Shown in pieces: positions 1-64,000 of a stretch of 64,000 nucleotides of DNA. Origin of the DNA: Aurantiacibacter zhengii (GTDB taxonomy: Bacteria > Pseudomonadota > Alphaproteobacteria > Sphingomonadales > Sphingomonadaceae). How positions within the stretch are numbered: position 1 is the first letter of the stretch; every line of letters begins with the position of its first letter. The translations under genes were made by a program, and so were the position numbers. The stretch lies in contig NZ_QXFL01000002.1 in assembly GCF_003584125.1 (NCBI RefSeq), forward strand, positions 310,001 through 374,000, in the 5' to 3' direction. A model generated the notes under the pieces. It saw only the letters and a list, made by a program, of their open reading frames with translations. It ran no database searches and had not been told where the DNA came from.

Positions 1-3000
1 CTGAAATCCGTGCCCTGCGTCACGAGACGGCCGATCTTGTCCTCTCCGGTCAGCAGTTCGATATCGGCGCTGGCCACGCTGGTGCGCCCGGAAATGTCCT
101 GCGCGGTAAGCCGCAGGGCGTAGAAACCATCGGACAAGCGACGCGGATCGAGATTGCCCAGCACATCGGCCTGGGGACTATCGCCGCGCGCCAGTTCGAC
201 CACGCTGCCATCGTCGCCCAGCAGTTCGAGCGTCCAGAAATCGAGGTTGGTATCCGCAATCGAGCCGGAAATCGCCAGCGGCTCGCGCACCAGTGCGTCA
301 GACAGCGTCGTGGCAAGCGAGACGACAGGCGCACTCGTATCCTCCGGATCGCGGACCTTGAGTTCGCGCGTCACGGTGCGTTCGCCGCCATCGGCATCCC
401 GCACGGTGGCCACCAGCACGTATTTGCCCGGCGCATCCGGCGTGATCGTGGCGCGGCCATTCTCACCGATGGTGACCGGCTGCCCGTCAAGTTGCAGGGT
501 GGTTTCCACGATCTCGGACAGGCTGTCGGCCTGTACCGTAACCAGAACATCCTGGCTGGGCACCGGTGCGAAGCTGGGTGTCAGCTCGATCCGTACCACC
601 GGGTCTACCGGTTCCAGCAGCGCGCGCAGCAGGATCACCTTCGGTGTCGTAGTCTTGCCGTCGTCCACCTTCAGGCGGACGACATAGTCGCCAATCTGGC
701 CGGGCCCCGGTGTCCAGGCAAACTCGCCGGTTTCCGGGTCTATCGTGGCACCTTCGGGCAGGTCGTCGGCGGTGAAAGTCAGCACGTCGTTTACGTCGGC
801 ATCAGCGGCATCGATGAAGAAGCGCTTTTCCTCACCGATCACGAAGGCATGGAAACCTTCACTGACTACAGGCGCGCGGTTGATGTCCGCCACCCGGATG
901 AGGATCTCGATCTCGTCGGTCGCGCCCGACGGATCGACGGCGCGCAATTTCAGCACATGGTCGCCCTGCTGGTCATACCCCGGTGTCCATTGCACTTCGC
1001 CGCGACTGGCGACGAACAGTGCACCTTCGGGAAGGCCGCTGACCACCGAGAGCTGGACCGGATCGCCATCAGGATCGCTGGCAATCGCACGGAACACCAG
1101 GTCGGATCCCTCGCGCACCAGTTGCAGGCCCATGGGAACGAAAATCGGCGCCTGGTTGACGTCCTCCACCGTCAGTTCGACGGTTTCGCTGCTCGACATG
1201 TTGCCGTCGCTTGCCGTGAAGGTCACTTGGTACACGCCGGAGGCGTTGCCAGCAGGCGTCCACGAGAATTCGCCGGTGGCGGGATCCAGAACCGCGCCCG
1301 CCGGCGCACCTGCCATGCTGAAGGTCAACACATCGCCATCGGGATCGCTGCCGCGCAGGGTGAAGGCCAGTTGCTCTCCCTCGAGCACGCTCCTGTTACC
1401 AACCGGTGCAATCTGCGGCCCCGCATTGGCGGCACGCACGACCACGTTGAATACGGCGTTGTCGCTGGCAGGGTCGGTCAGGCCGTTGCCACTGTCGGTA
1501 ACGGTTACGCCGACGGTATAGGTCCCTGCATCGCCAGTGCCGGGGGTGAAACTGAGCAGCGCCCGGCCATAGACCGCAGTGGGCGCGATGGTGGCCCCAG
1601 GCAGGCCGGATACCGCATAGGCCAGCGCATCCTCATCCATGTCGGAAACATCGACGAGAATTTCCGTCGTCTGGCCTATCAGCGCCACGACATCGCCCAG
1701 GTAGGCGATTTCGGGTGCCTCGTTGTCGCTGGTGACGGAGATGTTGAAGACATAGCCACCCGTCAGCGGCTCACCCGTGCCATCGCCATCGTCCGTGGCC
1801 AGCAGAACGATGGTGTAATCGCCGCGCGTGTTCGCGCCGGGGGAAAGGTGCAGCAGGCCGGTGCCATCACCGTTGTCGGTGAACTCGATGAAACCGGGAA
1901 GCGGGCGATAGGGGCTTTCGTTGATCGCCTGCAGCACCAGCGGGTTGCCGTCTGCATCGGTCGCGCTGACGGGGATGTCCACTGTGCTGCCACGCGCGAT
2001 GGTGACATTGTCGACCGGCGCCACCTGCGGGCGGCGGTTCTGGTTGAAGACGGTGATCGGCACCTCGATCTCGGTCGATAGCGGTTCTTCGCCATCGCCA
2101 TTGTCCGTGGCGCGGAAGCGAACGATGTGCTCTCCTGCCTGCGCATCGGTTGGCGTCCAGCTGAACTGCAGGGTTTCCGCATCGAAGGTTGCCCCCTCGG
2201 GCAGATCGCCGATCACCTCTACCGTTACGGTTTGCGGCAGGTTGGTGGTGTCGAACAGCTCGTCCGCACCATTGCGCAGCGCCGGGGTGTAGAATGGATT
2301 GTCCGGATCGAAGGCATAGGCGGTGAAGGCAAGTTGCTGGCCTTCCAGCACCTGCCACCCGTCCTGCTGGGTAAACACGGGCGCGCCATTGGCATTGTCC
2401 ACCACGATCTGGGTGGTGAAGCCGACATCGGTTTCGCCGTCGCTGACCACGAAATGAATATCGTAGACCCCCTCCTGCACATAGGCGGGCGTCCATTCGA
2501 ACTCGCCACTGATGGGATTCAGGGTGGCACCGAACGGCAGGTTGTCGGCGGTATAGGTCAATTCACGGTCGCCCGAAGCGCTGGCCTCGATCTCGAAGCG
2601 GACGAGATCGCCCTCGCGCGCCGTCCTGTCGGCAGGTACTATCACCTGCGGCGGCTCGTTGGCCTCCGCAACTGCCAGTCGGACAACGATTTCATCGCGC
2701 CCGGTGCCGTCGGTCACCAGGAAGCGAACGTCGTAGGTGCCGGCGGCCTCGTACCCGGCCAGCCAGGAGAAGGACCTGGCGGCAGGATCGAACACCGCGC
2801 CGCCGGGCAGGCCGTCCGCAATGAATGTAAGCGGATCGAGGTCGGCGTCGATCGCAGCGAGCACGAATTCGAAAAGCTGGCCTTCGCGTCCGCTCAGTTC
2901 AATCGGCGGAGCAACGAACTCGGGCGCGCGATTGCCATTGGCGACCTTGAGGACGAAGCGCTGGAGGCTGATCGCGCCGCGGGTGTCGAAAGCCTCGATA

Positions 3001-6000
3001 ACCACAGGGACCTCGTCGGCGGCGGTCAGCGGTACGTTCCAGGTCAACAAACCGGTATCGGCGTCGATGGACATTCCCGCAGGCCCGCTGAGCAGGCCGA
3101 AGTGGATCGCCTGCCCCTCCCCATCCACCGCGCTCGCCTGGTAGGAGAAAGGCTGACCCAGCTCCAGCGAAGCCGTCGGCGCAGCGCTGGTAAAGACAGG
3201 GGCCGTATTCGGCAGCGTGCCAGCAACGATGCCGGGCACGAAGGATAGGCGCTGGTTGCCGGAAGTGGCGATGGAAACGGTGCGGCCAACCGTGCTTTCG
3301 CCGCTTTCCAGTACGCCGCCTGCGGGCAAGGATGCGCCAAGGTCGATAAGCCAGCGGCCATCGTCGGTCTGGCCCGCTGCATCGACAGGCACGTTTTCGA
3401 ACCCGGCGGTGGGATCGATGGTGAGCAGCGCGGGCAATGAAATGGGGCCGTCGGTCTTGTTGGTGACGACGACTTCGTAGGAGATCAGCCCCGTCGCACG
3501 GTCGAGGCGGGTGTTGGTGAACGTCAGATCCACCAGCGCGGTGATATCGTCGAAGGCGGCGAAGGTGCTGGCATAGTCCGCGCCAAGCCGCTGGCCGTTC
3601 TGGCTGGAAATCGCCCCATCCACGACAAGGGTGAAGTCGTCGCTCAGCAGCGGACCGAAATTGATGAAGGCGGTGCGGGTCTCCGCATCGTAGGTGACGC
3701 TCTGCACACCTTGTGAACCGGTCGCCGCACCTTGTAACGTGTAATAGCCGGGATTGAGAACAGAGCCTGCATCGCTTGCCGAACCGACGAACATGTCCTG
3801 GTCGAAAGTGACCGACAGGAACGGCAACGGCAGCGCCACCTGCGATCCGGCAGGCGGATTCGTGGCGATGACTTCGGGCGCGGTGGCGGTGGCAATGCGA
3901 TCGACCTGATTGGACTGGCTGATAAGCAGTTCGCCCGCACTCGTGGCCAGCACCACATCCCCACGGGTGCCGCTGTCGGCAACGGCAACGCGTTGCAGCG
4001 TGGCGAGATCCACCATGGTCAGCTCGCTGCCCTCGACGGCGATCCCGTCGCTGCCCACATCGCCCGAAGTGTGGGAGACGAACAGCAGGCCTTCCAGCTG
4101 CGTTCCGGCCTTGCCGAAGGTGAGGGAATCCGCAGGCGCGTCAAATGTCAGCACGGTTTCTGCGCGGGCGCGGTCGGTAAATTTCACCACCTGTCGCCGG
4201 TCCGGCCAGGTGACGGCCCACAGGTCGCCCGCTTCGTCGAAGGCAAGGCTGCCCACGCGCAGGTCTTCGTCGCGGCTCCACTGGGTGAAGGTGCCTGTAT
4301 CGGGGTCGAACGTCGAGATGCCGTTGTTGGTGGAGACGTAGATCGTCCCGTCATCGGGATCGACTGCGATGGCGATGGTGATGCCGTCGCCGAAGCTATC
4401 CAGCACCTCGCCGCTATCGGGATCGAGCAGCACCAGCGCGCCGCCGCCGGTCGTTGCCCACAGCCTGCCCTGCTGATCGAAAGCCATGTTGAACACCGGC
4501 ACATCAAGCTGCGCCAGGGGTTCACCAGCCACACCGCCATTGGCATCGAAGCGCCAGATCGTGCCGCGATTGGCACCGCCCGAAATCAGGATGTCGCCGT
4601 TCGGCGCTTCGACGATGGCCATCGGGCCGATGCCCGCGTCGGACTGGCCGATGCCCGTTGCAAAGGCGTTGCCAATAAACGGGCTGAGGACGGAGTCGAA
4701 TTCGCTCGGCCGCGTGAGCGGATCGGCAGAAGGCACATTGGCCTGCGCGGCCAGGAACAGCGCGTTGCTGGACGGTTCCGGGGAGACCGGCAGAGGCTGG
4801 CCGAAATTGGGCGCAGTTGTGCCCGGTACGCTGGGAATACCGCCCAGATTGACGGAAGAGCCATCGTCAACCGCGTTCACGCCGGGTCGCGGCACCTCGC
4901 GGTTGCCCGCGATATCGGTCGCAAGTGCCAGGAATTCGTAGGTCTTGCCTGCCTCACCGGCAAAGATTTCCTCGCCGCTGGCCTGCGGAACCTGCCGCTG
5001 CCATATACGGAAATCGCCGCCGTTCTCGGCAACGTAAAGCGTAACGTGCTTCACGCCGGAACCGGCCGCGTCGTCCTCCACGTCCCAGGTGATATTGAAA
5101 TCGCTGGTAGTGCCGATCCGCGTTGCCGTGATCGTGCTTTCGGGCGCGGCATTGTCGATCACCTGGCTCAGCACCGTGGTGTCTTCCGGCGCAAAGCCGG
5201 TCATCACCACGCGTGCCTGCGCGGTGATCCGCTCACCTGTCAGCAGGTCGTCGCGCGGCTGCACGGAATAGTTCACGAAGCCTGCGCCGTTGCCCTGCGC
5301 GGTGTTTGGCGCCAGCAAGCCGCGTGTCTCGTCCTGCAACACTTCGCCCGTCAACGGGTCGATTGCCTGGATCAGCCAGCTTGCACTTGCCGGTTCCTGG
5401 AACAGGTCGATCACCGCGCTGACGCGCAGCACGAAACCGCGCGTCGCGGTAAAGTCGATTTCCGCTTGGAAATTGCTGCGGCCATCGGGAACGTCGATCG
5501 TGATATCGCCGATCTTGATGTCGCCGAAATTGAAGGAACGCGGGTCCAGGTCGGGATCCAGCTCGGTGACGATGCGGATCTCGTTGACGAATGCGCCCGA
5601 ACCCTCGGCATTTTCGAAGCCGACGGAATAGGGAAGATCGACATTGCCCGGCAGCCAGCCCTGGGTTTCCAGCGTCTGCGGGCCGGTGATCGAGGCCAGG
5701 CGGCCGACCTGGCCCTCTTCTTGGAACACGTTGCTGAAATCGAGCGCCGCGAAGGGATCGCCATCGACCGGCTCCGGTCCATTGATCTGGAAATCGGCAG
5801 GCAGCCCGGCACCGCGCTGGCCAAACGGGATCCACGGCACGAAAATGCGGAAGGATTCGAAATGCGTGGGACTGCTCAAGCCCAGGTCATAGTCGGCAAA
5901 GTCGGTGATGAGCGGAATGGGTACGTCCTGCACGCCATACTTATCGGACTGGCGAGCATCCATGAACTCGATGGCAGCCAGCTTGCCTTCCTCATGGCCA

Positions 6001-9000
6001 TACCACTGGCGCAGCTGGGTAAAGAAGCCGGGCAGATCCCCGTCGGAGCGCACATCGCTGCCCGCCGGACCGAACAGGATGCCCGACGCAAGCACGGCCA
6101 TCATGGAGATTACATGCGCCTGCGTGCGGATCGGGGGAATTTCGCCATCGGGACGCAGAAGACCAGCTTCTTCCAGCGCGGCCAGGAAGAGATCGGTCCA
6201 TTCACCCTCGTCCGCAGCCAGCGCCAGCAAGGCGGGGGCGGCATCGCCATCGGCCAGGATCGATTCCCGCAGCGCCTGCGCTTGCGCGGTCTGGAAGGCG
6301 ACGAATTCCTCGCGCGTCATCGTCGTGGCGGCGGCGGTGATGTGGAAACGGTAGGGAATATAGACGATCTCGTCCTTGCCCGGCACCGCGGTGTTGGCGT
6401 TGTAGAAGCTTTCGAAATCCAGCGCGTCCAGCGCCTGGCCCACGCCCGGCTGCTGCTCGTCCAGGCTTTCTTTCACCGCTTCCCACCACTCGCCGATGGC
6501 TGCCTCGCCACCTTCTTCCAGGATCGGATCGAGATCGGCGAAATGGATCGCCATCTTGTCGCGGAACTGATCGAACGCGCGATCGGCCAAGCCTTTCAGG
6601 CCCGGATATGTCTCAAGGTTAAAAGTAAAGCCGGAGAACCCGTCTGCCGGATGATCGTAAAGGAAGCCGCTGGTCAGCAATTGGCCGTCGGTATTGGTGA
6701 TCGAGTCCAGGCTGAAGAACGGCACGTTCGCATTGGGGCCGCCCTCCGCCCCGTCAGGCGTGCCGCGCACGTTGGTGAAGAAGTCGAGGAACGGCAGGCC
6801 ATAGACCCACGGGTTGTTGTTCAGTTCCGGCACGCCGACCTGGAAATAGGTATAGGGCGCATCGAGGTTCGACAGGTTCTGCAGGGCAACGGAATAGGTC
6901 GCCTGGTCACCTGCCAGGATAACACGCGGCCCACCCACGCCGATGGTGACCTCCGGCTCGATCCCGCGCTCGATCAGGAAGCGATAGGGCTCGACCGTCT
7001 CGTCACCATTGGGATTGATGACCTTGAGATCGTAGAGCCCGTGCGGAGCATCGGTGAAATCGAACGTGGCGACGATGGTGGAGGCGTCCACCACTTCCCA
7101 CGCCACCGGCTCATACTCGGCAATGCCCGGACGTGAGAGTTTCAGGATCGCGTCCTCGTGGAACTGCGCGCCCTTGATCGTGGCGGTAACGTACTTGCCG
7201 TCTCCGCCGGTATCGGTGTCGATATCGGTAATGACCAGCGGCAGGATATCGGCGCTCAAGGTCACCTGACTGCCCTCCGCCGGAGCGGCGAACCCGCGCA
7301 CGAGCACGTAATACACGCCCGGTTCGGTGTCGGGCACGATGGCGGTCAGTTCCTGTGCCAGCGGTCCGGTGTAAGTGGCATCGTACTGGGACGAGGTCGG
7401 CGGCACATCGTGACGCACGTAGACTTCGTTGATGCTGCGCTCGTCATCGGAACCCACGCGCAGGCGCAGGGTCTGCTCGGGGGGCACCTCGATACGGTAA
7501 AACCGCTCCTGCCCCGGCTCCAGCCCGACCGTCAGCGGCACGCCCAGCAGCAGTTCGTCCACCGATACGTTCAGGGCAGAGGCCGACGCGGTGGTGTTGT
7601 TGCCCTCGCCCTCATCCTCGAACAGCTGGTTGCGCACATCGGTGCGCACGATGATGCGATAGTCGCCTGCCGCTGTTCCCGGCAGCGTGGTGTTCAGGGT
7701 GAGCGAATAGCTTTCGCCCTCGGCCAGCGTTCCTGCATAGTCGGCGCGGCCAAGTAGCTTGTCGCCGATATCCCAGGTCGCGTCGGTGGATAGATAAACC
7801 GCGTCGGTCCAGGTGCCGCTAGCGCTTTGGGTGGATCGGTTGGTGACCTGCCAGGTGATCGACAGGTCTTCGCCCGGCTGCGCGCCCGCTGGCACCACGA
7901 TGTCGCTGACTTCGATGTCGCTCGGCGGCGGGCGGTCGATGATGACCGGGTCCACGGTGCCTGCTGTGTTATTGCGTTCGTCGCTTTCGAACACGGTGCC
8001 GGTGGAATTGTACCGCGCCGGATCGGTGACGACAAAAACATAGTAGGCATCGGTGCCGAGGTTGGTCGGCATCGTCAGGTCGAGCGAGACATCATAGCTT
8101 TCGCCCGCGCCGAGGCCGCCATTGTGCCGCACGCTGCCAAGGAACCTGTCCGACGTCAGGTCGAGGAAGGGATCGCGCGACAGGTAGATCAGGTCGTCCC
8201 AGCGGTTCTGCTGGGCAGGCACTTCGCCGCCGCTGTTTGTGACGGTGTATTCCAGCGTGAACTTCTGCCCCCGCAAGGCACGCTCGGGTACGACCAGTTC
8301 GGTCACTTGCAGGTCGGGCGGCGTATAGGGCGACAGGGTTATCTGTCCTGCCGTGGTGTTGTTGCCCTCGCCCTGGAATTCGCGCACCTCGCCATCGGAT
8401 GCGCCGGTCACGCCGCGCAGCCGCGGCGACAGGCTGCTTTGCCCATAGCCGGACTGGCGCGGCCCGGAATCGGCCATCGCGATTACGTTGAATTCGCCTT
8501 CCAGTTCGAACGGCATCGTGACGGTAGCCGTGGCGATGTAGAATTCACCCGGCTTCAGCGCGCCGGTATGCTCCACCTCGGCCTTTACCTCTACGCCGGG
8601 GGAGGTTTCGCGCGTCATCAGCCAGTCGGTGTTGTCGAGCGAACCGTCCAGCGACAGGTAGAGCCGGTCGGTCCAGCTGCTCTCGCGCGTTTCGCGATTG
8701 CCGACATTCTGGACCTTGAAGGAGATTTCGTAGGTCCCGCCAGCCTGCATGTTGTCGGGCAGGATCAATTCCAGAACCTGCAGATCAGGTTCGCGGTATT
8801 CGACCGGGAACTGCGCCTGTCCCATGTTGCCCTCGGGCAATTCGAACGCCGCCTTGGCGAAAACGGAATCGCGCAGGGCCGCGTTGCTGCCTCGATCCAC
8901 CAGCGTGTAGCTCGTAGGATCCCGGCCGATGGCGTTGGTGAAGACGTAGACGTAGAACTCTCCCTCGACGCCTGGCGGCAGGGCGAATTCGGCCGTGTTG

Positions 9001-12000
9001 GTATAGCTTTCGCCAGAGGCCATGCCGGTGTTCGGCTGGACGATGGTCGCCACCAGTTCGGCACGGTCCTGCCTGAAGACCGGGTCTTTGGAGATGTAGA
9101 TCTTGTCCTGCCAGTACTCTGTACCTGCCCAGACATCGGCCCCGTCGTTGCGCACCGTGTAGGTGACGCTGGTCAGCTCGCCCGAATAGGCCGGCATGCC
9201 GGGCGCAGCGGGGACGATGGATGTAACGCGCAGGTCTGCCGGTTCGTTTGTCACGTCGGTGGCAACGAAGAACTGGTTGTCGAGCCTGTTCTGGTCTGCC
9301 GCAAACTGGGATTCGACGATTACGTACATGCCCGCCGCTGCAGGATTGAGATCGACGGTGATGGAATTGGTGTAACTCTCGCCCGGATCGAGGGGGGTGA
9401 GATTGGCCACGGTGCCCAGATCGAAACGGCGCGTCGAGTCTTCCAGCAGGGGCGTATCGGACAGGTAGATGCGATCGATCCAGCCATTGGCCGTTACATC
9501 GCCGCCAGCTTCGACCGTCCACGAAACCGTGAACGGCTCTCCGCCCTTGCCAACCGCGTCGGCGGTCACCTGGGTCACGGCGACGTCGCGCACCGTCGAT
9601 TGCGGCGGGATGCCAACGATATCGATGGGACGCGCACGGTAATTGCTGGAATTGATTTCGTTGGGATCGTCGGGGTTGACGTTCACCGCCAGCGAATCCT
9701 CCAGCAGCGAGCCGTAAGGGTCCACCCATGGGGTTATGTAATAGGTGCCCGATGTCAGGCCGGTGGGCAGCGTGACTTCCACCGTTCGGTCGTACCCCTG
9801 CCCTTCGACCAGCTCCCCATCGGAATAGCGCAGCGTCTTGAGCAGGATGTCACCCTGCCCCGGATGCGGCCGGTTCTTGTCGCGCGTCAGCCACACCTGC
9901 TCGGTCCAGCTGCCAAGGTCCGATGTGCCCTGTCCGCGGTTGGTGACGGTGTAGTTCACCGTCAGGGTATTGCCTTCGAAGGCCTGCTGCGGCGCGGTCA
10001 CATTGTCGAGCACAAGATCGGCGAACGGGATCGGATCGACGTAAAGCTCGTGCACCGCGACATTACTGGAATTGCCGTCGTTCGGCCATTCGTCCACCGC
10101 GTTGCCGGTGTCGGTCTTTACCAGCACGTACACCGTGCCACGAAACCGCTTGGGCACGGTGAAGACATTGGATTGAGTGCGGTATTCCTCCAGCGAATCC
10201 AAGGCCGACTGGTTCTGGTGGGTGGACACCAGGATATCGTCGCTGGTCAACTTGTCGTCCAGCGACAGCCAGACCTGATCGGTCCAGTTGCCGCTCGCCT
10301 CGATCAGGCCCTGGTTGAACACCGTGAACTCTATGGATGCCGTCGCCCCCGCCGTGACCATGTCCGGCGCGATGATCTCGCCGATGCGCAGGTCCGCGCG
10401 CGGCAACAGCGAAACCAGGATCGTCTCGTCGTCCACCAGAGTGTTGTTGCTGCCGGCAGCGCCATGTTCGTACACCGTGTTGGTGGCATCGGTGATAACG
10501 ATGACTTCGAACTGGTCGCTGCTGCGATCGGGCAGGCGCATTTCCTCGCGCCGGGAATAGCTGGTGCCAGCTTCCAGCGGCCCGGTGTAGGAATAGGTGC
10601 CGATCAGCGTGCCCGGCCCCGCCTCGCCTGCCTTGCGCAGATAGACACGGTCCACCCAGGTGCCTTGCGCGGCGGCCTGCCCGTCGTTGCGCACCGTCCA
10701 TTCGACGTCGATGACCGTGCCCTCCACACCCGTTTGCGGGGCAGAAATGTCGGTTACCTTGAGGTCGGGCGAAGGAGCGAGAGAGACCGAGATGGCGTTC
10801 GAGTTGCCAGCGTTGTTGCCGGTATAGATGAACTCGTAAGGCGCGCTGTTCGGACTGGTGCTGCCGGGCGCCTCCACCACGATACGATAGTCGCCCGAAA
10901 TGCCTTCGGGCAGCGTGAAAGTGGCGGTGCGTTCGTAGCTGGCGCCGGGCGCGAGGAAACCCAGGTGATTGTTGTTGCCCAGCTGTACGCGCCCCGATCC
11001 GTCCAGCCGTTCTAGATAGATGCGGTCGTACCAGCTGGAGGTGTTGGTGAGGCCCGGCCCCTGGTTCCCGATTTCCCAGGTGATGGTGATCTCGTCACCC
11101 GACTGCGCCGTGGCGGGTGCATCCACCCGCTCCACGAACAGATCTGCCCATAGGAAAGGCGAGACATCGAAAGGCTCGGCCATGGCCGCGCGGTTCCCGT
11201 CGGCGCCGTTTTCGAACACCGCGTCGACAGCATCGGAGCGTACATACAACGTATAGCGCCCGAAAAAGCCGGGCGGCAGGATCAGGTCGAGGCTGGCATC
11301 ATAGCTGGTGCCCACGTCCAGACCGCCCTCGTGCAGCAGCTCGCCCAGCAGGATGTCGTCGTTGTTGCCAAGCGTTGCATCACGGCTGACGTAGATACGG
11401 TCCACCCAGCTATCCGTCGCGCCGCGACCGGTGCCGGTGTTGGTTACAGTCCAGTCAACGGTAACGCGTGCGGGGTCCTGCACGGTCAGGGTGGGCGCGC
11501 TGACATTGCTGACCTGCAGATCGGCATAGGGGGCAAGGCCCACGGTCAGATCGGTGGCGGCAATATTGTTTGCCTCGCCCGCACTCAGTTCGGCAATCTG
11601 GCCGCCGCTATCGGTGCGTAGCAGCAAGCGATATTCGCCGCTGGCATCAATAGGCAGAAGCACGTCCAGTACGCCGTCGTAGCTCTCGCCCGCCGCCAAC
11701 GGCGCATTGGCAACCAGCTCGCCCAGCTTGATATCGCCGGAACCGATGGCATCGTCACGCGACAGCCAGATCTCGTCCTTCCAGCCTTCCAGCGTGGTGC
11801 CGCTGCCGGTGTTCGTGATCGTCCAGCGCACTTCGATGACAGTGTTCGATTCCAGATCGGCATCCCCACTATGGGAAAGATCGCCGGGCACCAGATCCGG
11901 GTGGGCCAGCACCAGTTCCAGGCTGGCGCCGTCGTTGTCATTCTCTAGCCCGCCTTCGAACACCTGCCCGAACGCATCGGCGCGAACGATGATATGATAG

Positions 12001-15000
12001 CCATCATCGCCCAGCGACTTGGGCAGCGTGACCAGCTGCGTCACCTCGTACGCTTCGCCGGGGGCCAGATCGAAGGCGCGGTCGACCGTCGCCAGCAGAG
12101 CGGCGCCTGCCACGGTGGTGTCGTTATCGACGTAGATCCGGTCACGCCATGGGGCAGTCGATGCCACGGTGCCGGTGTTGCGCACTACGTAGGTGACCTC
12201 CACCGTCTGGCCCGGCACCGCCCCTTCAGGCACGGTTACGCTTTCGACGACAAGGTTGCCTGCGGGCGCGCTGGTGAAGGTGATGGGTGCCGAAACGGCA
12301 TTGTTGTCACCCTCCTGCGCGTTCTCGAACACGGTCTGGCCAGCGTCGGTGACGAGGATCAGCTTGTACGGTCCCACGCGCCCATCCTGCACGCTGACGG
12401 GCACTGACACCGAATAGCTGGCGCCGACACCCAGCGAAGCGTTGCGGGCGATCTCTGCCAGCACCAGGTCGCCGTCATCCACCGTATCGTCGGCAGACAG
12501 CACGATCCGGTCGACATGGCCGCCAGGCGCAGCCGCATCCCCGGTGTTGCGCACGCGCCAGGAGACGTTGAAGGTCTCTCCCCCCGCCACCGTGCCGGCA
12601 GGGCCGAAAACCGCCTCTGCCACAAGGTTCGGCGCCTGGGTGATGATGAAGGTTGAAACCGGATCGCTGGTGTTGTCCGCGCGGCTGTCCGGCTCGACAA
12701 CCGTCCCGTCGGCATCGGTTACCACGAACAGCCTGTATGTTCCGCCGATGTTGGCAGGGATCGTGAAATCCGCGCTGGCGTTGTAGCTGGCGAGGATTCC
12801 CAGCGCCGCGCTGCGGGGCAATTCGCCAAGCAAGATATCGTCGTCGTTGCCCACGGTATCGTCCGCGCTCAGGATCAGGCGGTCTACCCAGCCCCCATCG
12901 GCCACGGCATCGCCCGCGTTGGTGACCCGCCAGCTGACCGTGGCCGTTTCACCGCCCCGTACGTTGGCAGGTATGGAGACATTGTCGACGCGAAGGTCGG
13001 CGTACGGGCTGGCGACAACCGGAGTATCCACCGACAGGTCGTTGTTGGCCTCTGCGTTAAAACCGGCTGCGACTTCGCGCACGGTACCTGCCACCCCGCC
13101 CTGGCCCCGGTCGGTTTGCACCAGGACCCGGATGTTGCCGACCGACTGCACCCCGTCGGGCAAGGTGAAGGTGATCGATTTGGAACGGCTTTCTCCCGCG
13201 GCCAGCGCGGTGTCCGTGGCGACCGCGGTATCCAGCAGCACTTGCCCGGTGTTGAGGTTGCGCACGAAAATGCGGTTGGCAAAGCCGCCCAGCGTATCGG
13301 CGTTCCCGACATTCGCCTCTGTCCAGGTGAGCGTGACGGTGTCGCCCGCAGCCAGGTTCCCTTCCGCGATGGCGAGATCGGAAATGGTAATGTCGGGAGC
13401 CGATACGATCGTTTCGACAAGCGCGTTGTTGGTTTCCGCCGTCGCGTCCTGATTGGCCTCGTCGATATCGTCGAGGATATCTGTGGTGACGGTGAAACGG
13501 AAATTACCATGGCTGCCGATACCCTGGGGCCAGGCGATCTGGATCGATTGGGTCAGGCTTTCGCCCGCCGCCAGGGTTTGCGTGTTCTCGACGGTTTGCA
13601 GTACGAAAGTACTGTTGGCCGAGAGGTTGCGGACTTCGATCCGGTCGCTGAATCCGGCTACGGCATCACTGTTGCCCTGATTGGTAGTTGTCCAGCTCAG
13701 CGTTACCGGGTCGCCCGGTGCCCACCCCTGCTCGGGGGTCACGGTGATGTCGCTCACCACGAGATCGACGAACGGTGCCAGCGTCGATTCCACCTCGAGG
13801 ATGGCGCTGTTGTTGGCCTCTGCCGCGCCGGTGGCGTCGATTTCGGGAATGGCATTCCCGACGTCGAGGGCCAGTGAAAACTCCAGCCGTCCCACGCCGC
13901 TGTTGCCGGTCGGCAGGGTCAGCGTGAATTGCCGCTGCCGTTCTGCCCCCGCCGCGAGATCGCCGGTGCCGTCGTCAACAAGGTAGTTGCCGATCGTCTC
14001 GCCGGTATCAAGGTTGCGCACGATGATCCGGTCGGCCCAGTTGCCCTCGGCCGCCGCCGCGCCGGTGTTCTGCGTTTTCCAGGAAACCGTTACAGTGCCA
14101 CCGGAATAGATCCCGTCGACCGACGTTACCGCCAACTGCGCCGGTACCAGGTCCGGCGCATCCCCCGCCAGGGGATCGATCACGATCGGATCGCTGGGCG
14201 TGCTTTCCACGACGTTGAAGTTGTAGTTGCCGATATTGGCGGCATCATAGATGCGCCCTTCCAGCAGCAGCGTATAGGTGCCCGTTTGCGGGATTTCGAA
14301 ACCTTCGACATCGTCGAAATTGTTGGCAAACAGCTGGACTCCGGTCGGCCCGATCAGGCGCCAGCGAATTGACGCACCACTTGCCGTAACGCGATCGAAA
14401 TAGAACTGTTCTCCTGCCTCGGCTTCGAACTGGTAGACTTCAGTCTCCGAGCCGGGGCTGAGCGTACCGGACACCGGCAAGCCCGGCGTTACCGCTGTTG
14501 CATCGGCCAGATCGAGCACGCGTATCGCGAAGTCGCGGCCAGCGAACACCTGGTTGTGCACGCGCAGGCGGTAGTCACCGGCGGGCAAGGTAATGACGGG
14601 ATTGGCGGTGAAATCCAGACTGTCACTGGCAAGGAATTCGCGCTCCGCAATGACCGCCCCGTCGCGCAGCAGCGTCCATGCGAGATTGCCGTCATTGCTG
14701 AAGGGATCGACGACGATGCGCGCTTCTTCGTCCAGCGTGAAATCGAGGAAGGCAAACTGGAACGGCTTGGCAAGCGTGCCCTGGTAGGTCTCGCCCAGAT
14801 CAAGGGTATCCACGAGATCGTCCAGCCGCGTCGCCTGGAACTGGTAGGCATTGGTCCCTTCATCGGAAACCAGCCCTTCGAACAGCAGGTAATACCTTCC
14901 ATCACCAGGCAGCGTGATTGCGCCTGAATCGTTATCGATGGGATTGTGCCACACCTGCCTGCCAAGGCTGTCGACCAGACGCCATTCGCCATTCAGGTCG

Positions 15001-18000
15001 TTGCCCAGCGACTGGAAGTAGAACCGCTGTCCTTCCAGCCCGTCCAGGTAATAGACATCGGTGGTGTTTGCCGGATCGAGTTCCCCCGCGGTCGGCGCGT
15101 CGATAGGCAGTTCGGTGGCAACGGCGGCAAGGTCGAGAATGCGGAAAGCGAAATCGCCGGTCATGTCCCCGTCGCCGGAAACCAGCACCGTGTAGTCACC
15201 CGGCTGCGCGTAAATGGCGGTGGAATCGTTGCGCGCGTGGGCATCGCTGGCATCGAACGCGCGCCCGGTGATTGCGCCGCCGGCATCGGCCAGCGTCCAG
15301 CGCAGGCTGCCGCTGTTGGCCATGCTGTCGAAATGCAACAGGGCCGCCTCGGCCAATGTGAAGGTGTAACTGCGCAGCGCACCCGGCGTGGGGATGCTTC
15401 CCGTTGCCACTTCACCCAGCGCAAGGGTCTGGGTTGCCTGCGTGATATCGTGCACGGCGAATTGCAGCGTCTGCGGTGAGACATCGCCGATGCGACCCTC
15501 TACCAGCAGCGTGTAGGTGCCATCCAGGGGCAGTTCCACCGGTGAAAGATCGCCCAGCCGCACGGCATCGAATAGCATGCCCCCATCGGGATCGATGATG
15601 CGCCAGTAGGCGAGGTTCGAGCCCGAGACGAAATCGAGAAACAGTTTCTGTCCCGCGGCGCCTGTGAAGCTGTAGGCCTGTGTCCGGTTGCCGGGGTTGA
15701 GTGTAAGATCCTGCGCCTCGCCCAGCGTCAGGGCTGTACCCGCGTCGATATCGAACACGCGCAACGAAAAACTGCCGGTGGTGGTGCCGCCAGGCGACAC
15801 TGCCAGTTCGTAATCGCCCGGCTGCAACACCAGCACCGGGTTCTCGGTTCGGCGTTCCCACGAATCCGTTGCGGTGAAACGGCGCGGCCCTTCGCCTTCG
15901 TAAGGTCCGGTAATCTGCCAGTAGAAATTGCTGTTGTTCGTCAGCGTATCCACCGCGATGCGGGTTTCTTCGGTCAGCGTGAAGCCATAGCGCTGCACCG
16001 CGCCTTGGGCGGCAATATTGCCGGTGATGACATCTCCCAGCACCAGCGGCACGATGGGGTCGGCAGCCGGAGTCATCACCACGCTGACGTTGTCGACGTC
16101 CTGGTTGCCGATGTCGCTGCCCTGCGAAGCGCCGAACACCGCGCGGTGGGCGTCCAGATCGAAGCCACCGATGAAATAGCCGTCGATCACCGTTATCGCG
16201 CTGCCGCCTTCCGGCGTCAGCACCAGCGTTACGGTGGCACCGCCATCAACGCGCTCCACCAGCAGGCGGGCATGGGCCCAGTCGCCCGAAGCAAGGTCGA
16301 AACCCGGATCGTCGAAATTGACAATGCGCGGACCATTGAAATGGATTTGTACGTGGTTGTCGTTGGGATCGCCGGTGCCGCCGTTGTCGGTATCGAGGAA
16401 CAGCATCAGCGAGCCGGGCACTTCCAGCGGGCTTGCATCCCCACTTGCCGGACCGGCAGAGCCGTGCTCCTCCACCGAATAAAGGCCGAATGAAATGCCA
16501 TCGGGTCGCCCGACCTGTCCCGGTCGCGGGGTAATGCGAAAATCGAATTCCAGTTCGATGGAATCCTGCCGCCCGGTCCCGGTGGCCGAGAAATAGGCGC
16601 TGTTCCGCACGTTGGTGCCCAGTGTGTCGGTCAGGCGCAGGAAGCGGTTTCCGTCCTGCTCCACAACCTGGGCAGCAGCGCCGCGATTGTTCACCAGCAC
16701 ATAGGGCAGCCCGCCAGGCAGGAAGTCCTGCTCGGTTTCGCCATTGGCGGGGTTCTGGATCGGTACTTCGAAGGTGAAGGAGTAGGGTACGTCGGCAGTG
16801 TTGGAGGCACGCCCCTCCACCGCCAGCGTGTAGGTGCCCGCCAGCTTGGCGGCGAGATACCCGGTATCGGAGATGGTATTCGGGCCGAACACCTGCCGGC
16901 CCAGCGGGTCGAACAGCCGCCAGCGGTTATTGGTGGACAGGTTCTGCAGCGAATCGAAGGCAAAGACCATGCCCTGCGTCGCTTCGAAGCGGTAGAGATC
17001 GGTCTCCCTGCCCTGCTGCGAAAGCACGCCGTTGTAGGTGCCGCCAGCGGCCAGCTCCTGCGCGGTAGAGAGGTCCAGCAGGCGAAAGCCGTAGTCGCCC
17101 GTCGCTGCGCCTGACCCGTCGAACGTTAGCGTCCAGTCTCCCGGCTCCAGCATCAGGAGCGGATTGCTGGCGGTCTGGTTGATACCGTCACTGTCGCGCA
17201 GGGTACGCGCCGTAACCACAGCGCCGCGCGGACCGGTCAGCGTCCAGTTTATGTCCGTCCGGTCGGTGAAATTATCGAAGATGACCTGCGTGGTTGCGTC
17301 GATCGTGAATGTATAGCTGTCGCTCTCTCCCGAGGCCAAGATCGAGCCATCGACACGATCACCCAGCGTATAGGCGGTGGTGGTCTGGCTGTAGGGTGTC
17401 AGCCGAAACGCGAAATTGGCGAGCGAGCCGTGGTTGATCCTGCCTTCCAGCAGCAGCGTATAGATGCCGTCATGCGGGAGTTCCAGCCCGTCGATATCGT
17501 TGAGGCCGCGTGAATCGAACACATCCTTGCCGTAAGGATCGACCAGCCGCCAGTAGATATCGTTGGCCACGGCGATAGCATCGAGGATGAACTTCTCGCC
17601 CTCGGCTCCGGCAAACTTGTATGCCGTAGTTGAATTCGACGGGTCCAGCGTTCCTTCGACGAGATCACCCAGCGCCAGCGGCGTTGCATTGCCAAGGTCC
17701 AGCAGGCGGAAGTTGAAGTAGGCGGTCGTCCCGTCCAGCGCGTCGACAGTGAGAAAATATTCCCCCGGCGCAAGGCGCATGGTCGAATTCGTTCGCAAAT
17801 CCACCGAGTCGGACTGGTGGAACCGCCGGTCGGCGACAACCGAGCCCGATGGTCCGTCGAGGGACCACGACAGGGCAGAGGAGTTCGTCAGGCTGTCGAA
17901 AGAGATCAGCGTCTCTTCATCGAGCGTGAAGCTGTAGACTTTCGTCTCGCCCGGAATGTCGATCCGGCCCGACACGCCTTGCGTGTTCATGTCCACCAGG

Positions 18001-21000
18001 CTGGCATTGCCCGGCAAGGATGTATCCTCGAAGTCGAGCGCGTAGATCAGGCCGGGCGCGCCTTCCGCCGGTGGCGACGTCATGCCGTCGCGCAGCTGCT
18101 GTTCGCTACGGGCCACGTCCCACAGGCGGAAGGAATCCACTGCCCCTTCGACCATGCCGAAATCGGTGCGTGCGGACGCGTAACGGCCGATCCAGAGAGG
18201 CTCGGCGTTGTTGAACATCTGGGAGTTGCGCACGCCTGAAGTCGCCTGCGCAACGCCGTTGACGTAAAGCGTCATCACGCCATTGTCGCGGTCCACGACT
18301 GCGGCCACGTGGAACCATTCTCCGGTAGGGATGACGTTCGTACCGGTGCGCACCTGCTGGTTGCCCGCGTTGTCGCCCACATCCAGGTTGAGCTGTCCGG
18401 CGGAACTGACCGACAGGTGGTAGGAAAGGCGGGACGCGGCCAGTTCGTTACCCTTGGAGGCCAGGATCATCCATGAATCGGTGAAGCGATCGAGCTTGAA
18501 CCAGCCCTCCAGCGTCATGTTCTTGGCTGGCGAGATTTCCGGCCCGTCGGGCACGGCGACATAGTCCACCCCGCGCAGCGCAAGTGCGTTGCCAGACTGG
18601 CCGGGCACCAGTTGCGGCGCGTCGGGGTTCGCCCCGTCCGGCACGATGGCGATAGGCACAGGTTCTGAAATGCCGTGGACGGCGAACCGGAAATCCACCG
18701 GCCATCCGTGCCAGACGCGGTTCTCCAGGATGATGGTATAGGTGCCGGTAAGCGGCGCCTCGCCGACATCGCGATCGAGAAAGCTGGCGCGTTCCAGGAT
18801 CTGGCGGCCAAGCGGATCGATGATGCGGAAGGTGGCTCTGTCGGCGCTGGTGCCATAGGCGAGCGCATCGATGAAAATACGCTGACCGGCGGTGAGATCG
18901 ATTTTCCAGGCGTAGTTCTCGCCCGCACCCTTCGTCTGGCCGGAAACAACTTCGCCGCTGGCAATGGTCTCTGCTGATCCCAGGTCGAGCACGCGGAAAG
19001 CAAACGCGCCTGTCGTGCCCGAATTGCTGCTGACGGTCAGGCGATAGGTTCCAGGGTAGACCTCTACGGTAGGGTCTCCGCTGCCGAATTCGTAACTGTC
19101 GCCGTTGCGCATGTTGCGCGTGATGACGCTGCCGTCCGATCCCTCCAGGCGGATCGTGAAGTCGTCGTTGTCGTGAACCGAATCGAGCATCAGCCGCGTG
19201 CGTTCGGTAACGGTGAATGTGTACTGCGCAGTATCGCCGGGCGCGGTCAGGCGGCCAAGGACCGCGCCGGGCACGCCCGCGAGGTCAGAACGAATGGCAA
19301 CGGGCTCCCCCGAGACGCCTTCGATGGTGGAACCACCGGCGAAATTGTCGAAGCCCAGCCGCGCCACCAGCCCGGTGTCGTCGGCAGGCGCGCCACTCAG
19401 CATGTCACCCTGAATCTGTACCTGGCTGCGGGCGCCGCTCCATACGCGCACCTCGTCAAGGCCGCCTTCGAAGTGGCGATAATCGGAATTGTATTCGCTC
19501 GTCCCGCCGATGAACAGCGGCGTATCGGGCGATCCCGAAGCGGGGTTGGTGGAAATGTTGGCCGAGGCGGCGAGTTCGCCGTTCAGGTAAATTTCCATCG
19601 TGCCCGCGGTGCGGTTCATCACCGCCGCGACGTGAGTCCACTCGCCAAAGGGGACCGAGCCGCTGGCCGTGCTGATAGAATCATTAGCGCCACCACGCTG
19701 GCTCGACATGTGGATGTAGCCGTTGTTCTCGAACCACACCGAATATGTGCGCTGGTTGGCGTCGTTGGCCTTGTAGACGATGGGCGCCCAGTTGTCGGGC
19801 TGCCGCTCCGGATTGATCCAGAATTCCACCGTCACGTTCTCGCGCAGATCGAGCGCCGGGTTGTCGATTTGCACTTCCTCATGCGAGGTCAAGGCGACGG
19901 CATTGCCGACCTTGCCGGGGCGCAGGAACGGCGCGGTGACGGCAGTTTCGATATTGATCGGGCTTACGGTGTCGCGGTTCTCGTGCAGGGTAAAGGCGTA
20001 GGACTTGGTGGCTGCAGTGTCCCACACGCGCCCTTCCACCAGCACCGCATAGGTGCCATCGCGAACAGCGGTGAAGCTGGCGTCCCGGTAATCCAGCTTG
20101 TCCACCACCACATCGCCATCGGGTCCAAGGATGCGAAGCGTAACGCTGGCCGGATCGATGATGCTGTCGAAGTAGTAGCGCTTCCCGGATTCGGCAGGGA
20201 AGGTGAAGACATCGGTCTCACTGGCACTGGTAAGGTCGCCTTCGACCCGCTGGCCCAGCTGCAGCGACGCAGCGGCATAGGGATCGAGCAGGCGGAACTG
20301 CGCCGTGCCGGTAGCAAAGCCATTGCCGCGAACAACGAAGGTGGATGTTCCAGGAGCAAGCAGCGCCAGGCGCTGGTAAGTGGCTTCCTGCGCATCGGCG
20401 TAATAGAACGAACTGGCGGCGATTTCCCCTTCCGGCCCCTCGATGCTCCACAGCAGGTTCGTGTCGGGCGTCCGCGAATCCAGCAGAATATAGGTCGGCT
20501 CGTCGACTGTGATCTCGTACCGCAACACCTGCGTTGGAGAGGCGACGGTGGCGCTAACCAGTTCGCCCAATTCCAGTACCTGTGGCTGTGGATCGAGCAC
20601 CCGGTGCAAGGCAAAGGCATAGCTGCGGCTGGCGGCCGTATCGTAGACGCGCCCCTCTACGAGCAGGTAGTACGTGCCTGTGAATTCGGCCGTGAACGTA
20701 CGGTCCGAAAAGCTTACGGCATTGGTAAGGTCGCGCCCGAAGCGGTCGACTATGCGAAACGAACCGCCGCTGGCGGCCTGGATGGCATCCAGGGCCAACA
20801 CCTCTCCTGCCGTGGCGGCAAAAGCATAAACGTCCGTTTCGTTGGAAGGCGTGAGATCGCCACTGGTCACGCTGCCATCGCCTGCCAGGGTAACGGCGGC
20901 GGCTTCCATGTCGAGCAGGCGAAACGCGAAATCGCCCGTCGTCGCCAGAGTGCCTGCAATCTCCAGCGTATAGTCACCGGCAGCCAGCAACGCGCCGGGC

Positions 21001-24000
21001 AAGGTCGCGCGTTCATAGCTGTCGGCAGTGCGCATCGAACCGCCAATTTCGCCCTGAGGTCCGACAAGCCGCCAGGTGATCGCGCTGTTGTTGGTGAAGC
21101 TGTCGAACACCACCAGCCTGTCTTCGGCAAGGGTGAAGCTGTACGACCTCGTCTCGCCGGGCGCTGCCACCGCGCCTTCCATCCGCTCGCCCAATGCCAG
21201 TGACACAGGTGCCACGGCCTGTACGAGGCTGAGCGCGAAGGCATAGTCGTCGCTCGCCGCCGTACTGAAAGCGCGGCCTTCGATCAGCAGGGTATAGGTT
21301 CCATCGTATGGCAGATCGATGGCCTGGTCCGTCAGGCCGACCGGGCCGAGCATCGGTCGACCAAACGGATCGAACAGCCGGATCGAGCCGCTAATGCCCA
21401 CCAGCGCATCCAGGATCACCCGATCGCCAGCGCTGGCGGTGAAGCTGTAAAGATCGGTTTCTCGTGAAGGATTGAGCTCGCCGTCCACCCGCGTGTTGTC
21501 GACGGGGACAGGTATGGCGGCGGAGAAATCTAGCAGGCGGAAAGCATAGGCGCCGGAGAGCCCCTCCACCTGCAACTGGTAGGTCCCTGCAAGCGGCAGG
21601 TCGATCCCGAGATCGCCGTAATTCTCGTAGCTGTCGGAAGCGGCGAACTGGTTCCAGCCGGTTTCCACCCCGCGTGGGCCGATCAGCCGCCAGTACTTGT
21701 TCGAATCGTAAACCAGGGAATCGAAATAGACGATGGCAGGACCAGTGGTGGTGAAGGTGTAGCTGTCGCGTTCGCTGCCGGTTGATAGCGTTGCGTCCAC
21801 CTGCGAACCCAGCGCCAGCGGGGTGCCGGTGGAACGGTCGTCCTGAAGAACATAGCCTGTCCTGATGGCTTCAAGACTGTAGGCCTCGACGCCGGTCGCA
21901 TTGACCGCCCCCTCTATCACCACGGTGTATTCGCCATCAGCCGGCAACGTCACCGTAACGGAATCGGAGAAATAGATCGGCGAGCGCACTTGCCTGCCGG
22001 TGAAATCATAGAGGCGCAGGTACGCGCTCCCTCCGCCCGCGCCCACTCGCCTGTCGAACGTGATCTCGTCACCCGCAAGACCGCTGACCGTGAAGACATT
22101 GCTTGAATTGGCGGGATCGAGCGCGCCGACAATCTCGCTGCCAAGAGCGATTGTCGGGGCATCGGCAAGATCGATGAGCGCAAAGGCAAAGTCGGCAGAC
22201 GTATCGCCCGCGCCGTCGACGGTGAGGACATAATCCCCGGCCGGCAGGTCAAGCGAGCCATCAGCGGTGTACCGGAATGAATCCGAGAAGGAGAAGCTAC
22301 GCCCGTTCACCTCCACACCGCGCGGACCGGAGAGGGTCCAGGTCAGGGAGGAATTGTCGGTCTGGGAATCGAACACCAGGCTGGTCGCCTGCGTCAGCGT
22401 GAAGGTGTGGCGAACGGTCGATCCCGGCTCGATCGTGCCGCTCTGCTGCGCACCCAGCGTAAGGCTCACCTCGGGATCGGCAATGGCCAGCAGGCGGGCG
22501 GAGAACCCGGCTGGGAAGTAGGAATCTTGATACCCCTCCACCGCAATCAGATAGCGCCCCGTGCTGGGCAGATCCCGCAGTTCGCGATCACTCAGGCTCG
22601 TCGGCCCGTTTAGAAGTGAACCGTCGGGCGTGTATATCCGGGCGACCAGGTCGGTTCCGGTAATCTGTGTGAAATCGAGGAAGTAGCCTGAACCTGCCTC
22701 GGCATCGAACGCGAACAACCGTGTCTCGCTCGACCGGGTGGAGCGCAGCACGGCAGCAGCAGCCGCCGGTGACAGGTCAGCCGCCACGGTGCCGGTGGGT
22801 TCGTCAAAGGTCCAGTACCCAAGCAGTCCCGCTTCACTGCCGCTGAGCGGCGCGTCTTTCGCGCCTGCGATCTCGGCAGCGTCCAGCGCGCGCCCCCACA
22901 GGCGCACATCGTCGATCAAGCCGCCCCAGATGTAGGACGAGGCAGGAGCTGCGCCCAGGACAAGGTCGCCATCGGAATGGACAATCGCCCCGGTGTAATC
23001 CTTCTCGGCCACCAGTTCGCCATCGATGAAAAGCTTCATCATCGCGCCGTCGAACGTGGCTGCGACATGCGACCAGACATCGTCGGTCAATGGGGCTTCG
23101 ATGAAGTTGGTGGACCAGTTGTTGACGAAGAAGCGGACTGACTGGCCCACGCGCAACAGGCCGAAGCCGTCAGCCCAGTAGGTGGACGTCGTCTTGGTCA
23201 CCAGACCCTGGTAGAAATAGCGGTCATCGCCCTGCACCCAGGCTTCGACCGTCAGTTCGTCAGGTTGCAGTTCCGGACGGTTGGGCACGGTAAAGTCGAA
23301 ACGTCCATCAACGTCCCATGCGTGGTTGGTGTCTGTTACCCCGCTGTAATCCAGCGGCGCACCCGCAGGGCGCTCCAGCACGTCGATGGCGCCACCATCT
23401 CCAAGAGCTGCCTCGAAACCGGCGCCTGGCAGGATTACCTGTGCATCAGACCCGTCGAGCAGGCGGAAGGCAAAATTGCCTGTCGCGTCACCCGATGTGT
23501 CGATCGTGAGCACATAGTCGCCGGCAACCAGATCGAGCAGCGGATTGCCTGAAGAGCCATCCGAATTCTGCAAGCTGCGCGCGTCGACCACGGTCCCGCG
23601 AGGTCCCTGCAAGCTCCACGAAAAGCCTTCCGGGGCCACCAGTGAATCGAACAACAGGCGCGTGCGTTCAGCAAGGCTGAAAGTATAGGCAATCGTGCTC
23701 CCCGGCGTTTCGATCCGGTCGGCCACCAGCGCGTTGAACCCTAGGGTCTCTTCCCGATTGGTGACCGGCGCGAGCGTGAAGCCGTACTGGAAAGCGGCGG
23801 CGTTGTCGTCCGCCCCTTCGATGGCGAGCACGTAGGTTCCGGTACGGCCGAGCGTGAATTCGCCCGAATCTGCAAATGCCTGCGGCCCCGAAACCAGCTC
23901 TCCATCCGGCCCGATGAGGCGCCATGTGGTCGTGCCCGAGGTCAGGAACTCCCGGTCGAGGAAGAAGCTTTGCCCGGCAGTAACGTCGAAGGCGTAGAGA

Positions 24001-24653
24001 TGCGTCTCCTTGCCGGGATTGCTGCCGGTTACCTGTTCGCCGGGGTTGATGGGATCCGCATCTTCAAGGTCCAGGAGCCGGAAGCCATAAGTGCCCGTGG
24101 CATCAGCCAGCCCGTCGATGCTGATCCGGTATTCGCCCACACCCAGATCGAGGATATTGTTGCCCAGAAAGTCGTCGCCGTCGGAGCTGCCGAAAAGGCG
24201 CCACGGCACGATGATCCCGTCCGGCCCTTCGATCTGCCACTGGATCCTGTCGCTATCGGTGAGGCTGTCGAAATAGACCTTTTTCGGCTTCTCGTTGCGG
24301 AAGACGAAGCTGTCGGTTTCACCGGCACTGTCGATCTCGCCGGAAATCGTCGCGGCTTCGGCGTTCAGGAGCAGGCGCGGCTCCAGCGCCTCGATGGTCA
24401 TCCGGTTGGAAAGCATCGAACTGGTTTGCAGCGCGATCCTGCGTCGCTCTCGCGAGTCCGGTCGCTTGTCGGTGAGCCCTGCAATTCCGCGGGCGAGAGC
24501 CGCTCGCAGATCCTTGAAACTGATGTCGTTCATACACCGGCACCCGATCGGAAATTTCGCCACCGAGAACGAAGCGAGAGAGGGCCGGTGTCTTCGGGCA
24601 TTCCCCGAAGGCCTGTTCCTGCCCCTTGCGGGACCGTCACCCCCCAGCGACAT
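1..24653 (-). CDS. Giant LEPR-XLL multidomain repeat protein, 3' end beyond window
   Basis: One uninterrupted minus-strand reading frame runs off the left edge; at least 8,217 codons are visible. I chose the ATG at 24653 because AAAGGAG lies 4 nt upstream and the frame is open; an in-frame ATG at 24533 has no Shine-Dalgarno and is the alternative. There is no classical signal peptide. A LEPR-LLL motif (residues 90-96), typical of the N-terminus of giant secreted repeat proteins, comes first. Approximate order: PPC-like units (109-3490) interrupted by four LamG/ConA-like domains (438-622, 1572-1775, 2005-2208, 2637-2862); 17 CARDB-like units (3495-5695); an unassigned region (5889-6492); an FN3-like stretch; a propeller-like segment (6665-6918); an SbsA-type Ig-like domain (6922-7022); nine He_PIG/cadherin-like units (7147-8005). 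By family this is a surface or extracellular adhesin-like protein, probably exported by type I secretion. The C-terminal secretion signal is not visible. Domain limits were read by eye. Confidence 0.9.
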   Translation of the reverse strand, partial: MSLGGDGPARGRNRPSGNARRHRPSLASFSVAKFPIGCRCMNDISFKDLRAALARGIAGLTDKRPDSRERRRIALQTSSMLSNRMTIEALEPRLLLNAEAATISGEIDSAGETDSFVFRNEKPKKVYFDSLTDSDRIQWQIEGPDGIIVPWRLFGSSDGDDFLGNNILDLGVGEYRISIDGLADATGTYGFRLLDLEDADPINPGEQVTGSNPGKETHLYAFDVTAGQSFFLDREFLTSGTTTWRLIGPDGELVSGPQAFADSGEFTLGRTGTYVLAIEGADDNAAAFQYGFTLAPVTNREETLGFNALVADRIETPGSTIAYTFSLAERTRLLFDSLVAPEGFSWSLQGPRGTVVDARSLQNSDGSSGNPLLDLVAGDYVLTIDTSGDATGNFAFRLLDGSDAQVILPGAGFEAALGDGGAIDVLERPAGAPLDYSGVTDTNHAWDVDGRFDFTVPNRPELQPDELTVEAWVQGDDRYFYQGLVTKTTSTYWADGFGLLRVGQSVRFFVNNWSTNFIEAPLTDDVWSHVAATFDGAMMKLFIDGELVAEKDYTGAIVHSDGDLVLGAAPASSYIWGGLIDDVRLWGRALDAAEIAGAKDAPLSGSEAGLLGYWTFDEPTGTVAADLSPAAAAAVLRSTRSSETRLFAFDAEAGSGYFLDFTQITGTDLVARIYTPDGSLLNGPTSLSDRELRDLPSTGRYLIAVEGYQDSYFPAGFSARLLAIADPEVSLTLGAQQSGTIEPGSTVRHTFTLTQATSLVFDSQTDNSSLTWTLSGPRGVEVNGRSFSFSDSFRYTADGSLDLPAGDYVLTVDGAGDTSADFAFALIDLADAPTIALGSEIVGALDPANSSNVFTVSGLAGDEITFDRRVGAGGGSAYLRLYDFTGRQVRSPIYFSDSVTVTLPADGEYTVVIEGAVNATGVEAYSLEAIRTGYVLQDDRSTGTPLALGSQVDATLSTGSERDSYTFTTTGPAIVYFDSLVYDSNKYWRLIGPRGVETGWNQFAASDSYENYGDLGIDLPLAGTYQLQVEGLSGAYAFRLLDFSAAIPVPVDNTRVDGELNPSRETDLYSFTASAGDRVILDALVGISGSIRLFDPFGRPMLGPVGLTDQAIDLPYDGTYTLLIEGRAFSTAASDDYAFALSLVQAVAPVSLALGERMEGAVAAPGETRSYSFTLAEDRLVVFDSFTNNSAITWRLVGPQGEIGGSMRTADSYERATLPGALLAAGDYTLEIAGTLATTGDFAFRLLDMEAAAVTLAGDGSVTSGDLTPSNETDVYAFAATAGEVLALDAIQAASGGSFRIVDRFGRDLTNAVSFSDRTFTAEFTGTYYLLVEGRVYDTAASRSYAFALHRVLDPQPQVLELGELVSATVASPTQVLRYEITVDEPTYILLDSRTPDTNLLWSIEGPEGEIAASSFYYADAQEATYQRLALLAPGTSTFVVRGNGFATGTAQFRLLDPYAAASLQLGQRVEGDLTSASETDVFTFPAESGKRYYFDSIIDPASVTLRILGPDGDVVVDKLDYRDASFTAVRDGTYAVLVEGRVWDTAATKSYAFTLHENRDTVSPINIETAVTAPFLRPGKVGNAVALTSHEEVQIDNPALDLRENVTVEFWINPERQPDNWAPIVYKANDANQRTYSVWFENNGYIHMSSQRGGANDSISTASGSVPFGEWTHVAAVMNRTAGTMEIYLNGELAASANISTNPASGSPDTPLFIGGTSEYNSDYRHFEGGLDEVRVWSGARSQVQIQGDMLSGAPADDTGLVARLGFDNFAGGSTIEGVSGEPVAIRSDLAGVPGAVLGRLTAPGDTAQYTFTVTERTRLMLDSVHDNDDFTIRLEGSDGSVITRNMRNGDSYEFGSGDPTVEVYPGTYRLTVSSNSGTTGAFAFRVLDLGSAETIASGEVVSGQTKGAGENYAWKIDLTAGQRIFIDALAYGTSADRATFRIIDPLGRQILERASFLDRDVGEAPLTGTYTIILENRVWHGWPVDFRFAVHGISEPVPIAIVPDGANPDAPQLVPGQSGNALALRGVDYVAVPDGPEISPAKNMTLEGWFKLDRFTDSWMILASKGNELAASRLSYHLSVSSAGQLNLDVGDNAGNQQVRTGTNVIPTGEWFHVAAVVDRDNGVMTLYVNGVAQATSGVRNSQMFNNAEPLWIGRYASARTDFGMVEGAVDSFRLWDVARSEQQLRDGMTSPPAEGAPGLIYALDFEDTSLPGNASLVDMNTQGVSGRIDIPGETKVYSFTLDEETLISFDSLTNSSALSWSLDGPSGSVVADRRFHQSDSVDLRTNSTMRLAPGEYFLTVDALDGTTAYFNFRLLDLGNATPLALGDLVEGTLDPSNSTTAYKFAGAEGEKFILDAIAVANDIYWRLVDPYGKDVFDSRGLNDIDGLELPHDGIYTLLLEGRINHGSLANFAFRLTPYSQTTTAYTLGDRVDGSILASGESDSYTFTIDATTQVIFDNFTDRTDINWTLTGPRGAVVTARTLRDSDGINQTASNPLLMLEPGDWTLTFDGSGAATGDYGFRLLDLSTAQELAAGGTYNGVLSQQGRETDLYRFEATQGMVFAFDSLQNLSTNNRWRLFDPLGRQVFGPNTISDTGYLAAKLAGTYTLAVEGRASNTADVPYSFTFEVPIQNPANGETEQDFLPGGLPYVLVNNRGAAAQVVEQDGNRFLRLTDTLGTNVRNSAYFSATGTGRQDSIELEFDFRITPRPGQVGRPDGISFGLYSVEEHGSAGPASGDASPLEVPGSLMLFLDTDNGGTGDPNDNHVQIHFNGPRIVNFDDPGFDLASGDWAHARLLVERVDGGATVTLVLTPEGGSAITVIDGYFIGGFDLDAHRAVFGASQGSDIGNQDVDNVSVVMTPAADPIVPLVLGDVITGNIAAQGAVQRYGFTLTEETRIAVDTLTNNSNFYWQITGPYEGEGPRRFTATDSWERRTENPVLVLQPGDYELAVSPGGTTTGSFSLRVFDIDAGTALTLGEAQDLTLNPGNRTQAYSFTGAAGQKLFLDFVSGSNLAYWRIIDPDGGMLFDAVRLGDLSPVELPLDGTYTLLVEGRIGDVSPQTLQFAVHDITQATQTLALGEVATGSIPTPGALRSYTFTLAEAALLHFDSMANSGSLRWTLADAGGAITGRAFDASDAHARNDSTAIYAQPGDYTVLVSGDGDMTGDFAFRILDLAAVATELPIDAPTAGELDPANTTDVYYLDGLEGQRFYFQSLGNDLNGEWRLVDSLGRQVWHNPIDNDSGAITLPGDGRYYLLFEGLVSDEGTNAYQFQATRLDDLVDTLDLGETYQGTLAKPFQFAFLDFTLDEEARIVVDPFSNDGNLAWTLLRDGAVIAEREFLASDSLDFTANPVITLPAGDYRLRVHNQVFAGRDFAIRVLDLADATAVTPGLPVSGTLSPGSETEVYQFEAEAGEQFYFDRVTASGASIRWRLIGPTGVQLFANNFDDVEGFEIPQTGTYTLLLEGRIYDAANIGNYNFNVVESTPSDPIVIDPLAGDAPDLVPAQLAVTSVDGIYSGGTVTVSWKTQNTGAAAAEGNWADRIIVRNLDTGETIGNYLVDDGTGDLAAGAERQRQFTLTLPTGNSGVGRLEFSLALDVGNAIPEIDATGAAEANNSAILEVESTLAPFVDLVVSDITVTPEQGWAPGDPVTLSWTTTNQGNSDAVAGFSDRIEVRNLSANSTFVLQTVENTQTLAAGESLTQSIQIAWPQGIGSHGNFRFTVTTDILDDIDEANQDATAETNNALVETIVSAPDITISDLAIAEGNLAAGDTVTLTWTEANVGNADTLGGFANRIFVRNLNTGQVLLDTAVATDTALAAGESRSKSITFTLPDGVQSVGNIRVLVQTDRGQGGVAGTVREVAAGFNAEANNDLSVDTPVVASPYADLRVDNVSIPANVRGGETATVSWRVTNAGDAVADGGWVDRLILSADDTVGNDDDILLGELPRSAALGILASYNASADFTIPANIGGTYRLFVVTDADGTVVEPDSRADNTSDPVSTFIITQAPNLVAEAVFGPAGTVAGGETFNVSWRVRNTGDAAAPGGHVDRIVLSADDTVDDGDLVLAEIARNASLGVGASYSVSVPVSVQDGRVGPYKLILVTDAGQTVFENAQEGDNNAVSAPITFTSAPAGNLVVESVTVPEGAVPGQTVEVTYVVRNTGTVASTAPWRDRIYVDNDTTVAGAALLATVDRAFDLAPGEAYEVTQLVTLPKSLGDDGYHIIVRADAFGQVFEGGLENDNDGASLELVLAHPDLVPGDLSHSGDADLESNTVIEVRWTITNTGSGTTLEGWKDEIWLSRDDAIGSGDIKLGELVANAPLAAGESYDGVLDVLLPIDASGEYRLLLRTDSGGQIAELSAGEANNIAATDLTVGLAPYADLQVSNVSAPTLTVQDPARVTVDWTVTNTGTGRGATDSWVDRIYVSRDATLGNNDDILLGELLHEGGLDVGTSYDASLDLILPPGFFGRYTLYVRSDAVDAVFENGADGNRAAMAEPFDVSPFLWADLFVERVDAPATAQSGDEITITWEIGNQGPGLTNTSSWYDRIYLERLDGSGRVQLGNNNHLGFLAPGASYERTATFTLPEGISGDYRIVVEAPGSTSPNSAPYEFIYTGNNAGNSNAISVSLAPSPDLKVTDISAPQTGVEGTVIDVEWTVRNDGQAAAQGTWVDRVYLRKAGEAGPGTLIGTYSYTGPLEAGTSYSRREEMRLPDRSSDQFEVIVITDATNTVYEHGAAGSNNTLVDDETILVSLLPRADLRIGEIIAPDMVTAGATASIEFTVFNQGLIEASGNWTDQVWLSLDDKLTSDDILVSTHQNQSALDSLEEYRTQSNVFTVPKRFRGTVYVLVKTDTGNAVDEWPNDGNSSNVAVHELYVDPIPFADLVLDNVTAPQQAFEGNTLTVNYTVTNRGQGTSDLGSWTEQVWLTRDKNRPHPGQGDILLKTLRYSDGELVEGQGYDRTVEVTLPTGLTSGTYYITPWVDPYGSLLEDSLAVNVNPDDPNEINSSNYRARPIDIVGIPPQSTVRDVAVTQVTADAVGKGGEPFTVSWTVEAGGDVTANGWIDRIYLSDTPLLEDSTRRFDLGTVANLTPLDPGESYTNSITVDLNPAAAGMYVIVESQFAADQNRLDNQFFVATDVTNEPADLRVTSIVPAAPGMPAYSGELTSVTYTVRNDGADVWAGTEYWQDKIYISKDPVFRQDRAELVATIVQPNTGMASGESYTNTAEFALPPGVEGEFYVYVFTNAIGRDPTSYTLVDRGSNAALRDSVFAKAAFELPEGNMGQAQFPVEYREPDLQVLELILPDNMQAGGTYEISFKVQNVGNRETRESSWTDRLYLSLDGSLDNTDWLMTRETSPGVEVKAEVEHTGALKPGEFYIATATVTMPFELEGEFNVIAMADSGPRQSGYGQSSLSPRLRGVTGASDGEVREFQGEGNNTTAGQITLSPYTPPDLQVTELVVPERALRGQKFTLEYTVTNSGGEVPAQQNRWDDLIYLSRDPFLDLTSDRFLGSVRHNGGLGAGESYDVSLDLTMPTNLGTDAYYVFVVTDPARYNSTGTVFESDERNNTAGTVDPVIIDRPPPSDIEVSDIVVPAGAQPGEDLSITWQVTNRSTQSASGTWTDAVYLSTDATWDIGDKLLGRADYAGTLAEGESYSLTLNTTLPGTAAGDYRIIVRTDVRNQLFEDEGEGNNTTASASALNVSVDELLLGVPLTVGLEPGQERFYRIEVPPEQTLRLRVGSDDERSINEVYVRHDVPPTSSQYDATYTGPLAQELTAIVPDTEPGVYYVLVRGFAAPAEGSQVTLSADILPLVITDIDTDTGGDGKYVTATIKGAQFHEDAILKLSRPGIAEYEPVAWEVVDASTIVATFDFTDAPHGLYDLKVINPNGDETVEPYRFLIERGIEPEVTIGVGGPRVILAGDQATYSVALQNLSNLDAPYTYFQVGVPELNNNPWVYGLPFLDFFTNVRGTPDGAEGGPNANVPFFSLDSITNTDGQLLTSGFLYDHPADGFSGFTFNLETYPGLKGLADRAFDQFRDKMAIHFADLDPILEEGGEAAIGEWWEAVKESLDEQQPGVGQALDALDFESFYNANTAVPGKDEIVYIPYRFHITAAATTMTREEFVAFQTAQAQALRESILADGDAAPALLALAADEGEWTDLFLAALEEAGLLRPDGEIPPIRTQAHVISMMAVLASGILFGPAGSDVRSDGDLPGFFTQLRQWYGHEEGKLAAIEFMDARQSDKYGVQDVPIPLITDFADYDLGLSSPTHFESFRIFVPWIPFGQRGAGLPADFQINGPEPVDGDPFAALDFSNVFQEEGQVGRLASITGPQTLETQGWLPGNVDLPYSVGFENAEGSGAFVNEIRIVTELDPDLDPRSFNFGDIKIGDITIDVPDGRSNFQAEIDFTATRGFVLRVSAVIDLFQEPASASWLIQAIDPLTGEVLQDETRGLLAPNTAQGNGAGFVNYSVQPRDDLLTGERITAQARVVMTGFAPEDTTVLSQVIDNAAPESTITATRIGTTSDFNITWDVEDDAAGSGVKHVTLYVAENGGDFRIWQRQVPQASGEEIFAGEAGKTYEFLALATDIAGNREVPRPGVNAVDDGSSVNLGGIPSVPGTTAPNFGQPLPVSPEPSSNALFLAAQANVPSADPLTRPSEFDSVLSPFIGNAFATGIGQSDAGIGPMAIVEAPNGDILISGGANRGTIWRFDANGGVAGEPLAQLDVPVFNMAFDQQGRLWATTGGGALVLLDPDSGEVLDSFGDGITIAIAVDPDDGTIYVSTNNGISTFDPDTGTFTQWSRDEDLRVGSLAFDEAGDLWAVTWPDRRQVVKFTDRARAETVLTFDAPADSLTFGKAGTQLEGLLFVSHTSGDVGSDGIAVEGSELTMVDLATLQRVAVADSGTRGDVVLATSAGELLISQSNQVDRIATATAPEVIATNPPAGSQVALPLPFLSVTFDQDMFVGSASDAGSVLNPGYYTLQGAATGSQGVQSVTYDAETRTAFINFGPLLSDDFTLVVDGAISSQNGQRLGADYASTFAAFDDITALVDLTFTNTRLDRATGLISYEVVVTNKTDGPISLPALLTIDPTAGFENVPVDAAGQTDDGRWLIDLGASLPAGGVLESGESTVGRTVSIATSGNQRLSFVPGIVAGTLPNTAPVFTSAAPTASLELGQPFSYQASAVDGEGQAIHFGLLSGPAGMSIDADTGLLTWNVPLTAADEVPVVIEAFDTRGAISLQRFVLKVANGNRAPEFVAPPIELSGREGQLFEFVLAAIDADLDPLTFIADGLPGGAVFDPAARSFSWLAGYEAAGTYDVRFLVTDGTGRDEIVVRLAVAEANEPPQVIVPADRTAREGDLVRFEIEASASGDRELTYTADNLPFGATLNPISGEFEWTPAYVQEGVYDIHFVVSDGETDVGFTTQIVVDNANGAPVFTQQDGWQVLEGQQLAFTAYAFDPDNPFYTPALRNGADELFDTTNLPQTVTVEVIGDLPEGATFDAETLQFSWTPTDAQAGEHIVRFRATDNGDGEEPLSTEIEVPITVFNQNRRPQVAPVDNVTIARGSTVDIPVSATDADGNPLVLQAINESPYRPLPGFIEFTDNGDGTGLLHLSPGANTRGDYTIVLLATDDGDGTGEPLTGGYVFNISVTSDNEAPEIAYLGDVVALIGQTTEILVDVSDMDEDALAYAVSGLPGATIAPTAVYGRALLSFTPGTGDAGTYTVGVTVTDSGNGLTDPASDNAVFNVVVRAANAGPQIAPVGNRSVLEGEQLAFTLRGSDPDGDVLTFSMAGAPAGAVLDPATGEFSWTPAGNASGVYQVTFTASDGNMSSSETVELTVEDVNQAPIFVPMGLQLVREGSDLVFRAIASDPDGDPVQLSVVSGLPEGALFVASRGEVQWTPGYDQQGDHVLKLRAVDPSGATDEIEILIRVADINRAPVVSEGFHAFVIGEEKRFFIDAADADVNDVLTFTADDLPEGATIDPETGEFAWTPGPGQIGDYVVRLKVDDGKTTTPKVILLRALLEPVDPVVRIELTPSFAPVPSQDVLVTVQADSLSEIVETTLQLDGQPVTIGENGRATITPDAPGKYVLVATVRDADGGERTVTRELKVRDPEDTSAPVVSLATTLSDALVREPLAISGSIADTNLDFWTLELLGDDGSVVELARGDSPQADVLGNLDPRRLSDGFYALRLTAQDISGRTSVASADIELLTGEDKIGRLVTQGTDF
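640..3215 (-). repeat. Nine tandem He_PIG/cadherin-like units in the giant protein
   Basis: Each unit is about 95-100 residues, starts with an N-x-x-P-x-[VIF] pattern such as NTAPVF, NRAPEF, NEPPQV or NQAPIF, and carries a D-P-x-T-G-x-F-x-W-T-P type strand near its middle. That is the signature of putative Ig (He_PIG) and cadherin-like bacterial repeats. The units are diverged at DNA level, so this is an old protein repeat rather than a recent duplication. Two further Ig-like stretches follow before the window edge. Confidence 0.75.
7570..14170 (-). repeat. Seventeen CARDB-like units in the giant protein
   Basis: About 17 units of roughly 130 residues each begin with a D-L-x-V-x-x-[IV] strand, then G-x-x-[VF]-x-[VL]-x-W-x-V-x-N-x-G and W-x-D-R-[IV]-Y-[LV]-S, and end near a D-x-x-x-x-V-x-E-x-x-x-x-N-N pattern. 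This matches the CARDB (cell adhesion related, bacterial) fold. The acidic N-N/E-x-N ends could bind calcium, as in many type I-secreted adhesins; that is inference. Units differ clearly in sequence. Confidence 0.75.
14180..24330 (-). repeat. Alternating two-type PPC-like repeat array with embedded LamG domains
   Basis: About 13 pairs of PPC-like (pre-peptidase C-terminal) units alternate. One type has Y-x-F-T-L, F-D-S-L, W-x-L-x-G-P-x-G and ends in F-A-F-R-L-L-D-L. The other has E-T-D-x-Y-x-F, W-R-L-x-D-P-x-G-R and ends in G-T-Y-T-L-L-V-E-G-R. A pair is about 230 residues. Four concanavalin-like (LamG) domains are set between pairs at about 22790-23340, 19330-19940, 18030-18640 and 16070-16745, so this half may bind carbohydrate. 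Confidence 0.7.
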
Positions 24654-24686
24654 GGTTCTCCTTTAAGAAGGCGTTATCCGTGGGTG

Positions 24687-24716
24687 AGCAGGATCAGCTT
24701 TCCTGCTTTGCTGATC
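24687..24716 (-). promoter_or_regulatory. Two mutually exclusive stem-loops before the giant gene
   Basis: Between the kinase stop and the giant-gene start, two 7-bp stems share bases. Stem A pairs 24687-24693 with 24701-24707 (AGCAGGA/TCCTGCT). Stem B pairs 24692-24698 with 24710-24716 (GATCAGC/GCTGATC). They cannot form together. No T-tract follows on the minus strand, so this is not a plain terminator. A role in controlling read-through or translation of the giant gene is inference. Confidence 0.35.
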
Positions 24717-24722
24717 GCTTTT

Positions 24723-27122
24723 TTACTGATCGCTGAGCGGTTGCAGCTGTTCGACCGCTGCGCCGCTGTCGCATAGCGCGATGTTGGCGTTGACGCCCGG
24801 GCGCAGGTATTCAACATACCCGGCAAGCTCGTCCCTTTGCACGAGCCGCGCCATCAGTGTCTCCGCCTGGCGGAAATTGTCGCACGCTTCCTCGCGATTG
24901 CCCGCCTTGCGATGGATGGAGCCGAAGATTGCCCGGCCATAGGCCAGATCACTGTAGGACCGGGCGTTGCGCCTCGCCTCTGCCTTTCGGGCCCGGCCAT
25001 CGATGATGCCCTGCATCAGGTCGATTGATTCTGCGAACCTTCCCAGGTTGGAGTAATACTCTGCCTGCGCTTCCCGCAGCCGTTCGTCGAAAGTTGCCAG
25101 AGTGTTGTCGTTCTCCTCGATCAACAGCAGCCGCTCGACCGAAGCCCGCGCCTGCTCCAGCAGACGGGTAGCCGTGACATCGTCTTCCAGCGTGGCCGCT
25201 GCGGCATAGCCGTAGTACGAGTTCCACGCCCGCCAGTAGAGCGTTTGCGGATCGTTGGGATAATCTTTCTGCAAGGCCGCAAACAGGGCATCGGCCGCCA
25301 GGTATTGCTGTACGGCTTCGGCGTAAGCCTCTTCGGTGCCGCGGTTGTGAACCGCAATGGCGCGGTAGTAACTGATCCGCGCCTGGTCGGTGCGGTATTC
25401 GTAACCGCCTATGCGTTCCTGCGGCCAGTCGCCCAGGTCGCGTTCCATCAGGTTTGCATAGCGCACGATCATCGGCGTCGCGAGTTCGAGATCGGCCCAC
25501 TCCAGCGAAGCCATGCGCGCCATCCGCCGCGCTTCGCGCCAGTTCCAGTCGCGCTGCGAAGGCGGCACCTTCTCCAACGCGGCATAGGACCGCGCGATCG
25601 CCTCCAGGCTTTCCGGCGGCTTGCTCTCGGCGTGGGCGTAGACCAGCGCCCGATAGGCTTCCAGCAAGGCTATGGCCGTGTGTGCCCGGTTCAGCCCCCG
25701 GCCCCCTAGCGGGCGCAGGATTTCCTCCGCCCTGCCCAGGTTTTCGCTCGCCATCTCGGGCTCTCCGATATTGGGAAAGGCAGGCAGTCCCTGGATCCGC
25801 GCAAGCCGCAGGAACCCCTCCGCGGTTTCCATCTGCAGATCGGGATCGTCGGAGCGGCTACCTGCAAGTTCCAGCAGGTAGCCCTGCGACTGTCCTGCAA
25901 GTTCGACGCGTGCGGCGGTGTTGCCGACGACGCTATCGAGTTGGTCGTACAGGTCGAACAGCTGGAAATGGGCGAGCGCGCGCAGCTCGTCGAAGCGACG
26001 TTCTGCCATGATGCGCGAATCCTCGGCCCGGCTGTAGGCCCACGTCGTCACGCCCAGCGCAATCAGCAGTCCGATAAGCGCAGCCGCTGCAACGCCAACC
26101 AGGGTCTTTTCGCGCTGCACGAACTTGCGCAGGCGATAGCCGCTGCCTTCCGCGAATGTCGTGACCGGCAGGCCGGCGCGGAAATTGGCGATCTCCTCCA
26201 CCATCTCGCCCACGCTTTGATACCGGTGCGCAGGATCGTTGGCTGCCGCCTTGTCTGCGATAGCGCGCAATTCGGGATCCCTGGCGGTGCCCATCATCAC
26301 CTTGAGGATGCGACCAAGCGAATAGATGTCTGTCAGGGTGTTGGAGACTATGCCTTGCGAACGTTCCGGCGCAGCAAAGCCCGGAGTAAGGCTGAGCCCG
26401 GACAGCCGCGATGGCGGCGATATCTCGCCTTCTTCCACCTGTGGGCGGGCGATGCCGAAATCGATCAGCTTGGCCTGCCCTTCGTGGGTGACGAGCACGT
26501 TCCCCGGTGTCAGATCCCGGTGGATGACCAGGTTCTGATGCGCGAATTCCACCGCTTCGGCGATCTGCACGAACAGATCCAGGCGCTGATCGGCGTCGGG
26601 GGATTGCTCGGCCAGCCAGTCGCGCAGGGTGCTGCCGTCGACATATTCCATGACGATGTAAGGTTGCCCGGCGTCGGTCTCCCCGCCGTCGTGAAGGTGC
26701 GCGATATTGGGATGGTTCAGCCGGGCCAGTATCTGGCGCTCGCGGCGGAACCGCTCCACCATGGTGTCGAGAAACACGCCAGGCTTGATGACCTTGATCG
26801 CCACCCTGTGCTGGAAATCGCGGCTGTTGCGCTGCGCCAGCCAGACAGCCCCCATGCCGCCACGGCCCAGCAACCGGATGATGTCGTAGCCGGGAAGTTC
26901 GGGCGGCGGCCCTTCCTCGCTGTTCAGGATCTCTCCCGCGCCGCCAGTGCGAATGGCCTGGACATCCGCCGACAGCAGGTCGAGCGCCAGTTCGCGCACC
27001 TCGGCAGAAAGATCGCTGCGCTTTGCAAGATAGTCGTACCGTTCCTCGGATGGCTGATCGAGCGCGTCTTCCAGCGCCTCCATCGCGGCCTTTTCAACCG
27101 AAGTCTGGCTGGGCCGTGTCAT
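24723..27122 (-). CDS. Membrane-anchored Ser/Thr protein kinase
   Basis: Predicted Hanks-type kinase of 799 residues. The kinase domain (about 80-330) shows the glycine loop LGRGGMGAVW, the VAIKVIK lysine, a catalytic loop reading HRDLTPGN, DFGIA and APE. The catalytic-loop lysine of the usual HRDLKPxN is a threonine here. One hydrophobic segment (about 341-363) anchors it, followed by about 430 mostly helical residues resembling TPR-type sensor regions. The ATG at 27122 overlaps the sigma-factor stop as ATGA, so I preferred it over an upstream in-frame start at 27152. ECF factors of the kinase-linked type (ECF43-like) are activated by phosphorylation from a neighbouring kinase, which fits this pair. 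The target and signal are not shown by the sequence. Confidence 0.9.
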   Translation of the reverse strand: MTRPSQTSVEKAAMEALEDALDQPSEERYDYLAKRSDLSAEVRELALDLLSADVQAIRTGGAGEILNSEEGPPPELPGYDIIRLLGRGGMGAVWLAQRNSRDFQHRVAIKVIKPGVFLDTMVERFRRERQILARLNHPNIAHLHDGGETDAGQPYIVMEYVDGSTLRDWLAEQSPDADQRLDLFVQIAEAVEFAHQNLVIHRDLTPGNVLVTHEGQAKLIDFGIARPQVEEGEISPPSRLSGLSLTPGFAAPERSQGIVSNTLTDIYSLGRILKVMMGTARDPELRAIADKAAANDPAHRYQSVGEMVEEIANFRAGLPVTTFAEGSGYRLRKFVQREKTLVGVAAAALIGLLIALGVTTWAYSRAEDSRIMAERRFDELRALAHFQLFDLYDQLDSVVGNTAARVELAGQSQGYLLELAGSRSDDPDLQMETAEGFLRLARIQGLPAFPNIGEPEMASENLGRAEEILRPLGGRGLNRAHTAIALLEAYRALVYAHAESKPPESLEAIARSYAALEKVPPSQRDWNWREARRMARMASLEWADLELATPMIVRYANLMERDLGDWPQERIGGYEYRTDQARISYYRAIAVHNRGTEEAYAEAVQQYLAADALFAALQKDYPNDPQTLYWRAWNSYYGYAAAATLEDDVTATRLLEQARASVERLLLIEENDNTLATFDERLREAQAEYYSNLGRFAESIDLMQGIIDGRARKAEARRNARSYSDLAYGRAIFGSIHRKAGNREEACDNFRQAETLMARLVQRDELAGYVEYLRPGVNANIALCDSGAAVEQLQPLSDQ

Positions 27123-27820
27123 GCCGGCCTGTCCAGGCGATGCCGCAGCCATGCCCGGGTGGCAGCCCAGCGGCGCTTCACCGTCGGTTCCGACACGCCC
27201 AGCACTACGGCGATATCCGCATTGGTCATTCCGCCGAAAAACCGCATCTCCACCAGCTTGGCGCGCTGTTCGTCGATCTCTGCCAGCTCCTCAAGCACCA
27301 GTTCCATCGACAACAGGTCGATCGGCATTTCCCAGTTGGCGACATTGGTGGTGAGCGTAATGGAGGTGTGGTGGTGCTTGTCACGGCCACGCTTGCGTGC
27401 CTCGTCGATGAGGATTTGCCGCATCAGACGCGAAGCCAGGGCGAGGATGTGGGCACGCCCCTGAAATTCCATGATGTTCAGGCGAAACAACTTGATGATC
27501 GCCTCGTTCACCAGGTCACCCGTCGAGAGCGAACAGTGCCGCTCCTGCCGCAAGCGGCTGGCAGCAATGGCCCGCAGCTCACCACCTATGGCGTTGAAAA
27601 GTGCATCGCCAGCTTCCCGGTCGCCATCCTGCCAGGCTGACGCGATCTTTGCGTAATCCACGAATTGCCCCCGTGTTGCGAAGACAATGTGCCCGAACAG
27701 CGGGGGAGTTGTAAATGCTTGTTTGGTGAAGGAGAAGTATTCGGGATTCCCGTTTTGAAACATAGCGGTCATGGTTTCGCGCCTGTTCGCACACAATTTG
27801 AGTTGAACCGCGTCGTTCAA
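27119..27820 (-). CDS. ECF sigma factor, kinase-associated type
   Basis: Sigma-70 family ECF protein of up to 233 residues. Region 2 contains SLSTGDLVNEA and the MRQILIDEARKR stretch, a signature of the ECF subfamily often found next to Ser/Thr kinases (Sig-70_X6/ECF43-like). Region 4 near the C-terminus has the helix-turn-helix MTNADIAVVLGVSEPTVKR. The longest frame starts with TTG overlapping the TolC stop. ATGs at 27772 and 27763 are alternative starts that remove about 16-19 unusual residues, and none has a good Shine-Dalgarno. It lies between the secretion genes and the kinase, so it probably directs transcription of this block, but I could not identify its promoter motif. No anti-sigma factor is present, as expected where phosphorylation replaces that control. 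Confidence 0.88.
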   Translation of the reverse strand: MNDAVQLKLCANRRETMTAMFQNGNPEYFSFTKQAFTTPPLFGHIVFATRGQFVDYAKIASAWQDGDREAGDALFNAIGGELRAIAASRLRQERHCSLSTGDLVNEAIIKLFRLNIMEFQGRAHILALASRLMRQILIDEARKRGRDKHHHTSITLTTNVANWEMPIDLLSMELVLEELAEIDEQRAKLVEMRFFGGMTNADIAVVLGVSEPTVKRRWAATRAWLRHRLDRPA

Positions 27821-29301
27821 TTCGAAGCGGCAGGAACGGGCAACTCTTCCAGCGGCTCCACGCTCGCATCCTGCGGTGGGGTGTCAAAAGTGCTGGTGCC
27901 CAGCGGCTCCGCCTCGAAATCATAGCTGAACTGGAACACCCGGTCCCGGCTCTGCTCGTAACTGATGGCCGGATCGTAAAGGACACCGGCATCGAAATCG
28001 AGGTCGCGCGCTTCGGCATGTCCCATTGCGGCAAGCAGGGCGAAGCCGGCGACGTAGGCATCTCGCCGCGCCGTGACCAGCGTGACTTCGGCGTTCAGCA
28101 GTTCCTGCTCGGCATTGAGCCGGTCGAGCAGCGGCCTGAAGCCTGCGCGTGTCTCTGCCCGCAAGCCTTCCAGAACGCGTCCGTTTGCCTCCACCCCGCG
28201 CTCGGCCGCTGCCGTGACGACATTGGCAAAGCGCCAAATGGCATAGGCCGAACGCGCATCGGCAACCAGCATGCGCTCTGCTTCCACGACCTGCTCTGCC
28301 GCGACCGCCTGGCGCGCCTGCGCCTGCCGGATCGAGGCCGAGATACGACCACCCTGGAAAATCGGAACGTCAAGACGCACGCCTACGAAAGCGGTGGTTC
28401 CCTGATCGCCATTGCGCGGACCGGTGTTGGTCCGAAGCGAGCCGAGGTAGTCGTACTGGTTTATCCCGCCGATGCCGCTGAAGCTGGGTCGCCCCTGCCC
28501 GATGGCGGCATCCACGTCGAAGCGCGCGGCCTCCAGTTCGGTTTTCGCTGCCAGCAATTCCGGATTGTTCTCGAACGCCATGGCCACCGCCGCCTCGGGG
28601 CCTTGCGGCAGCGACGGCAGCGGCGGAGGCGCCATCAGATCGCCGGGCGGCATGCCCACAAGGCGGGTGAATGCTTCACGCGAAGCGATCAGCTGGGAGC
28701 GCGCGTTCGCCACCTGCGCCTCTGCCAGAGCCACACGGGCTTCTGCCTGGGCGACATCGGTCGGGCCCCTGTTACCGGCGCTGCGGCGCTGCTGCGTTTC
28801 AGACAGGGTGAATTCCATGACCGAGAGATTGCGCTCGTTCAGCTGCACCACGGCCTCGTCACGCAGCACATCCATGTACGCGCCTACCACTGCGGTGAAC
28901 AGCTCGCTCTCCGTGCTGCGCAGACCATAGCGGCTGGAGACAACCCGCGATTCCGCCGCCCGCACGCTGTTCCGGACAGCGCCAAAGGTGATGATGGGCA
29001 CTTCGGCCGAAAGCTGCGCGGTCAACTGGCGGTCGGGGTCCGAGAAAAAGCCACTGGGCGAAGGTTCGCCCTGCAACACGTTCTCGCGGTAAGTCACACT
29101 TCCTTCGATCTGCGGCAGACCTGCGGAACGGGCGATCGGCACTCCCTCGTCGGCAACGCGCACGTTTGCACGCTGGGCTGTCAATGTCGGGTTGTTTTCG
29201 TAGGCAGAGGCCAGGGCGTCCTGCAATGACTGTGCCCAGGCTGGCGATGGCAGGGCGAGCGCCCCTGCGCAGCATGAAAGAAGAGCAATCGAGCGGTTCA
29301 T
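27817..29301 (-). CDS. TolC-family outer-membrane efflux/secretion channel
   Basis: 494 residues with a signal peptide ending near PSPAWAQ (about 24), then two TolC-type repeats of long helices: an LQDALASAYENNPTL start typical of TolC and a second copy from about residue 220. The ATG has AGGAAGG 7 nt upstream. Such proteins form the trimeric outer-membrane duct for type I secretion or efflux. It follows the HlyD-type gene by 17 nt and overlaps the sigma factor, so it is co-transcribed with the giant gene and is its likely exit channel. No ABC transporter gene lies beside it in the visible sequence. Confidence 0.9.
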   Translation of the reverse strand: MNRSIALLSCCAGALALPSPAWAQSLQDALASAYENNPTLTAQRANVRVADEGVPIARSAGLPQIEGSVTYRENVLQGEPSPSGFFSDPDRQLTAQLSAEVPIITFGAVRNSVRAAESRVVSSRYGLRSTESELFTAVVGAYMDVLRDEAVVQLNERNLSVMEFTLSETQQRRSAGNRGPTDVAQAEARVALAEAQVANARSQLIASREAFTRLVGMPPGDLMAPPPLPSLPQGPEAAVAMAFENNPELLAAKTELEAARFDVDAAIGQGRPSFSGIGGINQYDYLGSLRTNTGPRNGDQGTTAFVGVRLDVPIFQGGRISASIRQAQARQAVAAEQVVEAERMLVADARSAYAIWRFANVVTAAAERGVEANGRVLEGLRAETRAGFRPLLDRLNAEQELLNAEVTLVTARRDAYVAGFALLAAMGHAEARDLDFDAGVLYDPAISYEQSRDRVFQFSYDFEAEPLGTSTFDTPPQDASVEPLEELPVPAASN

Positions 29302-29318
29302 GGCAAGCCTTCCTGACG

Positions 29319-30287
29319 TTATTGGCGCGGGCGCTTTGTGGCGGGTTCATCGAAGTTGATCGTGCAGCGCAAACCTGCAGGTAGCGCGTAACCGGGATTG
29401 GCCAGTTCCAGCCGCATGCCGAAGGTGCCGCTGGCAGCGTCGTAGACCCTGTCGATGACCGATACGCGGGCAATGTATTCGCCGCCCACAGGGTCTTCAG
29501 GATAGACCGTCACCTCGTCGCCCACGGCGAAACCGCCTAGTTGAGCAATCGGCGCGAACACCTCCACATTCAGCGGATCGACCTGGGCGACCGTGACGAT
29601 GTGCGAGGCATCCGGTCCGCGATATTCGCCGGGGGACATCGCCCTCTCGGTCACTATCCCCGCTATCGGGCTGCGCACCGTTTTCTCCGCCAGGATGCGC
29701 TGTGTCTGCACATATTCCAGCCGGGCCACACGCTGGTCTTCGGCAGCGGCTTGCCGTTCCTCGGCGGCTGCCTGCGCATTGGCGCGCGCCTCTTCGACGG
29801 CATCGGCAGCAAGATATTCGCTGATTTCCTCACTCCGGCGCCGCACTGAATCGAGGTAGGCAGCCCGGCTTGCGGCGGCGCGAACGCCGTGAACATTGCT
29901 CGCCCGCGCCTGTGCAGCGGCCGAGCCTGCACGGTCCACATCGGCCCGCAGTTGCGCGATCACCTGCCCCCGCCCCACGACATCGCCGCGCTCGACGAAG
30001 ATCGACTGAATTACGCCCTCCACGCCGCTGTTTACACGCACGACCTGACTTGGCTCGATCAGACAGTCGGTGGGCCGAGCGGCGTCGAGACCGGGCGGTG
30101 CGATATCGGACGGACCGCTGTTGGCCAGGGAAGCATCGATCGTCGTCGCATCGGCGAGGATGCTGTCGCCCGTCTCGCTGGCTCTTGCGTCATCGGGGGA
30201 CCCGTTTCCACCAATCGACACGCCGACAATTGCAACCAGTGCCAGCGCCCCGCCACCGAGTGCCAAATTCCTCGTCCGTTTCTCCAC
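29319..30287 (-). CDS. HlyD-family periplasmic adaptor (membrane fusion protein)
   Basis: About 322 residues: an N-terminal membrane segment (LALGGGALALVAIVGVSIGG), a biotinyl-lipoyl-like strand pair around GVEGVIQSIFVERGDVVGRGQ, a coiled-coil hairpin rich in A/E/R (about 120-185) and a beta-barrel part with RSPIAGIVTERAMSPGEY. This is the standard layout of adaptors joining an inner-membrane pump to TolC. I prefer the GTG at 30287 because GGGGGA lies 7 nt upstream; a TTG two codons earlier (30293) would abut that site. It is the first gene of the minus-strand block. The partner pump, an ABC or RND protein, is not in the window. Confidence 0.85.
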   Translation of the reverse strand: MEKRTRNLALGGGALALVAIVGVSIGGNGSPDDARASETGDSILADATTIDASLANSGPSDIAPPGLDAARPTDCLIEPSQVVRVNSGVEGVIQSIFVERGDVVGRGQVIAQLRADVDRAGSAAAQARASNVHGVRAAASRAAYLDSVRRRSEEISEYLAADAVEEARANAQAAAEERQAAAEDQRVARLEYVQTQRILAEKTVRSPIAGIVTERAMSPGEYRGPDASHIVTVAQVDPLNVEVFAPIAQLGGFAVGDEVTVYPEDPVGGEYIARVSVIDRVYDAASGTFGMRLELANPGYALPAGLRCTINFDEPATKRPRQ

Positions 30288-30293
30288 CGCCAA

Positions 30294-30759
30294 TCCCCCG
30301 GATCCAAGCCCCGCTGGTTATGGCCGGAACAGTCCGGGCACATCGAAGGGCGATCATGAACTTTGGCGAGACGTGAGGGGAAAGCGGATCAACTTTATCG
30401 CAGGCCCATGCCCGGACGAGGCGGCACTGCCGATTTGTACGACAGACACGACGAGAGTTCTTCGTCTTGAACACGGGAGAGCGGGATGGCGTGGCGGTCG
30501 CACAGATCTATCCCGCCGGCCGCAATGATGAACCGCCGCGCCGCCTCGTGGGCTTCGAACGGATGGAACGTACTTCAGGCGAAACCGGGCAGCGCAAACA
30601 GGCTGGCAACAATCGCCTGCTTCGCGGGTCAGATCACCCCCGAAGCCGAAGGTCTGAAAGCGGCCATGCGATCAGTCGCCGCGCCACTGGATGTCCACGA
30701 TCAAACGGTATAGGCCAAACGCCAAATAACCGCGACAATTTGCGAAAAGGACATGTGAA
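30294..30759. other. Divergent intergenic region, no convincing gene
   Basis: A 466-bp gap between the divergent adaptor and thiolase genes must hold promoters for both. Short open frames are present, for example 75 codons at 30486-30713 on the plus strand, but none resembles a known family or has a clear ribosome binding site. I see no inverted repeat of the TTAGAA-type operator and no terminator here. Confidence 0.5.
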
Positions 30760-31941
30760 ATGCAGGATGTCTATATTCTTTCCGGTGCCCGGACGGCGAT
30801 TGGTTCGTTTGGCGGTGCACTTGCGAAGTTTCGTCCGGCAGAGACTGCTGCAATGGTCATGCGCGAAGCGATTGCCCGGGCCGGTATCGACGCCGCACAG
30901 GTCCAGCAAGTGGCGGTCGGCACGGTAATCCCCACCCAGCCCTCCGACGCCTATGTCAGCCGGGTTGCCTCGGTGAACGCCGGGATCCCGATCGAATCCG
31001 CCGCGATGAATGTAAACCGCCTTTGCGGCTCCGGCTTGCAGGCCATCGTCTCGGTTGCGCAGGCGATGCGACTGGGCGAGTGCGACTATGCTATCGGCGC
31101 GGGTGCGGAAAGCATGTCGAACGCCCCGCACATGACCGGCGCCGCGCGCTTCGGCACCAAGATGGGAAGTATCGAACTGGCCGACGCCATGCTGGGCGCT
31201 TTGCACGATCCGTTCGAGAACATTCACATGGGCGTGACCGCAGAGAATGTTGCCCAGCAACTCTCGATCACGCGCGAGCAGCAGGATGACCTGGCGGTGG
31301 AGAGCCACAAACGTGCCGCCAACGCTATCGCCAAGGGCTATTTCAAGGATCAGATCGTCGGGGTCGAGATCAAGTCCCGCAAGGGCACGAGCGTGTTCGA
31401 TACCGACGAGCATGTTCGCGCCGATGCTTCGATAGAGGGGATGGCCAGCCTGCGGCCCGTGTTCAAGAAAGATGGAACCGTCACCGCGGGCAACGCCAGC
31501 GGCATCAACGATGGTGCCGGGGCGGTCGTATTGGCAAGCGGCGATGTCGTGCAAGCCGCCGGCCTGCAACCGATGGCCAAGATACTGGGCTGGGGCCATG
31601 CGGGTGTTGAACCGGGCATGATGGGCCTGGGACCGGTGAAGGCCGTCCCTGTCGCGCTGCAAAGGGCCGGCCTGACGCTGGATCAGATCGATGTGATAGA
31701 AAGCAACGAAGCCTTCGCCGCGCAGGCCTGCGGTGTGGCCAGCCAGCTTGGCTTCGATCCAGCGAAAACCAATCCCAACGGATCGGGCATATCGCTGGGG
31801 CACCCCATCGGTGCAACGGGTGCGATCCTGACAATCAAGGCCATGTACGAACTCGATCGAATTGACGGCCGCTTCGCCCTGATCACCATGTGTATCGGCG
31901 GCGGACAAGGCATTGCCATGGTGATCGAGAACTGCGCTTAG
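30760..31941 (+). CDS. Acetyl-CoA C-acyltransferase (thiolase)
   Basis: 393 residues, full length for the thiolase family. The acylated cysteine is C89 in NRLCGSG, with the second signature GHPIGATGA (H348) and the C-terminal base C378 in CIGGGQG, so all catalytic residues are present. It performs reversible thiolytic cleavage of a 3-ketoacyl-CoA or condensation of two acetyl-CoA. Sequence style is closest to AtoB/PhaA-type acetoacetyl-CoA thiolases. A role as a 3-oxoadipyl-CoA thiolase for the pca pathway 30 kb away is possible but less likely. A purine-rich AAAAGGACA precedes the ATG. It is transcribed alone, facing the FAA hydrolase gene, and carries no TTAGAA-type operator. Confidence 0.9.
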   Translation: MQDVYILSGARTAIGSFGGALAKFRPAETAAMVMREAIARAGIDAAQVQQVAVGTVIPTQPSDAYVSRVASVNAGIPIESAAMNVNRLCGSGLQAIVSVAQAMRLGECDYAIGAGAESMSNAPHMTGAARFGTKMGSIELADAMLGALHDPFENIHMGVTAENVAQQLSITREQQDDLAVESHKRAANAIAKGYFKDQIVGVEIKSRKGTSVFDTDEHVRADASIEGMASLRPVFKKDGTVTAGNASGINDGAGAVVLASGDVVQAAGLQPMAKILGWGHAGVEPGMMGLGPVKAVPVALQRAGLTLDQIDVIESNEAFAAQACGVASQLGFDPAKTNPNGSGISLGHPIGATGAILTIKAMYELDRIDGRFALITMCIGGGQGIAMVIENCA

Positions 31942-32143
31942 GGCGACGGCAGCTTCGGGCATGACCGCCATCTTCGATCCACTGCCGCAGAAGCGCGGGC
32001 CGGCGTGGAGCAATCAAAACGGACGTCTGCGCGATGTCCAAGGAAGTATTCTCGGTCTTGGTCGGCCTCTTTATCTGAACTGCGCGAGTCTCGCGGACGG
32101 AAAAACACTTAGGCAAATAATACATGCACTTACCGGCTAAAAC

Positions 32144-33103
32144 CTACCGCGCCACGACCCTTTGTCTGATCCTTCCGAACGGCTCGTCTCGAGTTGCACT
32201 AAGCGCTCGCATCTCGATTTCATCGCCAAAACTCATAAACATGGTGCTCGCGTTTTCACGCTCGATCATCTCGATTGCCCGACGTTCCGAGATACAGCTC
32301 GAACCTACCTCTGCGTAGGCCGCATTGGACACCGTTCCCGACCCGATTATGGTGCCCGCTACAAGATCTCTGGTTCGAGCCGCGTGCGCGACAAGTTCGT
32401 GGAAACCGAAAGCCATTTCGCGCCCGTTTGCCTTGCCGAATTGCTCTCCATTCCATCTGATATTCAAGTCGAGACAGACACGTCCGTCGCGCCAATCCTC
32501 TCCAAGTTCGTCAGGCGTCACGGCGAACGGCGCTGCTGAGCACGCAGGTTTGGCCTGAACCCACCCGAAGCCTGTTTTCATTTCGATGGGCGCGATTGCG
32601 CGCAAAGACCAATCGTTGATTTGCACGATCAGACGAATGTGCCTGAGCGCGTCCGTGGCGCTAGTCCCCATCGGCACGGCATCCACGATAACGCCGAACT
32701 CACCTTCGAAGTCGATACCATCTTCTTCCGAGATGAACGAAATGTCGTCGGTAGGGCCGTAAAACCTGTCTGACATTCCCTGGTACATCAGGGGCCGATC
32801 GGTCTCGATTGGATCGAGGCCGAAAGCGATCTGCATGAGCTTTCCGTGCGTATCGAAAGCTGATCCATCAAGCCATTGCCAGCTGCGCGGCATGGGCGCG
32901 CAGAACTTGTCTGGTGCCGCGCCCTCCCCCGCTTCCAGCCGCACAAGGGCTGATTGAACCGCAGCCAGCCCCCCGTCCCAGTCCTCCATCAGAGCGATCA
33001 GGGTGGGAGCGGGCGCGCCGATTTCCAGCACGCGCTCTCCATCACCTGAAACCACCGCCAGGGCCCCGTCGGGCGTGCCGTTGTCCAGTGTCGCCAGCCT
33101 CAA
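32144..33103 (-). CDS. Fumarylacetoacetate hydrolase (FAH) family protein
   Basis: 319 residues with the FAH fold. Metal-binding acidic residues are expected around the E-G-E-F-G-V segment, and typical stretches such as IVQINDWSLR and GTIIGSGTVSNA are present. The family hydrolyses or hydrates ring-cleavage products such as fumarylpyruvate, acylpyruvates or 2-hydroxy-dienoates. It is the last gene of the minus-strand aromatic operon, its ATG overlapping the cupin stop as ATGA, so it likely handles the C-C cleavage product made by the upstream enzymes. The exact substrate cannot be read from sequence. Confidence 0.85.
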   Translation of the reverse strand: MRLATLDNGTPDGALAVVSGDGERVLEIGAPAPTLIALMEDWDGGLAAVQSALVRLEAGEGAAPDKFCAPMPRSWQWLDGSAFDTHGKLMQIAFGLDPIETDRPLMYQGMSDRFYGPTDDISFISEEDGIDFEGEFGVIVDAVPMGTSATDALRHIRLIVQINDWSLRAIAPIEMKTGFGWVQAKPACSAAPFAVTPDELGEDWRDGRVCLDLNIRWNGEQFGKANGREMAFGFHELVAHAARTRDLVAGTIIGSGTVSNAAYAEVGSSCISERRAIEMIERENASTMFMSFGDEIEMRALSATRDEPFGRIRQRVVAR

Positions 33104-33669
33104 GTGCCCAGGCCTTCCGCAAATTCACCGTCGATAAGGACGAAGCAGATGCGGCAGTTCTTGTCGCTGCGATTGGCCCAGCCGTGGTTGGTGCCGCGCT
33201 GGACGATGATGTCACCGGCACGCACGGTCGTCTCCCCTTCGTCCATGATCAAGACCAGTTCGCCTTCGAGCACGATGCCGTAATCGATGGTTTCGGTCCG
33301 GTGCATCAATGCGTGCCTGGCCCCGGTCTTTGCCGCGTTCGACGCGTGACCGGCACCGATCTCCGCGAAATGCGCCGCAGCTTCGTCCGGCGTCATGTTG
33401 CGAATGCCTTCGCCTTCGGGCGGGATGTCGAGGACACGGATGCGCGTTCCATTCTCTGGCGGGGCGAGGACGATGCCCTCTTCCTCTGGTTCGCCGCTGG
33501 CAGCGTCGATGGGAGCGGGCGTGGCGCGCGTGTTCCAGACCTCGTGGAACATCGGCCCGATGGCGCCGCCAACTTGTTGAACACGCGGAACAGCACCATC
33601 CTCCTGGATAATCGCCTGACCGCTAGCGTCGTGGCCCGTCACCACCCGCCTTACTGGTTTATTTGCCAT
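33100..33669 (-). CDS. Single-domain cupin protein
   Basis: 189 residues with one C-terminal cupin barrel (about 115-180), including HRTETIDYGIVLEGEL and the second motif GDIIVQRGTNHGW. A His/Glu metal set is plausible from H, E and H in these motifs. Small cupins of this kind often accompany aromatic-degradation genes in sphingomonads, but their reaction is mostly unknown. It could be a dioxygenase, an isomerase or a binding protein. It lies 108 bp after DUF2218 in the same direction and overlaps the FAH gene. Confidence 0.8.
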   Translation of the reverse strand: MANKPVRRVVTGHDASGQAIIQEDGAVPRVQQVGGAIGPMFHEVWNTRATPAPIDAASGEPEEEGIVLAPPENGTRIRVLDIPPEGEGIRNMTPDEAAAHFAEIGAGHASNAAKTGARHALMHRTETIDYGIVLEGELVLIMDEGETTVRAGDIIVQRGTNHGWANRSDKNCRICFVLIDGEFAEGLGT

Positions 33670-33777
33670 TTGTTTTATCCATATCCCGGTCGATCAGTCG
33701 CGTTTGCGCCTGGTCCCCCTTTTACTGATAGTTGAAATCGACGACATTGGCCGCACCCGGCTTCCTATGAATCGCTC

Positions 33778-34101
33778 TCATGCGACATCCCGCCAGTTGT
33801 AAGATAACGGCACCTCGCGGAAGGCAAAGCGGTCGATATGGCGCTCAAGGGCATCCTTCAGGCCATCTCGCTGGCCATCTTCGCTGGCTTCTATGCGGAT
33901 CAGCAGTTCTTCGCCCTGTGGGTCCAGCGTAACGAGAGCATCGCCTTTCCAGTTCGCACCGCGCGCATCATGGGGGAACGTAACAAGGCGCGCCTCGCCA
34001 TCCTCTTGCACATCGAGGTTATGCGTCCAGTGTTTGCCCAGTTGGGCGGCATACTTGGCAGCCTTGGTCGTCGCCACCCTTGCTTCGGCAACAGAACTCA
34101 T
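33778..34101 (-). CDS. DUF2218 domain protein
   Basis: 107 residues. The ATG overlaps the hydrolase stop as ATGA, which fixes the start; a longer upstream frame is a shadow of the hydrolase. The whole protein matches the DUF2218 pattern: an EARVAT start, LGKHWTHN near residue 21 and a C-terminal HIDRFAFRE followed by L-S-Y-N-W. The family's biochemical role is not established; members often sit near siderophore or catabolic genes. Here it is translationally coupled to the alpha/beta hydrolase. Confidence 0.8.
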   Translation of the reverse strand: MSSVAEARVATTKAAKYAAQLGKHWTHNLDVQEDGEARLVTFPHDARGANWKGDALVTLDPQGEELLIRIEASEDGQRDGLKDALERHIDRFAFREVPLSYNWRDVA

Positions 34102-35255
34102 GCCGTGCTCCCACCCAGTGTTTCCGCGAACCAGTCGGAAAGTAGGTCTCGTCCGTATGCCATATTGTCGGCCCCCACGTGCTCCACCCCGCCCTCGCGG
34201 GAAGTGAAGATGACTTTTTCCCGGCGTGGAGAATTGACGAGCTGCTCGTAAAGATCGTCTGCATAGGACGGGCTGATCTGACGGTCGTTCGCGCCATGGG
34301 TGACGAGAAACGGGACCTTGATCCGGTCCATGTGACCGTTGAGATTCATGCCGGACGACTTTTCCAGGAAATCGTCCTGCCCGTCCGCGCCAAAGGCCCA
34401 GTGTACGTGCGCCCAATAATGCGGCACGGGATTCTCGCCCTCGCGCTGCATGCGCTTGTCCTGCACTTCGCGCCAGTTGTGGTTCGCCCCCCACACTGCG
34501 CCGCTGGCGAAGCGGGGTTCATAGGCGACGGCGCGCGGGGCGAAGTGCCCGCCCAGTGAAATACCGGTCATGCCGATGCGTTCGGGATCGACATCTGTCC
34601 GTTCTTCCAGCCAGTCGACGCCTTTCGATGCCCAGCTTTCGCTATGCGGATCCACGGGAAGGGCTTGCAAACGCAGCGCCTCTCCCGACCCCGGCTGGTC
34701 GACGCACAGGGTGGATATGCCGCGACGGGCCAGTTCCTCCGGAAGCCGCGTCCAGTAGAGCAGTTCCTTGCAGCTATCGAGTCCGTTGCAGAACACCACC
34801 GCGGGCCTGGGGCCATCGCCCGGTGCCCTCGTCCACAGCGCGGGCATGGTACCGCTGGCGAGCGGGATCTCCACACGCTCGCGGTTGATGTGGCCAAGCT
34901 TCGTCGAACGGTCGAAGGCTTCGCGCGCCTTGGCATAGGTCTCTTGCCTGCCCGGGTGTCCGTGCCCCTGCATACGCTCGGCAGTGAACAGGTACAGCGA
35001 TGCGCGTTCCAGCTTGTTGGAGGCTGAGAAGGTCCGGCCTTTTCTCTCGTCCTCAGCTGCCAAATCGAGGAGCTTTTCGCCCATTTTCGCCCATTCGCGC
35101 ATGAACGCGGGCGTGCCGGCATCGGCACCCTCGTCTGCCGCCTTCAGTATCGGCTGGCACATATCGACAATCTCGCCGATCTGCCCGCCGCTTTCCATCG
35201 CGATCGCTACCGACAGGTTCCAGATGTAATTCGGAAAAGGGGAATACAGCGCCAA
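34098..35255 (-). CDS. Alpha/beta hydrolase, C-C bond hydrolase-like
   Basis: 385 residues: a helical N-terminal part (about 1-125) followed by an alpha/beta-hydrolase core. A catalytic triad is visible as S233 in GISLGG, D324 in HGANDR and H359 in GGVEHVG. The long helical N-terminal domain resembles the FrsA/2,6-dihydroxypseudooxynicotine hydrolase group, whose best-known member breaks a C-C bond beside an aromatic ring. Its place between an extradiol dioxygenase and an FAH protein suits hydrolysis of a ring-cleavage or acyl-aromatic intermediate; that is inference. An ordinary esterase remains possible. Confidence 0.8.
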   Translation of the reverse strand: MALYSPFPNYIWNLSVAIAMESGGQIGEIVDMCQPILKAADEGADAGTPAFMREWAKMGEKLLDLAAEDERKGRTFSASNKLERASLYLFTAERMQGHGHPGRQETYAKAREAFDRSTKLGHINRERVEIPLASGTMPALWTRAPGDGPRPAVVFCNGLDSCKELLYWTRLPEELARRGISTLCVDQPGSGEALRLQALPVDPHSESWASKGVDWLEERTDVDPERIGMTGISLGGHFAPRAVAYEPRFASGAVWGANHNWREVQDKRMQREGENPVPHYWAHVHWAFGADGQDDFLEKSSGMNLNGHMDRIKVPFLVTHGANDRQISPSYADDLYEQLVNSPRREKVIFTSREGGVEHVGADNMAYGRDLLSDWFAETLGGSTA

Positions 35256-35258
35256 GGA

Positions 35259-36164
35259 TCAAACCTCCGCCGGTGTGAACAGGCAGGGGTCGGGCTCGGG
35301 CTTGGGCATCGTGTTCGGCCCGCCTACGCCAGTGCCCCACTGATCCATGGTCTGCGGACCCGGTTCGTGAACCTTGTCCTCGTGGCTGTCGAAATCCACC
35401 TCTTCAAGTTCGGAGGTGTATTCGACCGCGAAACCACCGGGCGTGGTGAAATAGCTGAAGGTGTTGTTGCCCGCCGTGTGGCGCCCGGGCCCCCAGCGGA
35501 TGTCGGTGCCGCGCTTCTTTAGGCGGCTGGCCCCGCGCATCATGTCATCCACACTCAACATGTCGTAGGCGACGTGGTTCAGGCACGGCGGGCCCGGCAG
35601 CAGCGCCAGGCGGTGATGCGCGCTGTTGCAGCGCAGGAAGCACATGAAATCGCCCAGCCAGTCGCTGACGCGGAAGCCCAGCACGTCCGTGAAGAATTTC
35701 ACCATCGCGTGGTGATCGGGCGAATGCAGAACGATGTGGCTGATCTTCACGGGCATACCCTCCCAGCGTTCCATCGCCCGCTTGTCGAGCCTTTCGACGT
35801 TGGCGCTAATTTCGAACGGCAACCCATCGGGAGAAAAGAAGCGGAAGCCGTAACCACCGCCCGGCGCATCGAGGTCACGTGCCTCATGGATAATCTTGCA
35901 TCCCGCCTCGGCGACCTTTTTCTGTAATGCATCCACGTCCTCGCGGCTATCGGCGGCGAGGGCGATCACTTCCACGCAATTGCTGTCGCGCTTGTGCAGG
36001 CGCACCACGTGATGCTCGTCATGGCCGTGCGTCTTGAACCAGACGGTATCGTCAGTCGCCCCGACCTCCACCAGGCCCCAATCGTCGGCGTAGAAAGTGC
36101 GCTCCGCTTCGAAGTCGCTCGTACCGTAACCGACAAAGCGGATTTCCGTGACTCTCGGTTCCAT
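35259..36164 (-). CDS. Type I extradiol ring-cleavage dioxygenase (VOC fold)
   Basis: 301 residues with two VOC modules. The C-terminal module has the iron ligands H143 (ISHIVLH), H197 (CLNHVAY) and E248 (AVEYTS), in the spacing of 2,3-dihydroxybiphenyl or catechol 2,3-dioxygenases. Length is normal for the family. The ATG has AAGGAG about 6 nt upstream; a longer frame to 36347 lies inside the monooxygenase gene and was dropped. It probably cleaves the catecholic ring made by the FAD monooxygenase encoded just upstream in the operon. Confidence 0.9.
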   Translation of the reverse strand: MEPRVTEIRFVGYGTSDFEAERTFYADDWGLVEVGATDDTVWFKTHGHDEHHVVRLHKRDSNCVEVIALAADSREDVDALQKKVAEAGCKIIHEARDLDAPGGGYGFRFFSPDGLPFEISANVERLDKRAMERWEGMPVKISHIVLHSPDHHAMVKFFTDVLGFRVSDWLGDFMCFLRCNSAHHRLALLPGPPCLNHVAYDMLSVDDMMRGASRLKKRGTDIRWGPGRHTAGNNTFSYFTTPGGFAVEYTSELEEVDFDSHEDKVHEPGPQTMDQWGTGVGGPNTMPKPEPDPCLFTPAEV

Positions 36165-36174
36165 CTCAACTCCT

Positions 36175-37323
36175 TCAAATTGGCTGTGAAACAACGGCGA
36201 ACATCTCTGCCGTCGCTTGTTGATTGTCGATCGCAGGCCCTTCGCCAATCTGCCCGCGACAGATGGCAAGACTGCTCTCGACGATGTACTTGCAGCGCGC
36301 AAAACGGCGGGCATGCCACGCGCGCAGGGCGCTCTCGATGTCACCATGCCGGCTCAGTTCCTCTGCCAGCACCAAACTGTCCTCAATCGCCATGCCGGCC
36401 CCCTGGCCCAAGTGCGGCGTTGTTGCGTGTACGGCGTCGCCCAACAGAACCACCCGGCCCTTGTGCCAGTCGCCGTCGACCAGCATGACCTCCAGCGGTC
36501 GATAGACCACCGCGTCATCATCGATAATTCCATTCGCAAGTTCGCGAAGCTGGGGGGCGGCATTGTTCAGCCTGCCGCGCATCCGGCCTGCAATCCCCGC
36601 TCGCGCCTCGTGTGCATCGGGCGCTGCAGGCGTGGTTACGAAGATATACATTTGCTCAGCACTCATCGGCACCAAGCCGACCCCGACGGGCCCGTTGTAC
36701 ACCTGCAGCGCGTCGAGACCGGAAGGGCGCGGCAGGTTGTAGCGCCATACCGCCTGGCCAGTCGGCTGCGGACTGGCGACCTCGGGAAACAGCATCGTGC
36801 GCGTTTGCGAATAGATGCCATCGGCGCCGATGACGAGATCGAAGCGCCCCGTATCGCCATCGGACAAAACAGCATCCACGCCCGCACCGTCGTCGACCAG
36901 TTTCTGGACCGTCAGGCCCAGACGGACCTGCGCGCCGCGCCCGATTGCATGATCCGCAAGAACCTTCTGCAACTGCGGTCGCCCGATGCCCACATTGGCC
37001 GGCTTTCCTTCGACCAGCCGAGGCGTTGGAACCCGTGCGGCCTTCGTTCCGTCTGGCAGGAAAATCTCCACCGCATCAAAGCCACTGGCCGCATCGAGGA
37101 AGGAATCGAGGACGCCCAACTGGTCCATCGCGCGGATGACATTGGCTTGCTGTATGATGCCGACACCGTAGACCGACCAGTCAGGATCGCGTTCCACGAT
37201 CGTGACCCGGTGACCAGCGCGGCATAGCGCTATGGCAGCGGAAAGTCCGCCGATGCCGCCGCCGATTACAAGGGTTTCAAGTTGTTCCAATGACCTCTCG
37301 GATGAAGCATCCATGTGCCCCAT
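36175..37323 (-). CDS. Class A FAD-dependent aromatic monooxygenase
   Basis: 382 residues. The N-terminal FAD motif GGGIGGLSAA (21-30), the central D-x-V-I-G-A-D-G-I motif and the C-terminal GD-A-V-H-A-T-T-P motif identify a PHBH/3-hydroxybenzoate 6-hydroxylase/salicylate hydroxylase-like enzyme. It uses NAD(P)H and O2 to hydroxylate a phenolic ring. It is the first gene of a six-gene aromatic operon. An 18-bp perfect-arm operator (37331-37348) ends only 8 bp before the ATG, so repressor binding would block initiation here. An ATG three codons downstream is an alternative start. Confidence 0.9.
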   Translation of the reverse strand: MGHMDASSERSLEQLETLVIGGGIGGLSAAIALCRAGHRVTIVERDPDWSVYGVGIIQQANVIRAMDQLGVLDSFLDAASGFDAVEIFLPDGTKAARVPTPRLVEGKPANVGIGRPQLQKVLADHAIGRGAQVRLGLTVQKLVDDGAGVDAVLSDGDTGRFDLVIGADGIYSQTRTMLFPEVASPQPTGQAVWRYNLPRPSGLDALQVYNGPVGVGLVPMSAEQMYIFVTTPAAPDAHEARAGIAGRMRGRLNNAAPQLRELANGIIDDDAVVYRPLEVMLVDGDWHKGRVVLLGDAVHATTPHLGQGAGMAIEDSLVLAEELSRHGDIESALRAWHARRFARCKYIVESSLAICRGQIGEGPAIDNQQATAEMFAVVSQPI

Positions 37324-37330
37324 GCTATTA

Positions 37331-37348
37331 TTAGAATTTATCTTCTAA
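37331..37348. promoter_or_regulatory. TetR-type operator, site 1
   Basis: TTAGAA-TTTATC-TTCTAA: both 6-bp arms are perfect inverted copies. It lies between the MFS stop and the FAD-monooxygenase start, giving this operon its own controlled promoter. It is one of six related sites in the window. Confidence 0.75.
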
Positions 37349-37366
37349 TTTATCCTGCCCGCCCGG

Positions 37367-38827
37367 TCAACGCCCGGAATTGCGATTCTGGCCAAAGAGA
37401 TCCGAGGGCAGGCGCGTAACGCTCAGCAAGGCCAGGGCCAGCGCGGCAGCGATCGCGAAACCCGCCGGTCCGAGTCCCGCAAGCCTGGCCACTGCTTCCT
37501 CGCCTGGGGCCGAAAAATAGACCGCTCCGATAATGGCAATGCCGAGGGCTCCGCCGATTTGCTGCGCCGTGCGCAAGGTGGCGCTTGCCGTGCCGGCGTT
37601 TACGCGGTCGACCTCCGCCACCACGATAGGCCCCAACGGTCCGGACATTGCGCCCATGCCAACCCCTGCCAGGGCAAGGCAGGAGAGCAGTATCAAGCCG
37701 CCGCCATTGCCATCCATGATCGCTCTTGTCGCCAGGAAGGTTCCGGCAATCATCGCTGCTCCGCCAGCAAGCGGCAGCGCCTTCCCGATGCGGGGGAGCA
37801 ATTTGGGCACCAGCAGCCCGATACCCAGCATCACCCCCCCGCTGAACGGTATGTGCACCAGCGCAGTTTCCAATGGAGACAGGCCAAGACCCTGCTGCAA
37901 GGATACCGAAAGTATCAGCAGGAAGCCTATGGACGCGCTGGAAAAACAGAAGGCCGACAGCACGCCCCAGCGAAAGGTGCCGATGCCGAACAACGCAGGT
38001 TCGATAATAGCTGGCCTTCCCTCGGACCGACGAGCACCTGCCCGAAACCAGCCGAAAACGACGACAGTGATCGAAAGGGCCAGCAGGAGGATCAACCCGG
38101 CGGACCACGAAGTTTCAGCGCCGGTAATCAGCGCAAAAAGCAGCCCTCCGAAACCGGCTGCGAAAATCAGCGCGCCTGCCGGATCGATGCGCAAATCGGC
38201 ACCGGGCTCCCGCTGTGGAAGAACGAACCAACCAACAAGGATAGCGCATAGGCCGATCGGAAGGTTGACCAAGAAGACAAGCCGCCAACCAAGGCCGAAA
38301 AGGTCCCACTCAATCAGGATACCGCCGATGATCGGTCCCATGATCGCGGCAAGGCCCACGATCACGCCGAAATAGGCGAGCTTCGTGACCCGCTCCAGCG
38401 GGGTGTAGAGGATCTGGACGATGGCCATGGTCTGCGGCGCCATCACCGCGCCGGCGGCGCCCTGCACCATACGCGCGGCGACAAGCTGACCGGGGGATTG
38501 TGCCAGACCGCAGAACACCGAAGCAGCCACAAATCCCGCGGTGCCGACGAGGAATACCCGCGAATGACCGAACGCATCGCCTAGCCTTCCTCCCAGCAGG
38601 AGAAGCGATCCAAGCGACAGCAGATAACCCGCGACGATCCATTGCATGGCCGCAGGAGACGCAAGCAGCCCGTCCCTGATAGCGGGAAGCGCGGTATTGA
38701 CGATTGTCGAATCGGCGACCTCCAGAACCAAGGCGGTCAGCACAGTCAGGAATGCCGTCGTCTTGCGGCGTTCGGACATATCGTCCGCGACTGCGCGGCG
38801 CGCACTGCCAACCTCGATTTTCGACAT
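37367..38827 (-). CDS. DHA2-family MFS transporter (14 TM, EmrB/QacA type)
   Basis: 486 residues with about 14 hydrophobic segments. The G-x-L-x-D-x-x-G-x-x loop (GGRLGDAFGHSR) and the helix-5 G-P-x-x-G-G motif (GPIIGGILI) place it in the DHA2 drug:H+ antiporter family. It likely exports an aromatic compound or toxic intermediate rather than importing sugar. GGAGG lies before the ATG. It is divergent from the next MFS gene, with an operator-like repeat between them. Confidence 0.88.
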   Translation of the reverse strand: MSKIEVGSARRAVADDMSERRKTTAFLTVLTALVLEVADSTIVNTALPAIRDGLLASPAAMQWIVAGYLLSLGSLLLLGGRLGDAFGHSRVFLVGTAGFVAASVFCGLAQSPGQLVAARMVQGAAGAVMAPQTMAIVQILYTPLERVTKLAYFGVIVGLAAIMGPIIGGILIEWDLFGLGWRLVFLVNLPIGLCAILVGWFVLPQREPGADLRIDPAGALIFAAGFGGLLFALITGAETSWSAGLILLLALSITVVVFGWFRAGARRSEGRPAIIEPALFGIGTFRWGVLSAFCFSSASIGFLLILSVSLQQGLGLSPLETALVHIPFSGGVMLGIGLLVPKLLPRIGKALPLAGGAAMIAGTFLATRAIMDGNGGGLILLSCLALAGVGMGAMSGPLGPIVVAEVDRVNAGTASATLRTAQQIGGALGIAIIGAVYFSAPGEEAVARLAGLGPAGFAIAAALALALLSVTRLPSDLFGQNRNSGR

Positions 38828-38871
38828 ATGCCCCTCCGCCGGAGGACCTTTAACGACCTTACCAGCAAAAA

Positions 38872-38889
38872 TTAAAATGATGCTTCTAT
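38872..38889. promoter_or_regulatory. TetR-type operator, site 2
   Basis: TTAAAA-TGATGC-TTCTAT, two mismatches to TTAGAA-N6-TTCTAA. It lies between two divergent MFS genes, 45 bp from one start and 95 bp from the other, so it could control both. Confidence 0.6.
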
Positions 38890-38983
38890 TATGAGCCGAA
38901 AGTGCTAAGCGTCAATCTCCATCATCGCGGACCCGCGAAAGTCAGGGCCGTTCGATGAGCCGACAGGTTTAGGGAGAGAACAT

Positions 38984-40240
38984 TTGGTTTCGAGCAATGC
39001 ACAAGGCCGCCAACCCGGGATCCCCCAGGGAATAACAGTCATTCTGGCAGGCTTCCTCCCGATCCTGGCTATCGTCTCGATGTTCCCGGCGGTGGGTGCA
39101 ATGATCGGTCACTTCGCGCCGACCGATCCTTCCGCCGCGACGAAAGTTCCGTCGATGGTAACGGCCCCGGGGCTGGCTATCGCGGTGACTGCTCTGTTCA
39201 TGGGCTTGCTGGTCGACAAGTTCGGACGTCGCAAGCTGCTGCTGATATCGACTTTCTCCTATGGCATCATCGGGGTCATTCCGTTTTTCTTGGAAGACCT
39301 GGACTGGATCTATGCCTCTCGCCTGATGCTCGGCTTCAGTGAGGCAGCAATCCTGACGACGGTAAACACCCTGATTGCCGACTACTGGGCAGAGGAAGGC
39401 CGGCGCCGCTGGCTGACCCTGCAGGGAATGGTCGGTCCGGCCCTATCATCCATCATGATATTCTTCGCAGGCACGCTGACTGCCTGGCGCTGGAACGGCA
39501 TCTTTCTCCTCTACCTGCTGGCCATCCCTATCGCGATCGCGATGTGGCGCTACATGTACGAGCCCGAGAGCGATGCAACCGTGCGGCGCAATCTGGGTAT
39601 GGACGAAGACGCCGATGCTTCGGCCTTCCCGTGGCAAACCGTCATCAGTATCGCGGTGCTAACCCTTTTCAGTTCCGCGATCTACTATGTCTTCATCGTC
39701 AACGGCTCCGTCGTGTGGGAGGAACTTGGCATCGACGATCCGGAAAGCATCGGTCAGATCACCGCCCTCCCCAGCCTCTTCATTCTGGCGGGCGCAGGCC
39801 TGTTCTGGCTGCTGGGGCGGAAAGGATGCAGCTTCCGCGTTCAGGTCGCCACCTTCCTTTCTCTGCTGGGCGCTGGACTGGCGGTGATGGGTCTCACCAC
39901 GAACTGGCAGGGCATGATCGCCGGGATGGCGCTGCAGCAAACTGGGGCTGGCATGGCAATTCCGACGCTGATTGCCTGGGCTCAGAGCCGCCTGCCCTTC
40001 GCCCATCGCGGTCGCGGTATGGGCGTGTGGACAGCTACCTTCTTCTTCGGTCAGTTCTCTTCACCGCTTGTCGTCAGTGCGCTGCGAGGGCAGCTCGGCT
40101 CGATGCAGGCCGCTTTCCTGGCGATGGGCCTGATCGGGCTGGCCGGTGCAGTGGTGTTCTTCCTGGCGCTCGGCCGGAAGCGCGAGACTTCGGAGGAGCA
40201 TCTAGTGGAAGCCGTGGCGGAAAAAGGCCAGGTGCCCTAG
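38984..40240 (+). CDS. MFS transporter (12 TM)
   Basis: 418 residues with 12 predicted membrane segments and the MFS loop motif LVDKFGRRKLL. The TTG start is supported by AGGGAGAG about 6-13 nt upstream, and there is no ATG near the N-terminus. The closest family is uncertain (ACS-like/aromatic acid or metabolite uptake), but its position divergent from the exporter and under the same operator region suggests substrate uptake. A strong terminator follows 28 bp after the stop. Confidence 0.85.
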   Translation: MVSSNAQGRQPGIPQGITVILAGFLPILAIVSMFPAVGAMIGHFAPTDPSAATKVPSMVTAPGLAIAVTALFMGLLVDKFGRRKLLLISTFSYGIIGVIPFFLEDLDWIYASRLMLGFSEAAILTTVNTLIADYWAEEGRRRWLTLQGMVGPALSSIMIFFAGTLTAWRWNGIFLLYLLAIPIAIAMWRYMYEPESDATVRRNLGMDEDADASAFPWQTVISIAVLTLFSSAIYYVFIVNGSVVWEELGIDDPESIGQITALPSLFILAGAGLFWLLGRKGCSFRVQVATFLSLLGAGLAVMGLTTNWQGMIAGMALQQTGAGMAIPTLIAWAQSRLPFAHRGRGMGVWTATFFFGQFSSPLVVSALRGQLGSMQAAFLAMGLIGLAGAVVFFLALGRKRETSEEHLVEAVAEKGQVP

Positions 40241-40268
40241 GCTTCGCCCCCATGGAAAACGCATAAAG

Positions 40269-40306
40269 AAGGGCGCCTGGGTAGAACCCGGCGCCCTTAT
40301 TTTTTC
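40269..40306 (+). terminator. Rho-independent terminator after the MFS gene
   Basis: AAGGGCGCC pairs with GGCGCCCTT around an inner GGG/CCC, followed by A then TTTTTT. The stem also ends the convergent GMC operon, where the minus-strand run after it is weaker (CTTCTTTAT). Confidence 0.85.
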
Positions 40307-40320
40307 ATTGGCGGCAGATG

Positions 40321-42012
40321 TCAGATTGCGCCCGAACGAAGCAAGTCTACCGCCCGGTCCGCCGCACGTGCGGTCAGCGCCATGTAAGTAAGCGAGGGGT
40401 TCTGGCAGGCAGAAGAGCTCATCTGCGCGCCATCGGTGACGAACAGGTTGGGGATGTCGTGCGCCTGGCTCCAGCGGTTGAGCACACTGGTCGCCGGATC
40501 CCAGCCCATGCGCGCGCCGCCCATTTCGTGAATGGCGCTGCCACCCGGTCCGGGCCTGTCGAAGCCCATGATGACCCTGCCCCCTGCATGGGTGAGCATT
40601 TCGGCGGCATCGGCCTTGGCCTGCGCCAGCGCCGCGTGCTCCTCCTTGCCGAAAGCGAAGTCGATGTTCAATTGCGGGATGCCCAGCGGATCGGATTGCG
40701 CCCGGTCCAGCGTCAAGCGGTTGCGCGCACGAGGCACGCAGTCGGCAAAGGCAACCAGCACGACCCGCCACGGACCCGGCGGCTGTAGCGACGCCTTGTA
40801 ATCTGTGCCAACGCCAGCTTCTCGCTTGCCGCGCGTCCAGCCCGATTGCAGTGCGCCGCCCTGATAGGAGTATCCGCGCGTGTGGCCTACCCCGTCCATC
40901 TCGTCCATGTTGCGATAGCGTGCAATTACCACACCGGTCGGTCGGTTGCCGTAGGACGTCACGTCCTCGAAGCCGGGCATCAGCGCGATAGCCGAGAGGG
41001 TGGATGGATGGTCCATGATGTGTGTGCCCAGCACCCCGCTGGTATTCGCCAGGCCGTTAGGCATGGCTTCGGTGGCGGAGTTGAGCATCAGGTGTACGGA
41101 ATTGAAGCTGCCGGCGTTCAGGAAAATCAGCCGGGCGGTCGCCTGTGCGCGTGTTCCGTTCTTACGGTCGATCCAGCGGACACCTGTCACGCGGCCCGTA
41201 GCCGCGTCGTAATCGACCTTTTCGACCACTGCATCGGTAATCAGGGTGAGATTGCCGGTCGCTTCGGCTGCGGGAAGCGTGCTCGATTGCGTTGAGAAAT
41301 AGGCACCGTAGGAGCAGCCCCTCGCGCAGATCGAACGCGCCTGGCACTGGCCCCGCCCTCTGTGCGGCTGCGTCAAGTTCGCGGTCCGGCCAACGGTAAG
41401 AACCCGCTCGGGCCAGTTGCCAAGAATGCGCTCGCGCGTCGCCTGCTCGACCGCGTTCAACGGCCATGCGGGCAGGAACTGGCCGTCCGGCAACTGGTCC
41501 AGCCCTTCCGCCGCCCCGGCAACACCGATGAAATCCTCCACCTTGTCATACCAAGGGGCGATGTCCTCGTAGCGGATCGGCCAGTCCGTGCCATGCCCGT
41601 CGCGCTTGTTCGCTTCGAAATCGTAATCCGACCAGCGATAGCTCTGCCGGCCCCAGGTCAGCGAACGCCCGCCCAGGTTGTAACTGCGGAACCAGTTGAA
41701 ATCCGTGCCCGCCTTTGTGGCGTAGGGGTTTTCGGCATCGTTGACGAAATGGCCCTGGGTATATTCCGTGAAATGCCGGTTGAGCATCTGGACCGGATAC
41801 TCGCGCTCATACAGCTCCGCATTGCCCACCCCGCGGAAGGGCATGTCCCACGGCTTTTTCATTTCGGTCTCGTATCCCGTCTGGTGCGGGATATCGCGGC
41901 CCCTTTCCAGCATGAGAACCTTCAGCCCTGCCTCGGTCAGTTCCTTTGCGGCCCAGCCGCCGGAAATGCCGGAGCCCACGACGATGGCGTCGAATTGCAT
42001 ATCTGCTGCCAT
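40321..42012 (-). CDS. GMC flavoprotein, probable glucoside 3-dehydrogenase large subunit
   Basis: 563 residues from the ATG at 42012, which follows the small-subunit stop by 1 nt and has GGAG upstream; an upstream in-frame extension is a shadow. The FAD motif VVGSGISGG is at 11-19 and the GMC catalytic pair is H495 (HEMGGARMG) and N538 (CQNPSLTY). A GMC catalytic subunit paired with a Tat-signal gluconate-2-dehydrogenase-3-like subunit is the layout of bacterial FAD glucoside 3-dehydrogenases, which oxidise C3 of glucosides. The related C-glycoside 3-oxidases also belong to this family. Export would rely on the Tat subunit, as the large one has no signal. The usual cytochrome c partner is absent from the window. 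Confidence 0.85.
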   Translation of the reverse strand: MAADMQFDAIVVGSGISGGWAAKELTEAGLKVLMLERGRDIPHQTGYETEMKKPWDMPFRGVGNAELYEREYPVQMLNRHFTEYTQGHFVNDAENPYATKAGTDFNWFRSYNLGGRSLTWGRQSYRWSDYDFEANKRDGHGTDWPIRYEDIAPWYDKVEDFIGVAGAAEGLDQLPDGQFLPAWPLNAVEQATRERILGNWPERVLTVGRTANLTQPHRGRGQCQARSICARGCSYGAYFSTQSSTLPAAEATGNLTLITDAVVEKVDYDAATGRVTGVRWIDRKNGTRAQATARLIFLNAGSFNSVHLMLNSATEAMPNGLANTSGVLGTHIMDHPSTLSAIALMPGFEDVTSYGNRPTGVVIARYRNMDEMDGVGHTRGYSYQGGALQSGWTRGKREAGVGTDYKASLQPPGPWRVVLVAFADCVPRARNRLTLDRAQSDPLGIPQLNIDFAFGKEEHAALAQAKADAAEMLTHAGGRVIMGFDRPGPGGSAIHEMGGARMGWDPATSVLNRWSQAHDIPNLFVTDGAQMSSSACQNPSLTYMALTARAADRAVDLLRSGAI

Positions 42013-42013
42013 G

Positions 42014-42691
42014 TCAGCCAAACTCCACCCCGGTCCAGTCACTGGACCATGCCCGGCTGCCGGGCTCCAGCGGGACGACCGGATCGTAGCGGCCGGGGAC
42101 AAGTTCGAACCTCAGTTCTTCCGAACCGCCTACGCGCGAGGTGTAATAACCGGTGAGGATCAATGCCTTCAGCTTGCGCCACGGGTGGGCGTCGCCGCCC
42201 TCGGCGAAAGCCTCGCTATCGAGCTTGGCGAGGGTTCTCGTGCGTGCGTCAGTATCCTGCCGGATAAAATCGCCGTTAGCACTACGATCGAGTGTCGCTT
42301 CGAGCCAGTTGACGTAGCGCAGGCTGCCGTCGGGTCGTTGATATTCCGGAAAGGTCCAAGGCATCTCGGCAGAGCCAACCGGCTCCCGCGTGCCCTCGAG
42401 ACCGTGAGCGAGTGCCACGATAACGAAATCCCCCACGCCCACGTCGCCGGCACCCGGCGTGTCGGTAGCAGGCAGAACGGCCTGACTGACCAGTCTCATC
42501 ATCAGGCGCTGGCGTTCCGTGGGCGCATCGCGCTCGTCCAGGTCGGACAGTGTGACACCTGCCACAGGGATTCCCACAGCCAGCGCGAACAGGGCTGCCC
42601 CCGCCAGGAAATCGCGGCGTTGCCAGCCGGTGGACTGTTCAGGGGTTTCAGGCAATTCCCATGATCCGCTTGTTAAGTTCGCGGTCCGCAC
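42014..42691 (-). CDS. Tat-exported gluconate 2-dehydrogenase subunit 3-like small subunit
   Basis: Up to 225 residues. A twin-arginine signal (QRRDFLAGAALFALAVG, about residues 24-40) is followed by a Gluconate_2-dh3 domain (PF13618 type), the hitchhiker subunit that carries the GMC flavoprotein to the periplasm. The longest frame starts with GTG and overlaps the TIM-barrel gene by 44 nt. A TTG at 42655 would cut the overlap to 8 nt and leave a normal Tat n-region. It is 1 nt from the catalytic subunit, so the two are co-translated. Confidence 0.82.
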   Translation of the reverse strand: MRTANLTSGSWELPETPEQSTGWQRRDFLAGAALFALAVGIPVAGVTLSDLDERDAPTERQRLMMRLVSQAVLPATDTPGAGDVGVGDFVIVALAHGLEGTREPVGSAEMPWTFPEYQRPDGSLRYVNWLEATLDRSANGDFIRQDTDARTRTLAKLDSEAFAEGGDAHPWRKLKALILTGYYTSRVGGSEELRFELVPGRYDPVVPLEPGSRAWSSDWTGVEFG

Positions 42692-43703
42692 CGCCCGCGG
42701 CGAAATCGTCGAACGCGTGCTCGGTCACACGAATGATATGGTCTCGGATGAAAGGCGCGCCTTCCGCGGCGCCCTGCTCGGGGTGCTTAAGCGCGCATTC
42801 CCATTCCAGCACGGCCCAGCCGTCGAATTCATTGGCGGCCATCTTGGAAAAGATGCCTCCGAAATCGACCTGCCCGTCGCCGAGTGAACGGAAACGTCCG
42901 GCACGGTCCACCCAACTCTGATATCCACCGTAAACGCCCTGTCGGCCCGTGGGATTGAACTCCGCATCCTTTACGTGGAAGCAGCGAATTCGCTCGTGGT
43001 AGATGTCGATAAAGTCGAGGTAGTCGAGCTGCTGCAACACGAAATGGCTAGGATCGTAGAGTATGTTCGCGCGGGGGTGGTTTCCGACCCGTTCGAGGAA
43101 CATCTCGAATGTCACCCCGTCGTGAAGGTCCTCGCCCGGATGAATTTCGTACGCCGCATCGACGCCGCATTCGTCGAAGTGATCGAGGATCGGCTTCCAT
43201 CGCCCCGCCAGTTCCTCGAAAGCGTCCTCGATCAATCCGGCGGGTCGCTGCGGCCACGGATAGACGTACGGCCATGCCAGTGCCCCTGAGAAAGTTGCGT
43301 GCCGATCAAGACCAAGCCTGCGGCTAGCGGTGGCGGCGTGTCTCACCTGCGCCACGGCCCACTCCTGCCGCGCCTGCGGATTACCGCGGACGTGCTGCGC
43401 CGCGAAGCCGTCGAAGGCGGCATCGTACGCGGGATGGACGGCCACCAGCTGCCCCTGCAAATGGGTCGACAGTTCGGTAATCGACAAGCCATGGCTTTCG
43501 ACGACGCCCTTCACCTCGTCGCAGTAATCCTGGCTTTCCGCGGCCTTTTCCAAGTCGAAGAGACGCGCGTCCCAGCTGGGTATCTGGATGCCCTTGTAAC
43601 CAAGGCCGGACACCCATTCGCAAATCGCATCCAGCGAATTGAACGGTGCCTTGTCCCCGGCAAACTGGGCGAGAAAAATAGCCGGTCCCTTTAGGGTTCT
43701 CAT
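42648..43703 (-). CDS. Sugar phosphate isomerase/epimerase-like TIM barrel
   Basis: 351 residues of the xylose-isomerase-like TIM-barrel (AP_endonuc_2) superfamily. Likely metal ligands are in YEIHPGED, ILYDPSHF, CFHVKD and VLEWEC. Proteins like this are routinely paired with Gfo/Idh oxidoreductases in clusters for 3-keto sugars and inositol-like compounds. The ATG overlaps the Gfo/Idh stop as ATGA. Isomerisation, epimerisation or elimination of a 3-keto-glycoside are all possible; the sequence alone does not decide. Confidence 0.82.
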   Translation of the reverse strand: MRTLKGPAIFLAQFAGDKAPFNSLDAICEWVSGLGYKGIQIPSWDARLFDLEKAAESQDYCDEVKGVVESHGLSITELSTHLQGQLVAVHPAYDAAFDGFAAQHVRGNPQARQEWAVAQVRHAATASRRLGLDRHATFSGALAWPYVYPWPQRPAGLIEDAFEELAGRWKPILDHFDECGVDAAYEIHPGEDLHDGVTFEMFLERVGNHPRANILYDPSHFVLQQLDYLDFIDIYHERIRCFHVKDAEFNPTGRQGVYGGYQSWVDRAGRFRSLGDGQVDFGGIFSKMAANEFDGWAVLEWECALKHPEQGAAEGAPFIRDHIIRVTEHAFDDFAAGGADRELNKRIMGIA

Positions 43704-44833
43704 GCGGAAATCCTTTCTTGGCGGGGCAACTGCGTCCATCCGGCCTGTTCTGCATTCGCGCTGACGCTGGTGTCGATGAAAAGCATGGAGCGCATACCCT
43801 CATCCAGTCCCGGAAGCATCGGCGCATCCTGCCCGCGCAAAAGGGCGGCAAAGTCGCGATAGAGGTTGGCGAACGCTTCGAGATAGCCTTCCGGATGTCC
43901 GCCCGGTGTCCGGGTGACGGATGTTGCTGCCGGCCCCAGCGATGAATCGCCTGCGCGCAGAAGCTCGGTCTTCCCGTCGATCTTGTGCCAGGTTACCGTG
44001 TTCGGCGTTTCCTGGTGCCAGACCATCCCGCCGCTCTCGCCATAGACGCGGATCCGCAAACCGTTGAGTTCGCCAACTTCGATCTGGCTTGCCAGCAGAA
44101 CACCGCGCATCCCGTTCTCGAACCGCAAAAGCACCGTGCAATCGTCGTCCAGCTTTCGGCCCGGAACGACCGCGGCAAGATCCGGAAAAACCTGCGAAAC
44201 ACGCTGCCCGGTAACGAATTCGGCCAGATTGAATGCATGGACGCCGATATCGCCAATGCAGCCCCCGGCTCCCGCCCGAGCGGGATCGACGCGCCATTCC
44301 GCCTGCTTGCCCTCGGCCTCTCCCGCCAGCCAACCTTGCGGGTATTCCACCACGACCTTGCGAAGACCGCCCAACGCGCCCGCCGCAATCCGCTCCCGCA
44401 TTTCGCGCACGAGGGGATAGCCGGTGTAGGTGAATGTGAGGGCATAGGGCCGGCCAGCTTGTCCCACTGTCGCGGCAAGCTCCTTGGCCTCTGCCAGCGT
44501 AGCCGTCATCGGCTTGTCGCTGATTACCGGATACCCCGCTTCGAGAGCTGCGCGAACCGACGGCAGGTGATTGTGGTTGGGAGTTACAACGCAGACGAAA
44601 TCCATACCGTCGTCGCGCTGACGCTCGGCTGAAAACATGGTCGCCAAATCGGGATAACCGCGTTCCGGATCGATCGCGTAATCCACTGCGGCCTGTCGGC
44701 TACGCCCGGAATCGGAAGAGAATACACCGGCTACCAGCTCAATCTCGCGATCGAGTTCTGCTGCGATGCGATGGATCGGGCCTATGAATGCGCCGGGGCC
44801 ACCGCCAATCATGCCCATGCGAAGGCGTACCAA
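43700..44833 (-). CDS. Gfo/Idh/MocA-family NAD(P)-dependent oxidoreductase
   Basis: 377 residues. N-terminal Rossmann motif GGGPGAFIG, a D-K-P variant of the family's E-K-P catalytic lysine (SDKPM) and the G-D-I-G-V-H-A motif with the catalytic Asp/His are present. I chose the TTG at 44833 because GGAG stands 8 nt upstream; the next ATG (44818) lacks a ribosome binding site and cuts into the nucleotide fold. Related enzymes such as DgpA oxidise C3 of aryl-glycosides or reduce 3-keto sugars. It heads a four-gene unit with its own operator. Confidence 0.87.
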   Translation of the reverse strand: MVRLRMGMIGGGPGAFIGPIHRIAAELDREIELVAGVFSSDSGRSRQAAVDYAIDPERGYPDLATMFSAERQRDDGMDFVCVVTPNHNHLPSVRAALEAGYPVISDKPMTATLAEAKELAATVGQAGRPYALTFTYTGYPLVREMRERIAAGALGGLRKVVVEYPQGWLAGEAEGKQAEWRVDPARAGAGGCIGDIGVHAFNLAEFVTGQRVSQVFPDLAAVVPGRKLDDDCTVLLRFENGMRGVLLASQIEVGELNGLRIRVYGESGGMVWHQETPNTVTWHKIDGKTELLRAGDSSLGPAATSVTRTPGGHPEGYLEAFANLYRDFAALLRGQDAPMLPGLDEGMRSMLFIDTSVSANAEQAGWTQLPRQERISA

Positions 44834-44851
44834 AATTTCTCTCCACTTATT

Positions 44852-44869
44852 TTATAATTATCGTTCTAA
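44852..44869. promoter_or_regulatory. TetR-type operator, site 3
   Basis: TTATAA-TTATCG-TTCTAA, one mismatch in the left arm. It stands between the GH3 stop and the Gfo/Idh start, 18 bp upstream of the latter. Confidence 0.7.
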
Positions 44870-44903
44870 TACGCGCTCAGGGACTTGGCAAGACACCCCA
44901 GGC

Positions 44904-47291
44904 CTAGAGACCATCGGGTAATGCTTGCGGATCGACCTGTACTGCCAGCCCGGCGTCTTCGGCAGTTCGGGCAACTCGCACCTTGCAGTGGCCCGTTGGA
45001 AGCTGCCATCCAGCCTTGCTCCAGCAGGCGAAGCGGCGCGCAGGCAATCGAACGGTTACGCGTTCCGCTGCGCCAGTCGCCAGCGTGACCTTCGCAAAGC
45101 CCAGCAGCGCGGTTTCCTGACCGTCGCGGTAGACCTGTACGATCTCACTGCCTGTCCGCGTCCCTGTGTTCTCGATGCGAACCGATACGCCATCGTTCTC
45201 GGCCCGAGCATCGTCCCAGGAAAAGCTGGTGTAACCCGCTCCTGCGCCGAGCGTATGTCGCGCCGATTTGCCCGCTGCCAGGATTCCGCGGTAACCAACC
45301 TGTATACCTTCGGAGTAAGCGAGCTTTCCTTCAGCCCCCGGTTTCAAGGCAAAAGCCGGATAGTCCGCCTCGCTTTGCGCGATGGAAACCGGCATTCGTC
45401 CGCCGGGCTCCCTGTCTCCAGCAAGCACCGCGGCAATCGCATTGGCGAACCCTTCGCCGGGATACCATGCGGCGATGTGCGCCGCGGCCCGGTCTTCCCA
45501 GGATGCATCGTAGGCGTGACCGATATTGGCAATCACCACCGTTCGGGCATTGGCGGCGCACACCCGGTCGATCAGAGTCGCCTGCTCTGCGGCGATCTGC
45601 GTATCGGGCCGGTCCTTGCTTTCCACGGAACTGTCCGAGGTTTCGCCGACGAAGAGGAACACGGCATCGGCTTTTGCGGCGACGTCTTCGGCGGCGCGCA
45701 GCAATTCGCTTGCGCTGCCCGGCTCGCGGATGCCGTACCATAGCCCGTGCACGCGCGCAGCCTCGAAGGGAAATTCGACAACCACTTCGACCTGCTGGCC
45801 GTGTGACAGGACCAGCGGGGCAAACTCGCTGTCGCCGGATTTCAGCACGCCCATCGTATCGCCGGCCGGTATCGCTGTCGTAGCGACAACCTCCTTGCCA
45901 TCGACCAGCATCCGCGCCTTGCCTGTCGCGCCCAGATGGAAACTGTGCTCGCCATCCTTCTGCGCGCGATAGATGCCGGTTGCACGGATCGAGCCGCCGG
46001 TAGCGAAGTCCGCCTGGTCGTGCATCCCGGTAAACCAGACGAGCGAATTGGTATCGCGCGTCTCGCGCGTCATGGGCTCGCCCGAAAAGTCGTCCGAGGC
46101 GAAATATTCGAGCGTCATCCCGGCACTTGCGCCATCGCCTATGTCGCGCGCGGGCTCAACCGTCATGAACGGGAGACGCGGCGCTGGGTCCACGCCGGGT
46201 GCGAAAAGGACTTCGCAGTGCTCACCGTAACGCGCGCGGACTGTTTCTTCGGGTGTTGGCAAATCCGGGCGAACGGAAATCTTGGCGAAGGTGCCACCCT
46301 GAAAACACGGCGCCGCAGCGTTTGGACCGATGATTGCGACCGATTGGACCGTGGACGGATCGAGAGGGAGGATCCCGCCGTCATTTTTCAGAAGGACGAA
46401 GCCCGCAGCTGCTGCCTCGACGAGCAGTTCACGAGCTGCTGCATCGTCATAGAAAGAAGTTTTTGCGCCGGTTGCGCGCTTGGCCAGCCCCGCCACCCGC
46501 CTTGCGGCATCGTCGACGCGCGCCTGCAGAACCTCGCCTGCCGCAACGGCTTCGGCTGCCTTGGGGCCAAGGAACCTGAATGGGCCAGGCATTTCCAGAT
46601 CGAGCCCGGCGTTCAGGGTCGGCGCGGTGGAATGGGTGCCGAACCAGTCCGACATGATAGCGCCGCGATAGTCCCAATCGCCCTTCACCACCTCTGTCAG
46701 CACGTGATGCTGCTCTGCGCAGTAATCGCCGTTTACCCGGTTGTAGGCCGCCAGCATACCCGCGCAGCCGGCATCGGCGGCGAATTCGAAAGGCAGAAGA
46801 TAGATTTCGCGCAAGGTCCGCTCGTCGACCTGCACGTCCACGCTGTCGCGATCGGTCTCACTGTCGTTGCAGACCAGATGCTTGGCGACGGAAGCCGTAC
46901 CGGTCGATTGCAGGCCCTTGATCCAGCACGCGCCAAGAACGCCCACCAGGACCGGGTCTTCGGAGAAATATTCGAACGCCCGCCCTGCCAGCGGACTGCG
47001 CGCGAGATTGATGTTGGGCGCGAGCACGGCATCCACATTACGCTCGACGGCTTCCTGGCCGACCAGTGCACCGATGCGCCGAACGAGGTCGCAATCCCAG
47101 CTCGCCCCCAGCGCGGTTGCGCAGGGGCTGAGCCGGGCGATGTCGCGTTCGTCGACCTTGCCGCTGGCGATACCCATCGGCCCGTCGCTCATGGTGAACG
47201 ACGGGATTCCAGCGTAAGGTACGGCAACGCTCGACCACATCGCCGCGCCCGCGGTGAGCGCGGCGGCGTCTTCGTTCTTCAATTTGTCCAT
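44904..47291 (-). CDS. GH3 beta-glucosidase with PA14 insert
   Basis: 795 residues, no signal peptide, so cytoplasmic. The GH3 barrel carries KHLVCND and the nucleophile D215 in IMSDWFG. A PA14-like insert (about 385-520) sits in the alpha/beta sandwich domain and a fibronectin-III-like domain closes the C-terminus (from about 690). This layout is usual for bacterial aryl-beta-glucosidases. It follows the beta-subunit gene by 7 bp and would cleave O-linked glucosides, so the island could serve both O- and C-glycosides. The acid/base glutamate was not assigned with certainty. Confidence 0.9.
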   Translation of the reverse strand: MDKLKNEDAAALTAGAAMWSSVAVPYAGIPSFTMSDGPMGIASGKVDERDIARLSPCATALGASWDCDLVRRIGALVGQEAVERNVDAVLAPNINLARSPLAGRAFEYFSEDPVLVGVLGACWIKGLQSTGTASVAKHLVCNDSETDRDSVDVQVDERTLREIYLLPFEFAADAGCAGMLAAYNRVNGDYCAEQHHVLTEVVKGDWDYRGAIMSDWFGTHSTAPTLNAGLDLEMPGPFRFLGPKAAEAVAAGEVLQARVDDAARRVAGLAKRATGAKTSFYDDAAARELLVEAAAAGFVLLKNDGGILPLDPSTVQSVAIIGPNAAAPCFQGGTFAKISVRPDLPTPEETVRARYGEHCEVLFAPGVDPAPRLPFMTVEPARDIGDGASAGMTLEYFASDDFSGEPMTRETRDTNSLVWFTGMHDQADFATGGSIRATGIYRAQKDGEHSFHLGATGKARMLVDGKEVVATTAIPAGDTMGVLKSGDSEFAPLVLSHGQQVEVVVEFPFEAARVHGLWYGIREPGSASELLRAAEDVAAKADAVFLFVGETSDSSVESKDRPDTQIAAEQATLIDRVCAANARTVVIANIGHAYDASWEDRAAAHIAAWYPGEGFANAIAAVLAGDREPGGRMPVSIAQSEADYPAFALKPGAEGKLAYSEGIQVGYRGILAAGKSARHTLGAGAGYTSFSWDDARAENDGVSVRIENTGTRTGSEIVQVYRDGQETALLGFAKVTLATGAAERVTVRLPARRFACWSKAGWQLPTGHCKVRVARTAEDAGLAVQVDPQALPDGL

Positions 47292-47298
47292 CGAAATA

Positions 47299-47691
47299 TC
47301 AGGCTGCCAGCGCCAGCTCTTTGGTGTCCTTCGTAGTCGGCACGAACGGCAGATACGATACGCGCATGCGCACGCCGAATTCCACCGTGTGCGTGCCTTC
47401 GCCGAAACCGCCGTCTTTCAGCGCGATGATTGTTGCCTTCTCTCCGAAATTCCACCGGTCGTCGTACACGGTTTCCATCTCGTCGAGAGTATAGGTTTTA
47501 CCGCGCACCTGGAAACGCACATCCTCGCGAGGGACCTGCTGCCCGTCGATGGCGACCTGGATATCCTCAACCATCGAGAGGCCGAGGCCGCGATAATAAG
47601 GCAGTCTGCCAAGGAACTTCACGCCCTTCACCGCACAGCCGTCTTCGTAATTCTCGAGGCTTCCCTCGACGATCATCTTGTTGTCCATCAT
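47299..47691 (-). CDS. DUF6379 protein, C-glycoside deglycosidase beta-subunit-like
   Basis: 130 residues, a small all-beta protein. LPYYRGLGLSMVE (30-42), followed by an I-x-V-x-[IV]-D-G-x-x-V stretch and a C-terminal M-R-V-S-Y-[LM]-P, matches the DUF6379 pattern of the beta subunits (DgpB/CarB/DfgB type) of C-glycoside deglycosidases. These subunits have no known activity alone and form a complex with a TIM-barrel alpha subunit. The alpha-like gene lies 14 bp upstream here, so the pair is intact. An AGGA precedes the ATG. The family match is by eye. Confidence 0.82.
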   Translation of the reverse strand: MMDNKMIVEGSLENYEDGCAVKGVKFLGRLPYYRGLGLSMVEDIQVAIDGQQVPREDVRFQVRGKTYTLDEMETVYDDRWNFGEKATIIALKDGGFGEGTHTVEFGVRMRVSYLPFVPTTKDTKELALAA

Positions 47692-47705
47692 GGTCGAGTA
47701 TCCTT

Positions 47706-48716
47706 TCAGGCTGCGGTCTTGAGAGCAGGGGTTTCGGTTTCGCCCAGAAGACGGGCGAGCATTACCTGCTGGCGGCGAACCTGCTCGACACTGTCGGGCT
47801 CCATCGCATCCTCGACCCAGCGGTTGCCTTCGTATTCGGAGCAGATGTAGCCGTCATAGCCGCCCTGTTTCAGAACACTCACGATCTCATCGTAGGGGAT
47901 GGATGGCTCCACATAATCTTCGTTCATCTGGTAGAACTTGCCATGAATGTTGTGGATGCGCGGCATGTAGTCGAGCATGCGCTTCGGCTCGAAAGCGGCG
48001 TTGTGGCGCATGGTTTCGGCCATGCCGATGGCCGGACCTTCCCCCCCCATCTCGCGCACATTGAGGATGACGTACTCCGAAAGAACCCGGTCTTCGTACG
48101 CTTTCTCGATGTAATCAGCGATGTCCTGACGCACGCCCATGCGGAGGAACTTCTCCTTCCACACGGGCGGGAAGGCGTGGAGGAACATCCCCATGTCGGG
48201 AAGGAAGCCGAGCGCATCGGAGCCGGACTTCTCGTAAGCTTCCGCATGGCGGACGATCCATGGGTGGTCGAAATGCAGCGGGGCGTGCACCTCCACAAGG
48301 ATCTTGATGTCCTTTTCCTCTGCGTAAGGCGCCGCATCGACCAGCACCTGCGGGTCGATCGAAACGAGCGCGCGGATGAATTTCATTCCCAGGCGGGCGC
48401 CGAAATCGATATCGCGCTTCACGCTGGCGACCTGCTCGTCATGCGGCATCATGCGGCCCTTGTACCGCTTGTAATCGAGCATGAAGTCGTGGCTGACCGG
48501 TGTGCAATCATACTTCTGGATCAGCGAGTGCCAGTTCTCGATCGCCTCGTCCTCGACACCCACTTCGGGCCAGCCCCAGAAGGTCTGCTCGCCGATGATC
48601 TCGATGCCGTTCGCGCCGAGTTCGGCTGAAGTCCGAATGCAATCCTCTAGGTCCATTTTGCCCTGAAAAGTTTCGTTCTGATAGGAATAGAGGCTCACGC
48701 CCCGCTTGATCGCCAT
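47706..48716 (-). CDS. TIM-barrel protein, C-glycoside deglycosidase alpha-subunit-like
   Basis: 336 residues. The ATG at 48716 has GGAGG 6 nt upstream; an ATG two codons earlier would abut it. The fold is xylose-isomerase-like, with candidate metal ligands E142 (LVEVHAP), D174 (LPDMG), H258 (IHGKFY) and E294 (SEYEG). H144 next to E142 is a candidate general base. KRGVSLYSYQ at the N-terminus and GYDGYICSEYEGNRW near the C-terminus are typical of the alpha subunits (DgpC/CarC/DfgA type) that break the C-C bond of 3-oxo-C-glycosides. It is followed directly by the DUF6379 partner. O-glycoside elimination is an alternative activity for this family. Confidence 0.83.
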   Translation of the reverse strand: MAIKRGVSLYSYQNETFQGKMDLEDCIRTSAELGANGIEIIGEQTFWGWPEVGVEDEAIENWHSLIQKYDCTPVSHDFMLDYKRYKGRMMPHDEQVASVKRDIDFGARLGMKFIRALVSIDPQVLVDAAPYAEEKDIKILVEVHAPLHFDHPWIVRHAEAYEKSGSDALGFLPDMGMFLHAFPPVWKEKFLRMGVRQDIADYIEKAYEDRVLSEYVILNVREMGGEGPAIGMAETMRHNAAFEPKRMLDYMPRIHNIHGKFYQMNEDYVEPSIPYDEIVSVLKQGGYDGYICSEYEGNRWVEDAMEPDSVEQVRRQQVMLARLLGETETPALKTAA

Positions 48717-48800
48717 GGTCATCCTCCGGGCTCGGCTGCCAATTCGCCGGCTCATTATTGCAAAAAGAGACAACGCGGCTTGCATCGCTCTTCGATCTAA

Positions 48801-48818
48801 TTAGAACCATAATTCTAT
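48801..48818. promoter_or_regulatory. TetR-type operator, site 4
   Basis: TTAGAA-CCATAA-TTCTAT, one mismatch at the outer base of the right arm. It lies between the divergent alpha-subunit and DoxX-like genes and could control both. Confidence 0.7.
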
Positions 48819-48875
48819 ATATAAAACGCTGTGGGTCAAGCCTGCTTGTGCCCGGCAGCCGGGGAGAGACACGAC

Positions 48876-49304
48876 ATGCGACAGCGACAGACCGGACTGA
48901 ACTTGAAGCCAATTGCGTCCTTCGTAGCACTTGCCCTGCTCGTGGTTTGTATCGGCGGGTTCTCGCTTTTCGTAGGGTGGAACAAGGCGTTCGCGCCATT
49001 GGATATACTGGCCCGGCATTCGGCATGGACAATCCATCTGCCCGTCTGGCTGGGTCGCACGATCGGATGGCTGGAACTATTCGCGGCCGCAGTGCTGTTC
49101 GCCGGCCTCATCATTCCCAAGCTGGCGCGGTTCGGAATGTTCGCCGCAATCTGGATCACACTGAACCACGTCGCAGCCGCCATCGTCCACATCATTTTCG
49201 CGGAGTGGCACACGCTTCCGCAAAGCGCCGTCGTGATCACACTCTGCGTGGTCATGGTCCTGCTGTTCGCCCGCCTGGCGCGCAGCGTCGAACAATACGC
49301 CTGA
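48876..49304 (+). CDS. DoxX-like small membrane protein
   Basis: 142 residues with four hydrophobic segments (for example FVALALLVVCIGGFSLFVGW and WLELFAAAVLFAGLIIP), the size and shape of DoxX-like proteins. The ATG at 48876 follows GGGGAGAG by 8 nt; a longer upstream frame lacks this. DoxX-like proteins are often linked with oxidoreductases and redox balance, but the function is not settled. It is the first of two plus-strand genes under the divergent operator. A quinone- or electron-transfer role for the 3-dehydrogenase is only a guess. Confidence 0.75.
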   Translation: MRQRQTGLNLKPIASFVALALLVVCIGGFSLFVGWNKAFAPLDILARHSAWTIHLPVWLGRTIGWLELFAAAVLFAGLIIPKLARFGMFAAIWITLNHVAAAIVHIIFAEWHTLPQSAVVITLCVVMVLLFARLARSVEQYA

Positions 49305-49323
49305 AGAATGAGGAGGTTTTGTT

Positions 49324-50163
49324 ATGAGGAATTGGAAATTCGGTATCGGTCCTGCAGTTGGCCTGATGGCTGCCTTGGCTATGGCCGTGCCGGCGAATGC
49401 ACAGGAAGAGGACCGCGTATCGCAACTGGCGCAGCAAGTCGCGCAGCTTCAGGCCCAGTCCCAGGCCGCGCGAGACCGGCAGGCGGTCGAGAACCTCTTC
49501 TCGCGCTACATGTACCTGCACAACGCGTTCGAGGACGAACAGATCATCCCCCTGTGGGCCGCCGAGGGCACGCCGGGTATGAGCGCCCAGTATTCCAACC
49601 TCGGCAAATACACTCAATACGACAAGATCATGGAGTACCATCGCGGTCGGCCGTCACCCATTGGCAAACTGCTGTTCCACTATGTCACTACGCCCGTCAT
49701 CGAGGTTGCCGGGGACGGGCAGACCGCGAAGGGCCTGTGGATTGTGAACGGCCTGGAAAGCGGTCTGACCGCGCCGGAACACGCCGCCAACATGCCCGAC
49801 TGGATGTTCGAACCCAATGTCGAGGTGGACGGCAAGAAGGTGTGGATGCACAACGTCTACCTCAAGTACGGCATCGATTTCATCAAGCAGGACGGCGAGT
49901 GGAAGATCTGGCACTTTCACTGCTTTGAAACGGCACGCGCGCCCTATTCGATGGGCTGGATACCGTTTGCTGCGGCTGCGCAGGACGATAGTTTCAATTT
50001 CGACTTGATGTATGTCGGTGACGATGGCGCGCCGGTTTTCATGCCGGAAACCGATGAACCGGCCACCGTGCTTAACAACTCCTACCGCACTGACACGGCA
50101 CAGCATCTCGAGGCCCGGATACCCGAGCCCTACTACACGTTTTCGGAGACGTTCTCTTACTGA
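49324..50163 (+). CDS. Secreted SnoaL/NTF2-like protein
   Basis: 279 residues with a signal peptide (cleaved after about VPANAQ) and a short coiled-coil (SQLAQQVAQLQAQSQAARD) leading into an NTF2/SnoaL-like domain (about 55-215): AVENLFSRYMYLHNAF, then strands ending in DGEWKIWHFHCFE. The C-terminus ends in an aromatic residue, which is unusual for a soluble protein. AGGAGG lies 7 nt before the ATG. Members of this fold act as dehydratases, isomerases or binding proteins. Export to the periplasm and co-regulation with the glycoside genes suggest a role in handling the oxidised or released aglycone; this is unproven. Confidence 0.78.
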   Translation: MRNWKFGIGPAVGLMAALAMAVPANAQEEDRVSQLAQQVAQLQAQSQAARDRQAVENLFSRYMYLHNAFEDEQIIPLWAAEGTPGMSAQYSNLGKYTQYDKIMEYHRGRPSPIGKLLFHYVTTPVIEVAGDGQTAKGLWIVNGLESGLTAPEHAANMPDWMFEPNVEVDGKKVWMHNVYLKYGIDFIKQDGEWKIWHFHCFETARAPYSMGWIPFAAAAQDDSFNFDLMYVGDDGAPVFMPETDEPATVLNNSYRTDTAQHLEARIPEPYYTFSETFSY

Positions 50164-50176
50164 ACGAAACCCGCCC

Positions 50177-50210
50177 AAAAAAGAAGGGGGCGTCGCGAGA
50201 CGCCCCCTTC
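50177..50210 (-). terminator. Rho-independent terminator of the ThuA-side operon
   Basis: A perfect 12-bp stem (GAAGGGGGCGTC with GACGCCCCCTTC, loop GCGA) is followed on the minus strand by six T bases. It lies 15 bp past the ThuA stop. The plus strand has no T-run, but the stem can still stop transcripts from the SnoaL side. Confidence 0.88.
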
Positions 50211-50224
50211 CAAGGGAGGGACTG

Positions 50225-51220
50225 TCAGTCTTCGGTCCGGTACTCCTCCGGAATATCGTAGGCCGCAGCCTTGTCGTAAGGCGGGATGGTGACCTCGCCG
50301 GTGGCAGCCCATTCGGTTCCGCGAACAATCAGGGTCCTGACGCCGTCGAACATCAGAGTGTCCGGTCCGTGGCCAAGCGTGATCGAGAACACGCGGCCTT
50401 CACCATAATCCTGCACCCACACCAGAGGGTTCGCGGCATCCATGCCTTCCATCCGCGCCACGTTGTCTGCGGAATAGGCTTCGAAGTCGTATTTCGGCCC
50501 AGCCATTTCAGGCGTGTAATTGGCGGAATCGTCAAAACCCGTCGCCAGTACGGTGACATCCGCATCCGGCGCGAACTCCATGTTGGTGTACATATCCTCC
50601 ATGAAAGACCAGACGTAGCGCCGCAGGCCGCGCGTGATCGGATGATCGGCATCGGTCATGCGCACCCGGAACCCGTCGGGCGGAGAACGGCGGCTTTCGC
50701 CCGGCACCATGGTAGCGCCCAGCAGTCGCTGATACTCCGGAATGTCGAACCCCCAGGTGAAGCTGGAGTGAAAGGCTACCAGGCCACCGCCCTGGTCGAC
50801 GTAGTCGTAAAGTGCCTGAAAGGTTTCGGGCGACCAGAGCGTCTGCTCCTCATCACCGTAGTTCCACCTACTGGCGTAGTTCAGGAATACGACGTCGTAC
50901 TTCCGAAGCATCTCCAGCGTGCCGAACTCGAAATCTTCCACGACCCGCACATCGAACCGGCCCGTGTCCTTCAGGTGCGTGCGCAGGCGATTGTTCACGC
51001 CGGTCCAGTCATGCTCGTAAGTGTTCTCGCCGGATATGATCAATACGTCGATCAAGTCTTCCTGCGGCACGACCGGCGTGACCACCCGCTGCACCGTTTC
51101 GGGCGGCGCATAGGGCTGGGAGTCCACCGTGGTCGGTATGTCAGCCACCGGAACTTCCTGCGCGGCGACGGTCAAGGACAGCGTCATGGATGCAAGGATC
51201 GTCGAGGCCATAAATCTCAT
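50225..51220 (-). CDS. ThuA-like protein with signal peptide
   Basis: 331 residues: an N-terminal signal peptide (about 20 residues), then a class I glutamine amidotransferase-like ThuA domain with VLIISGENTYEHDW, GGGLVAFHSSF and DADHPITRG. ThuA proteins are linked to catabolism of 3-keto-trehalose and other 3-oxidised sugars. A ThuA-like gene here supports the 3-keto-glycoside reading of the island. The signal peptide makes it periplasmic, matching the periplasmic dehydrogenase. The ATG overlaps the transporter stop as ATGA. It ends the TonB-receptor operon and is followed by the terminator. Confidence 0.85.
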   Translation of the reverse strand: MRFMASTILASMTLSLTVAAQEVPVADIPTTVDSQPYAPPETVQRVVTPVVPQEDLIDVLIISGENTYEHDWTGVNNRLRTHLKDTGRFDVRVVEDFEFGTLEMLRKYDVVFLNYASRWNYGDEEQTLWSPETFQALYDYVDQGGGLVAFHSSFTWGFDIPEYQRLLGATMVPGESRRSPPDGFRVRMTDADHPITRGLRRYVWSFMEDMYTNMEFAPDADVTVLATGFDDSANYTPEMAGPKYDFEAYSADNVARMEGMDAANPLVWVQDYGEGRVFSITLGHGPDTLMFDGVRTLIVRGTEWAATGEVTIPPYDKAAAYDIPEEYRTED

Positions 51221-52617
51221 GCGGTTTCTCCCTCAGCTGGATCGGACCAGTCCGTTCTGCCCTCTCCTGTAGTGATGTCTTTGCTGCCACCCATCGGCCA
51301 GAAAAGGACTGCCACGGCCTGCAGGATCAGCATGACACTGGGGACGGCGTAGTAAGCAAGCCGAATATCGCCGCGGGCCGCATCGGTTACGCTCGCAGGA
51401 TCGTATGCCGCGAATGCGAGAACATATGCAGCAAGGGCGCTGCCCACGGCCATGCCCACCTTGGTCGAAACGCTGATGCCGGACGACAGCAACCCCTCGT
51501 ACCGAACGCCGTGCTTGGACTGGTGGTAATCGACCGATTCCGCAGCCATCGTGAAGATTGCGGTGATCGTGATCGACGTAGTGATCGAGAACAGGAAGTA
51601 TGGAAACAGCAGCGGGGGAACGCCTATTCCAGCCAACTGCCAGTCCGCAGCGCTATCGATTAGCGCCATGAAGGCGAACAGGACGAGCGAGACTGCGATG
51701 GCAGCAACGCACCCAGCCCTGATCCCCGTCCGCGCAAGGATCGGCGGTGCGATGAAAGCGGCGATAAGCAGTCCTCCCGATACCATGGGAAGCATGACAG
51801 GGATCAGCCAGGGCTTGCCGATGACATCCTTGGCGAAGAAGATCGTCAGGCCCAGCATTACCCCGAAGCGAATGAAGTAGAGCAGGCAGAATGAAAAGCA
51901 GACCAGCCAGGCCCGGTTGCGCACCATTTGCATGATCGCCGGGAACGCCTTGAAATCGGAAGCGACTGCCTTGTCTTCAAACCTCTCGCGACAATTGCGG
52001 AAAAGCAGGATCAGGGCGACAAGTGAAATCGCCGCAAAAACCAGCGTCGTCCATGTGAAGCCGGCCTGCAGGTCATCGCCACCGAAGACAGCGACGAGCG
52101 GCATGGTCGCAGCCGTGCCCAGGATCACTGATATCGATGTGCCGACGGATCGTGCACCCCCCAGTTTCAGTCGCTCTTGGGTGTCGAGTGTCATCATTGG
52201 CATCAGGGCGGTGTATGGGATCGACCCTGCGCTCAAGAGAATGCCGAGCAGCTTGAAGGTGACGAAAGCGTAGGCCAGCTGCCACCCCTGCGCCATGTCC
52301 GGCACGTGAAAGACCGCAATAAAAACCAGCGCGTAGGGAACTGCGGTGAACAGGAAATACGGACGCGTGCGCCCCCACCTCGTACGTGTCTTGTCGACCG
52401 CAATCCCGAACAGCGGATCAATTACCGCATCCAGCAGGCGGGCAACGAGAAAAATCGTACCCACGGCCTCTGCAGGAAGGCGCACGACATCGGTGTAGTA
52501 GAAGAGCAGGAAAGCGCCTGCCATGTTGTATGCCAGGCTGTAGCCAAGATCGCCCCCGCCGTAGCTGAAGCGTTCGAGGAAGGTCAGCTTGCGCCCCTGG
52601 CTCGCCGCCTCAGCCAT
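51217..52617 (-). CDS. GPH-family (MelB-type) glycoside:cation symporter
   Basis: 466 residues with 12 predicted membrane segments. The LLDAVIDPLFGIAVDKTRTRWGR loop with conserved aspartates is characteristic of glycoside-pentoside-hexuronide symporters. They import sugars and glycosides with Na+ or H+. I chose the ATG at 52617 (MAEAAS); the upstream frame is a shadow of the isomerase gene and gives no sensible protein. It overlaps the TIM-barrel gene by 8 nt. It probably takes the oxidised or native glycoside across the inner membrane. Confidence 0.88.
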   Translation of the reverse strand: MAEAASQGRKLTFLERFSYGGGDLGYSLAYNMAGAFLLFYYTDVVRLPAEAVGTIFLVARLLDAVIDPLFGIAVDKTRTRWGRTRPYFLFTAVPYALVFIAVFHVPDMAQGWQLAYAFVTFKLLGILLSAGSIPYTALMPMMTLDTQERLKLGGARSVGTSISVILGTAATMPLVAVFGGDDLQAGFTWTTLVFAAISLVALILLFRNCRERFEDKAVASDFKAFPAIMQMVRNRAWLVCFSFCLLYFIRFGVMLGLTIFFAKDVIGKPWLIPVMLPMVSGGLLIAAFIAPPILARTGIRAGCVAAIAVSLVLFAFMALIDSAADWQLAGIGVPPLLFPYFLFSITTSITITAIFTMAAESVDYHQSKHGVRYEGLLSSGISVSTKVGMAVGSALAAYVLAFAAYDPASVTDAARGDIRLAYYAVPSVMLILQAVAVLFWPMGGSKDITTGEGRTDWSDPAEGETA

Positions 52618-53377
52618 ACATGGCCTCCCGCGTGGCGGCGAGCGACTGTTCCATCGGCATGGTCGGCATGTATTCGAGCCCGATCGGACCGCGATAGCCC
52701 AGCTCATCAAGGTCGGCCATGATCTGCTTCCAGTCGAGTTCTCCGGTACCCGGCTCGTTCCTGCCCGGCGTGCCCGCAACCTGGACGTGGGCCACGAGAT
52801 GTGTCCGTCCGGCCAGCACTTCCTTCAGATTTTCCTTCATCACGGCACTGTGATGAACATCGTAGAGGAGCCTGAGGTTCGGGCTGCCCACCGCCTCGAT
52901 AATGTCCAGCGCCAGCGGAGTATTGACGAGGTACATGGTCGAGAACAATTCGGTGTTCAGCGGCTCGAGCACGAGAGTGACACCCGCTCCCTCTGCCAGC
53001 TTGGCAGCACGTTTGAGTACGGAGACGGCATTGGCGAAATGCTCCTCCTCCGACATTCCATCGACGCGGAAACCCGATGCGACGATAAGCGGCGGGGAGC
53101 CAACCTTGCTCGCCTCGGCCAGCGTATCACTCACGGCTTGCAGCATCTCTTCATGCTCGGCAGGATCGACTATCGACCTGCGGGGATCGACGCAGAAGCC
53201 GGTCAGGGAAATGCCGGTTTCGTCCAGCGCGCGCGCGACGCCAGCCATGTCCTTGTCGCGCCAGAGGTGGAACTCGACGTGTTCGAACCCTGCATCCCTG
53301 GCCGCTCGGATGCGTTCGGGCAGACCTTGTCCGGCTTCCGTGAATTGCCATTCGATGCAGGCGGACAGGTTGGACAT
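52610..53377 (-). CDS. Hydroxypyruvate isomerase-like TIM barrel
   Basis: 255 residues of the Hyi/OtnI branch of xylose-isomerase-like TIM barrels. Ligand candidates are E in LVLEPLNT, D and H in LLYDVHHS, H in AHVQVAGTPGR and E in IGLEYMPT. The ATG at 53377 begins 3 bp after the sulfatase stop codon ends. It lies between sulfatase and symporter genes, is the third such TIM barrel in this regulon, and could isomerise a sugar derived from the 3-keto-glycoside. Confidence 0.85.
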   Translation of the reverse strand: MSNLSACIEWQFTEAGQGLPERIRAARDAGFEHVEFHLWRDKDMAGVARALDETGISLTGFCVDPRRSIVDPAEHEEMLQAVSDTLAEASKVGSPPLIVASGFRVDGMSEEEHFANAVSVLKRAAKLAEGAGVTLVLEPLNTELFSTMYLVNTPLALDIIEAVGSPNLRLLYDVHHSAVMKENLKEVLAGRTHLVAHVQVAGTPGRNEPGTGELDWKQIMADLDELGYRGPIGLEYMPTMPMEQSLAATREAMYG

Positions 53378-53379
53378 TA

Positions 53380-54762
53380 TCAATCTACTCCAAAGTGGTC
53401 GGCAAGCTCGTCGCCGCGAAATCCGTGTGTGAAGGTGTCGTCGCGATAGGGAAGCATACCTGCGTTCCACCGCTGCCAGCGGTCACGCAGATCGGCAAAG
53501 CGCGCAGGCTCGCGCTGCTTCAGGTTCGCGCGCTCCATCGGGTCGGCCACGACGTCGAAAAGGAACTCGTTTCCAGCGATGGAGAGATATTTGTGACGCC
53601 CCATTCGCACAGCCTTCTGGTCGAGGTGGTTGTACCGCCAGAACATCGGCCGTTCGTCCAGATCGCCGCTGCGAATATCGCGACCGTCGGGCGGGCGGCT
53701 AAACGGTAACTGCGCCCCTCCCGCGTTCATCAGCGTCGTAGCGAGATCCATCGTCATGTGGGGTGTTTCGACCACCCTTCCATCATCGAAGACTTCCGGC
53801 CAGCGGATAACCGTCGGCACGCGGATGCCGCCTTCCAGCAGTTCGGTCTTGCGCCCCGTGAATGGCCACACGTCGGAGAACCGCTCACCACCATTGTCGC
53901 TCGAAAAGACGATGATGGTATCCCGGTGCCTTGGCAGCGCCTCCACGGCGGCGACCACCGCTCCCACCTGTTCGTCCATCCGGCAGACCATCTCGGTATA
54001 GGTCGCCATGCTTCCACCGTCGAAATGCGCGAGCTTCCGGTAAGTCGGATCCGTGGTCAAACGCCGCGCCTCCGCTCCGTCGCGCGGAGTTTCCCATGGC
54101 CAGTGCGGCGCGGAGAAATGCAGGCTCAGGAAGAAGGGCCTGTCGATGCCGTCCTGCGTTTCCACGAATTCGACGGCGCGCTGGCCCAGCAGGCCGGTGA
54201 GATAACCGTCCCGCTCGATCTCGTGCCCGTTCTCCCACAGACCGTCGCCGCGCGCATCCTCGTGCACGAGATAGTCGATACCACCGCCACGATAGCCCCA
54301 GAAGTAATCGTATCCGCTCTTGAGCGGGCCGAAATCGGGCAGATTGCCCAGATGCCACTTTCCGATCAGCGCGGTGCGATAGCCAACCTCTCGCAGAACC
54401 CGCGGAAAAGTCGGCTCGGCGGGGTCCAAGCCAGTATGACGCGGTCCAATAGGCTCTTCCAGACCGGCATCGAGCCGGTACTGGTAGCGCGCTGTCATAA
54501 GAGCAAGCCGCGTTGCCGAACACACCGGCGAGTTCGAGTAGGAATGAGTGAACCGCGCGCCCGATGCTGCCAAGGCATCGCAATGCGGGGTCACGTAGTC
54601 ACGGCGACCAAAGCACGAGAGATCGGCATAGCCAAGGTCGTCGGCCAGGATGAAGACGATATTCGGCCTTGAAGCCGAGAGCGCGCCCTCTGTTGCAGCC
54701 ACGGGGAACGGTAAAAGGGAAGCGGTGCCACCCGCCAGAACATTTCGCCTGTTGATCTTCAC
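53380..54762 (-). CDS. Tat-exported arylsulfatase-family enzyme
   Basis: 460 residues. N-terminal INRRNVLAGG is a twin-arginine signal. The sulfatase signature C-S-A-T-R begins at C81, the residue converted to formylglycine in type I sulfatases, and D41-D42 start the metal site. The consensus has P/A at the third position and S/A/T before R, so the site looks active. The GTG start lacks a Shine-Dalgarno, and a hairpin lies only 8 bp upstream (54771-54800). A separate maturase gene (anSME or FGE) is not in the window. It follows the TonB receptor, suggesting the ligand carries sulphate esters. Confidence 0.87.
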   Translation of the reverse strand: MKINRRNVLAGGTASLLPFPVAATEGALSASRPNIVFILADDLGYADLSCFGRRDYVTPHCDALAASGARFTHSYSNSPVCSATRLALMTARYQYRLDAGLEEPIGPRHTGLDPAEPTFPRVLREVGYRTALIGKWHLGNLPDFGPLKSGYDYFWGYRGGGIDYLVHEDARGDGLWENGHEIERDGYLTGLLGQRAVEFVETQDGIDRPFFLSLHFSAPHWPWETPRDGAEARRLTTDPTYRKLAHFDGGSMATYTEMVCRMDEQVGAVVAAVEALPRHRDTIIVFSSDNGGERFSDVWPFTGRKTELLEGGIRVPTVIRWPEVFDDGRVVETPHMTMDLATTLMNAGGAQLPFSRPPDGRDIRSGDLDERPMFWRYNHLDQKAVRMGRHKYLSIAGNEFLFDVVADPMERANLKQREPARFADLRDRWQRWNAGMLPYRDDTFTHGFRGDELADHFGVD

Positions 54763-54770
54763 AAGTAAAG

Positions 54771-54800
54771 GGGCCGCCCGCCGGGAGGAGCGGGCAGCCC
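54771..54800 (-). promoter_or_regulatory. Intra-operon hairpin between receptor and sulfatase
   Basis: On the minus-strand RNA, GGGCUGCCCGC pairs with GCGGGCGGCCC over 11 bp with one G-U wobble. On the opposite strand that position is a C-A mismatch, so the RNA made is the minus one. It could lower downstream expression or stabilise the receptor mRNA. Confidence 0.45.
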
Positions 54801-54806
54801 TAACCG

Positions 54807-57128
54807 TTAGAATTCAAAACCGACGCGAACACCATAGGTGCGTGGAGGCGCGAACGTGAAGTTGTAGGTGTCGTCCGGACCGGCGGAAACGAACCCGGCG
54901 TAAGCGAGCGGTTGCTCGTCCTCCAGGTTTCGGACGAAGGCCTGAATGCTCCAGTTGCCACCCATCGGCTCGTACTTCAGGCTGAGGTCCGTTTGGGTGA
55001 AGGACTCCTGCTCGCTCGACGCATAATTGAAGATGTCGAGGAAGTACGAACTCTTGAACTTGGTGTACACGCTGGCAGTGATCATACCCGTACTGCCGAT
55101 TTCGAAGACGTGATCGTAACCTGCAGTGATAGTCCACTTCGGCGACTGCGGCAGCGTGTTCCCGCTCAGATCGGGTTGAACGATTCCCGGGCCCGGATCG
55201 AGATCGGCAAGGCCGTTGTTGTCCGTATTTACGGTGTCGAAGATCGCATAGGACGCCAGCAACTCGTCGTATTCGGCATCGAGATAGTTGATCGAAGCGG
55301 TGAACCTGCCGTTCGCGCCAACCTCGAGCGCAGTTTCGGCTTCGATGCCCCAGATCGTGGCCGCACCGGCGTTGAAGATCTGCTGCCCGATTGCAGGATT
55401 GAGAAGAACGGCCGTCTGCAGGTCCTTGTAGTCGTAATAGAACCCGGCAACGTTGAAAATGTGCTGGCCGCTCGATCCGAAGCTCAGTTTCGCTCCAGCC
55501 TCGAAAGCCGTGTTGGTTTCCGGATCGTACGGTCCGACGCTGTCGAAGCCGCCGGACTTGTAGCCGGTCGAGACCTTGCCATAAATCAGTGTATCGACGT
55601 TCGGCGAGTAGTTGATACCGGCGAGCCAGGTCAGCTGTTCGTTGTCCTGCTCGAGATTAAGTACCGAAGCAGGGGGCGCCGTGGGCGCGACGGGCCCCGC
55701 GTTGAAGCGGAAGCCGTAGTTTCCGAATACGCCCTCGCGCCGGTCGATAGTGTAGCGCAAGCCGCCGACAAGAGTCAGCTGCTCGTTCAGCGCGAACTCG
55801 ACCTGGCCGAACCCCGCGTAGCTGCGCGATTCCGTATCGCGGGAGAAGGTGTTGATGAAGCTACCATTGGGACCAATGAACGGGCTGTAAAGGCCACGCA
55901 GGTTATCCAGCTTTTCTTCGTAGAAGAACACGCCGCCCTGGTAGGTGATGGCCCCGGCTTCGCCACCGATGCGCAGCTCGTGGCTCTGGGTATCGACGGT
56001 ATTGCCGAATTCGTAGAAGGTGTAGTTCGGCAGGGCCAGATCGGTGTCCTGATCCGTATGACGATAGCCGCCAAGATACGTCAGCGTGGCACCGCCAAGA
56101 TCGTATTCGATCTTCCCGCGAACCGCATAACTGTCCTGCTTGTTCGGGTTGAGCGATATCTGCGGCACGGGCCCGTCATAAGAAGAGCGGTCCTCAATCT
56201 GATCCAGCGCGTTGCTGTTGACCGGGATGCATTGCCCGCCAGGAATGAGCGGGGCCGCATCGACAAACCCGTTCTCGGTACAGTCGGGCCCTGGGCCCCG
56301 GCCCGCGGCATTAAAGCTGTAAGCAGCAAATGCGCTGACGATGTTCTCGTTGCGAACGTATTCACCCGAAAGATCCACGGACAGTCGGTCGGTTGGCAAA
56401 AGGGAGAGCGTCGCCCGCACACCAAGGTTGTCGGCGGTACCGCTGCGCACGACGTCGCTATTGGCGGCGACACGATTGGGGTGATAGAAATAGCCGTCGC
56501 GTTTGTTGTAAAGGCCCGCCAGTCGCAACCCGCCGACTTCACCGAAAGGAATGTCGACGCCCGCTTCAAGTTTGCGATGGTCGAAATTGCCGTAAGTCGC
56601 GTTGATGTCCGCGCCGAACTCCGTACCGGCCTTGCGCGTGATGAAGTTGATCGCACCGCCGGTTGCGTTGCGACCGTACAGAGTTCCCTGCGGACCGCGC
56701 AGCACTTCGATCCGGTCGATGTCGAACAGGGCCAGGTTCAAGACATTGGGTCGGTTGATGTATTCGCCATCGATGTTGACGGCGATGGACTGGTCCTGCC
56801 CTTCATCGTTGGAATTCGTACCGACACCGCGAACAGCGACGCGGGTATAGTTGGAATCCTGCGTGATGTTCAGCACCGGCGCAACGCGCGTCAGATCCTG
56901 GAAGTCGGTGATGCCGGCATCCTCGATGGCTTCATTACCGACCACATCCATTGCGATCGGAACGTCCTGCACGTCTTCGGAACGGTTCTGTGCCGTCACG
57001 ATGATCACATTCGAAGGGCCGACATCGGCTTCCGTCTGAGGGCCGGCGGTCTGCGCATGCACGGGGAAGGAAATCGCCACGCCGGCGCAACCGACGAGAA
57101 GGACAGACTTGCGGATATGTGTTTTCAT
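54807..57128 (-). CDS. TonB-dependent outer-membrane receptor
   Basis: 773 residues with a signal peptide (cleaved after VHAQ, about 26), a TonB-box-like VIIVTAQ (41-47), a plug domain to about 160 with DIDRIEVLRGPQGTLYGRN, and a long beta-barrel ending in the aromatic C-terminal GVRVGFEF. It is of sphingomonad FecA/catecholate type by sequence style. No SusD partner is present. It opens the operon receptor, sulfatase, Hyi-like, symporter, ThuA. An operator (57171-57188) lies 43 bp upstream, so its ligand is probably the inducing glycoside. The ATG codon is clear. Confidence 0.93.
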   Translation of the reverse strand: MKTHIRKSVLLVGCAGVAISFPVHAQTAGPQTEADVGPSNVIIVTAQNRSEDVQDVPIAMDVVGNEAIEDAGITDFQDLTRVAPVLNITQDSNYTRVAVRGVGTNSNDEGQDQSIAVNIDGEYINRPNVLNLALFDIDRIEVLRGPQGTLYGRNATGGAINFITRKAGTEFGADINATYGNFDHRKLEAGVDIPFGEVGGLRLAGLYNKRDGYFYHPNRVAANSDVVRSGTADNLGVRATLSLLPTDRLSVDLSGEYVRNENIVSAFAAYSFNAAGRGPGPDCTENGFVDAAPLIPGGQCIPVNSNALDQIEDRSSYDGPVPQISLNPNKQDSYAVRGKIEYDLGGATLTYLGGYRHTDQDTDLALPNYTFYEFGNTVDTQSHELRIGGEAGAITYQGGVFFYEEKLDNLRGLYSPFIGPNGSFINTFSRDTESRSYAGFGQVEFALNEQLTLVGGLRYTIDRREGVFGNYGFRFNAGPVAPTAPPASVLNLEQDNEQLTWLAGINYSPNVDTLIYGKVSTGYKSGGFDSVGPYDPETNTAFEAGAKLSFGSSGQHIFNVAGFYYDYKDLQTAVLLNPAIGQQIFNAGAATIWGIEAETALEVGANGRFTASINYLDAEYDELLASYAIFDTVNTDNNGLADLDPGPGIVQPDLSGNTLPQSPKWTITAGYDHVFEIGSTGMITASVYTKFKSSYFLDIFNYASSEQESFTQTDLSLKYEPMGGNWSIQAFVRNLEDEQPLAYAGFVSAGPDDTYNFTFAPPRTYGVRVGFEF

Positions 57129-57170
57129 CTTTGCTCTCCCTGAAACCCCCGGCTGTAACCGGTGAGCTAA

Positions 57171-57188
57171 ATAGAATTGGTGTTCTAG
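57171..57188. promoter_or_regulatory. TetR-type operator, site 5
   Basis: ATAGAA-TTGGTG-TTCTAG, differing only at the two outer bases, which are not complementary to each other. It is 43 bp before the TonB-receptor start. Confidence 0.65.
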
Positions 57189-57207
57189 TTATAATCTAGT
57201 TCGTTTG

Positions 57208-57794
57208 TCAATGCCTGCTGCTCAGGCCGACACAACCAATTGCGAGCTGACGCGCCATGGCATCCAGCTGTCCGGCGATGTGGTCGTCCTGAAGCGAGCC
57301 ATTGGCGGCAAAGGGCTTCTGCTCGACGGAGTTGATCGCGATCCCCATCGGCGTGGGCCACCCCCGCATGGCATGGATCACACCGCGCAGCGCCGCTAGC
57401 GTGACACCGCCAGCCTGCCAGCCTGCCAGCCTGCCGCCGAAACCAGAAGACCGACCGGACGCCCATCGAAATAGGGCCGTTCGTCTTCACGAAGTTCTTC
57501 CAGCAGATCGATGGCGTTCTTGATCAGACCCGAGATGCCCCCGTGATAACTGGGCGAAGCAATCACGATCCCGTCGGCCTGGCGAACCGCTTCGATGAAA
57601 GCAGATTCCTCTTCCGTCCGATTGCGCGAGTATGGGTCGTAATGCGGCAGAGCGCACAACTGCTCGCCCCCAAACAGCTCGACATGGGCACCGTGTGATG
57701 CGCAAATATCGAGGACAGACTTGACCAGCAGTTCGGTAGAGGAACCAGGTCTTTGCGTTCCCCCGATGCCCACGATACGCGGCTGCCGGCTCAC
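57208..57794 (-). pseudogene. NAD(P)H:FMN reductase, frameshifted at an 8-bp repeat
   Basis: Start is a GTG overlapping the stop of the upstream flavin monooxygenase gene (GTGA). Residues fit NADPH-dependent FMN reductases: RIVGIGGTQRPGSST at the N-terminus and ASPSYHGGISGLIKNAID in the flavin site. The frame ends early at W-Q-A-G-R-L-A-V-S-R-stop. Removing one copy of the 8-bp repeat at 57409-57435 restores a frame through GGVTLAALRG, MRGWPTPMG and a stop at 57208, giving 192 residues, the family's normal length. As read, the last 63 residues are replaced by seven others. It would supply reduced FMN to the adjacent luciferase-like monooxygenase. A slippage artefact of sequencing cannot be excluded. 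Confidence 0.72.
57409..57435. repeat. 8-bp tandem repeat inside the FMN reductase gene
   Basis: About 3.4 copies of GCCTGCCA (minus strand TGGCAGGC). Two copies would keep the reductase in frame; the three full copies shift it. Such repeats change length by slipped-strand mispairing. Confidence 0.8.
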
Positions 57795-58891
57795 GACTCG
57801 AGTTCCGGCATGACACGCCTTGCAATGAGATCCAGCGTCTGGTTGCCCAGGCGCAGTTTCTCTTCCGTCAACGGACCCGTGAGCGTGCCGCACAGGATAT
57901 TGCCGATGCCAAGCTCCTTGTAGGGCTTCAGATGTTCGACCACGGTTTCCGGCGAACCGTAAAGACACCAAGTGCCGATCCAGTCTTCGGACAGCGCATT
58001 CGGCGTGCGGTCCGTCTTCTTGTTGGCGTCATCGCTTTCGGCACGCGCATTAAATTCCGCCTCGCGTTCGATCGCGTCCTGGTACGCACGCAGGATTACC
58101 TCGAGTTCTTCACGCGCCTGGTCGTCCGTCTCGGCAACGTGGACGCACTGGTAGGTGTGGGTCGTCCAGGATAGCGCGCGATCAATGGTTGCCTGATCGT
58201 GGCCCGACGATGTCAGCACGTCGTGATATGCGGTGAAATATTTCTCGACATGCTTGAATGGTTCGGTCCCACCGATCTTGGGAGGAGTGAATGCCGGGAT
58301 AAAGGCTGGCCAACCATTCTCGCCCGCGCGGCGGGTGCTGCTTTCCTTCATGGCGACCGGCATCAAGGGCGCATGACCCTTGGAGTAGGCTACCGGCGCG
58401 ATGCGCTGCAGCACACGACCCTTGTGCGGCCCGTTGTCGATCTCGATCGCGGGATCGTCCATCGTCTTGGCCCAGAGTTTCTCGGCAAGATCGAGGTTTT
58501 CGTTGGAAACGCTTTTTGCCTCGTCGTAATTGACGCCGAAGCCGATCATCTCTTCCGGCGTGGTGCCGCTTCCCACTCCAACCAGTACTTTGCCGTCCGT
58601 CAGCTGATCGAGGATGTTGATGCGCTCGACAAAGCGAACCGGGTGGTGGAGCGGCACGGAAACGACCGAGAACCCGAAGTGCATTTCGGGCATCTGCGCC
58701 GCGAGGTAGGCCGCAAAGATAAAACTGTCGCTAGCGATCGGCATATAGCCGTTGAAGTGATGGTCGGGCATGAAAATTGCTTCGAAGCCGCAATCGCGCG
58801 CTTTCTTTGCGTGCTTTTCAAGATCCTTGATCAGCTTGCGATCGTCCTCCGGCCGCATCGCCCGCGCGTTCAAAAACACAGAAAACCGCAT
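57791..58891 (-). CDS. LLM-class (luciferase-like) flavin-dependent monooxygenase
   Basis: 366 residues with a luciferase-like TIM barrel, including FMPDHHFNGY near residue 40, a LTDGKVLVGVGSG strand near 95-110 and a regular C-terminal end. It is the reduced-flavin-using half of a two-component monooxygenase. Its partner reductase begins at the overlapping stop. The ATG follows GGAAGGGG. The substrate is unknown; a hydroxylation or oxidative cleavage of the aglycone is plausible. It is divergent from the TetR gene and shares the operator region at 58940. Confidence 0.87.
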   Translation of the reverse strand: MRFSVFLNARAMRPEDDRKLIKDLEKHAKKARDCGFEAIFMPDHHFNGYMPIASDSFIFAAYLAAQMPEMHFGFSVVSVPLHHPVRFVERINILDQLTDGKVLVGVGSGTTPEEMIGFGVNYDEAKSVSNENLDLAEKLWAKTMDDPAIEIDNGPHKGRVLQRIAPVAYSKGHAPLMPVAMKESSTRRAGENGWPAFIPAFTPPKIGGTEPFKHVEKYFTAYHDVLTSSGHDQATIDRALSWTTHTYQCVHVAETDDQAREELEVILRAYQDAIEREAEFNARAESDDANKKTDRTPNALSEDWIGTWCLYGSPETVVEHLKPYKELGIGNILCGTLTGPLTEEKLRLGNQTLDLIARRVMPELES

Positions 58892-58939
58892 CCGTAACCC
58901 CTTCCCTTCGCCGAATCAGAATGTCCGGCCTCTTTTAAA

Positions 58940-58957
58940 TTAGAATTGACGTTCTTA
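58940..58957. promoter_or_regulatory. TetR-type operator, site 6 (regulator promoter)
   Basis: TTAGAA-TTGACG-TTCTTA, one mismatch to the arms. It lies between the divergent monooxygenase and tetR genes, 23 bp before the TetR start, as expected for an autoregulated repressor. Confidence 0.75.
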
Positions 58958-58980
58958 TTCTTTTCATCCTTACCGGCTCC

Positions 58981-59661
58981 ATGTCAACCCAGACAAGCGC
59001 TCCGCTCTCAACAATTGAAAAGCTCTCGGATGAGGCGGTCAGTCGAAAGCCGCGGCAGGGGCGCTCCCTCGCCTCTTTCGAACGAATGCTGGAGGCGACG
59101 CGCGAACTGATGCTGGAGCGCGGGAGCGAGGACTTCACTCTGCAGGACGTGAGCACGCGCGGAAACGTGTCGATCGGGTCGATATATCTTAGGTTCGAAA
59201 GCAAGGACCGGCTGCTCTACGCGGTCATCGGGCAGGAGCTCATGTCCGTCGTGGAGAAAGAGGCTGCAATGGTTGTCTCGGTCGCTGAGAAAAGCGGAAG
59301 CCTGAAGGAATTCCTGACGAATTATATCGAGGGCTACACCACCTTCATGAGCGAGCACGCCCTGATGCTGCGGGCGATCATGCAGCGCGCCGCAATCGAT
59401 CCGCTGGTCTCCCCCTGTGGAAAGGAGGCAGCGCACAAGGCGTTCTCCGAGACGGCAAACGTCATCATGTCATACGAAAAAGAAATTCGTGCCGATAACC
59501 CGCGAGAAAAGGTGGAGGCCACGCTTCACATGATCTTCGCCTCGGTCGCACGCCAGCTAGGCCTCGGTGCCTCACCGGAAGCAGAAGACCCGCAGATGTG
59601 GAAAAGGCTCCGGCCGCAGTTGGCCGAAATGGCCTATGCCTACCTCACGTACAGCGATTGA
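58981..59661 (+). CDS. TetR-family transcriptional regulator
   Basis: 226 residues. The N-terminal helix-turn-helix (about 27-75) has RGSEDFTLQDVSTRGNVSIGSIYLRFESKDRLL, typical for TetR; the C-terminal ligand-binding part is long and helical. No Shine-Dalgarno is obvious before the ATG, and a leaderless start is possible. The TTAGAA-N6-TTCTAA palindrome lies in its own promoter and at five other places, and no other TetR-type gene is seen in the window, so it is the best candidate for their common regulator. The ligand is probably the aglycone or a ring product. This link is inference. Confidence 0.9.
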   Translation: MSTQTSAPLSTIEKLSDEAVSRKPRQGRSLASFERMLEATRELMLERGSEDFTLQDVSTRGNVSIGSIYLRFESKDRLLYAVIGQELMSVVEKEAAMVVSVAEKSGSLKEFLTNYIEGYTTFMSEHALMLRAIMQRAAIDPLVSPCGKEAAHKAFSETANVIMSYEKEIRADNPREKVEATLHMIFASVARQLGLGASPEAEDPQMWKRLRPQLAEMAYAYLTYSD

Positions 59662-59695
59662 TACGCGCGCCGCAGATGGTAGGTAGGAACATCGC

Positions 59696-60880
59696 CTAGC
59701 GCGATATCTCGTCGATCTCGTTCATGATCTTCATCGCTTCGGCAAATCCGGTATTGGCTGCGGGGACGCCGGCGTAGATGGCGGTCTGCATCAGCACTTC
59801 CTTCAACTCATCGCGGGTGAACCCGTCCCTTTCCAATCCAGCGCGGACATGGAGAGCGAATTCCTCCCAGCGTGACAGACTGGCGGTGATCGCGATCACC
59901 AGCAGCCGCCTGGTCCGATCATCCAGACCCGGACGCCCCCAGATTTCGTGCCAGGCGATACGGGTGATCATCGCCTGGAATTCGGCGTTGAAAGGCGTCG
60001 CCCTTGTTAAGCTTGCGTCGACCCATTCGTCACCCAGCACGCGGCGGCGATTGATTAGACCCGCGTGATAGATGCTATCGGTAGCCTCTTGTAGGGCGCC
60101 ATCCGACACGAAGAAGTGGACAAGCGCCGCTCCCAGCGCCGCAGGAGCTTCCACCGGGGCGAGATGACCGCAGCCAAGAACCGCCTCTTCAGCCTCTGGG
60201 ATCCCTTTCGCCAGAACCTGCCCATGCTGCATTCGGGGCGTCGAGATGTCGTCCGCGCCGGTCACGACCAGCGTCCGGCAGGAAATCTTGCCGAGCCTGT
60301 GTTCCAGCTCCATATCACGAATTGCCGCCGCAGCGCCTGCGTAACCCTCAGCCCTTGTCGACAACAGGCCACGGCGAAGGCTCGCTACTGCCTCTTCGCT
60401 ACGCGCCGCAAACCGAGAAGAAAGGAAGCGCTCCATCGCCATATCGGCGATGCTTGTCATCCCGCCCCTCCGCACCGCATCGATCCGTGCTTGCCAGTTA
60501 GCAGGATCCATCGTCGCAGAGGTACAGACAAGCGACAGCGCTTCGACACGGCCCGGTGCGTCGAGCGCGATCTGCATTGCCACCATGCCGCCCAGGGAAA
60601 GTCCTGCAATGGAAGCCGAGGCGATGCCCGCGCCGTCCATTGCGGCAAGCACGTCGAGCGCCATGTCCTGCAAGCTGTAATCGCCTGACGGAACATCTGA
60701 TGCCCCGTGACCGCGCATGTCCAGCCGCAAGATCCGGAATGTCGGCAGGAGATAGTCTATGCAGTCATCCCAGACGGACATGTCCGTGCCGATCGAATTG
60801 AGCAGGACGAGTGGTGGCTTGTCATCGGTACCGAGCAGCTTCCAGTAGATGCGCACACCGTCATTCGATGCGAAAGGCAT
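59696..60880 (-). CDS. pcaL: 3-oxoadipate enol-lactonase/4-carboxymuconolactone decarboxylase fusion
   Basis: 394 residues. The N-terminal half (about 1-260) is an alpha/beta-hydrolase with the nucleophile motif GLSLGG, as in PcaD. The C-terminal 125 residues match the carboxymuconolactone decarboxylase fold of PcaC, with HAGLINRRRVLGDEWVD at its start. The fused form is known as PcaL in several bacteria. It converts 4-carboxymuconolactone to 3-oxoadipate in two steps of the protocatechuate branch. It begins 4 bp after the PcaB stop and ends the operon. The convergent TetR gene stops 34 bp away with no clear terminator between. Confidence 0.92.
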   Translation of the reverse strand: MPFASNDGVRIYWKLLGTDDKPPLVLLNSIGTDMSVWDDCIDYLLPTFRILRLDMRGHGASDVPSGDYSLQDMALDVLAAMDGAGIASASIAGLSLGGMVAMQIALDAPGRVEALSLVCTSATMDPANWQARIDAVRRGGMTSIADMAMERFLSSRFAARSEEAVASLRRGLLSTRAEGYAGAAAAIRDMELEHRLGKISCRTLVVTGADDISTPRMQHGQVLAKGIPEAEEAVLGCGHLAPVEAPAALGAALVHFFVSDGALQEATDSIYHAGLINRRRVLGDEWVDASLTRATPFNAEFQAMITRIAWHEIWGRPGLDDRTRRLLVIAITASLSRWEEFALHVRAGLERDGFTRDELKEVLMQTAIYAGVPAANTGFAEAMKIMNEIDEISR

Positions 60881-60883
60881 GGG

Positions 60884-62023
60884 TCAGCGATCCTCTATCG
60901 TGCCGAGCAGGGTTTCGATGAGATCGGCGCTTTCTCCCAAGTCGGCGTCACCATCCGGCAGGGCATTCGAGACTGAATCGAGGTCAACCTGAAGGCCTTC
61001 CGCGACGTCGGCGATGGCTGACAGCGCTCCGCTCGCAAGCAAGAACAGCTCGGCAAGAACGGGACCGTCGGCCTGCCATCCGCCGATGCTCCGTTCCTGT
61101 TCGGCAGGCTGGCCGGATATCAGTGTTGCCGCCAATCCCGGAACGCGCAGGGCCGCCGAAAGCGCGACTTGGCTGCCGGTTGGATTGCGCTTGTGCGGCA
61201 TGGCAGATGAGCCGCCACGCCCCTCGATTGCCGGCTCGCACATCTCGCCGATCCCATTTTGGGAAAGCAGGGAAATGTCGCGTGCCATCTTGCCCACCGT
61301 CCCCACCAGGATGGCAAGAGAGGAGCCAATCGCAGCTGGTCCGCAGCGCCGGGCGTGCCATGGCGCGGAATCCGGAAGCCCCAGCATTTCGGCTATGCGC
61401 GCAGCGACGGCCGAGCCTTTCCCTTCTTGTCCGACACGCGTTCCCGCCGCACCGCCGAACTGAAGCACGGCGTACTTTTCAGAATACCGCGCGAAATCGG
61501 CCCAAGCCCCTGCTATTCCCGCGTGCCATTGTGCGATCCGCAAACCAAGCGAGATGGGGATAGCATCCTGCAGGAGTGTCCGCCCCATCGCAGGTGTCGC
61601 CGCGTACTGACGCGCAAGAACAGCTAACGCCCGAAGCACTCGGTCCGCATCGGTATTCAGCAAGGCGGTTCCGCGATGCACTTGTATCATCGTCGCCGTG
61701 TCGACTACATCCTGGCTTGTCGCCCCTCGATGAACCAGCGGCCGATGTGCGGTCGGAACCTTGTCGCGCAGCATTTCTACAAGGGGGATGGCGAGCGTTC
61801 CGGCAAGTGCCGCCTGTTCAGCCAGCCCGGCAGGATCGGGTTGCAAGGTGTCGCACGCCGCTGCAATTGCGTTCGCAGCGGATTGGTCGATAATGCTTTC
61901 GGCCGCCTGCGCCTGCGCCAAGGCGCTTTCGAAACGCAGGGCATGGCTGATGAGGCTATGATCGGACCAGTTGTCCAGCATGGCCTGTGTGGCTTGCGGG
62001 CGTTGGCGTAGCAGGTCCGTCAC
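60884..62023 (-). CDS. pcaB: 3-carboxy-cis,cis-muconate cycloisomerase
   Basis: About 379 residues from a GTG overlapping the PcaG stop (GTGA); a longer upstream reading gives 37 unrelated residues. The fumarase/aspartase superfamily signature SSAMPHKRNP and the HRGATSQDVVDT motif are present. It cyclises 3-carboxymuconate to 4-carboxymuconolactone. The order pcaG, pcaB, pcaL fits one operon for protocatechuate use. It is shorter than the usual 440-450-residue enzymes, like other alphaproteobacterial members. Confidence 0.92.
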   Translation of the reverse strand: MTDLLRQRPQATQAMLDNWSDHSLISHALRFESALAQAQAAESIIDQSAANAIAAACDTLQPDPAGLAEQAALAGTLAIPLVEMLRDKVPTAHRPLVHRGATSQDVVDTATMIQVHRGTALLNTDADRVLRALAVLARQYAATPAMGRTLLQDAIPISLGLRIAQWHAGIAGAWADFARYSEKYAVLQFGGAAGTRVGQEGKGSAVAARIAEMLGLPDSAPWHARRCGPAAIGSSLAILVGTVGKMARDISLLSQNGIGEMCEPAIEGRGGSSAMPHKRNPTGSQVALSAALRVPGLAATLISGQPAEQERSIGGWQADGPVLAELFLLASGALSAIADVAEGLQVDLDSVSNALPDGDADLGESADLIETLLGTIEDR

Positions 62024-62715
62024 AGGGCAAAAAACGCGGTCTCGCCGGAACCGCCCAGATTGATATCGAAGCGCCATTTGCCAGTATCGACCGGCGTCGC
62101 GACAAGCGTTTCCCTGCGCTCGGCAGGTACGCAAGCAAGAACAGGATCGTCGGCAAGGCCGTCGCTGCCTTCGAAATATAACCGCGTTGCCAACCTGGCG
62201 AGCACGCCTCTGGCAAAGACGGACATCGCTATATGCGGCGCCTGGAATGTCCCTCGGGGTCCTGGGACCCGCCCGGGCTTGATAGTCAAAAAACGGAACT
62301 CGCCTTCATCCGACGTTGCTGATCTGCCAAATCCGCAGAACTCATTTCCTGCCAGACGGTCGTCCTTGTCCGGATAGCGACCTCGCGCATCGGCTTGCCA
62401 GATTTCCACCATGGCATCGGGCACGGGCTCGCCCGCAGCATCCCGCACGATGCCGATGATTTCTATCCTTTCGCCTTCGGGATTGGTCCGGACGGCGCCT
62501 CGGCCCAGAACATAGTGCTCGGCAGGAAAAAGTTCGGGCCGCGCGCCTAAGTCGGAATTACCGACGAGGTCAGCGCCGCCTTTCCAAGGCAGGCCGTAAT
62601 GAAAAAACGGGCCGACCGTTTGAGAAGGAGTCTGGCCGAAAAGGGTTTGGTCCTGATTGTCCTGACGCGGCGCGGGCACCCTCTTTTCGAGCGGAACAAT
62701 ACTTTCATTCATCAT
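62020..62715 (-). CDS. pcaG: Protocatechuate 3,4-dioxygenase alpha subunit
   Basis: 231 residues with the intradiol dioxygenase fold: QTPSQTVGPFFHYGL near the N-terminus and the conserved DAMVEIWQADARGRY. As usual, the alpha subunit lacks the full iron-ligand set of the beta chain. The GAGG before the ATG overlaps the PcaH end by 11 nt. It forms the (alpha-beta) heteromer with PcaH, opening the protocatechuate ring between its hydroxyls. Confidence 0.93.
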   Translation of the reverse strand: MMNESIVPLEKRVPAPRQDNQDQTLFGQTPSQTVGPFFHYGLPWKGGADLVGNSDLGARPELFPAEHYVLGRGAVRTNPEGERIEIIGIVRDAAGEPVPDAMVEIWQADARGRYPDKDDRLAGNEFCGFGRSATSDEGEFRFLTIKPGRVPGPRGTFQAPHIAMSVFARGVLARLATRLYFEGSDGLADDPVLACVPAERRETLVATPVDTGKWRFDINLGGSGETAFFAL

Positions 62716-63418
62716 GATCGTCCTCGAACGGTGTCTGATCGCGCCCTTTCAATACCACATCGAACAGGTAGCCCAGCGCAAAACCCGCTTCGGTCGTGTC
62801 CAGATCGAAACGACTGACCATGCGCTGCCGGTATGGCATCGGGACGGCATTCGCGATCGGGTCGATCTCAATCAGCGGGTCGTCAGGGAAATACATCTGC
62901 GTGACCAGACGCGTTGCAAATGCCGGCCCGAGCAGGGAGAGGTGGATGTGGGCGGGCCGCCAAGCGTTCTTGTGGTTGCCCCACGGATAGGCGCCCGGCT
63001 TGATCGTGGTGAACCGATACCGTCCCTCGGCATCTGTGACTACGCGGCCAGCACCAGCGAAATTAGGATCGAGCGGGGCGTTCCAGCCATCCTTGGAATG
63101 GATGTACCGACCTGCCGAATTGGCCTGCCAAATTTCCATCACCGTGTTCGCGACCGGACGCCGGTCCTCATCCAGCACGCGGCCCGACACATGGATACGC
63201 TGGCCTATAGGCTCACCCGCATGCTGCGCGGTCATGTCGTGAAAGGCATGCCCCATCAACCGATCCCAGCAGTCCACCGGGCCGGTCGTCTCGGTCGGCG
63301 TTTGCGGAATTACAATGCGCGGCTGTTGCGGTGCGCGCAATTCGGTCGACCGGTAATCGGGGAACCGGTCTGGTGGTGAGGATACGTCCGGGCGGCGGTA
63401 TCGGAGGGTGCCGGTCAT
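62705..63418 (-). CDS. pcaH: Protocatechuate 3,4-dioxygenase beta subunit
   Basis: 237 residues. The iron ligands Y105, Y144, H157 and H159 are all present ([23 protein letters not shown]), with the same spacing as in the Pseudomonas enzyme. The start at 63418 overlaps the PcaJ stop as ATGA; a longer upstream reading is a shadow. This catalytic chain makes 3-carboxymuconate from protocatechuate, a likely downstream intermediate of lignin or plant phenolics. Confidence 0.95.
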
Positions 63419-64000
63419 GGGGCCGTACTCCCATTGCCTGGCGGCACAGTCAGCGGAGCCGCAGTGTTCGCAAGAACTTCCTCGACGGAAACGCCAGGCG
63501 CAAGTTCGACCAGCCGGAACCCCGGCTTGTCGCATGCAATAACCGCCATGTCGGTCACTATCAGGTCCACGCACCCCTTCCCTGTCAACGGTAGGCTGCA
63601 TTCCTCCAGCAGCTTGGGCGCTCCTAGCTTGCTGAGATGGTCCATCACGACGACGACACGCTTGACGCCCGCGACAAGGTCCATGGCACCGCCCATCCCT
63701 TTCACCATCTTGCCGGGAATGGTCCAGTTGGCGATATCGCCCGCAACCGAGACCTCCATCGCGCCGAGGACGGTCAAGTCGATATGCCCGCCGCGGATCA
63801 TCGCGAAACTTTCCGCAGAGGAGAAGAAACTGGACGTCGGGAGCGCGGTGATGGTCTGTTTCCCCGCGTTGATAAGATCGGGATCTGCTTCGCCTTCGAA
63901 GGGGAACGGCCCCATGCCAAGCATTCCGTTTTCGGATTGCAGGGTAACGTCGACGCCGCGCGGAATATGATTCGCTACCAGCGTCGGAATACCGATCCCG
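63415..64000 (-). CDS. pcaJ: 3-oxoacid CoA-transferase subunit B, 5' end beyond window
   Basis: At least 194 codons; the start lies past the right edge. The reading continues upstream of the internal ATG at 63924 with [13 protein letters not shown] and [15 protein letters not shown], typical of subunit B of 3-oxoadipate or acetoacetate CoA-transferases. The CoA-linked glutamate is the E of ENG. The gene is coupled to pcaH by ATGA, so in this operon it probably activates 3-oxoadipate. Subunit A (PcaI) is expected just beyond the edge. Confidence 0.9.

Follow-up and report, generated by a model that had tools for sequence, protein, structure and literature searches.

A run of seven adjacent open frames occupies positions 40321 to 48716 on the minus strand of the window, by which we mean the whole 64,000-nucleotide stretch of Aurantiacibacter zhengii DNA that was analysed. 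Spacing within the run ranges from overlaps of at most 44 nt, where a start is uncertain, to a gap of 70 nt, and its genes include the two subunits of a putative C-glycoside deglycosidase (CGD):

40321..42012, minus strand: GMC FAD dehydrogenase, proposed glycoside 3-dehydrogenase (Pfam GMC)
42014..42691, minus strand: Gluconate_2-dh3 small subunit with twin-arginine motif RRDFLAG, start uncertain (PF13618, 69.8 bits)
42648..43703, minus strand: second TIM barrel, putative 2-hydroxy-3-keto-glucal hydratase (8ro4_A match)
43700..44833, minus strand: Gfo/Idh/MocA oxidoreductase, proposed 3-keto-glucose reductase (Pfam, PDB matches)
44904..47291, minus strand: GH3 glycosidase with PA14 domain, beta-glucosidase-like (Pfam, NCBIfam)
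47299..47691, minus strand: CGD beta subunit (DUF6379/CGDB; PF19906, 132.8 bits)
47706..48716, minus strand: CGD alpha subunit, TIM barrel with metal and base site (PF01261, PDB identity, AF2/Foldseek)

The initial annotation had read this run as an island holding a Tat-type FAD dehydrogenase pair, a second TIM barrel, a Gfo/Idh oxidoreductase, a GH3 enzyme and a DUF6379-like beta subunit beside a TIM-barrel alpha subunit. At the family level all of these are borne out: the GMC and Gluconate_2-dh3 assignments and the twin-arginine motif support a probable Tat-type pair, Pfam recovers the GH3, Gfo/Idh and second TIM-barrel families, and the CGDB profile PF19906 matches the beta subunit end to end, far over its cut-off of 27.6. 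The genes it named are open frames, adjacent and on the minus strand, but the limits it drew left out ring-degradation genes on both flanks. Downstream of the operon lie a FAD monooxygenase, an extradiol-type dioxygenase (VOC), an alpha/beta hydrolase, a cupin and a fumarylacetoacetate-hydrolase-family protein (FAH), while protocatechuate genes are found upstream. Promoter and terminator scans gave counts not clearly over those of shuffles. The flanking genes are:

32144..33103, minus strand: FAH (PF01557)
33100..33669, minus strand: cupin (PF07883)
33778..34083, minus strand: DUF2218 protein, start uncertain (PF09981)
34098..35255, minus strand: alpha/beta hydrolase, 2,6-dihydroxypseudooxynicotine-hydrolase-like (DHPON-type; best PDB match 2jbw, 61.9 bits)
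35259..36164, minus strand: VOC extradiol-type dioxygenase, proposed FdeC/IfcB-like (3b59_A match)
36175..37323, minus strand: group A FAD monooxygenase (FMO), proposed FdeE/IfcA-like A-ring hydroxylase (PF01494)
37367..38827, minus strand: MFS transporter (PF07690)
38984..40240, plus strand: MFS transporter (PF07690)
50225..51220, minus strand: ThuA-domain protein (PF06283)
51217..52617, minus strand: GPH sugar:cation symporter, start estimated from the open frame (TIGR00792, 295.8 bits)
52610..53374, minus strand: small TIM barrel, hydroxypyruvate-isomerase-like, start estimated (profile and PDB matches)
54807..57128, minus strand: TonB-dependent receptor (NCBIfam)
57211..57794, minus strand: FMN reductase, split over two frames (PF03358)
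57791..58891, minus strand: luciferase-like flavin monooxygenase (LLM; PF00296)
58981..59661, plus strand: TetR regulator (PF00440)
59696..63924, minus strand: protocatechuate genes pcaDC, pcaG, pcaH, pcaB and a pcaJ-family gene (NCBIfam)

The deglycosidase pair

The alpha and beta genes lie 14 nt apart. The open frame that carries alpha (47706-48785) matches PF01261, and its true start is probably the ATG at 48716 (MAIKRG). From comparison with the PDB, all eight sequences found at E ≤0.01 are labelled as CGD alpha chains or fused CGD; identity is 47.5% over 303 aligned positions to the Deinococcus aerius CGD 8qvc_A (a figure computed on three of the four alignment rows) and 32.8% over 293 positions to PuCGE 7bvr_A. 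An AF2 model of the single alpha chain has a pLDDT of 85.5, and the first 16 Foldseek matches of this model in the PDB are CGD chains, with that of D. aerius being the best (TM 0.91/0.95). Residues E142, D174, H258 and E294, singled out in the initial annotation for comparison with solved deglycosidases, do occupy conserved metal-ligand positions, and H144, K260 and E296 complete the published residue set. The five metal ligands (E, D, H, K, E) and the catalytic His and Glu are identical to PuCGE at 7/7 aligned positions, and the same seven residues are invariant among nine aligned CGD alphas. In the beta subunit, Y33 aligns with Tyr39 of the PuCGE beta chain, a residue proposed as an aid to C-C cleavage (PMC10628242). 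The assignment of 47299-48716 as a putative C-glycoside deglycosidase is thus supported at family and residue level.

This CGDB family has a single match in the A. zhengii genome and is uncommon in its order, occurring in 4 of 147 sampled Sphingomonadales genomes, A. zhengii included. A possible further cleaver, the DUF1080 3-ketoglycoside hydrolase (PF06439), had no match in the A. zhengii genome, and the CGD alpha (CGDa) patterns found no match in viral contigs. The best-matching solved system is the D. aerius C-glucosyl deglycosidase (PDB 8qvc, 8umc), which resembles the window's alpha in sequence and fold and has a beta subunit of the same family. Its substrates are reportedly 6-C-glucosyl flavones and mangiferin. 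As far as they are described, the gut dgp/dfg and soil CarABC/PurABC systems share the CGD alpha/beta pair, acting after oxidation at C3.

Proposed oxidation and recycling of the sugar

It is in the oxidiser that the island differs from these systems: they are described as using the Gfo/Idh protein DgpA (gut) or the oxidases CarA and PurA (soil), whereas here a dehydrogenase with a Gluconate_2-dh3 subunit is found. In the PDB, the GMC protein scores highest with the large subunits of fructose and glucose dehydrogenases (142-150 bits, fructose dehydrogenase being the best at 149.9), against 47.2 bits for the best pyranose oxidase, the branch to which CarA belongs (PMC10807413). A CarA/PurA-type oxidase is disfavoured by these higher dehydrogenase scores and by the presence of the small subunit. 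Of the 35 CGD loci that exceed 19 kb, 20 have both GMC and Gluconate_2-dh3. The type of oxidiser nevertheless varies, with the GMC proteins of the Novosphingobium P6W and Deinococcus aetherius loci only 28% and 25% similar to that of the window; in D. aetherius, a relative of D. aerius, there is also no hydratase match within the 41-kb locus.

The initial annotation had further proposed two possible C3-oxidation routes feeding one cleavage pair, a claim that found no support for either of the remaining enzymes. The second TIM barrel matches the solved 2-hydroxy-3-keto-glucal hydratase 8ro4_A over its full length (602 bits, 72.2% identity), and on this match we reject it as the cleaving enzyme. 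The Gfo/Idh protein finds its best PDB match in 3v5n (330.8 bits), with the DgpA2 structure at 41.9 bits and rank 15 among the 24 matches listed, and a DgpA-type C3 oxidoreductase is disfavoured on these scores. Because of the hydratase identity and the lack of likeness to DgpA, the two proteins most likely convert the released sugar back into glucose, a role that would agree with the Agrobacterium tumefaciens operon in which hydration and then Gfo reduction of 3-keto-glucose are proposed to follow cleavage (PMC10628242).

That O-glucoside pathway (GlycDH-AtOGE-AtHYD-Gfo), likened here by description, shares with the island a flavin dehydrogenase with a TAT protein, the hydratase, the Gfo/Idh protein and the proposed order of steps, and its GlycDH is reported to oxidise flavonoid C-glucosides as well (PMC10628242). 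It differs in the cleaving enzyme, a single-chain OGE instead of the two-subunit CGD. The small TIM barrel at 52610-53374, considered as a possible OGE, gained no support for that role: among the 32 PDB matches listed, compared by label only, no chain is labelled OGE. The hydratase-Gfo pair is also present in Azospirillum and Phyllobacterium plasmids, in stretches without annotated CGD. Although the hydratase lies within 20 kb of CGDa in 19 of the 38 genomes carrying both, it also occurs in 27 of 143 sampled non-CGD Sphingomonadales genomes and is therefore not specific to this pathway. As for the GH3, it scores 448.8 bits against the NCBIfam model BetGlucosiCelf0468, under the cut-off of 1300.

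Putative ring-degradation genes and their association with CGD

The FMO, VOC, DHPON-like hydrolase and cupin stand together in the window, and this is the gene set described for the A-ring pathway of the fde (Herbaspirillum) and ifc (Variovorax) clusters, the likeness being one of gene descriptions (PMC11069340). Those clusters are described for aglycones; here the same gene kinds adjoin a C-deglycosylation operon. In the assays reported for IfcA, only isoflavone aglycones were accepted, with isoflavone glycosides failing and flavones giving no activity (PMC11069340); a broad range is described only for FdeE (PMC11303751). The FMO exceeds the cut-off of NCBIfam PRK06847, a "hypothetical protein" subfamily (456.7 against 372 bits). 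The VOC matches 3b59_A at 507 bits, a structure whose label names no function, and extradiol NCBIfam models match it under their cut-offs. Of the protocatechuate genes, pcaDC, pcaG and pcaH exceed their cut-offs, and pcaB and the pcaJ-family gene fall slightly short; the last gene of the series may begin beyond 63924, in a frame open to 63999.

Sequence, fold and gene context cover the family assignments, active-site residues and gene order, and also co-occurrence across genomes. For the latter, 43 CGD loci were gathered by patterns built from one protein, so that close relatives are favoured by design, and removal of L043 (Niallia) left 42 CGD genomes, several of which are metagenome assemblies of 2.1-3.4 Mb whose absences may be gaps. 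Cut-offs were of our own choosing (1e-80 for VOC; 1e-90 for FMO and LLM; 1e-100 for CGDa and hydratase), and kinship was ignored throughout. A close relative of the VOC occurs in 38 of the 42 CGD genomes (the other 4 had no match) against 6 of 143 sampled non-CGD Sphingomonadales genomes. CGDa and VOC occur jointly in 37 genomes; they lie within 20 kb of each other in 16 of these and not in 21, 18 of the latter having them on different contigs. Of the four CGD genomes in the order sample, two have the VOC near CGD, a third has it at a distance of about 51 kb and the fourth has it far away. The VOC-centred regions, 20 in number, stem from 20 of the 38 genomes with VOC, chosen chiefly because the gene and CGDa were far apart or on separate contigs. 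In 29 of the 31 loci that have a VOC, no more than 500 nt separate it from the alpha/beta hydrolase, and the FMO reaches the chosen cut-off in 28 of the 42 genomes. CGD and ring genes are linked on one strand in Novosphingobium P6W and D. aetherius. The VOC proteins of the Deinococcus, Pseudomonas and Burkholderia loci are only 23-33% identical to that of the window, and the 37-kb CGD locus of pNL2 had no match to FMO, VOC or hydrolase.

The LLM is found in 21 of the 42 CGD genomes and in none of the 143 non-CGD ones, and in Deinococcus and Pseudomonas plasmids it stands beside GH3 and ring genes. Its FMN reductase partner is divided into two frames relative to a Croceicoccus relative, and the AF2 model of the LLM has a pLDDT of 62. 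Among the 42 genomes, 18 have FMO alone, 11 LLM alone, 10 both and 3 neither, a contrast with a one-sided Fisher p of 0.010 when kinship is left aside. Together with its FMN reductase, the LLM could form a new flavin hydroxylase of the two-component kind, one that would open ring A of the released flavonoid or attack a different ring, replacing or working beside an FdeE/IfcA-type FMO. However, six of the 11 LLM-only genomes carry in the same locus an FMO in the 37-38% identity range, under the FMO cut-off, and three of the 11 have more FMO candidates than were scored, which lowered our estimate of this reading from doubtful to quite unlikely.

A proposed route and its alternatives

C-glycosides are resistant to hydrolysis, the C-C bond to the sugar being very stable. 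We consider it probable, from the genes assembled here, that the island serves the catabolism of flavonoid C- (and O-) glucosides, C-linked ones in particular, with a sugar bond that would not be hydrolysed. The substrates, the order of steps, the direction of the Gfo/Idh reaction, the location in the cell and the joining of the parts into one pathway are what we infer, as follows. First, the Tat-exported GMC dehydrogenase and its small subunit would oxidise glucose at C3 in the periplasm, and the 3-keto-glycoside would be imported via the GPH or an MFS carrier. In the cytoplasm, the metal-dependent alpha/beta deglycosidase would then use His144 as the base in a beta-elimination across C1-C2 that frees the aglycone and leaves 2-hydroxy-3-keto-glucal. 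Addition of water by the second TIM barrel would give 3-keto-glucose, which the Gfo/Idh enzyme would reduce to glucose. The freed aglycone, with C6 or C8 now open, would be hydroxylated on ring A by the FAD monooxygenase and/or the LLM; the VOC dioxygenase would then cleave it and the alpha/beta hydrolase, cupin and FAH would process it further, while ring-B fragments would pass via protocatechuate to the pca genes.

It is possible, if somewhat improbable, that the CGD pair is mainly meant for polyphenol O-glucosides, with cleavage of C-glucosides as a side activity. Since PuCGE cleaves both O- and C-glucosides in their 3-keto form (PMC10628242), the main substrate here could be something other than C-glucosides; plant glycosides are mostly O-linked (PMC10628242), and the beta-glucosidase-like GH3 gene lies within the operon. 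Yet this GH3 could already handle O-glucosides, the nearest relative with a solved structure bears the title C-glucosyl deglycosidase, and the beta subunit is kept along with the Tyr that is proposed to aid C-C cleavage. It is highly unlikely that the Gfo/Idh protein is a second, cytoplasmic C3 oxidiser working by DgpA-like transhydrogenation: its reaction may be reversible, but its bit scores, its place next to the hydratase in the plasmid stretches and the reducing role proposed for Gfo in the analogous A. tumefaciens operon (PMC10628242; likened by description) all speak against such a role. The aglycone might also be another phenol (a xanthone, an anthraquinone or a simple aryl compound), with the ring genes serving that phenol or being unrelated, since known CGDs also accept xanthone and anthraquinone C-glucosides (PMC8563793) and the VOC is placed only in a broad extradiol group. 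This we find unlikely, as the ifc cluster has genes of the same kinds as the window's FMO, VOC, DHPON-type hydrolase and cupin (PMC11069340) and the VOC co-occurs strongly with CGD.

Read as flavonoid glucoside catabolism, the island suggests a route for the complete recycling of flavonoid C-glycosides by soil bacteria. Sphingomonads would then combine, within a single island, oxidation of C3 by a dehydrogenase, cleavage of the C-C bond, recycling of the sugar and cleavage of the ring; the soil and gut C-deglycosylation literature we draw on deals with the first two of these steps. A sugar on C6 or C8 would occupy the position on which the A-ring hydroxylase must act, which would give a simple chemical reason for the coupling of deglycosylation to ring cleavage. 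In cultured strains with names, the island would also supply candidates for a C-glycoside oxidiser of a third class and for a flavin hydroxylase yet to be characterised. Both C-deglycosylation of polyphenols and degradation of flavonoid aglycones, as proposed here, are described within one organism for Catenibacillus of the gut Bacillota (PMC11170127).

The deglycosidase operon and its active site

Seven consecutive genes lie on the minus strand at 40321-48716. Neighbours are separated by no more than 70 nt or overlap by up to 44 nt (one of the starts is uncertain).

47706-48716, minus strand, C-glycoside deglycosidase (CGD) alpha subunit (CGDa)
47299-47691, minus strand, CGD beta subunit
between the beta and Gfo/Idh genes, minus strand, GH3 enzyme
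43700-44833, minus strand, Gfo/Idh oxidoreductase
42648-43703, minus strand, second TIM barrel
42014-42691, minus strand, Gluconate_2-dh3 small subunit
40321-42012, minus strand, GMC oxidoreductase (FAD dehydrogenase)

This CGD operon is real; its catalytic action and the alpha/beta complex are putative. The initial annotation had proposed 47299-47691 as a deglycosidase beta subunit, and the protein indeed matches the Pfam family CGDB (PF19906) over its full length, at 132.8 bits with a cut-off of 27.6. The alpha subunit is 47.5% identical to 8qvc_A over 303 aligned positions and 32.8% identical to PuCGE (7bvr_A) over 293. The titles of the Foldseek matches identify 8qvc and 8umc as the C-glucosyl deglycosidase of Deinococcus aerius, and the first 16 PDB matches to the AF2 model of the alpha subunit (pLDDT 85.5) are all CGD chains. 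Sequence and the predicted alpha fold give good support for placing both proteins in the CGD family.

In AgCGD2, the metal ligands are Glu147, Asp179, His269, Lys271 and Glu305 and the catalytic residues are His149 and Glu307, the latter two equivalent to His143 and Glu301 of PuCGD (PMC8563793); the remaining PuCGD positions were derived from the AgCGD2 numbers with a constant offset of six. Counted from MAIKRG, the equivalents in the window are E142, D174, H258, K260, E294, H144 and E296. All seven are the same residues in PuCGE and invariant across nine aligned alphas, including one Niallia protein at 42%, and among them are the four (E142, D174, H258 and E294) singled out earlier for comparison with solved enzymes. 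In addition, Y33 of the beta subunit aligns with Tyr39 of the PuCGE beta subunit, a proposed helper in C-C cleavage (PMC10628242).

A predicted four-step sugar route

The GMC protein is nearest to the large subunits of fructose and glucose dehydrogenases (142-150 bits), with pyranose oxidase reaching only 47 bits, and its Gluconate_2-dh3 partner bears the twin-arginine motif RRDFLAG. This agrees with the earlier reading of the two as a Tat-type dehydrogenase pair, for which a role on glycosides is proposed. The GMC protein differs in this from CarA and PurA, which are oxygen-using oxidases; DgpA is a Gfo/Idh protein (PMC10807413, PMC12724307, PMC8563793). The proposed role has a precedent in the oxidation of flavonoid C-glucosides by GlycDH, a flavoenzyme co-expressed with a TAT protein (PMC10628242). 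Among the 35 CGD loci that exceed 19 kb, 20 contain both genes of the pair, and the GMC proteins of Novosphingobium sp. P6W and Deinococcus aetherius are only 28% and 25% similar to that of the window. From such comparisons, the type of oxidiser varies among CGD loci.

The Gfo/Idh protein and the second TIM barrel had been read, together with the Tat-type pair, as two possible C3-oxidation routes; most likely both serve steps after cleavage instead. With 72.2% identity to 8ro4, a structure deposited as a 2-hydroxy-3-keto-glucal hydratase, the second TIM barrel is referred to below as the hydratase. The Gfo/Idh protein scores 330.8 bits against 3v5n (labelled oxidoreductase only) and 41.9 against DgpA2, and a hydratase-Gfo pair is likewise found with genes of sugar ABC transporters on plasmids of Azospirillum and Phyllobacterium. 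In an A. tumefaciens operon, GlycDH, OGE, a hydratase and a Gfo oxidoreductase serve oxidation, elimination, hydration and reduction, the evidence for the hydratase being termed preliminary (PMC10628242). From these scores, the pairing elsewhere and the logic of that operon, we infer that the Gfo/Idh protein is the reductase of the route. The window would follow the same logic, but with CGD replacing OGE: the GMC and Gluconate_2-dh3 proteins would oxidise the glycoside, CGD alpha/beta would perform the elimination, the hydratase would add water and the Gfo/Idh protein would close with a reduction. The chemistry of the four steps is known and their combination is new, the mechanism itself being a prediction.

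In a locus of Azospirillum brasilense (L048, 7001-12068), hydratase and Gfo genes are accompanied by xylAB and a sugar ABC transporter, and no cleaving enzyme is annotated within the 15 kb seen; this is perhaps a different use of the two steps.

Putative ring-degradation genes in the window and across genomes

Below the operon are genes for a group A FAD monooxygenase (FMO, 36175-37323), an extradiol-type dioxygenase (VOC, 35259-36164), an alpha/beta hydrolase with 2,6-dihydroxypseudooxynicotine hydrolase (DHPON hydrolase) as top PDB match, a DUF2218 protein, a cupin and FAH. Above it are a luciferase-like monooxygenase (LLM, 57791-58891), an FMN reductase, a TonB receptor and pca genes. In Variovorax V35, the genes described for the ifc cluster are two cupins, a hydrolase resembling DHPON hydrolase, an FAD monooxygenase and a glyoxalase with 65.8% identity to FdeC (PMC11069340); the monooxygenase, glyoxalase/VOC, hydrolase and cupin kinds are shared with the window. 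IfcA is described as 8-hydroxylating isoflavone aglycones and as inactive on isoflavone glycosides, flavones, flavanones and flavonols (PMC11069340); FdeE is reported active on several flavonoid classes (PMC11303751). Since IfcA acts on aglycones and not on isoflavone glycosides, the next step would be blocked as long as C8 or C6 bears a sugar, and blocked hydroxylation may be a reason for coupling deglycosylation with ring degradation.

The CGDa search of genome contigs gave 43 loci: 41 labelled sphingomonad, one from an alphaproteobacterial assembly and one from Niallia. Counting the 42 CGD genomes other than Niallia, the hydratase is present in 39, VOC in 38, FMO in 28 and LLM in 21. PF19906 occurs in four of 147 sampled Sphingomonadales genomes. 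All four carry VOC, as do 6 of the 143 others (Fisher p 1.1e-5); for the hydratase the counts are 4/4 and 27/143 (Fisher p 0.0017) and for LLM 2/4 and 0/143 (p 0.00056), kinship being ignored in each. CGDa and VOC are less than 20 kb apart in 16 of the 37 genomes with both and share one contig in 19; CGDa and the hydratase are that close in 19/38. VOC and FMO lie less than 2 kb apart in 22 of 28 genomes, and the alpha/beta hydrolase is at most 500 nt from VOC in 29 of 31 VOC-bearing loci. A second CGD type (42-49% identity) is found at most 7 kb from VOC in six of 20 fetched VOC-centred regions, one of which shows the alpha gene only. Co-occurrence of CGD with the ring genes is stronger than their physical linkage, and the genomic tie of CGD to flavonoid-type ring degradation is strong.

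Six LLM loci that lack a closer FMO have a divergent one beyond a TetR gene (37-38% to the window FMO; 36% in L021), which may be their ring hydroxylase.

Positions of the divergent FMO in the fetched loci: L008, 1960; L021, 1994; L023, 2648; L027, 2742; L031, 60; L032, 2009

Within the island, the FMN reductase gene (57211-57794, minus strand) falls into two frames against its Croceicoccus relative, with pieces 82% and 75% identical, either because the gene is broken or through an error in sequencing. A sulfatase-family gene (53380-54762, minus strand), found within the flanks of one of the 43 related loci, might act on sulfated polyphenols.

Published systems and named relatives

CGDs of Pseudomonadota (PMC8563793), PurABC homologues of Deinococcota (PMC12724307) and a gut genus combining C-deglycosylation with aglycone degradation (PMC11170127) have been published. 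Among the open-access literature matches listed, none ties CGD in sphingomonads to ring-cleavage genes or to this dehydrogenase type, which is weak evidence of absence. A gene-cluster study of D. aerius and a study of the hydratase may already cover parts of this picture.

Plasmid pCME4A9I of Croceicoccus marinus carries almost all of the island with its gene order preserved, but has no FMO beside VOC and a second CGD pair after FAH. Novosphingobium sp. P6W has CGD, GH43, Gfo, hydratase, MFS, GMC, LysR, FMO, VOC, hydrolase, cyclase and FAH genes on one strand, and Sphingobium TomTYG65 has hydratase, Gfo, FAH, cyclase, hydrolase, VOC and FMO genes likewise. In another phylum, one strand of pDAETH-1 of Deinococcus aetherius carries CGD alpha and beta, GMC, VOC (only 23% identical to that of the window), cyclase, FAH, hydrolase and two FAD oxidoreductase genes; upstream of them are LLM, FMN reductase and GH3. 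As a counterexample, on pNL2 of N. aromaticivorans, with two CGD pairs, no match to the window FMO, VOC or hydrolase was found within the 37 kb seen. Its second pair and a DUF1080 protein stand beside the first (L046, 21606-23004 and 19501-20364), so several 3-ketoglycoside cleavers may be present in some sphingomonads. In Streptomyces NBC_00342 (L074, 12001-16301), LLM, FMN reductase and GH3 genes are consecutive, near pcaHGBD and a GPH symporter, and no CGD is annotated within the 25 kb seen.

At the edge of the window, an open frame (1-24653, minus strand) spans 8217 aa or more and continues past the left end. Scanned in three 2000-aa pieces, it contains He_PIG/Big_9 Ig-like, CARDB and Laminin_G_3 domains; protein kinase and outer membrane efflux (OEP) genes adjoin it, and its product would seem to be a giant protein, either secreted or located at the surface.
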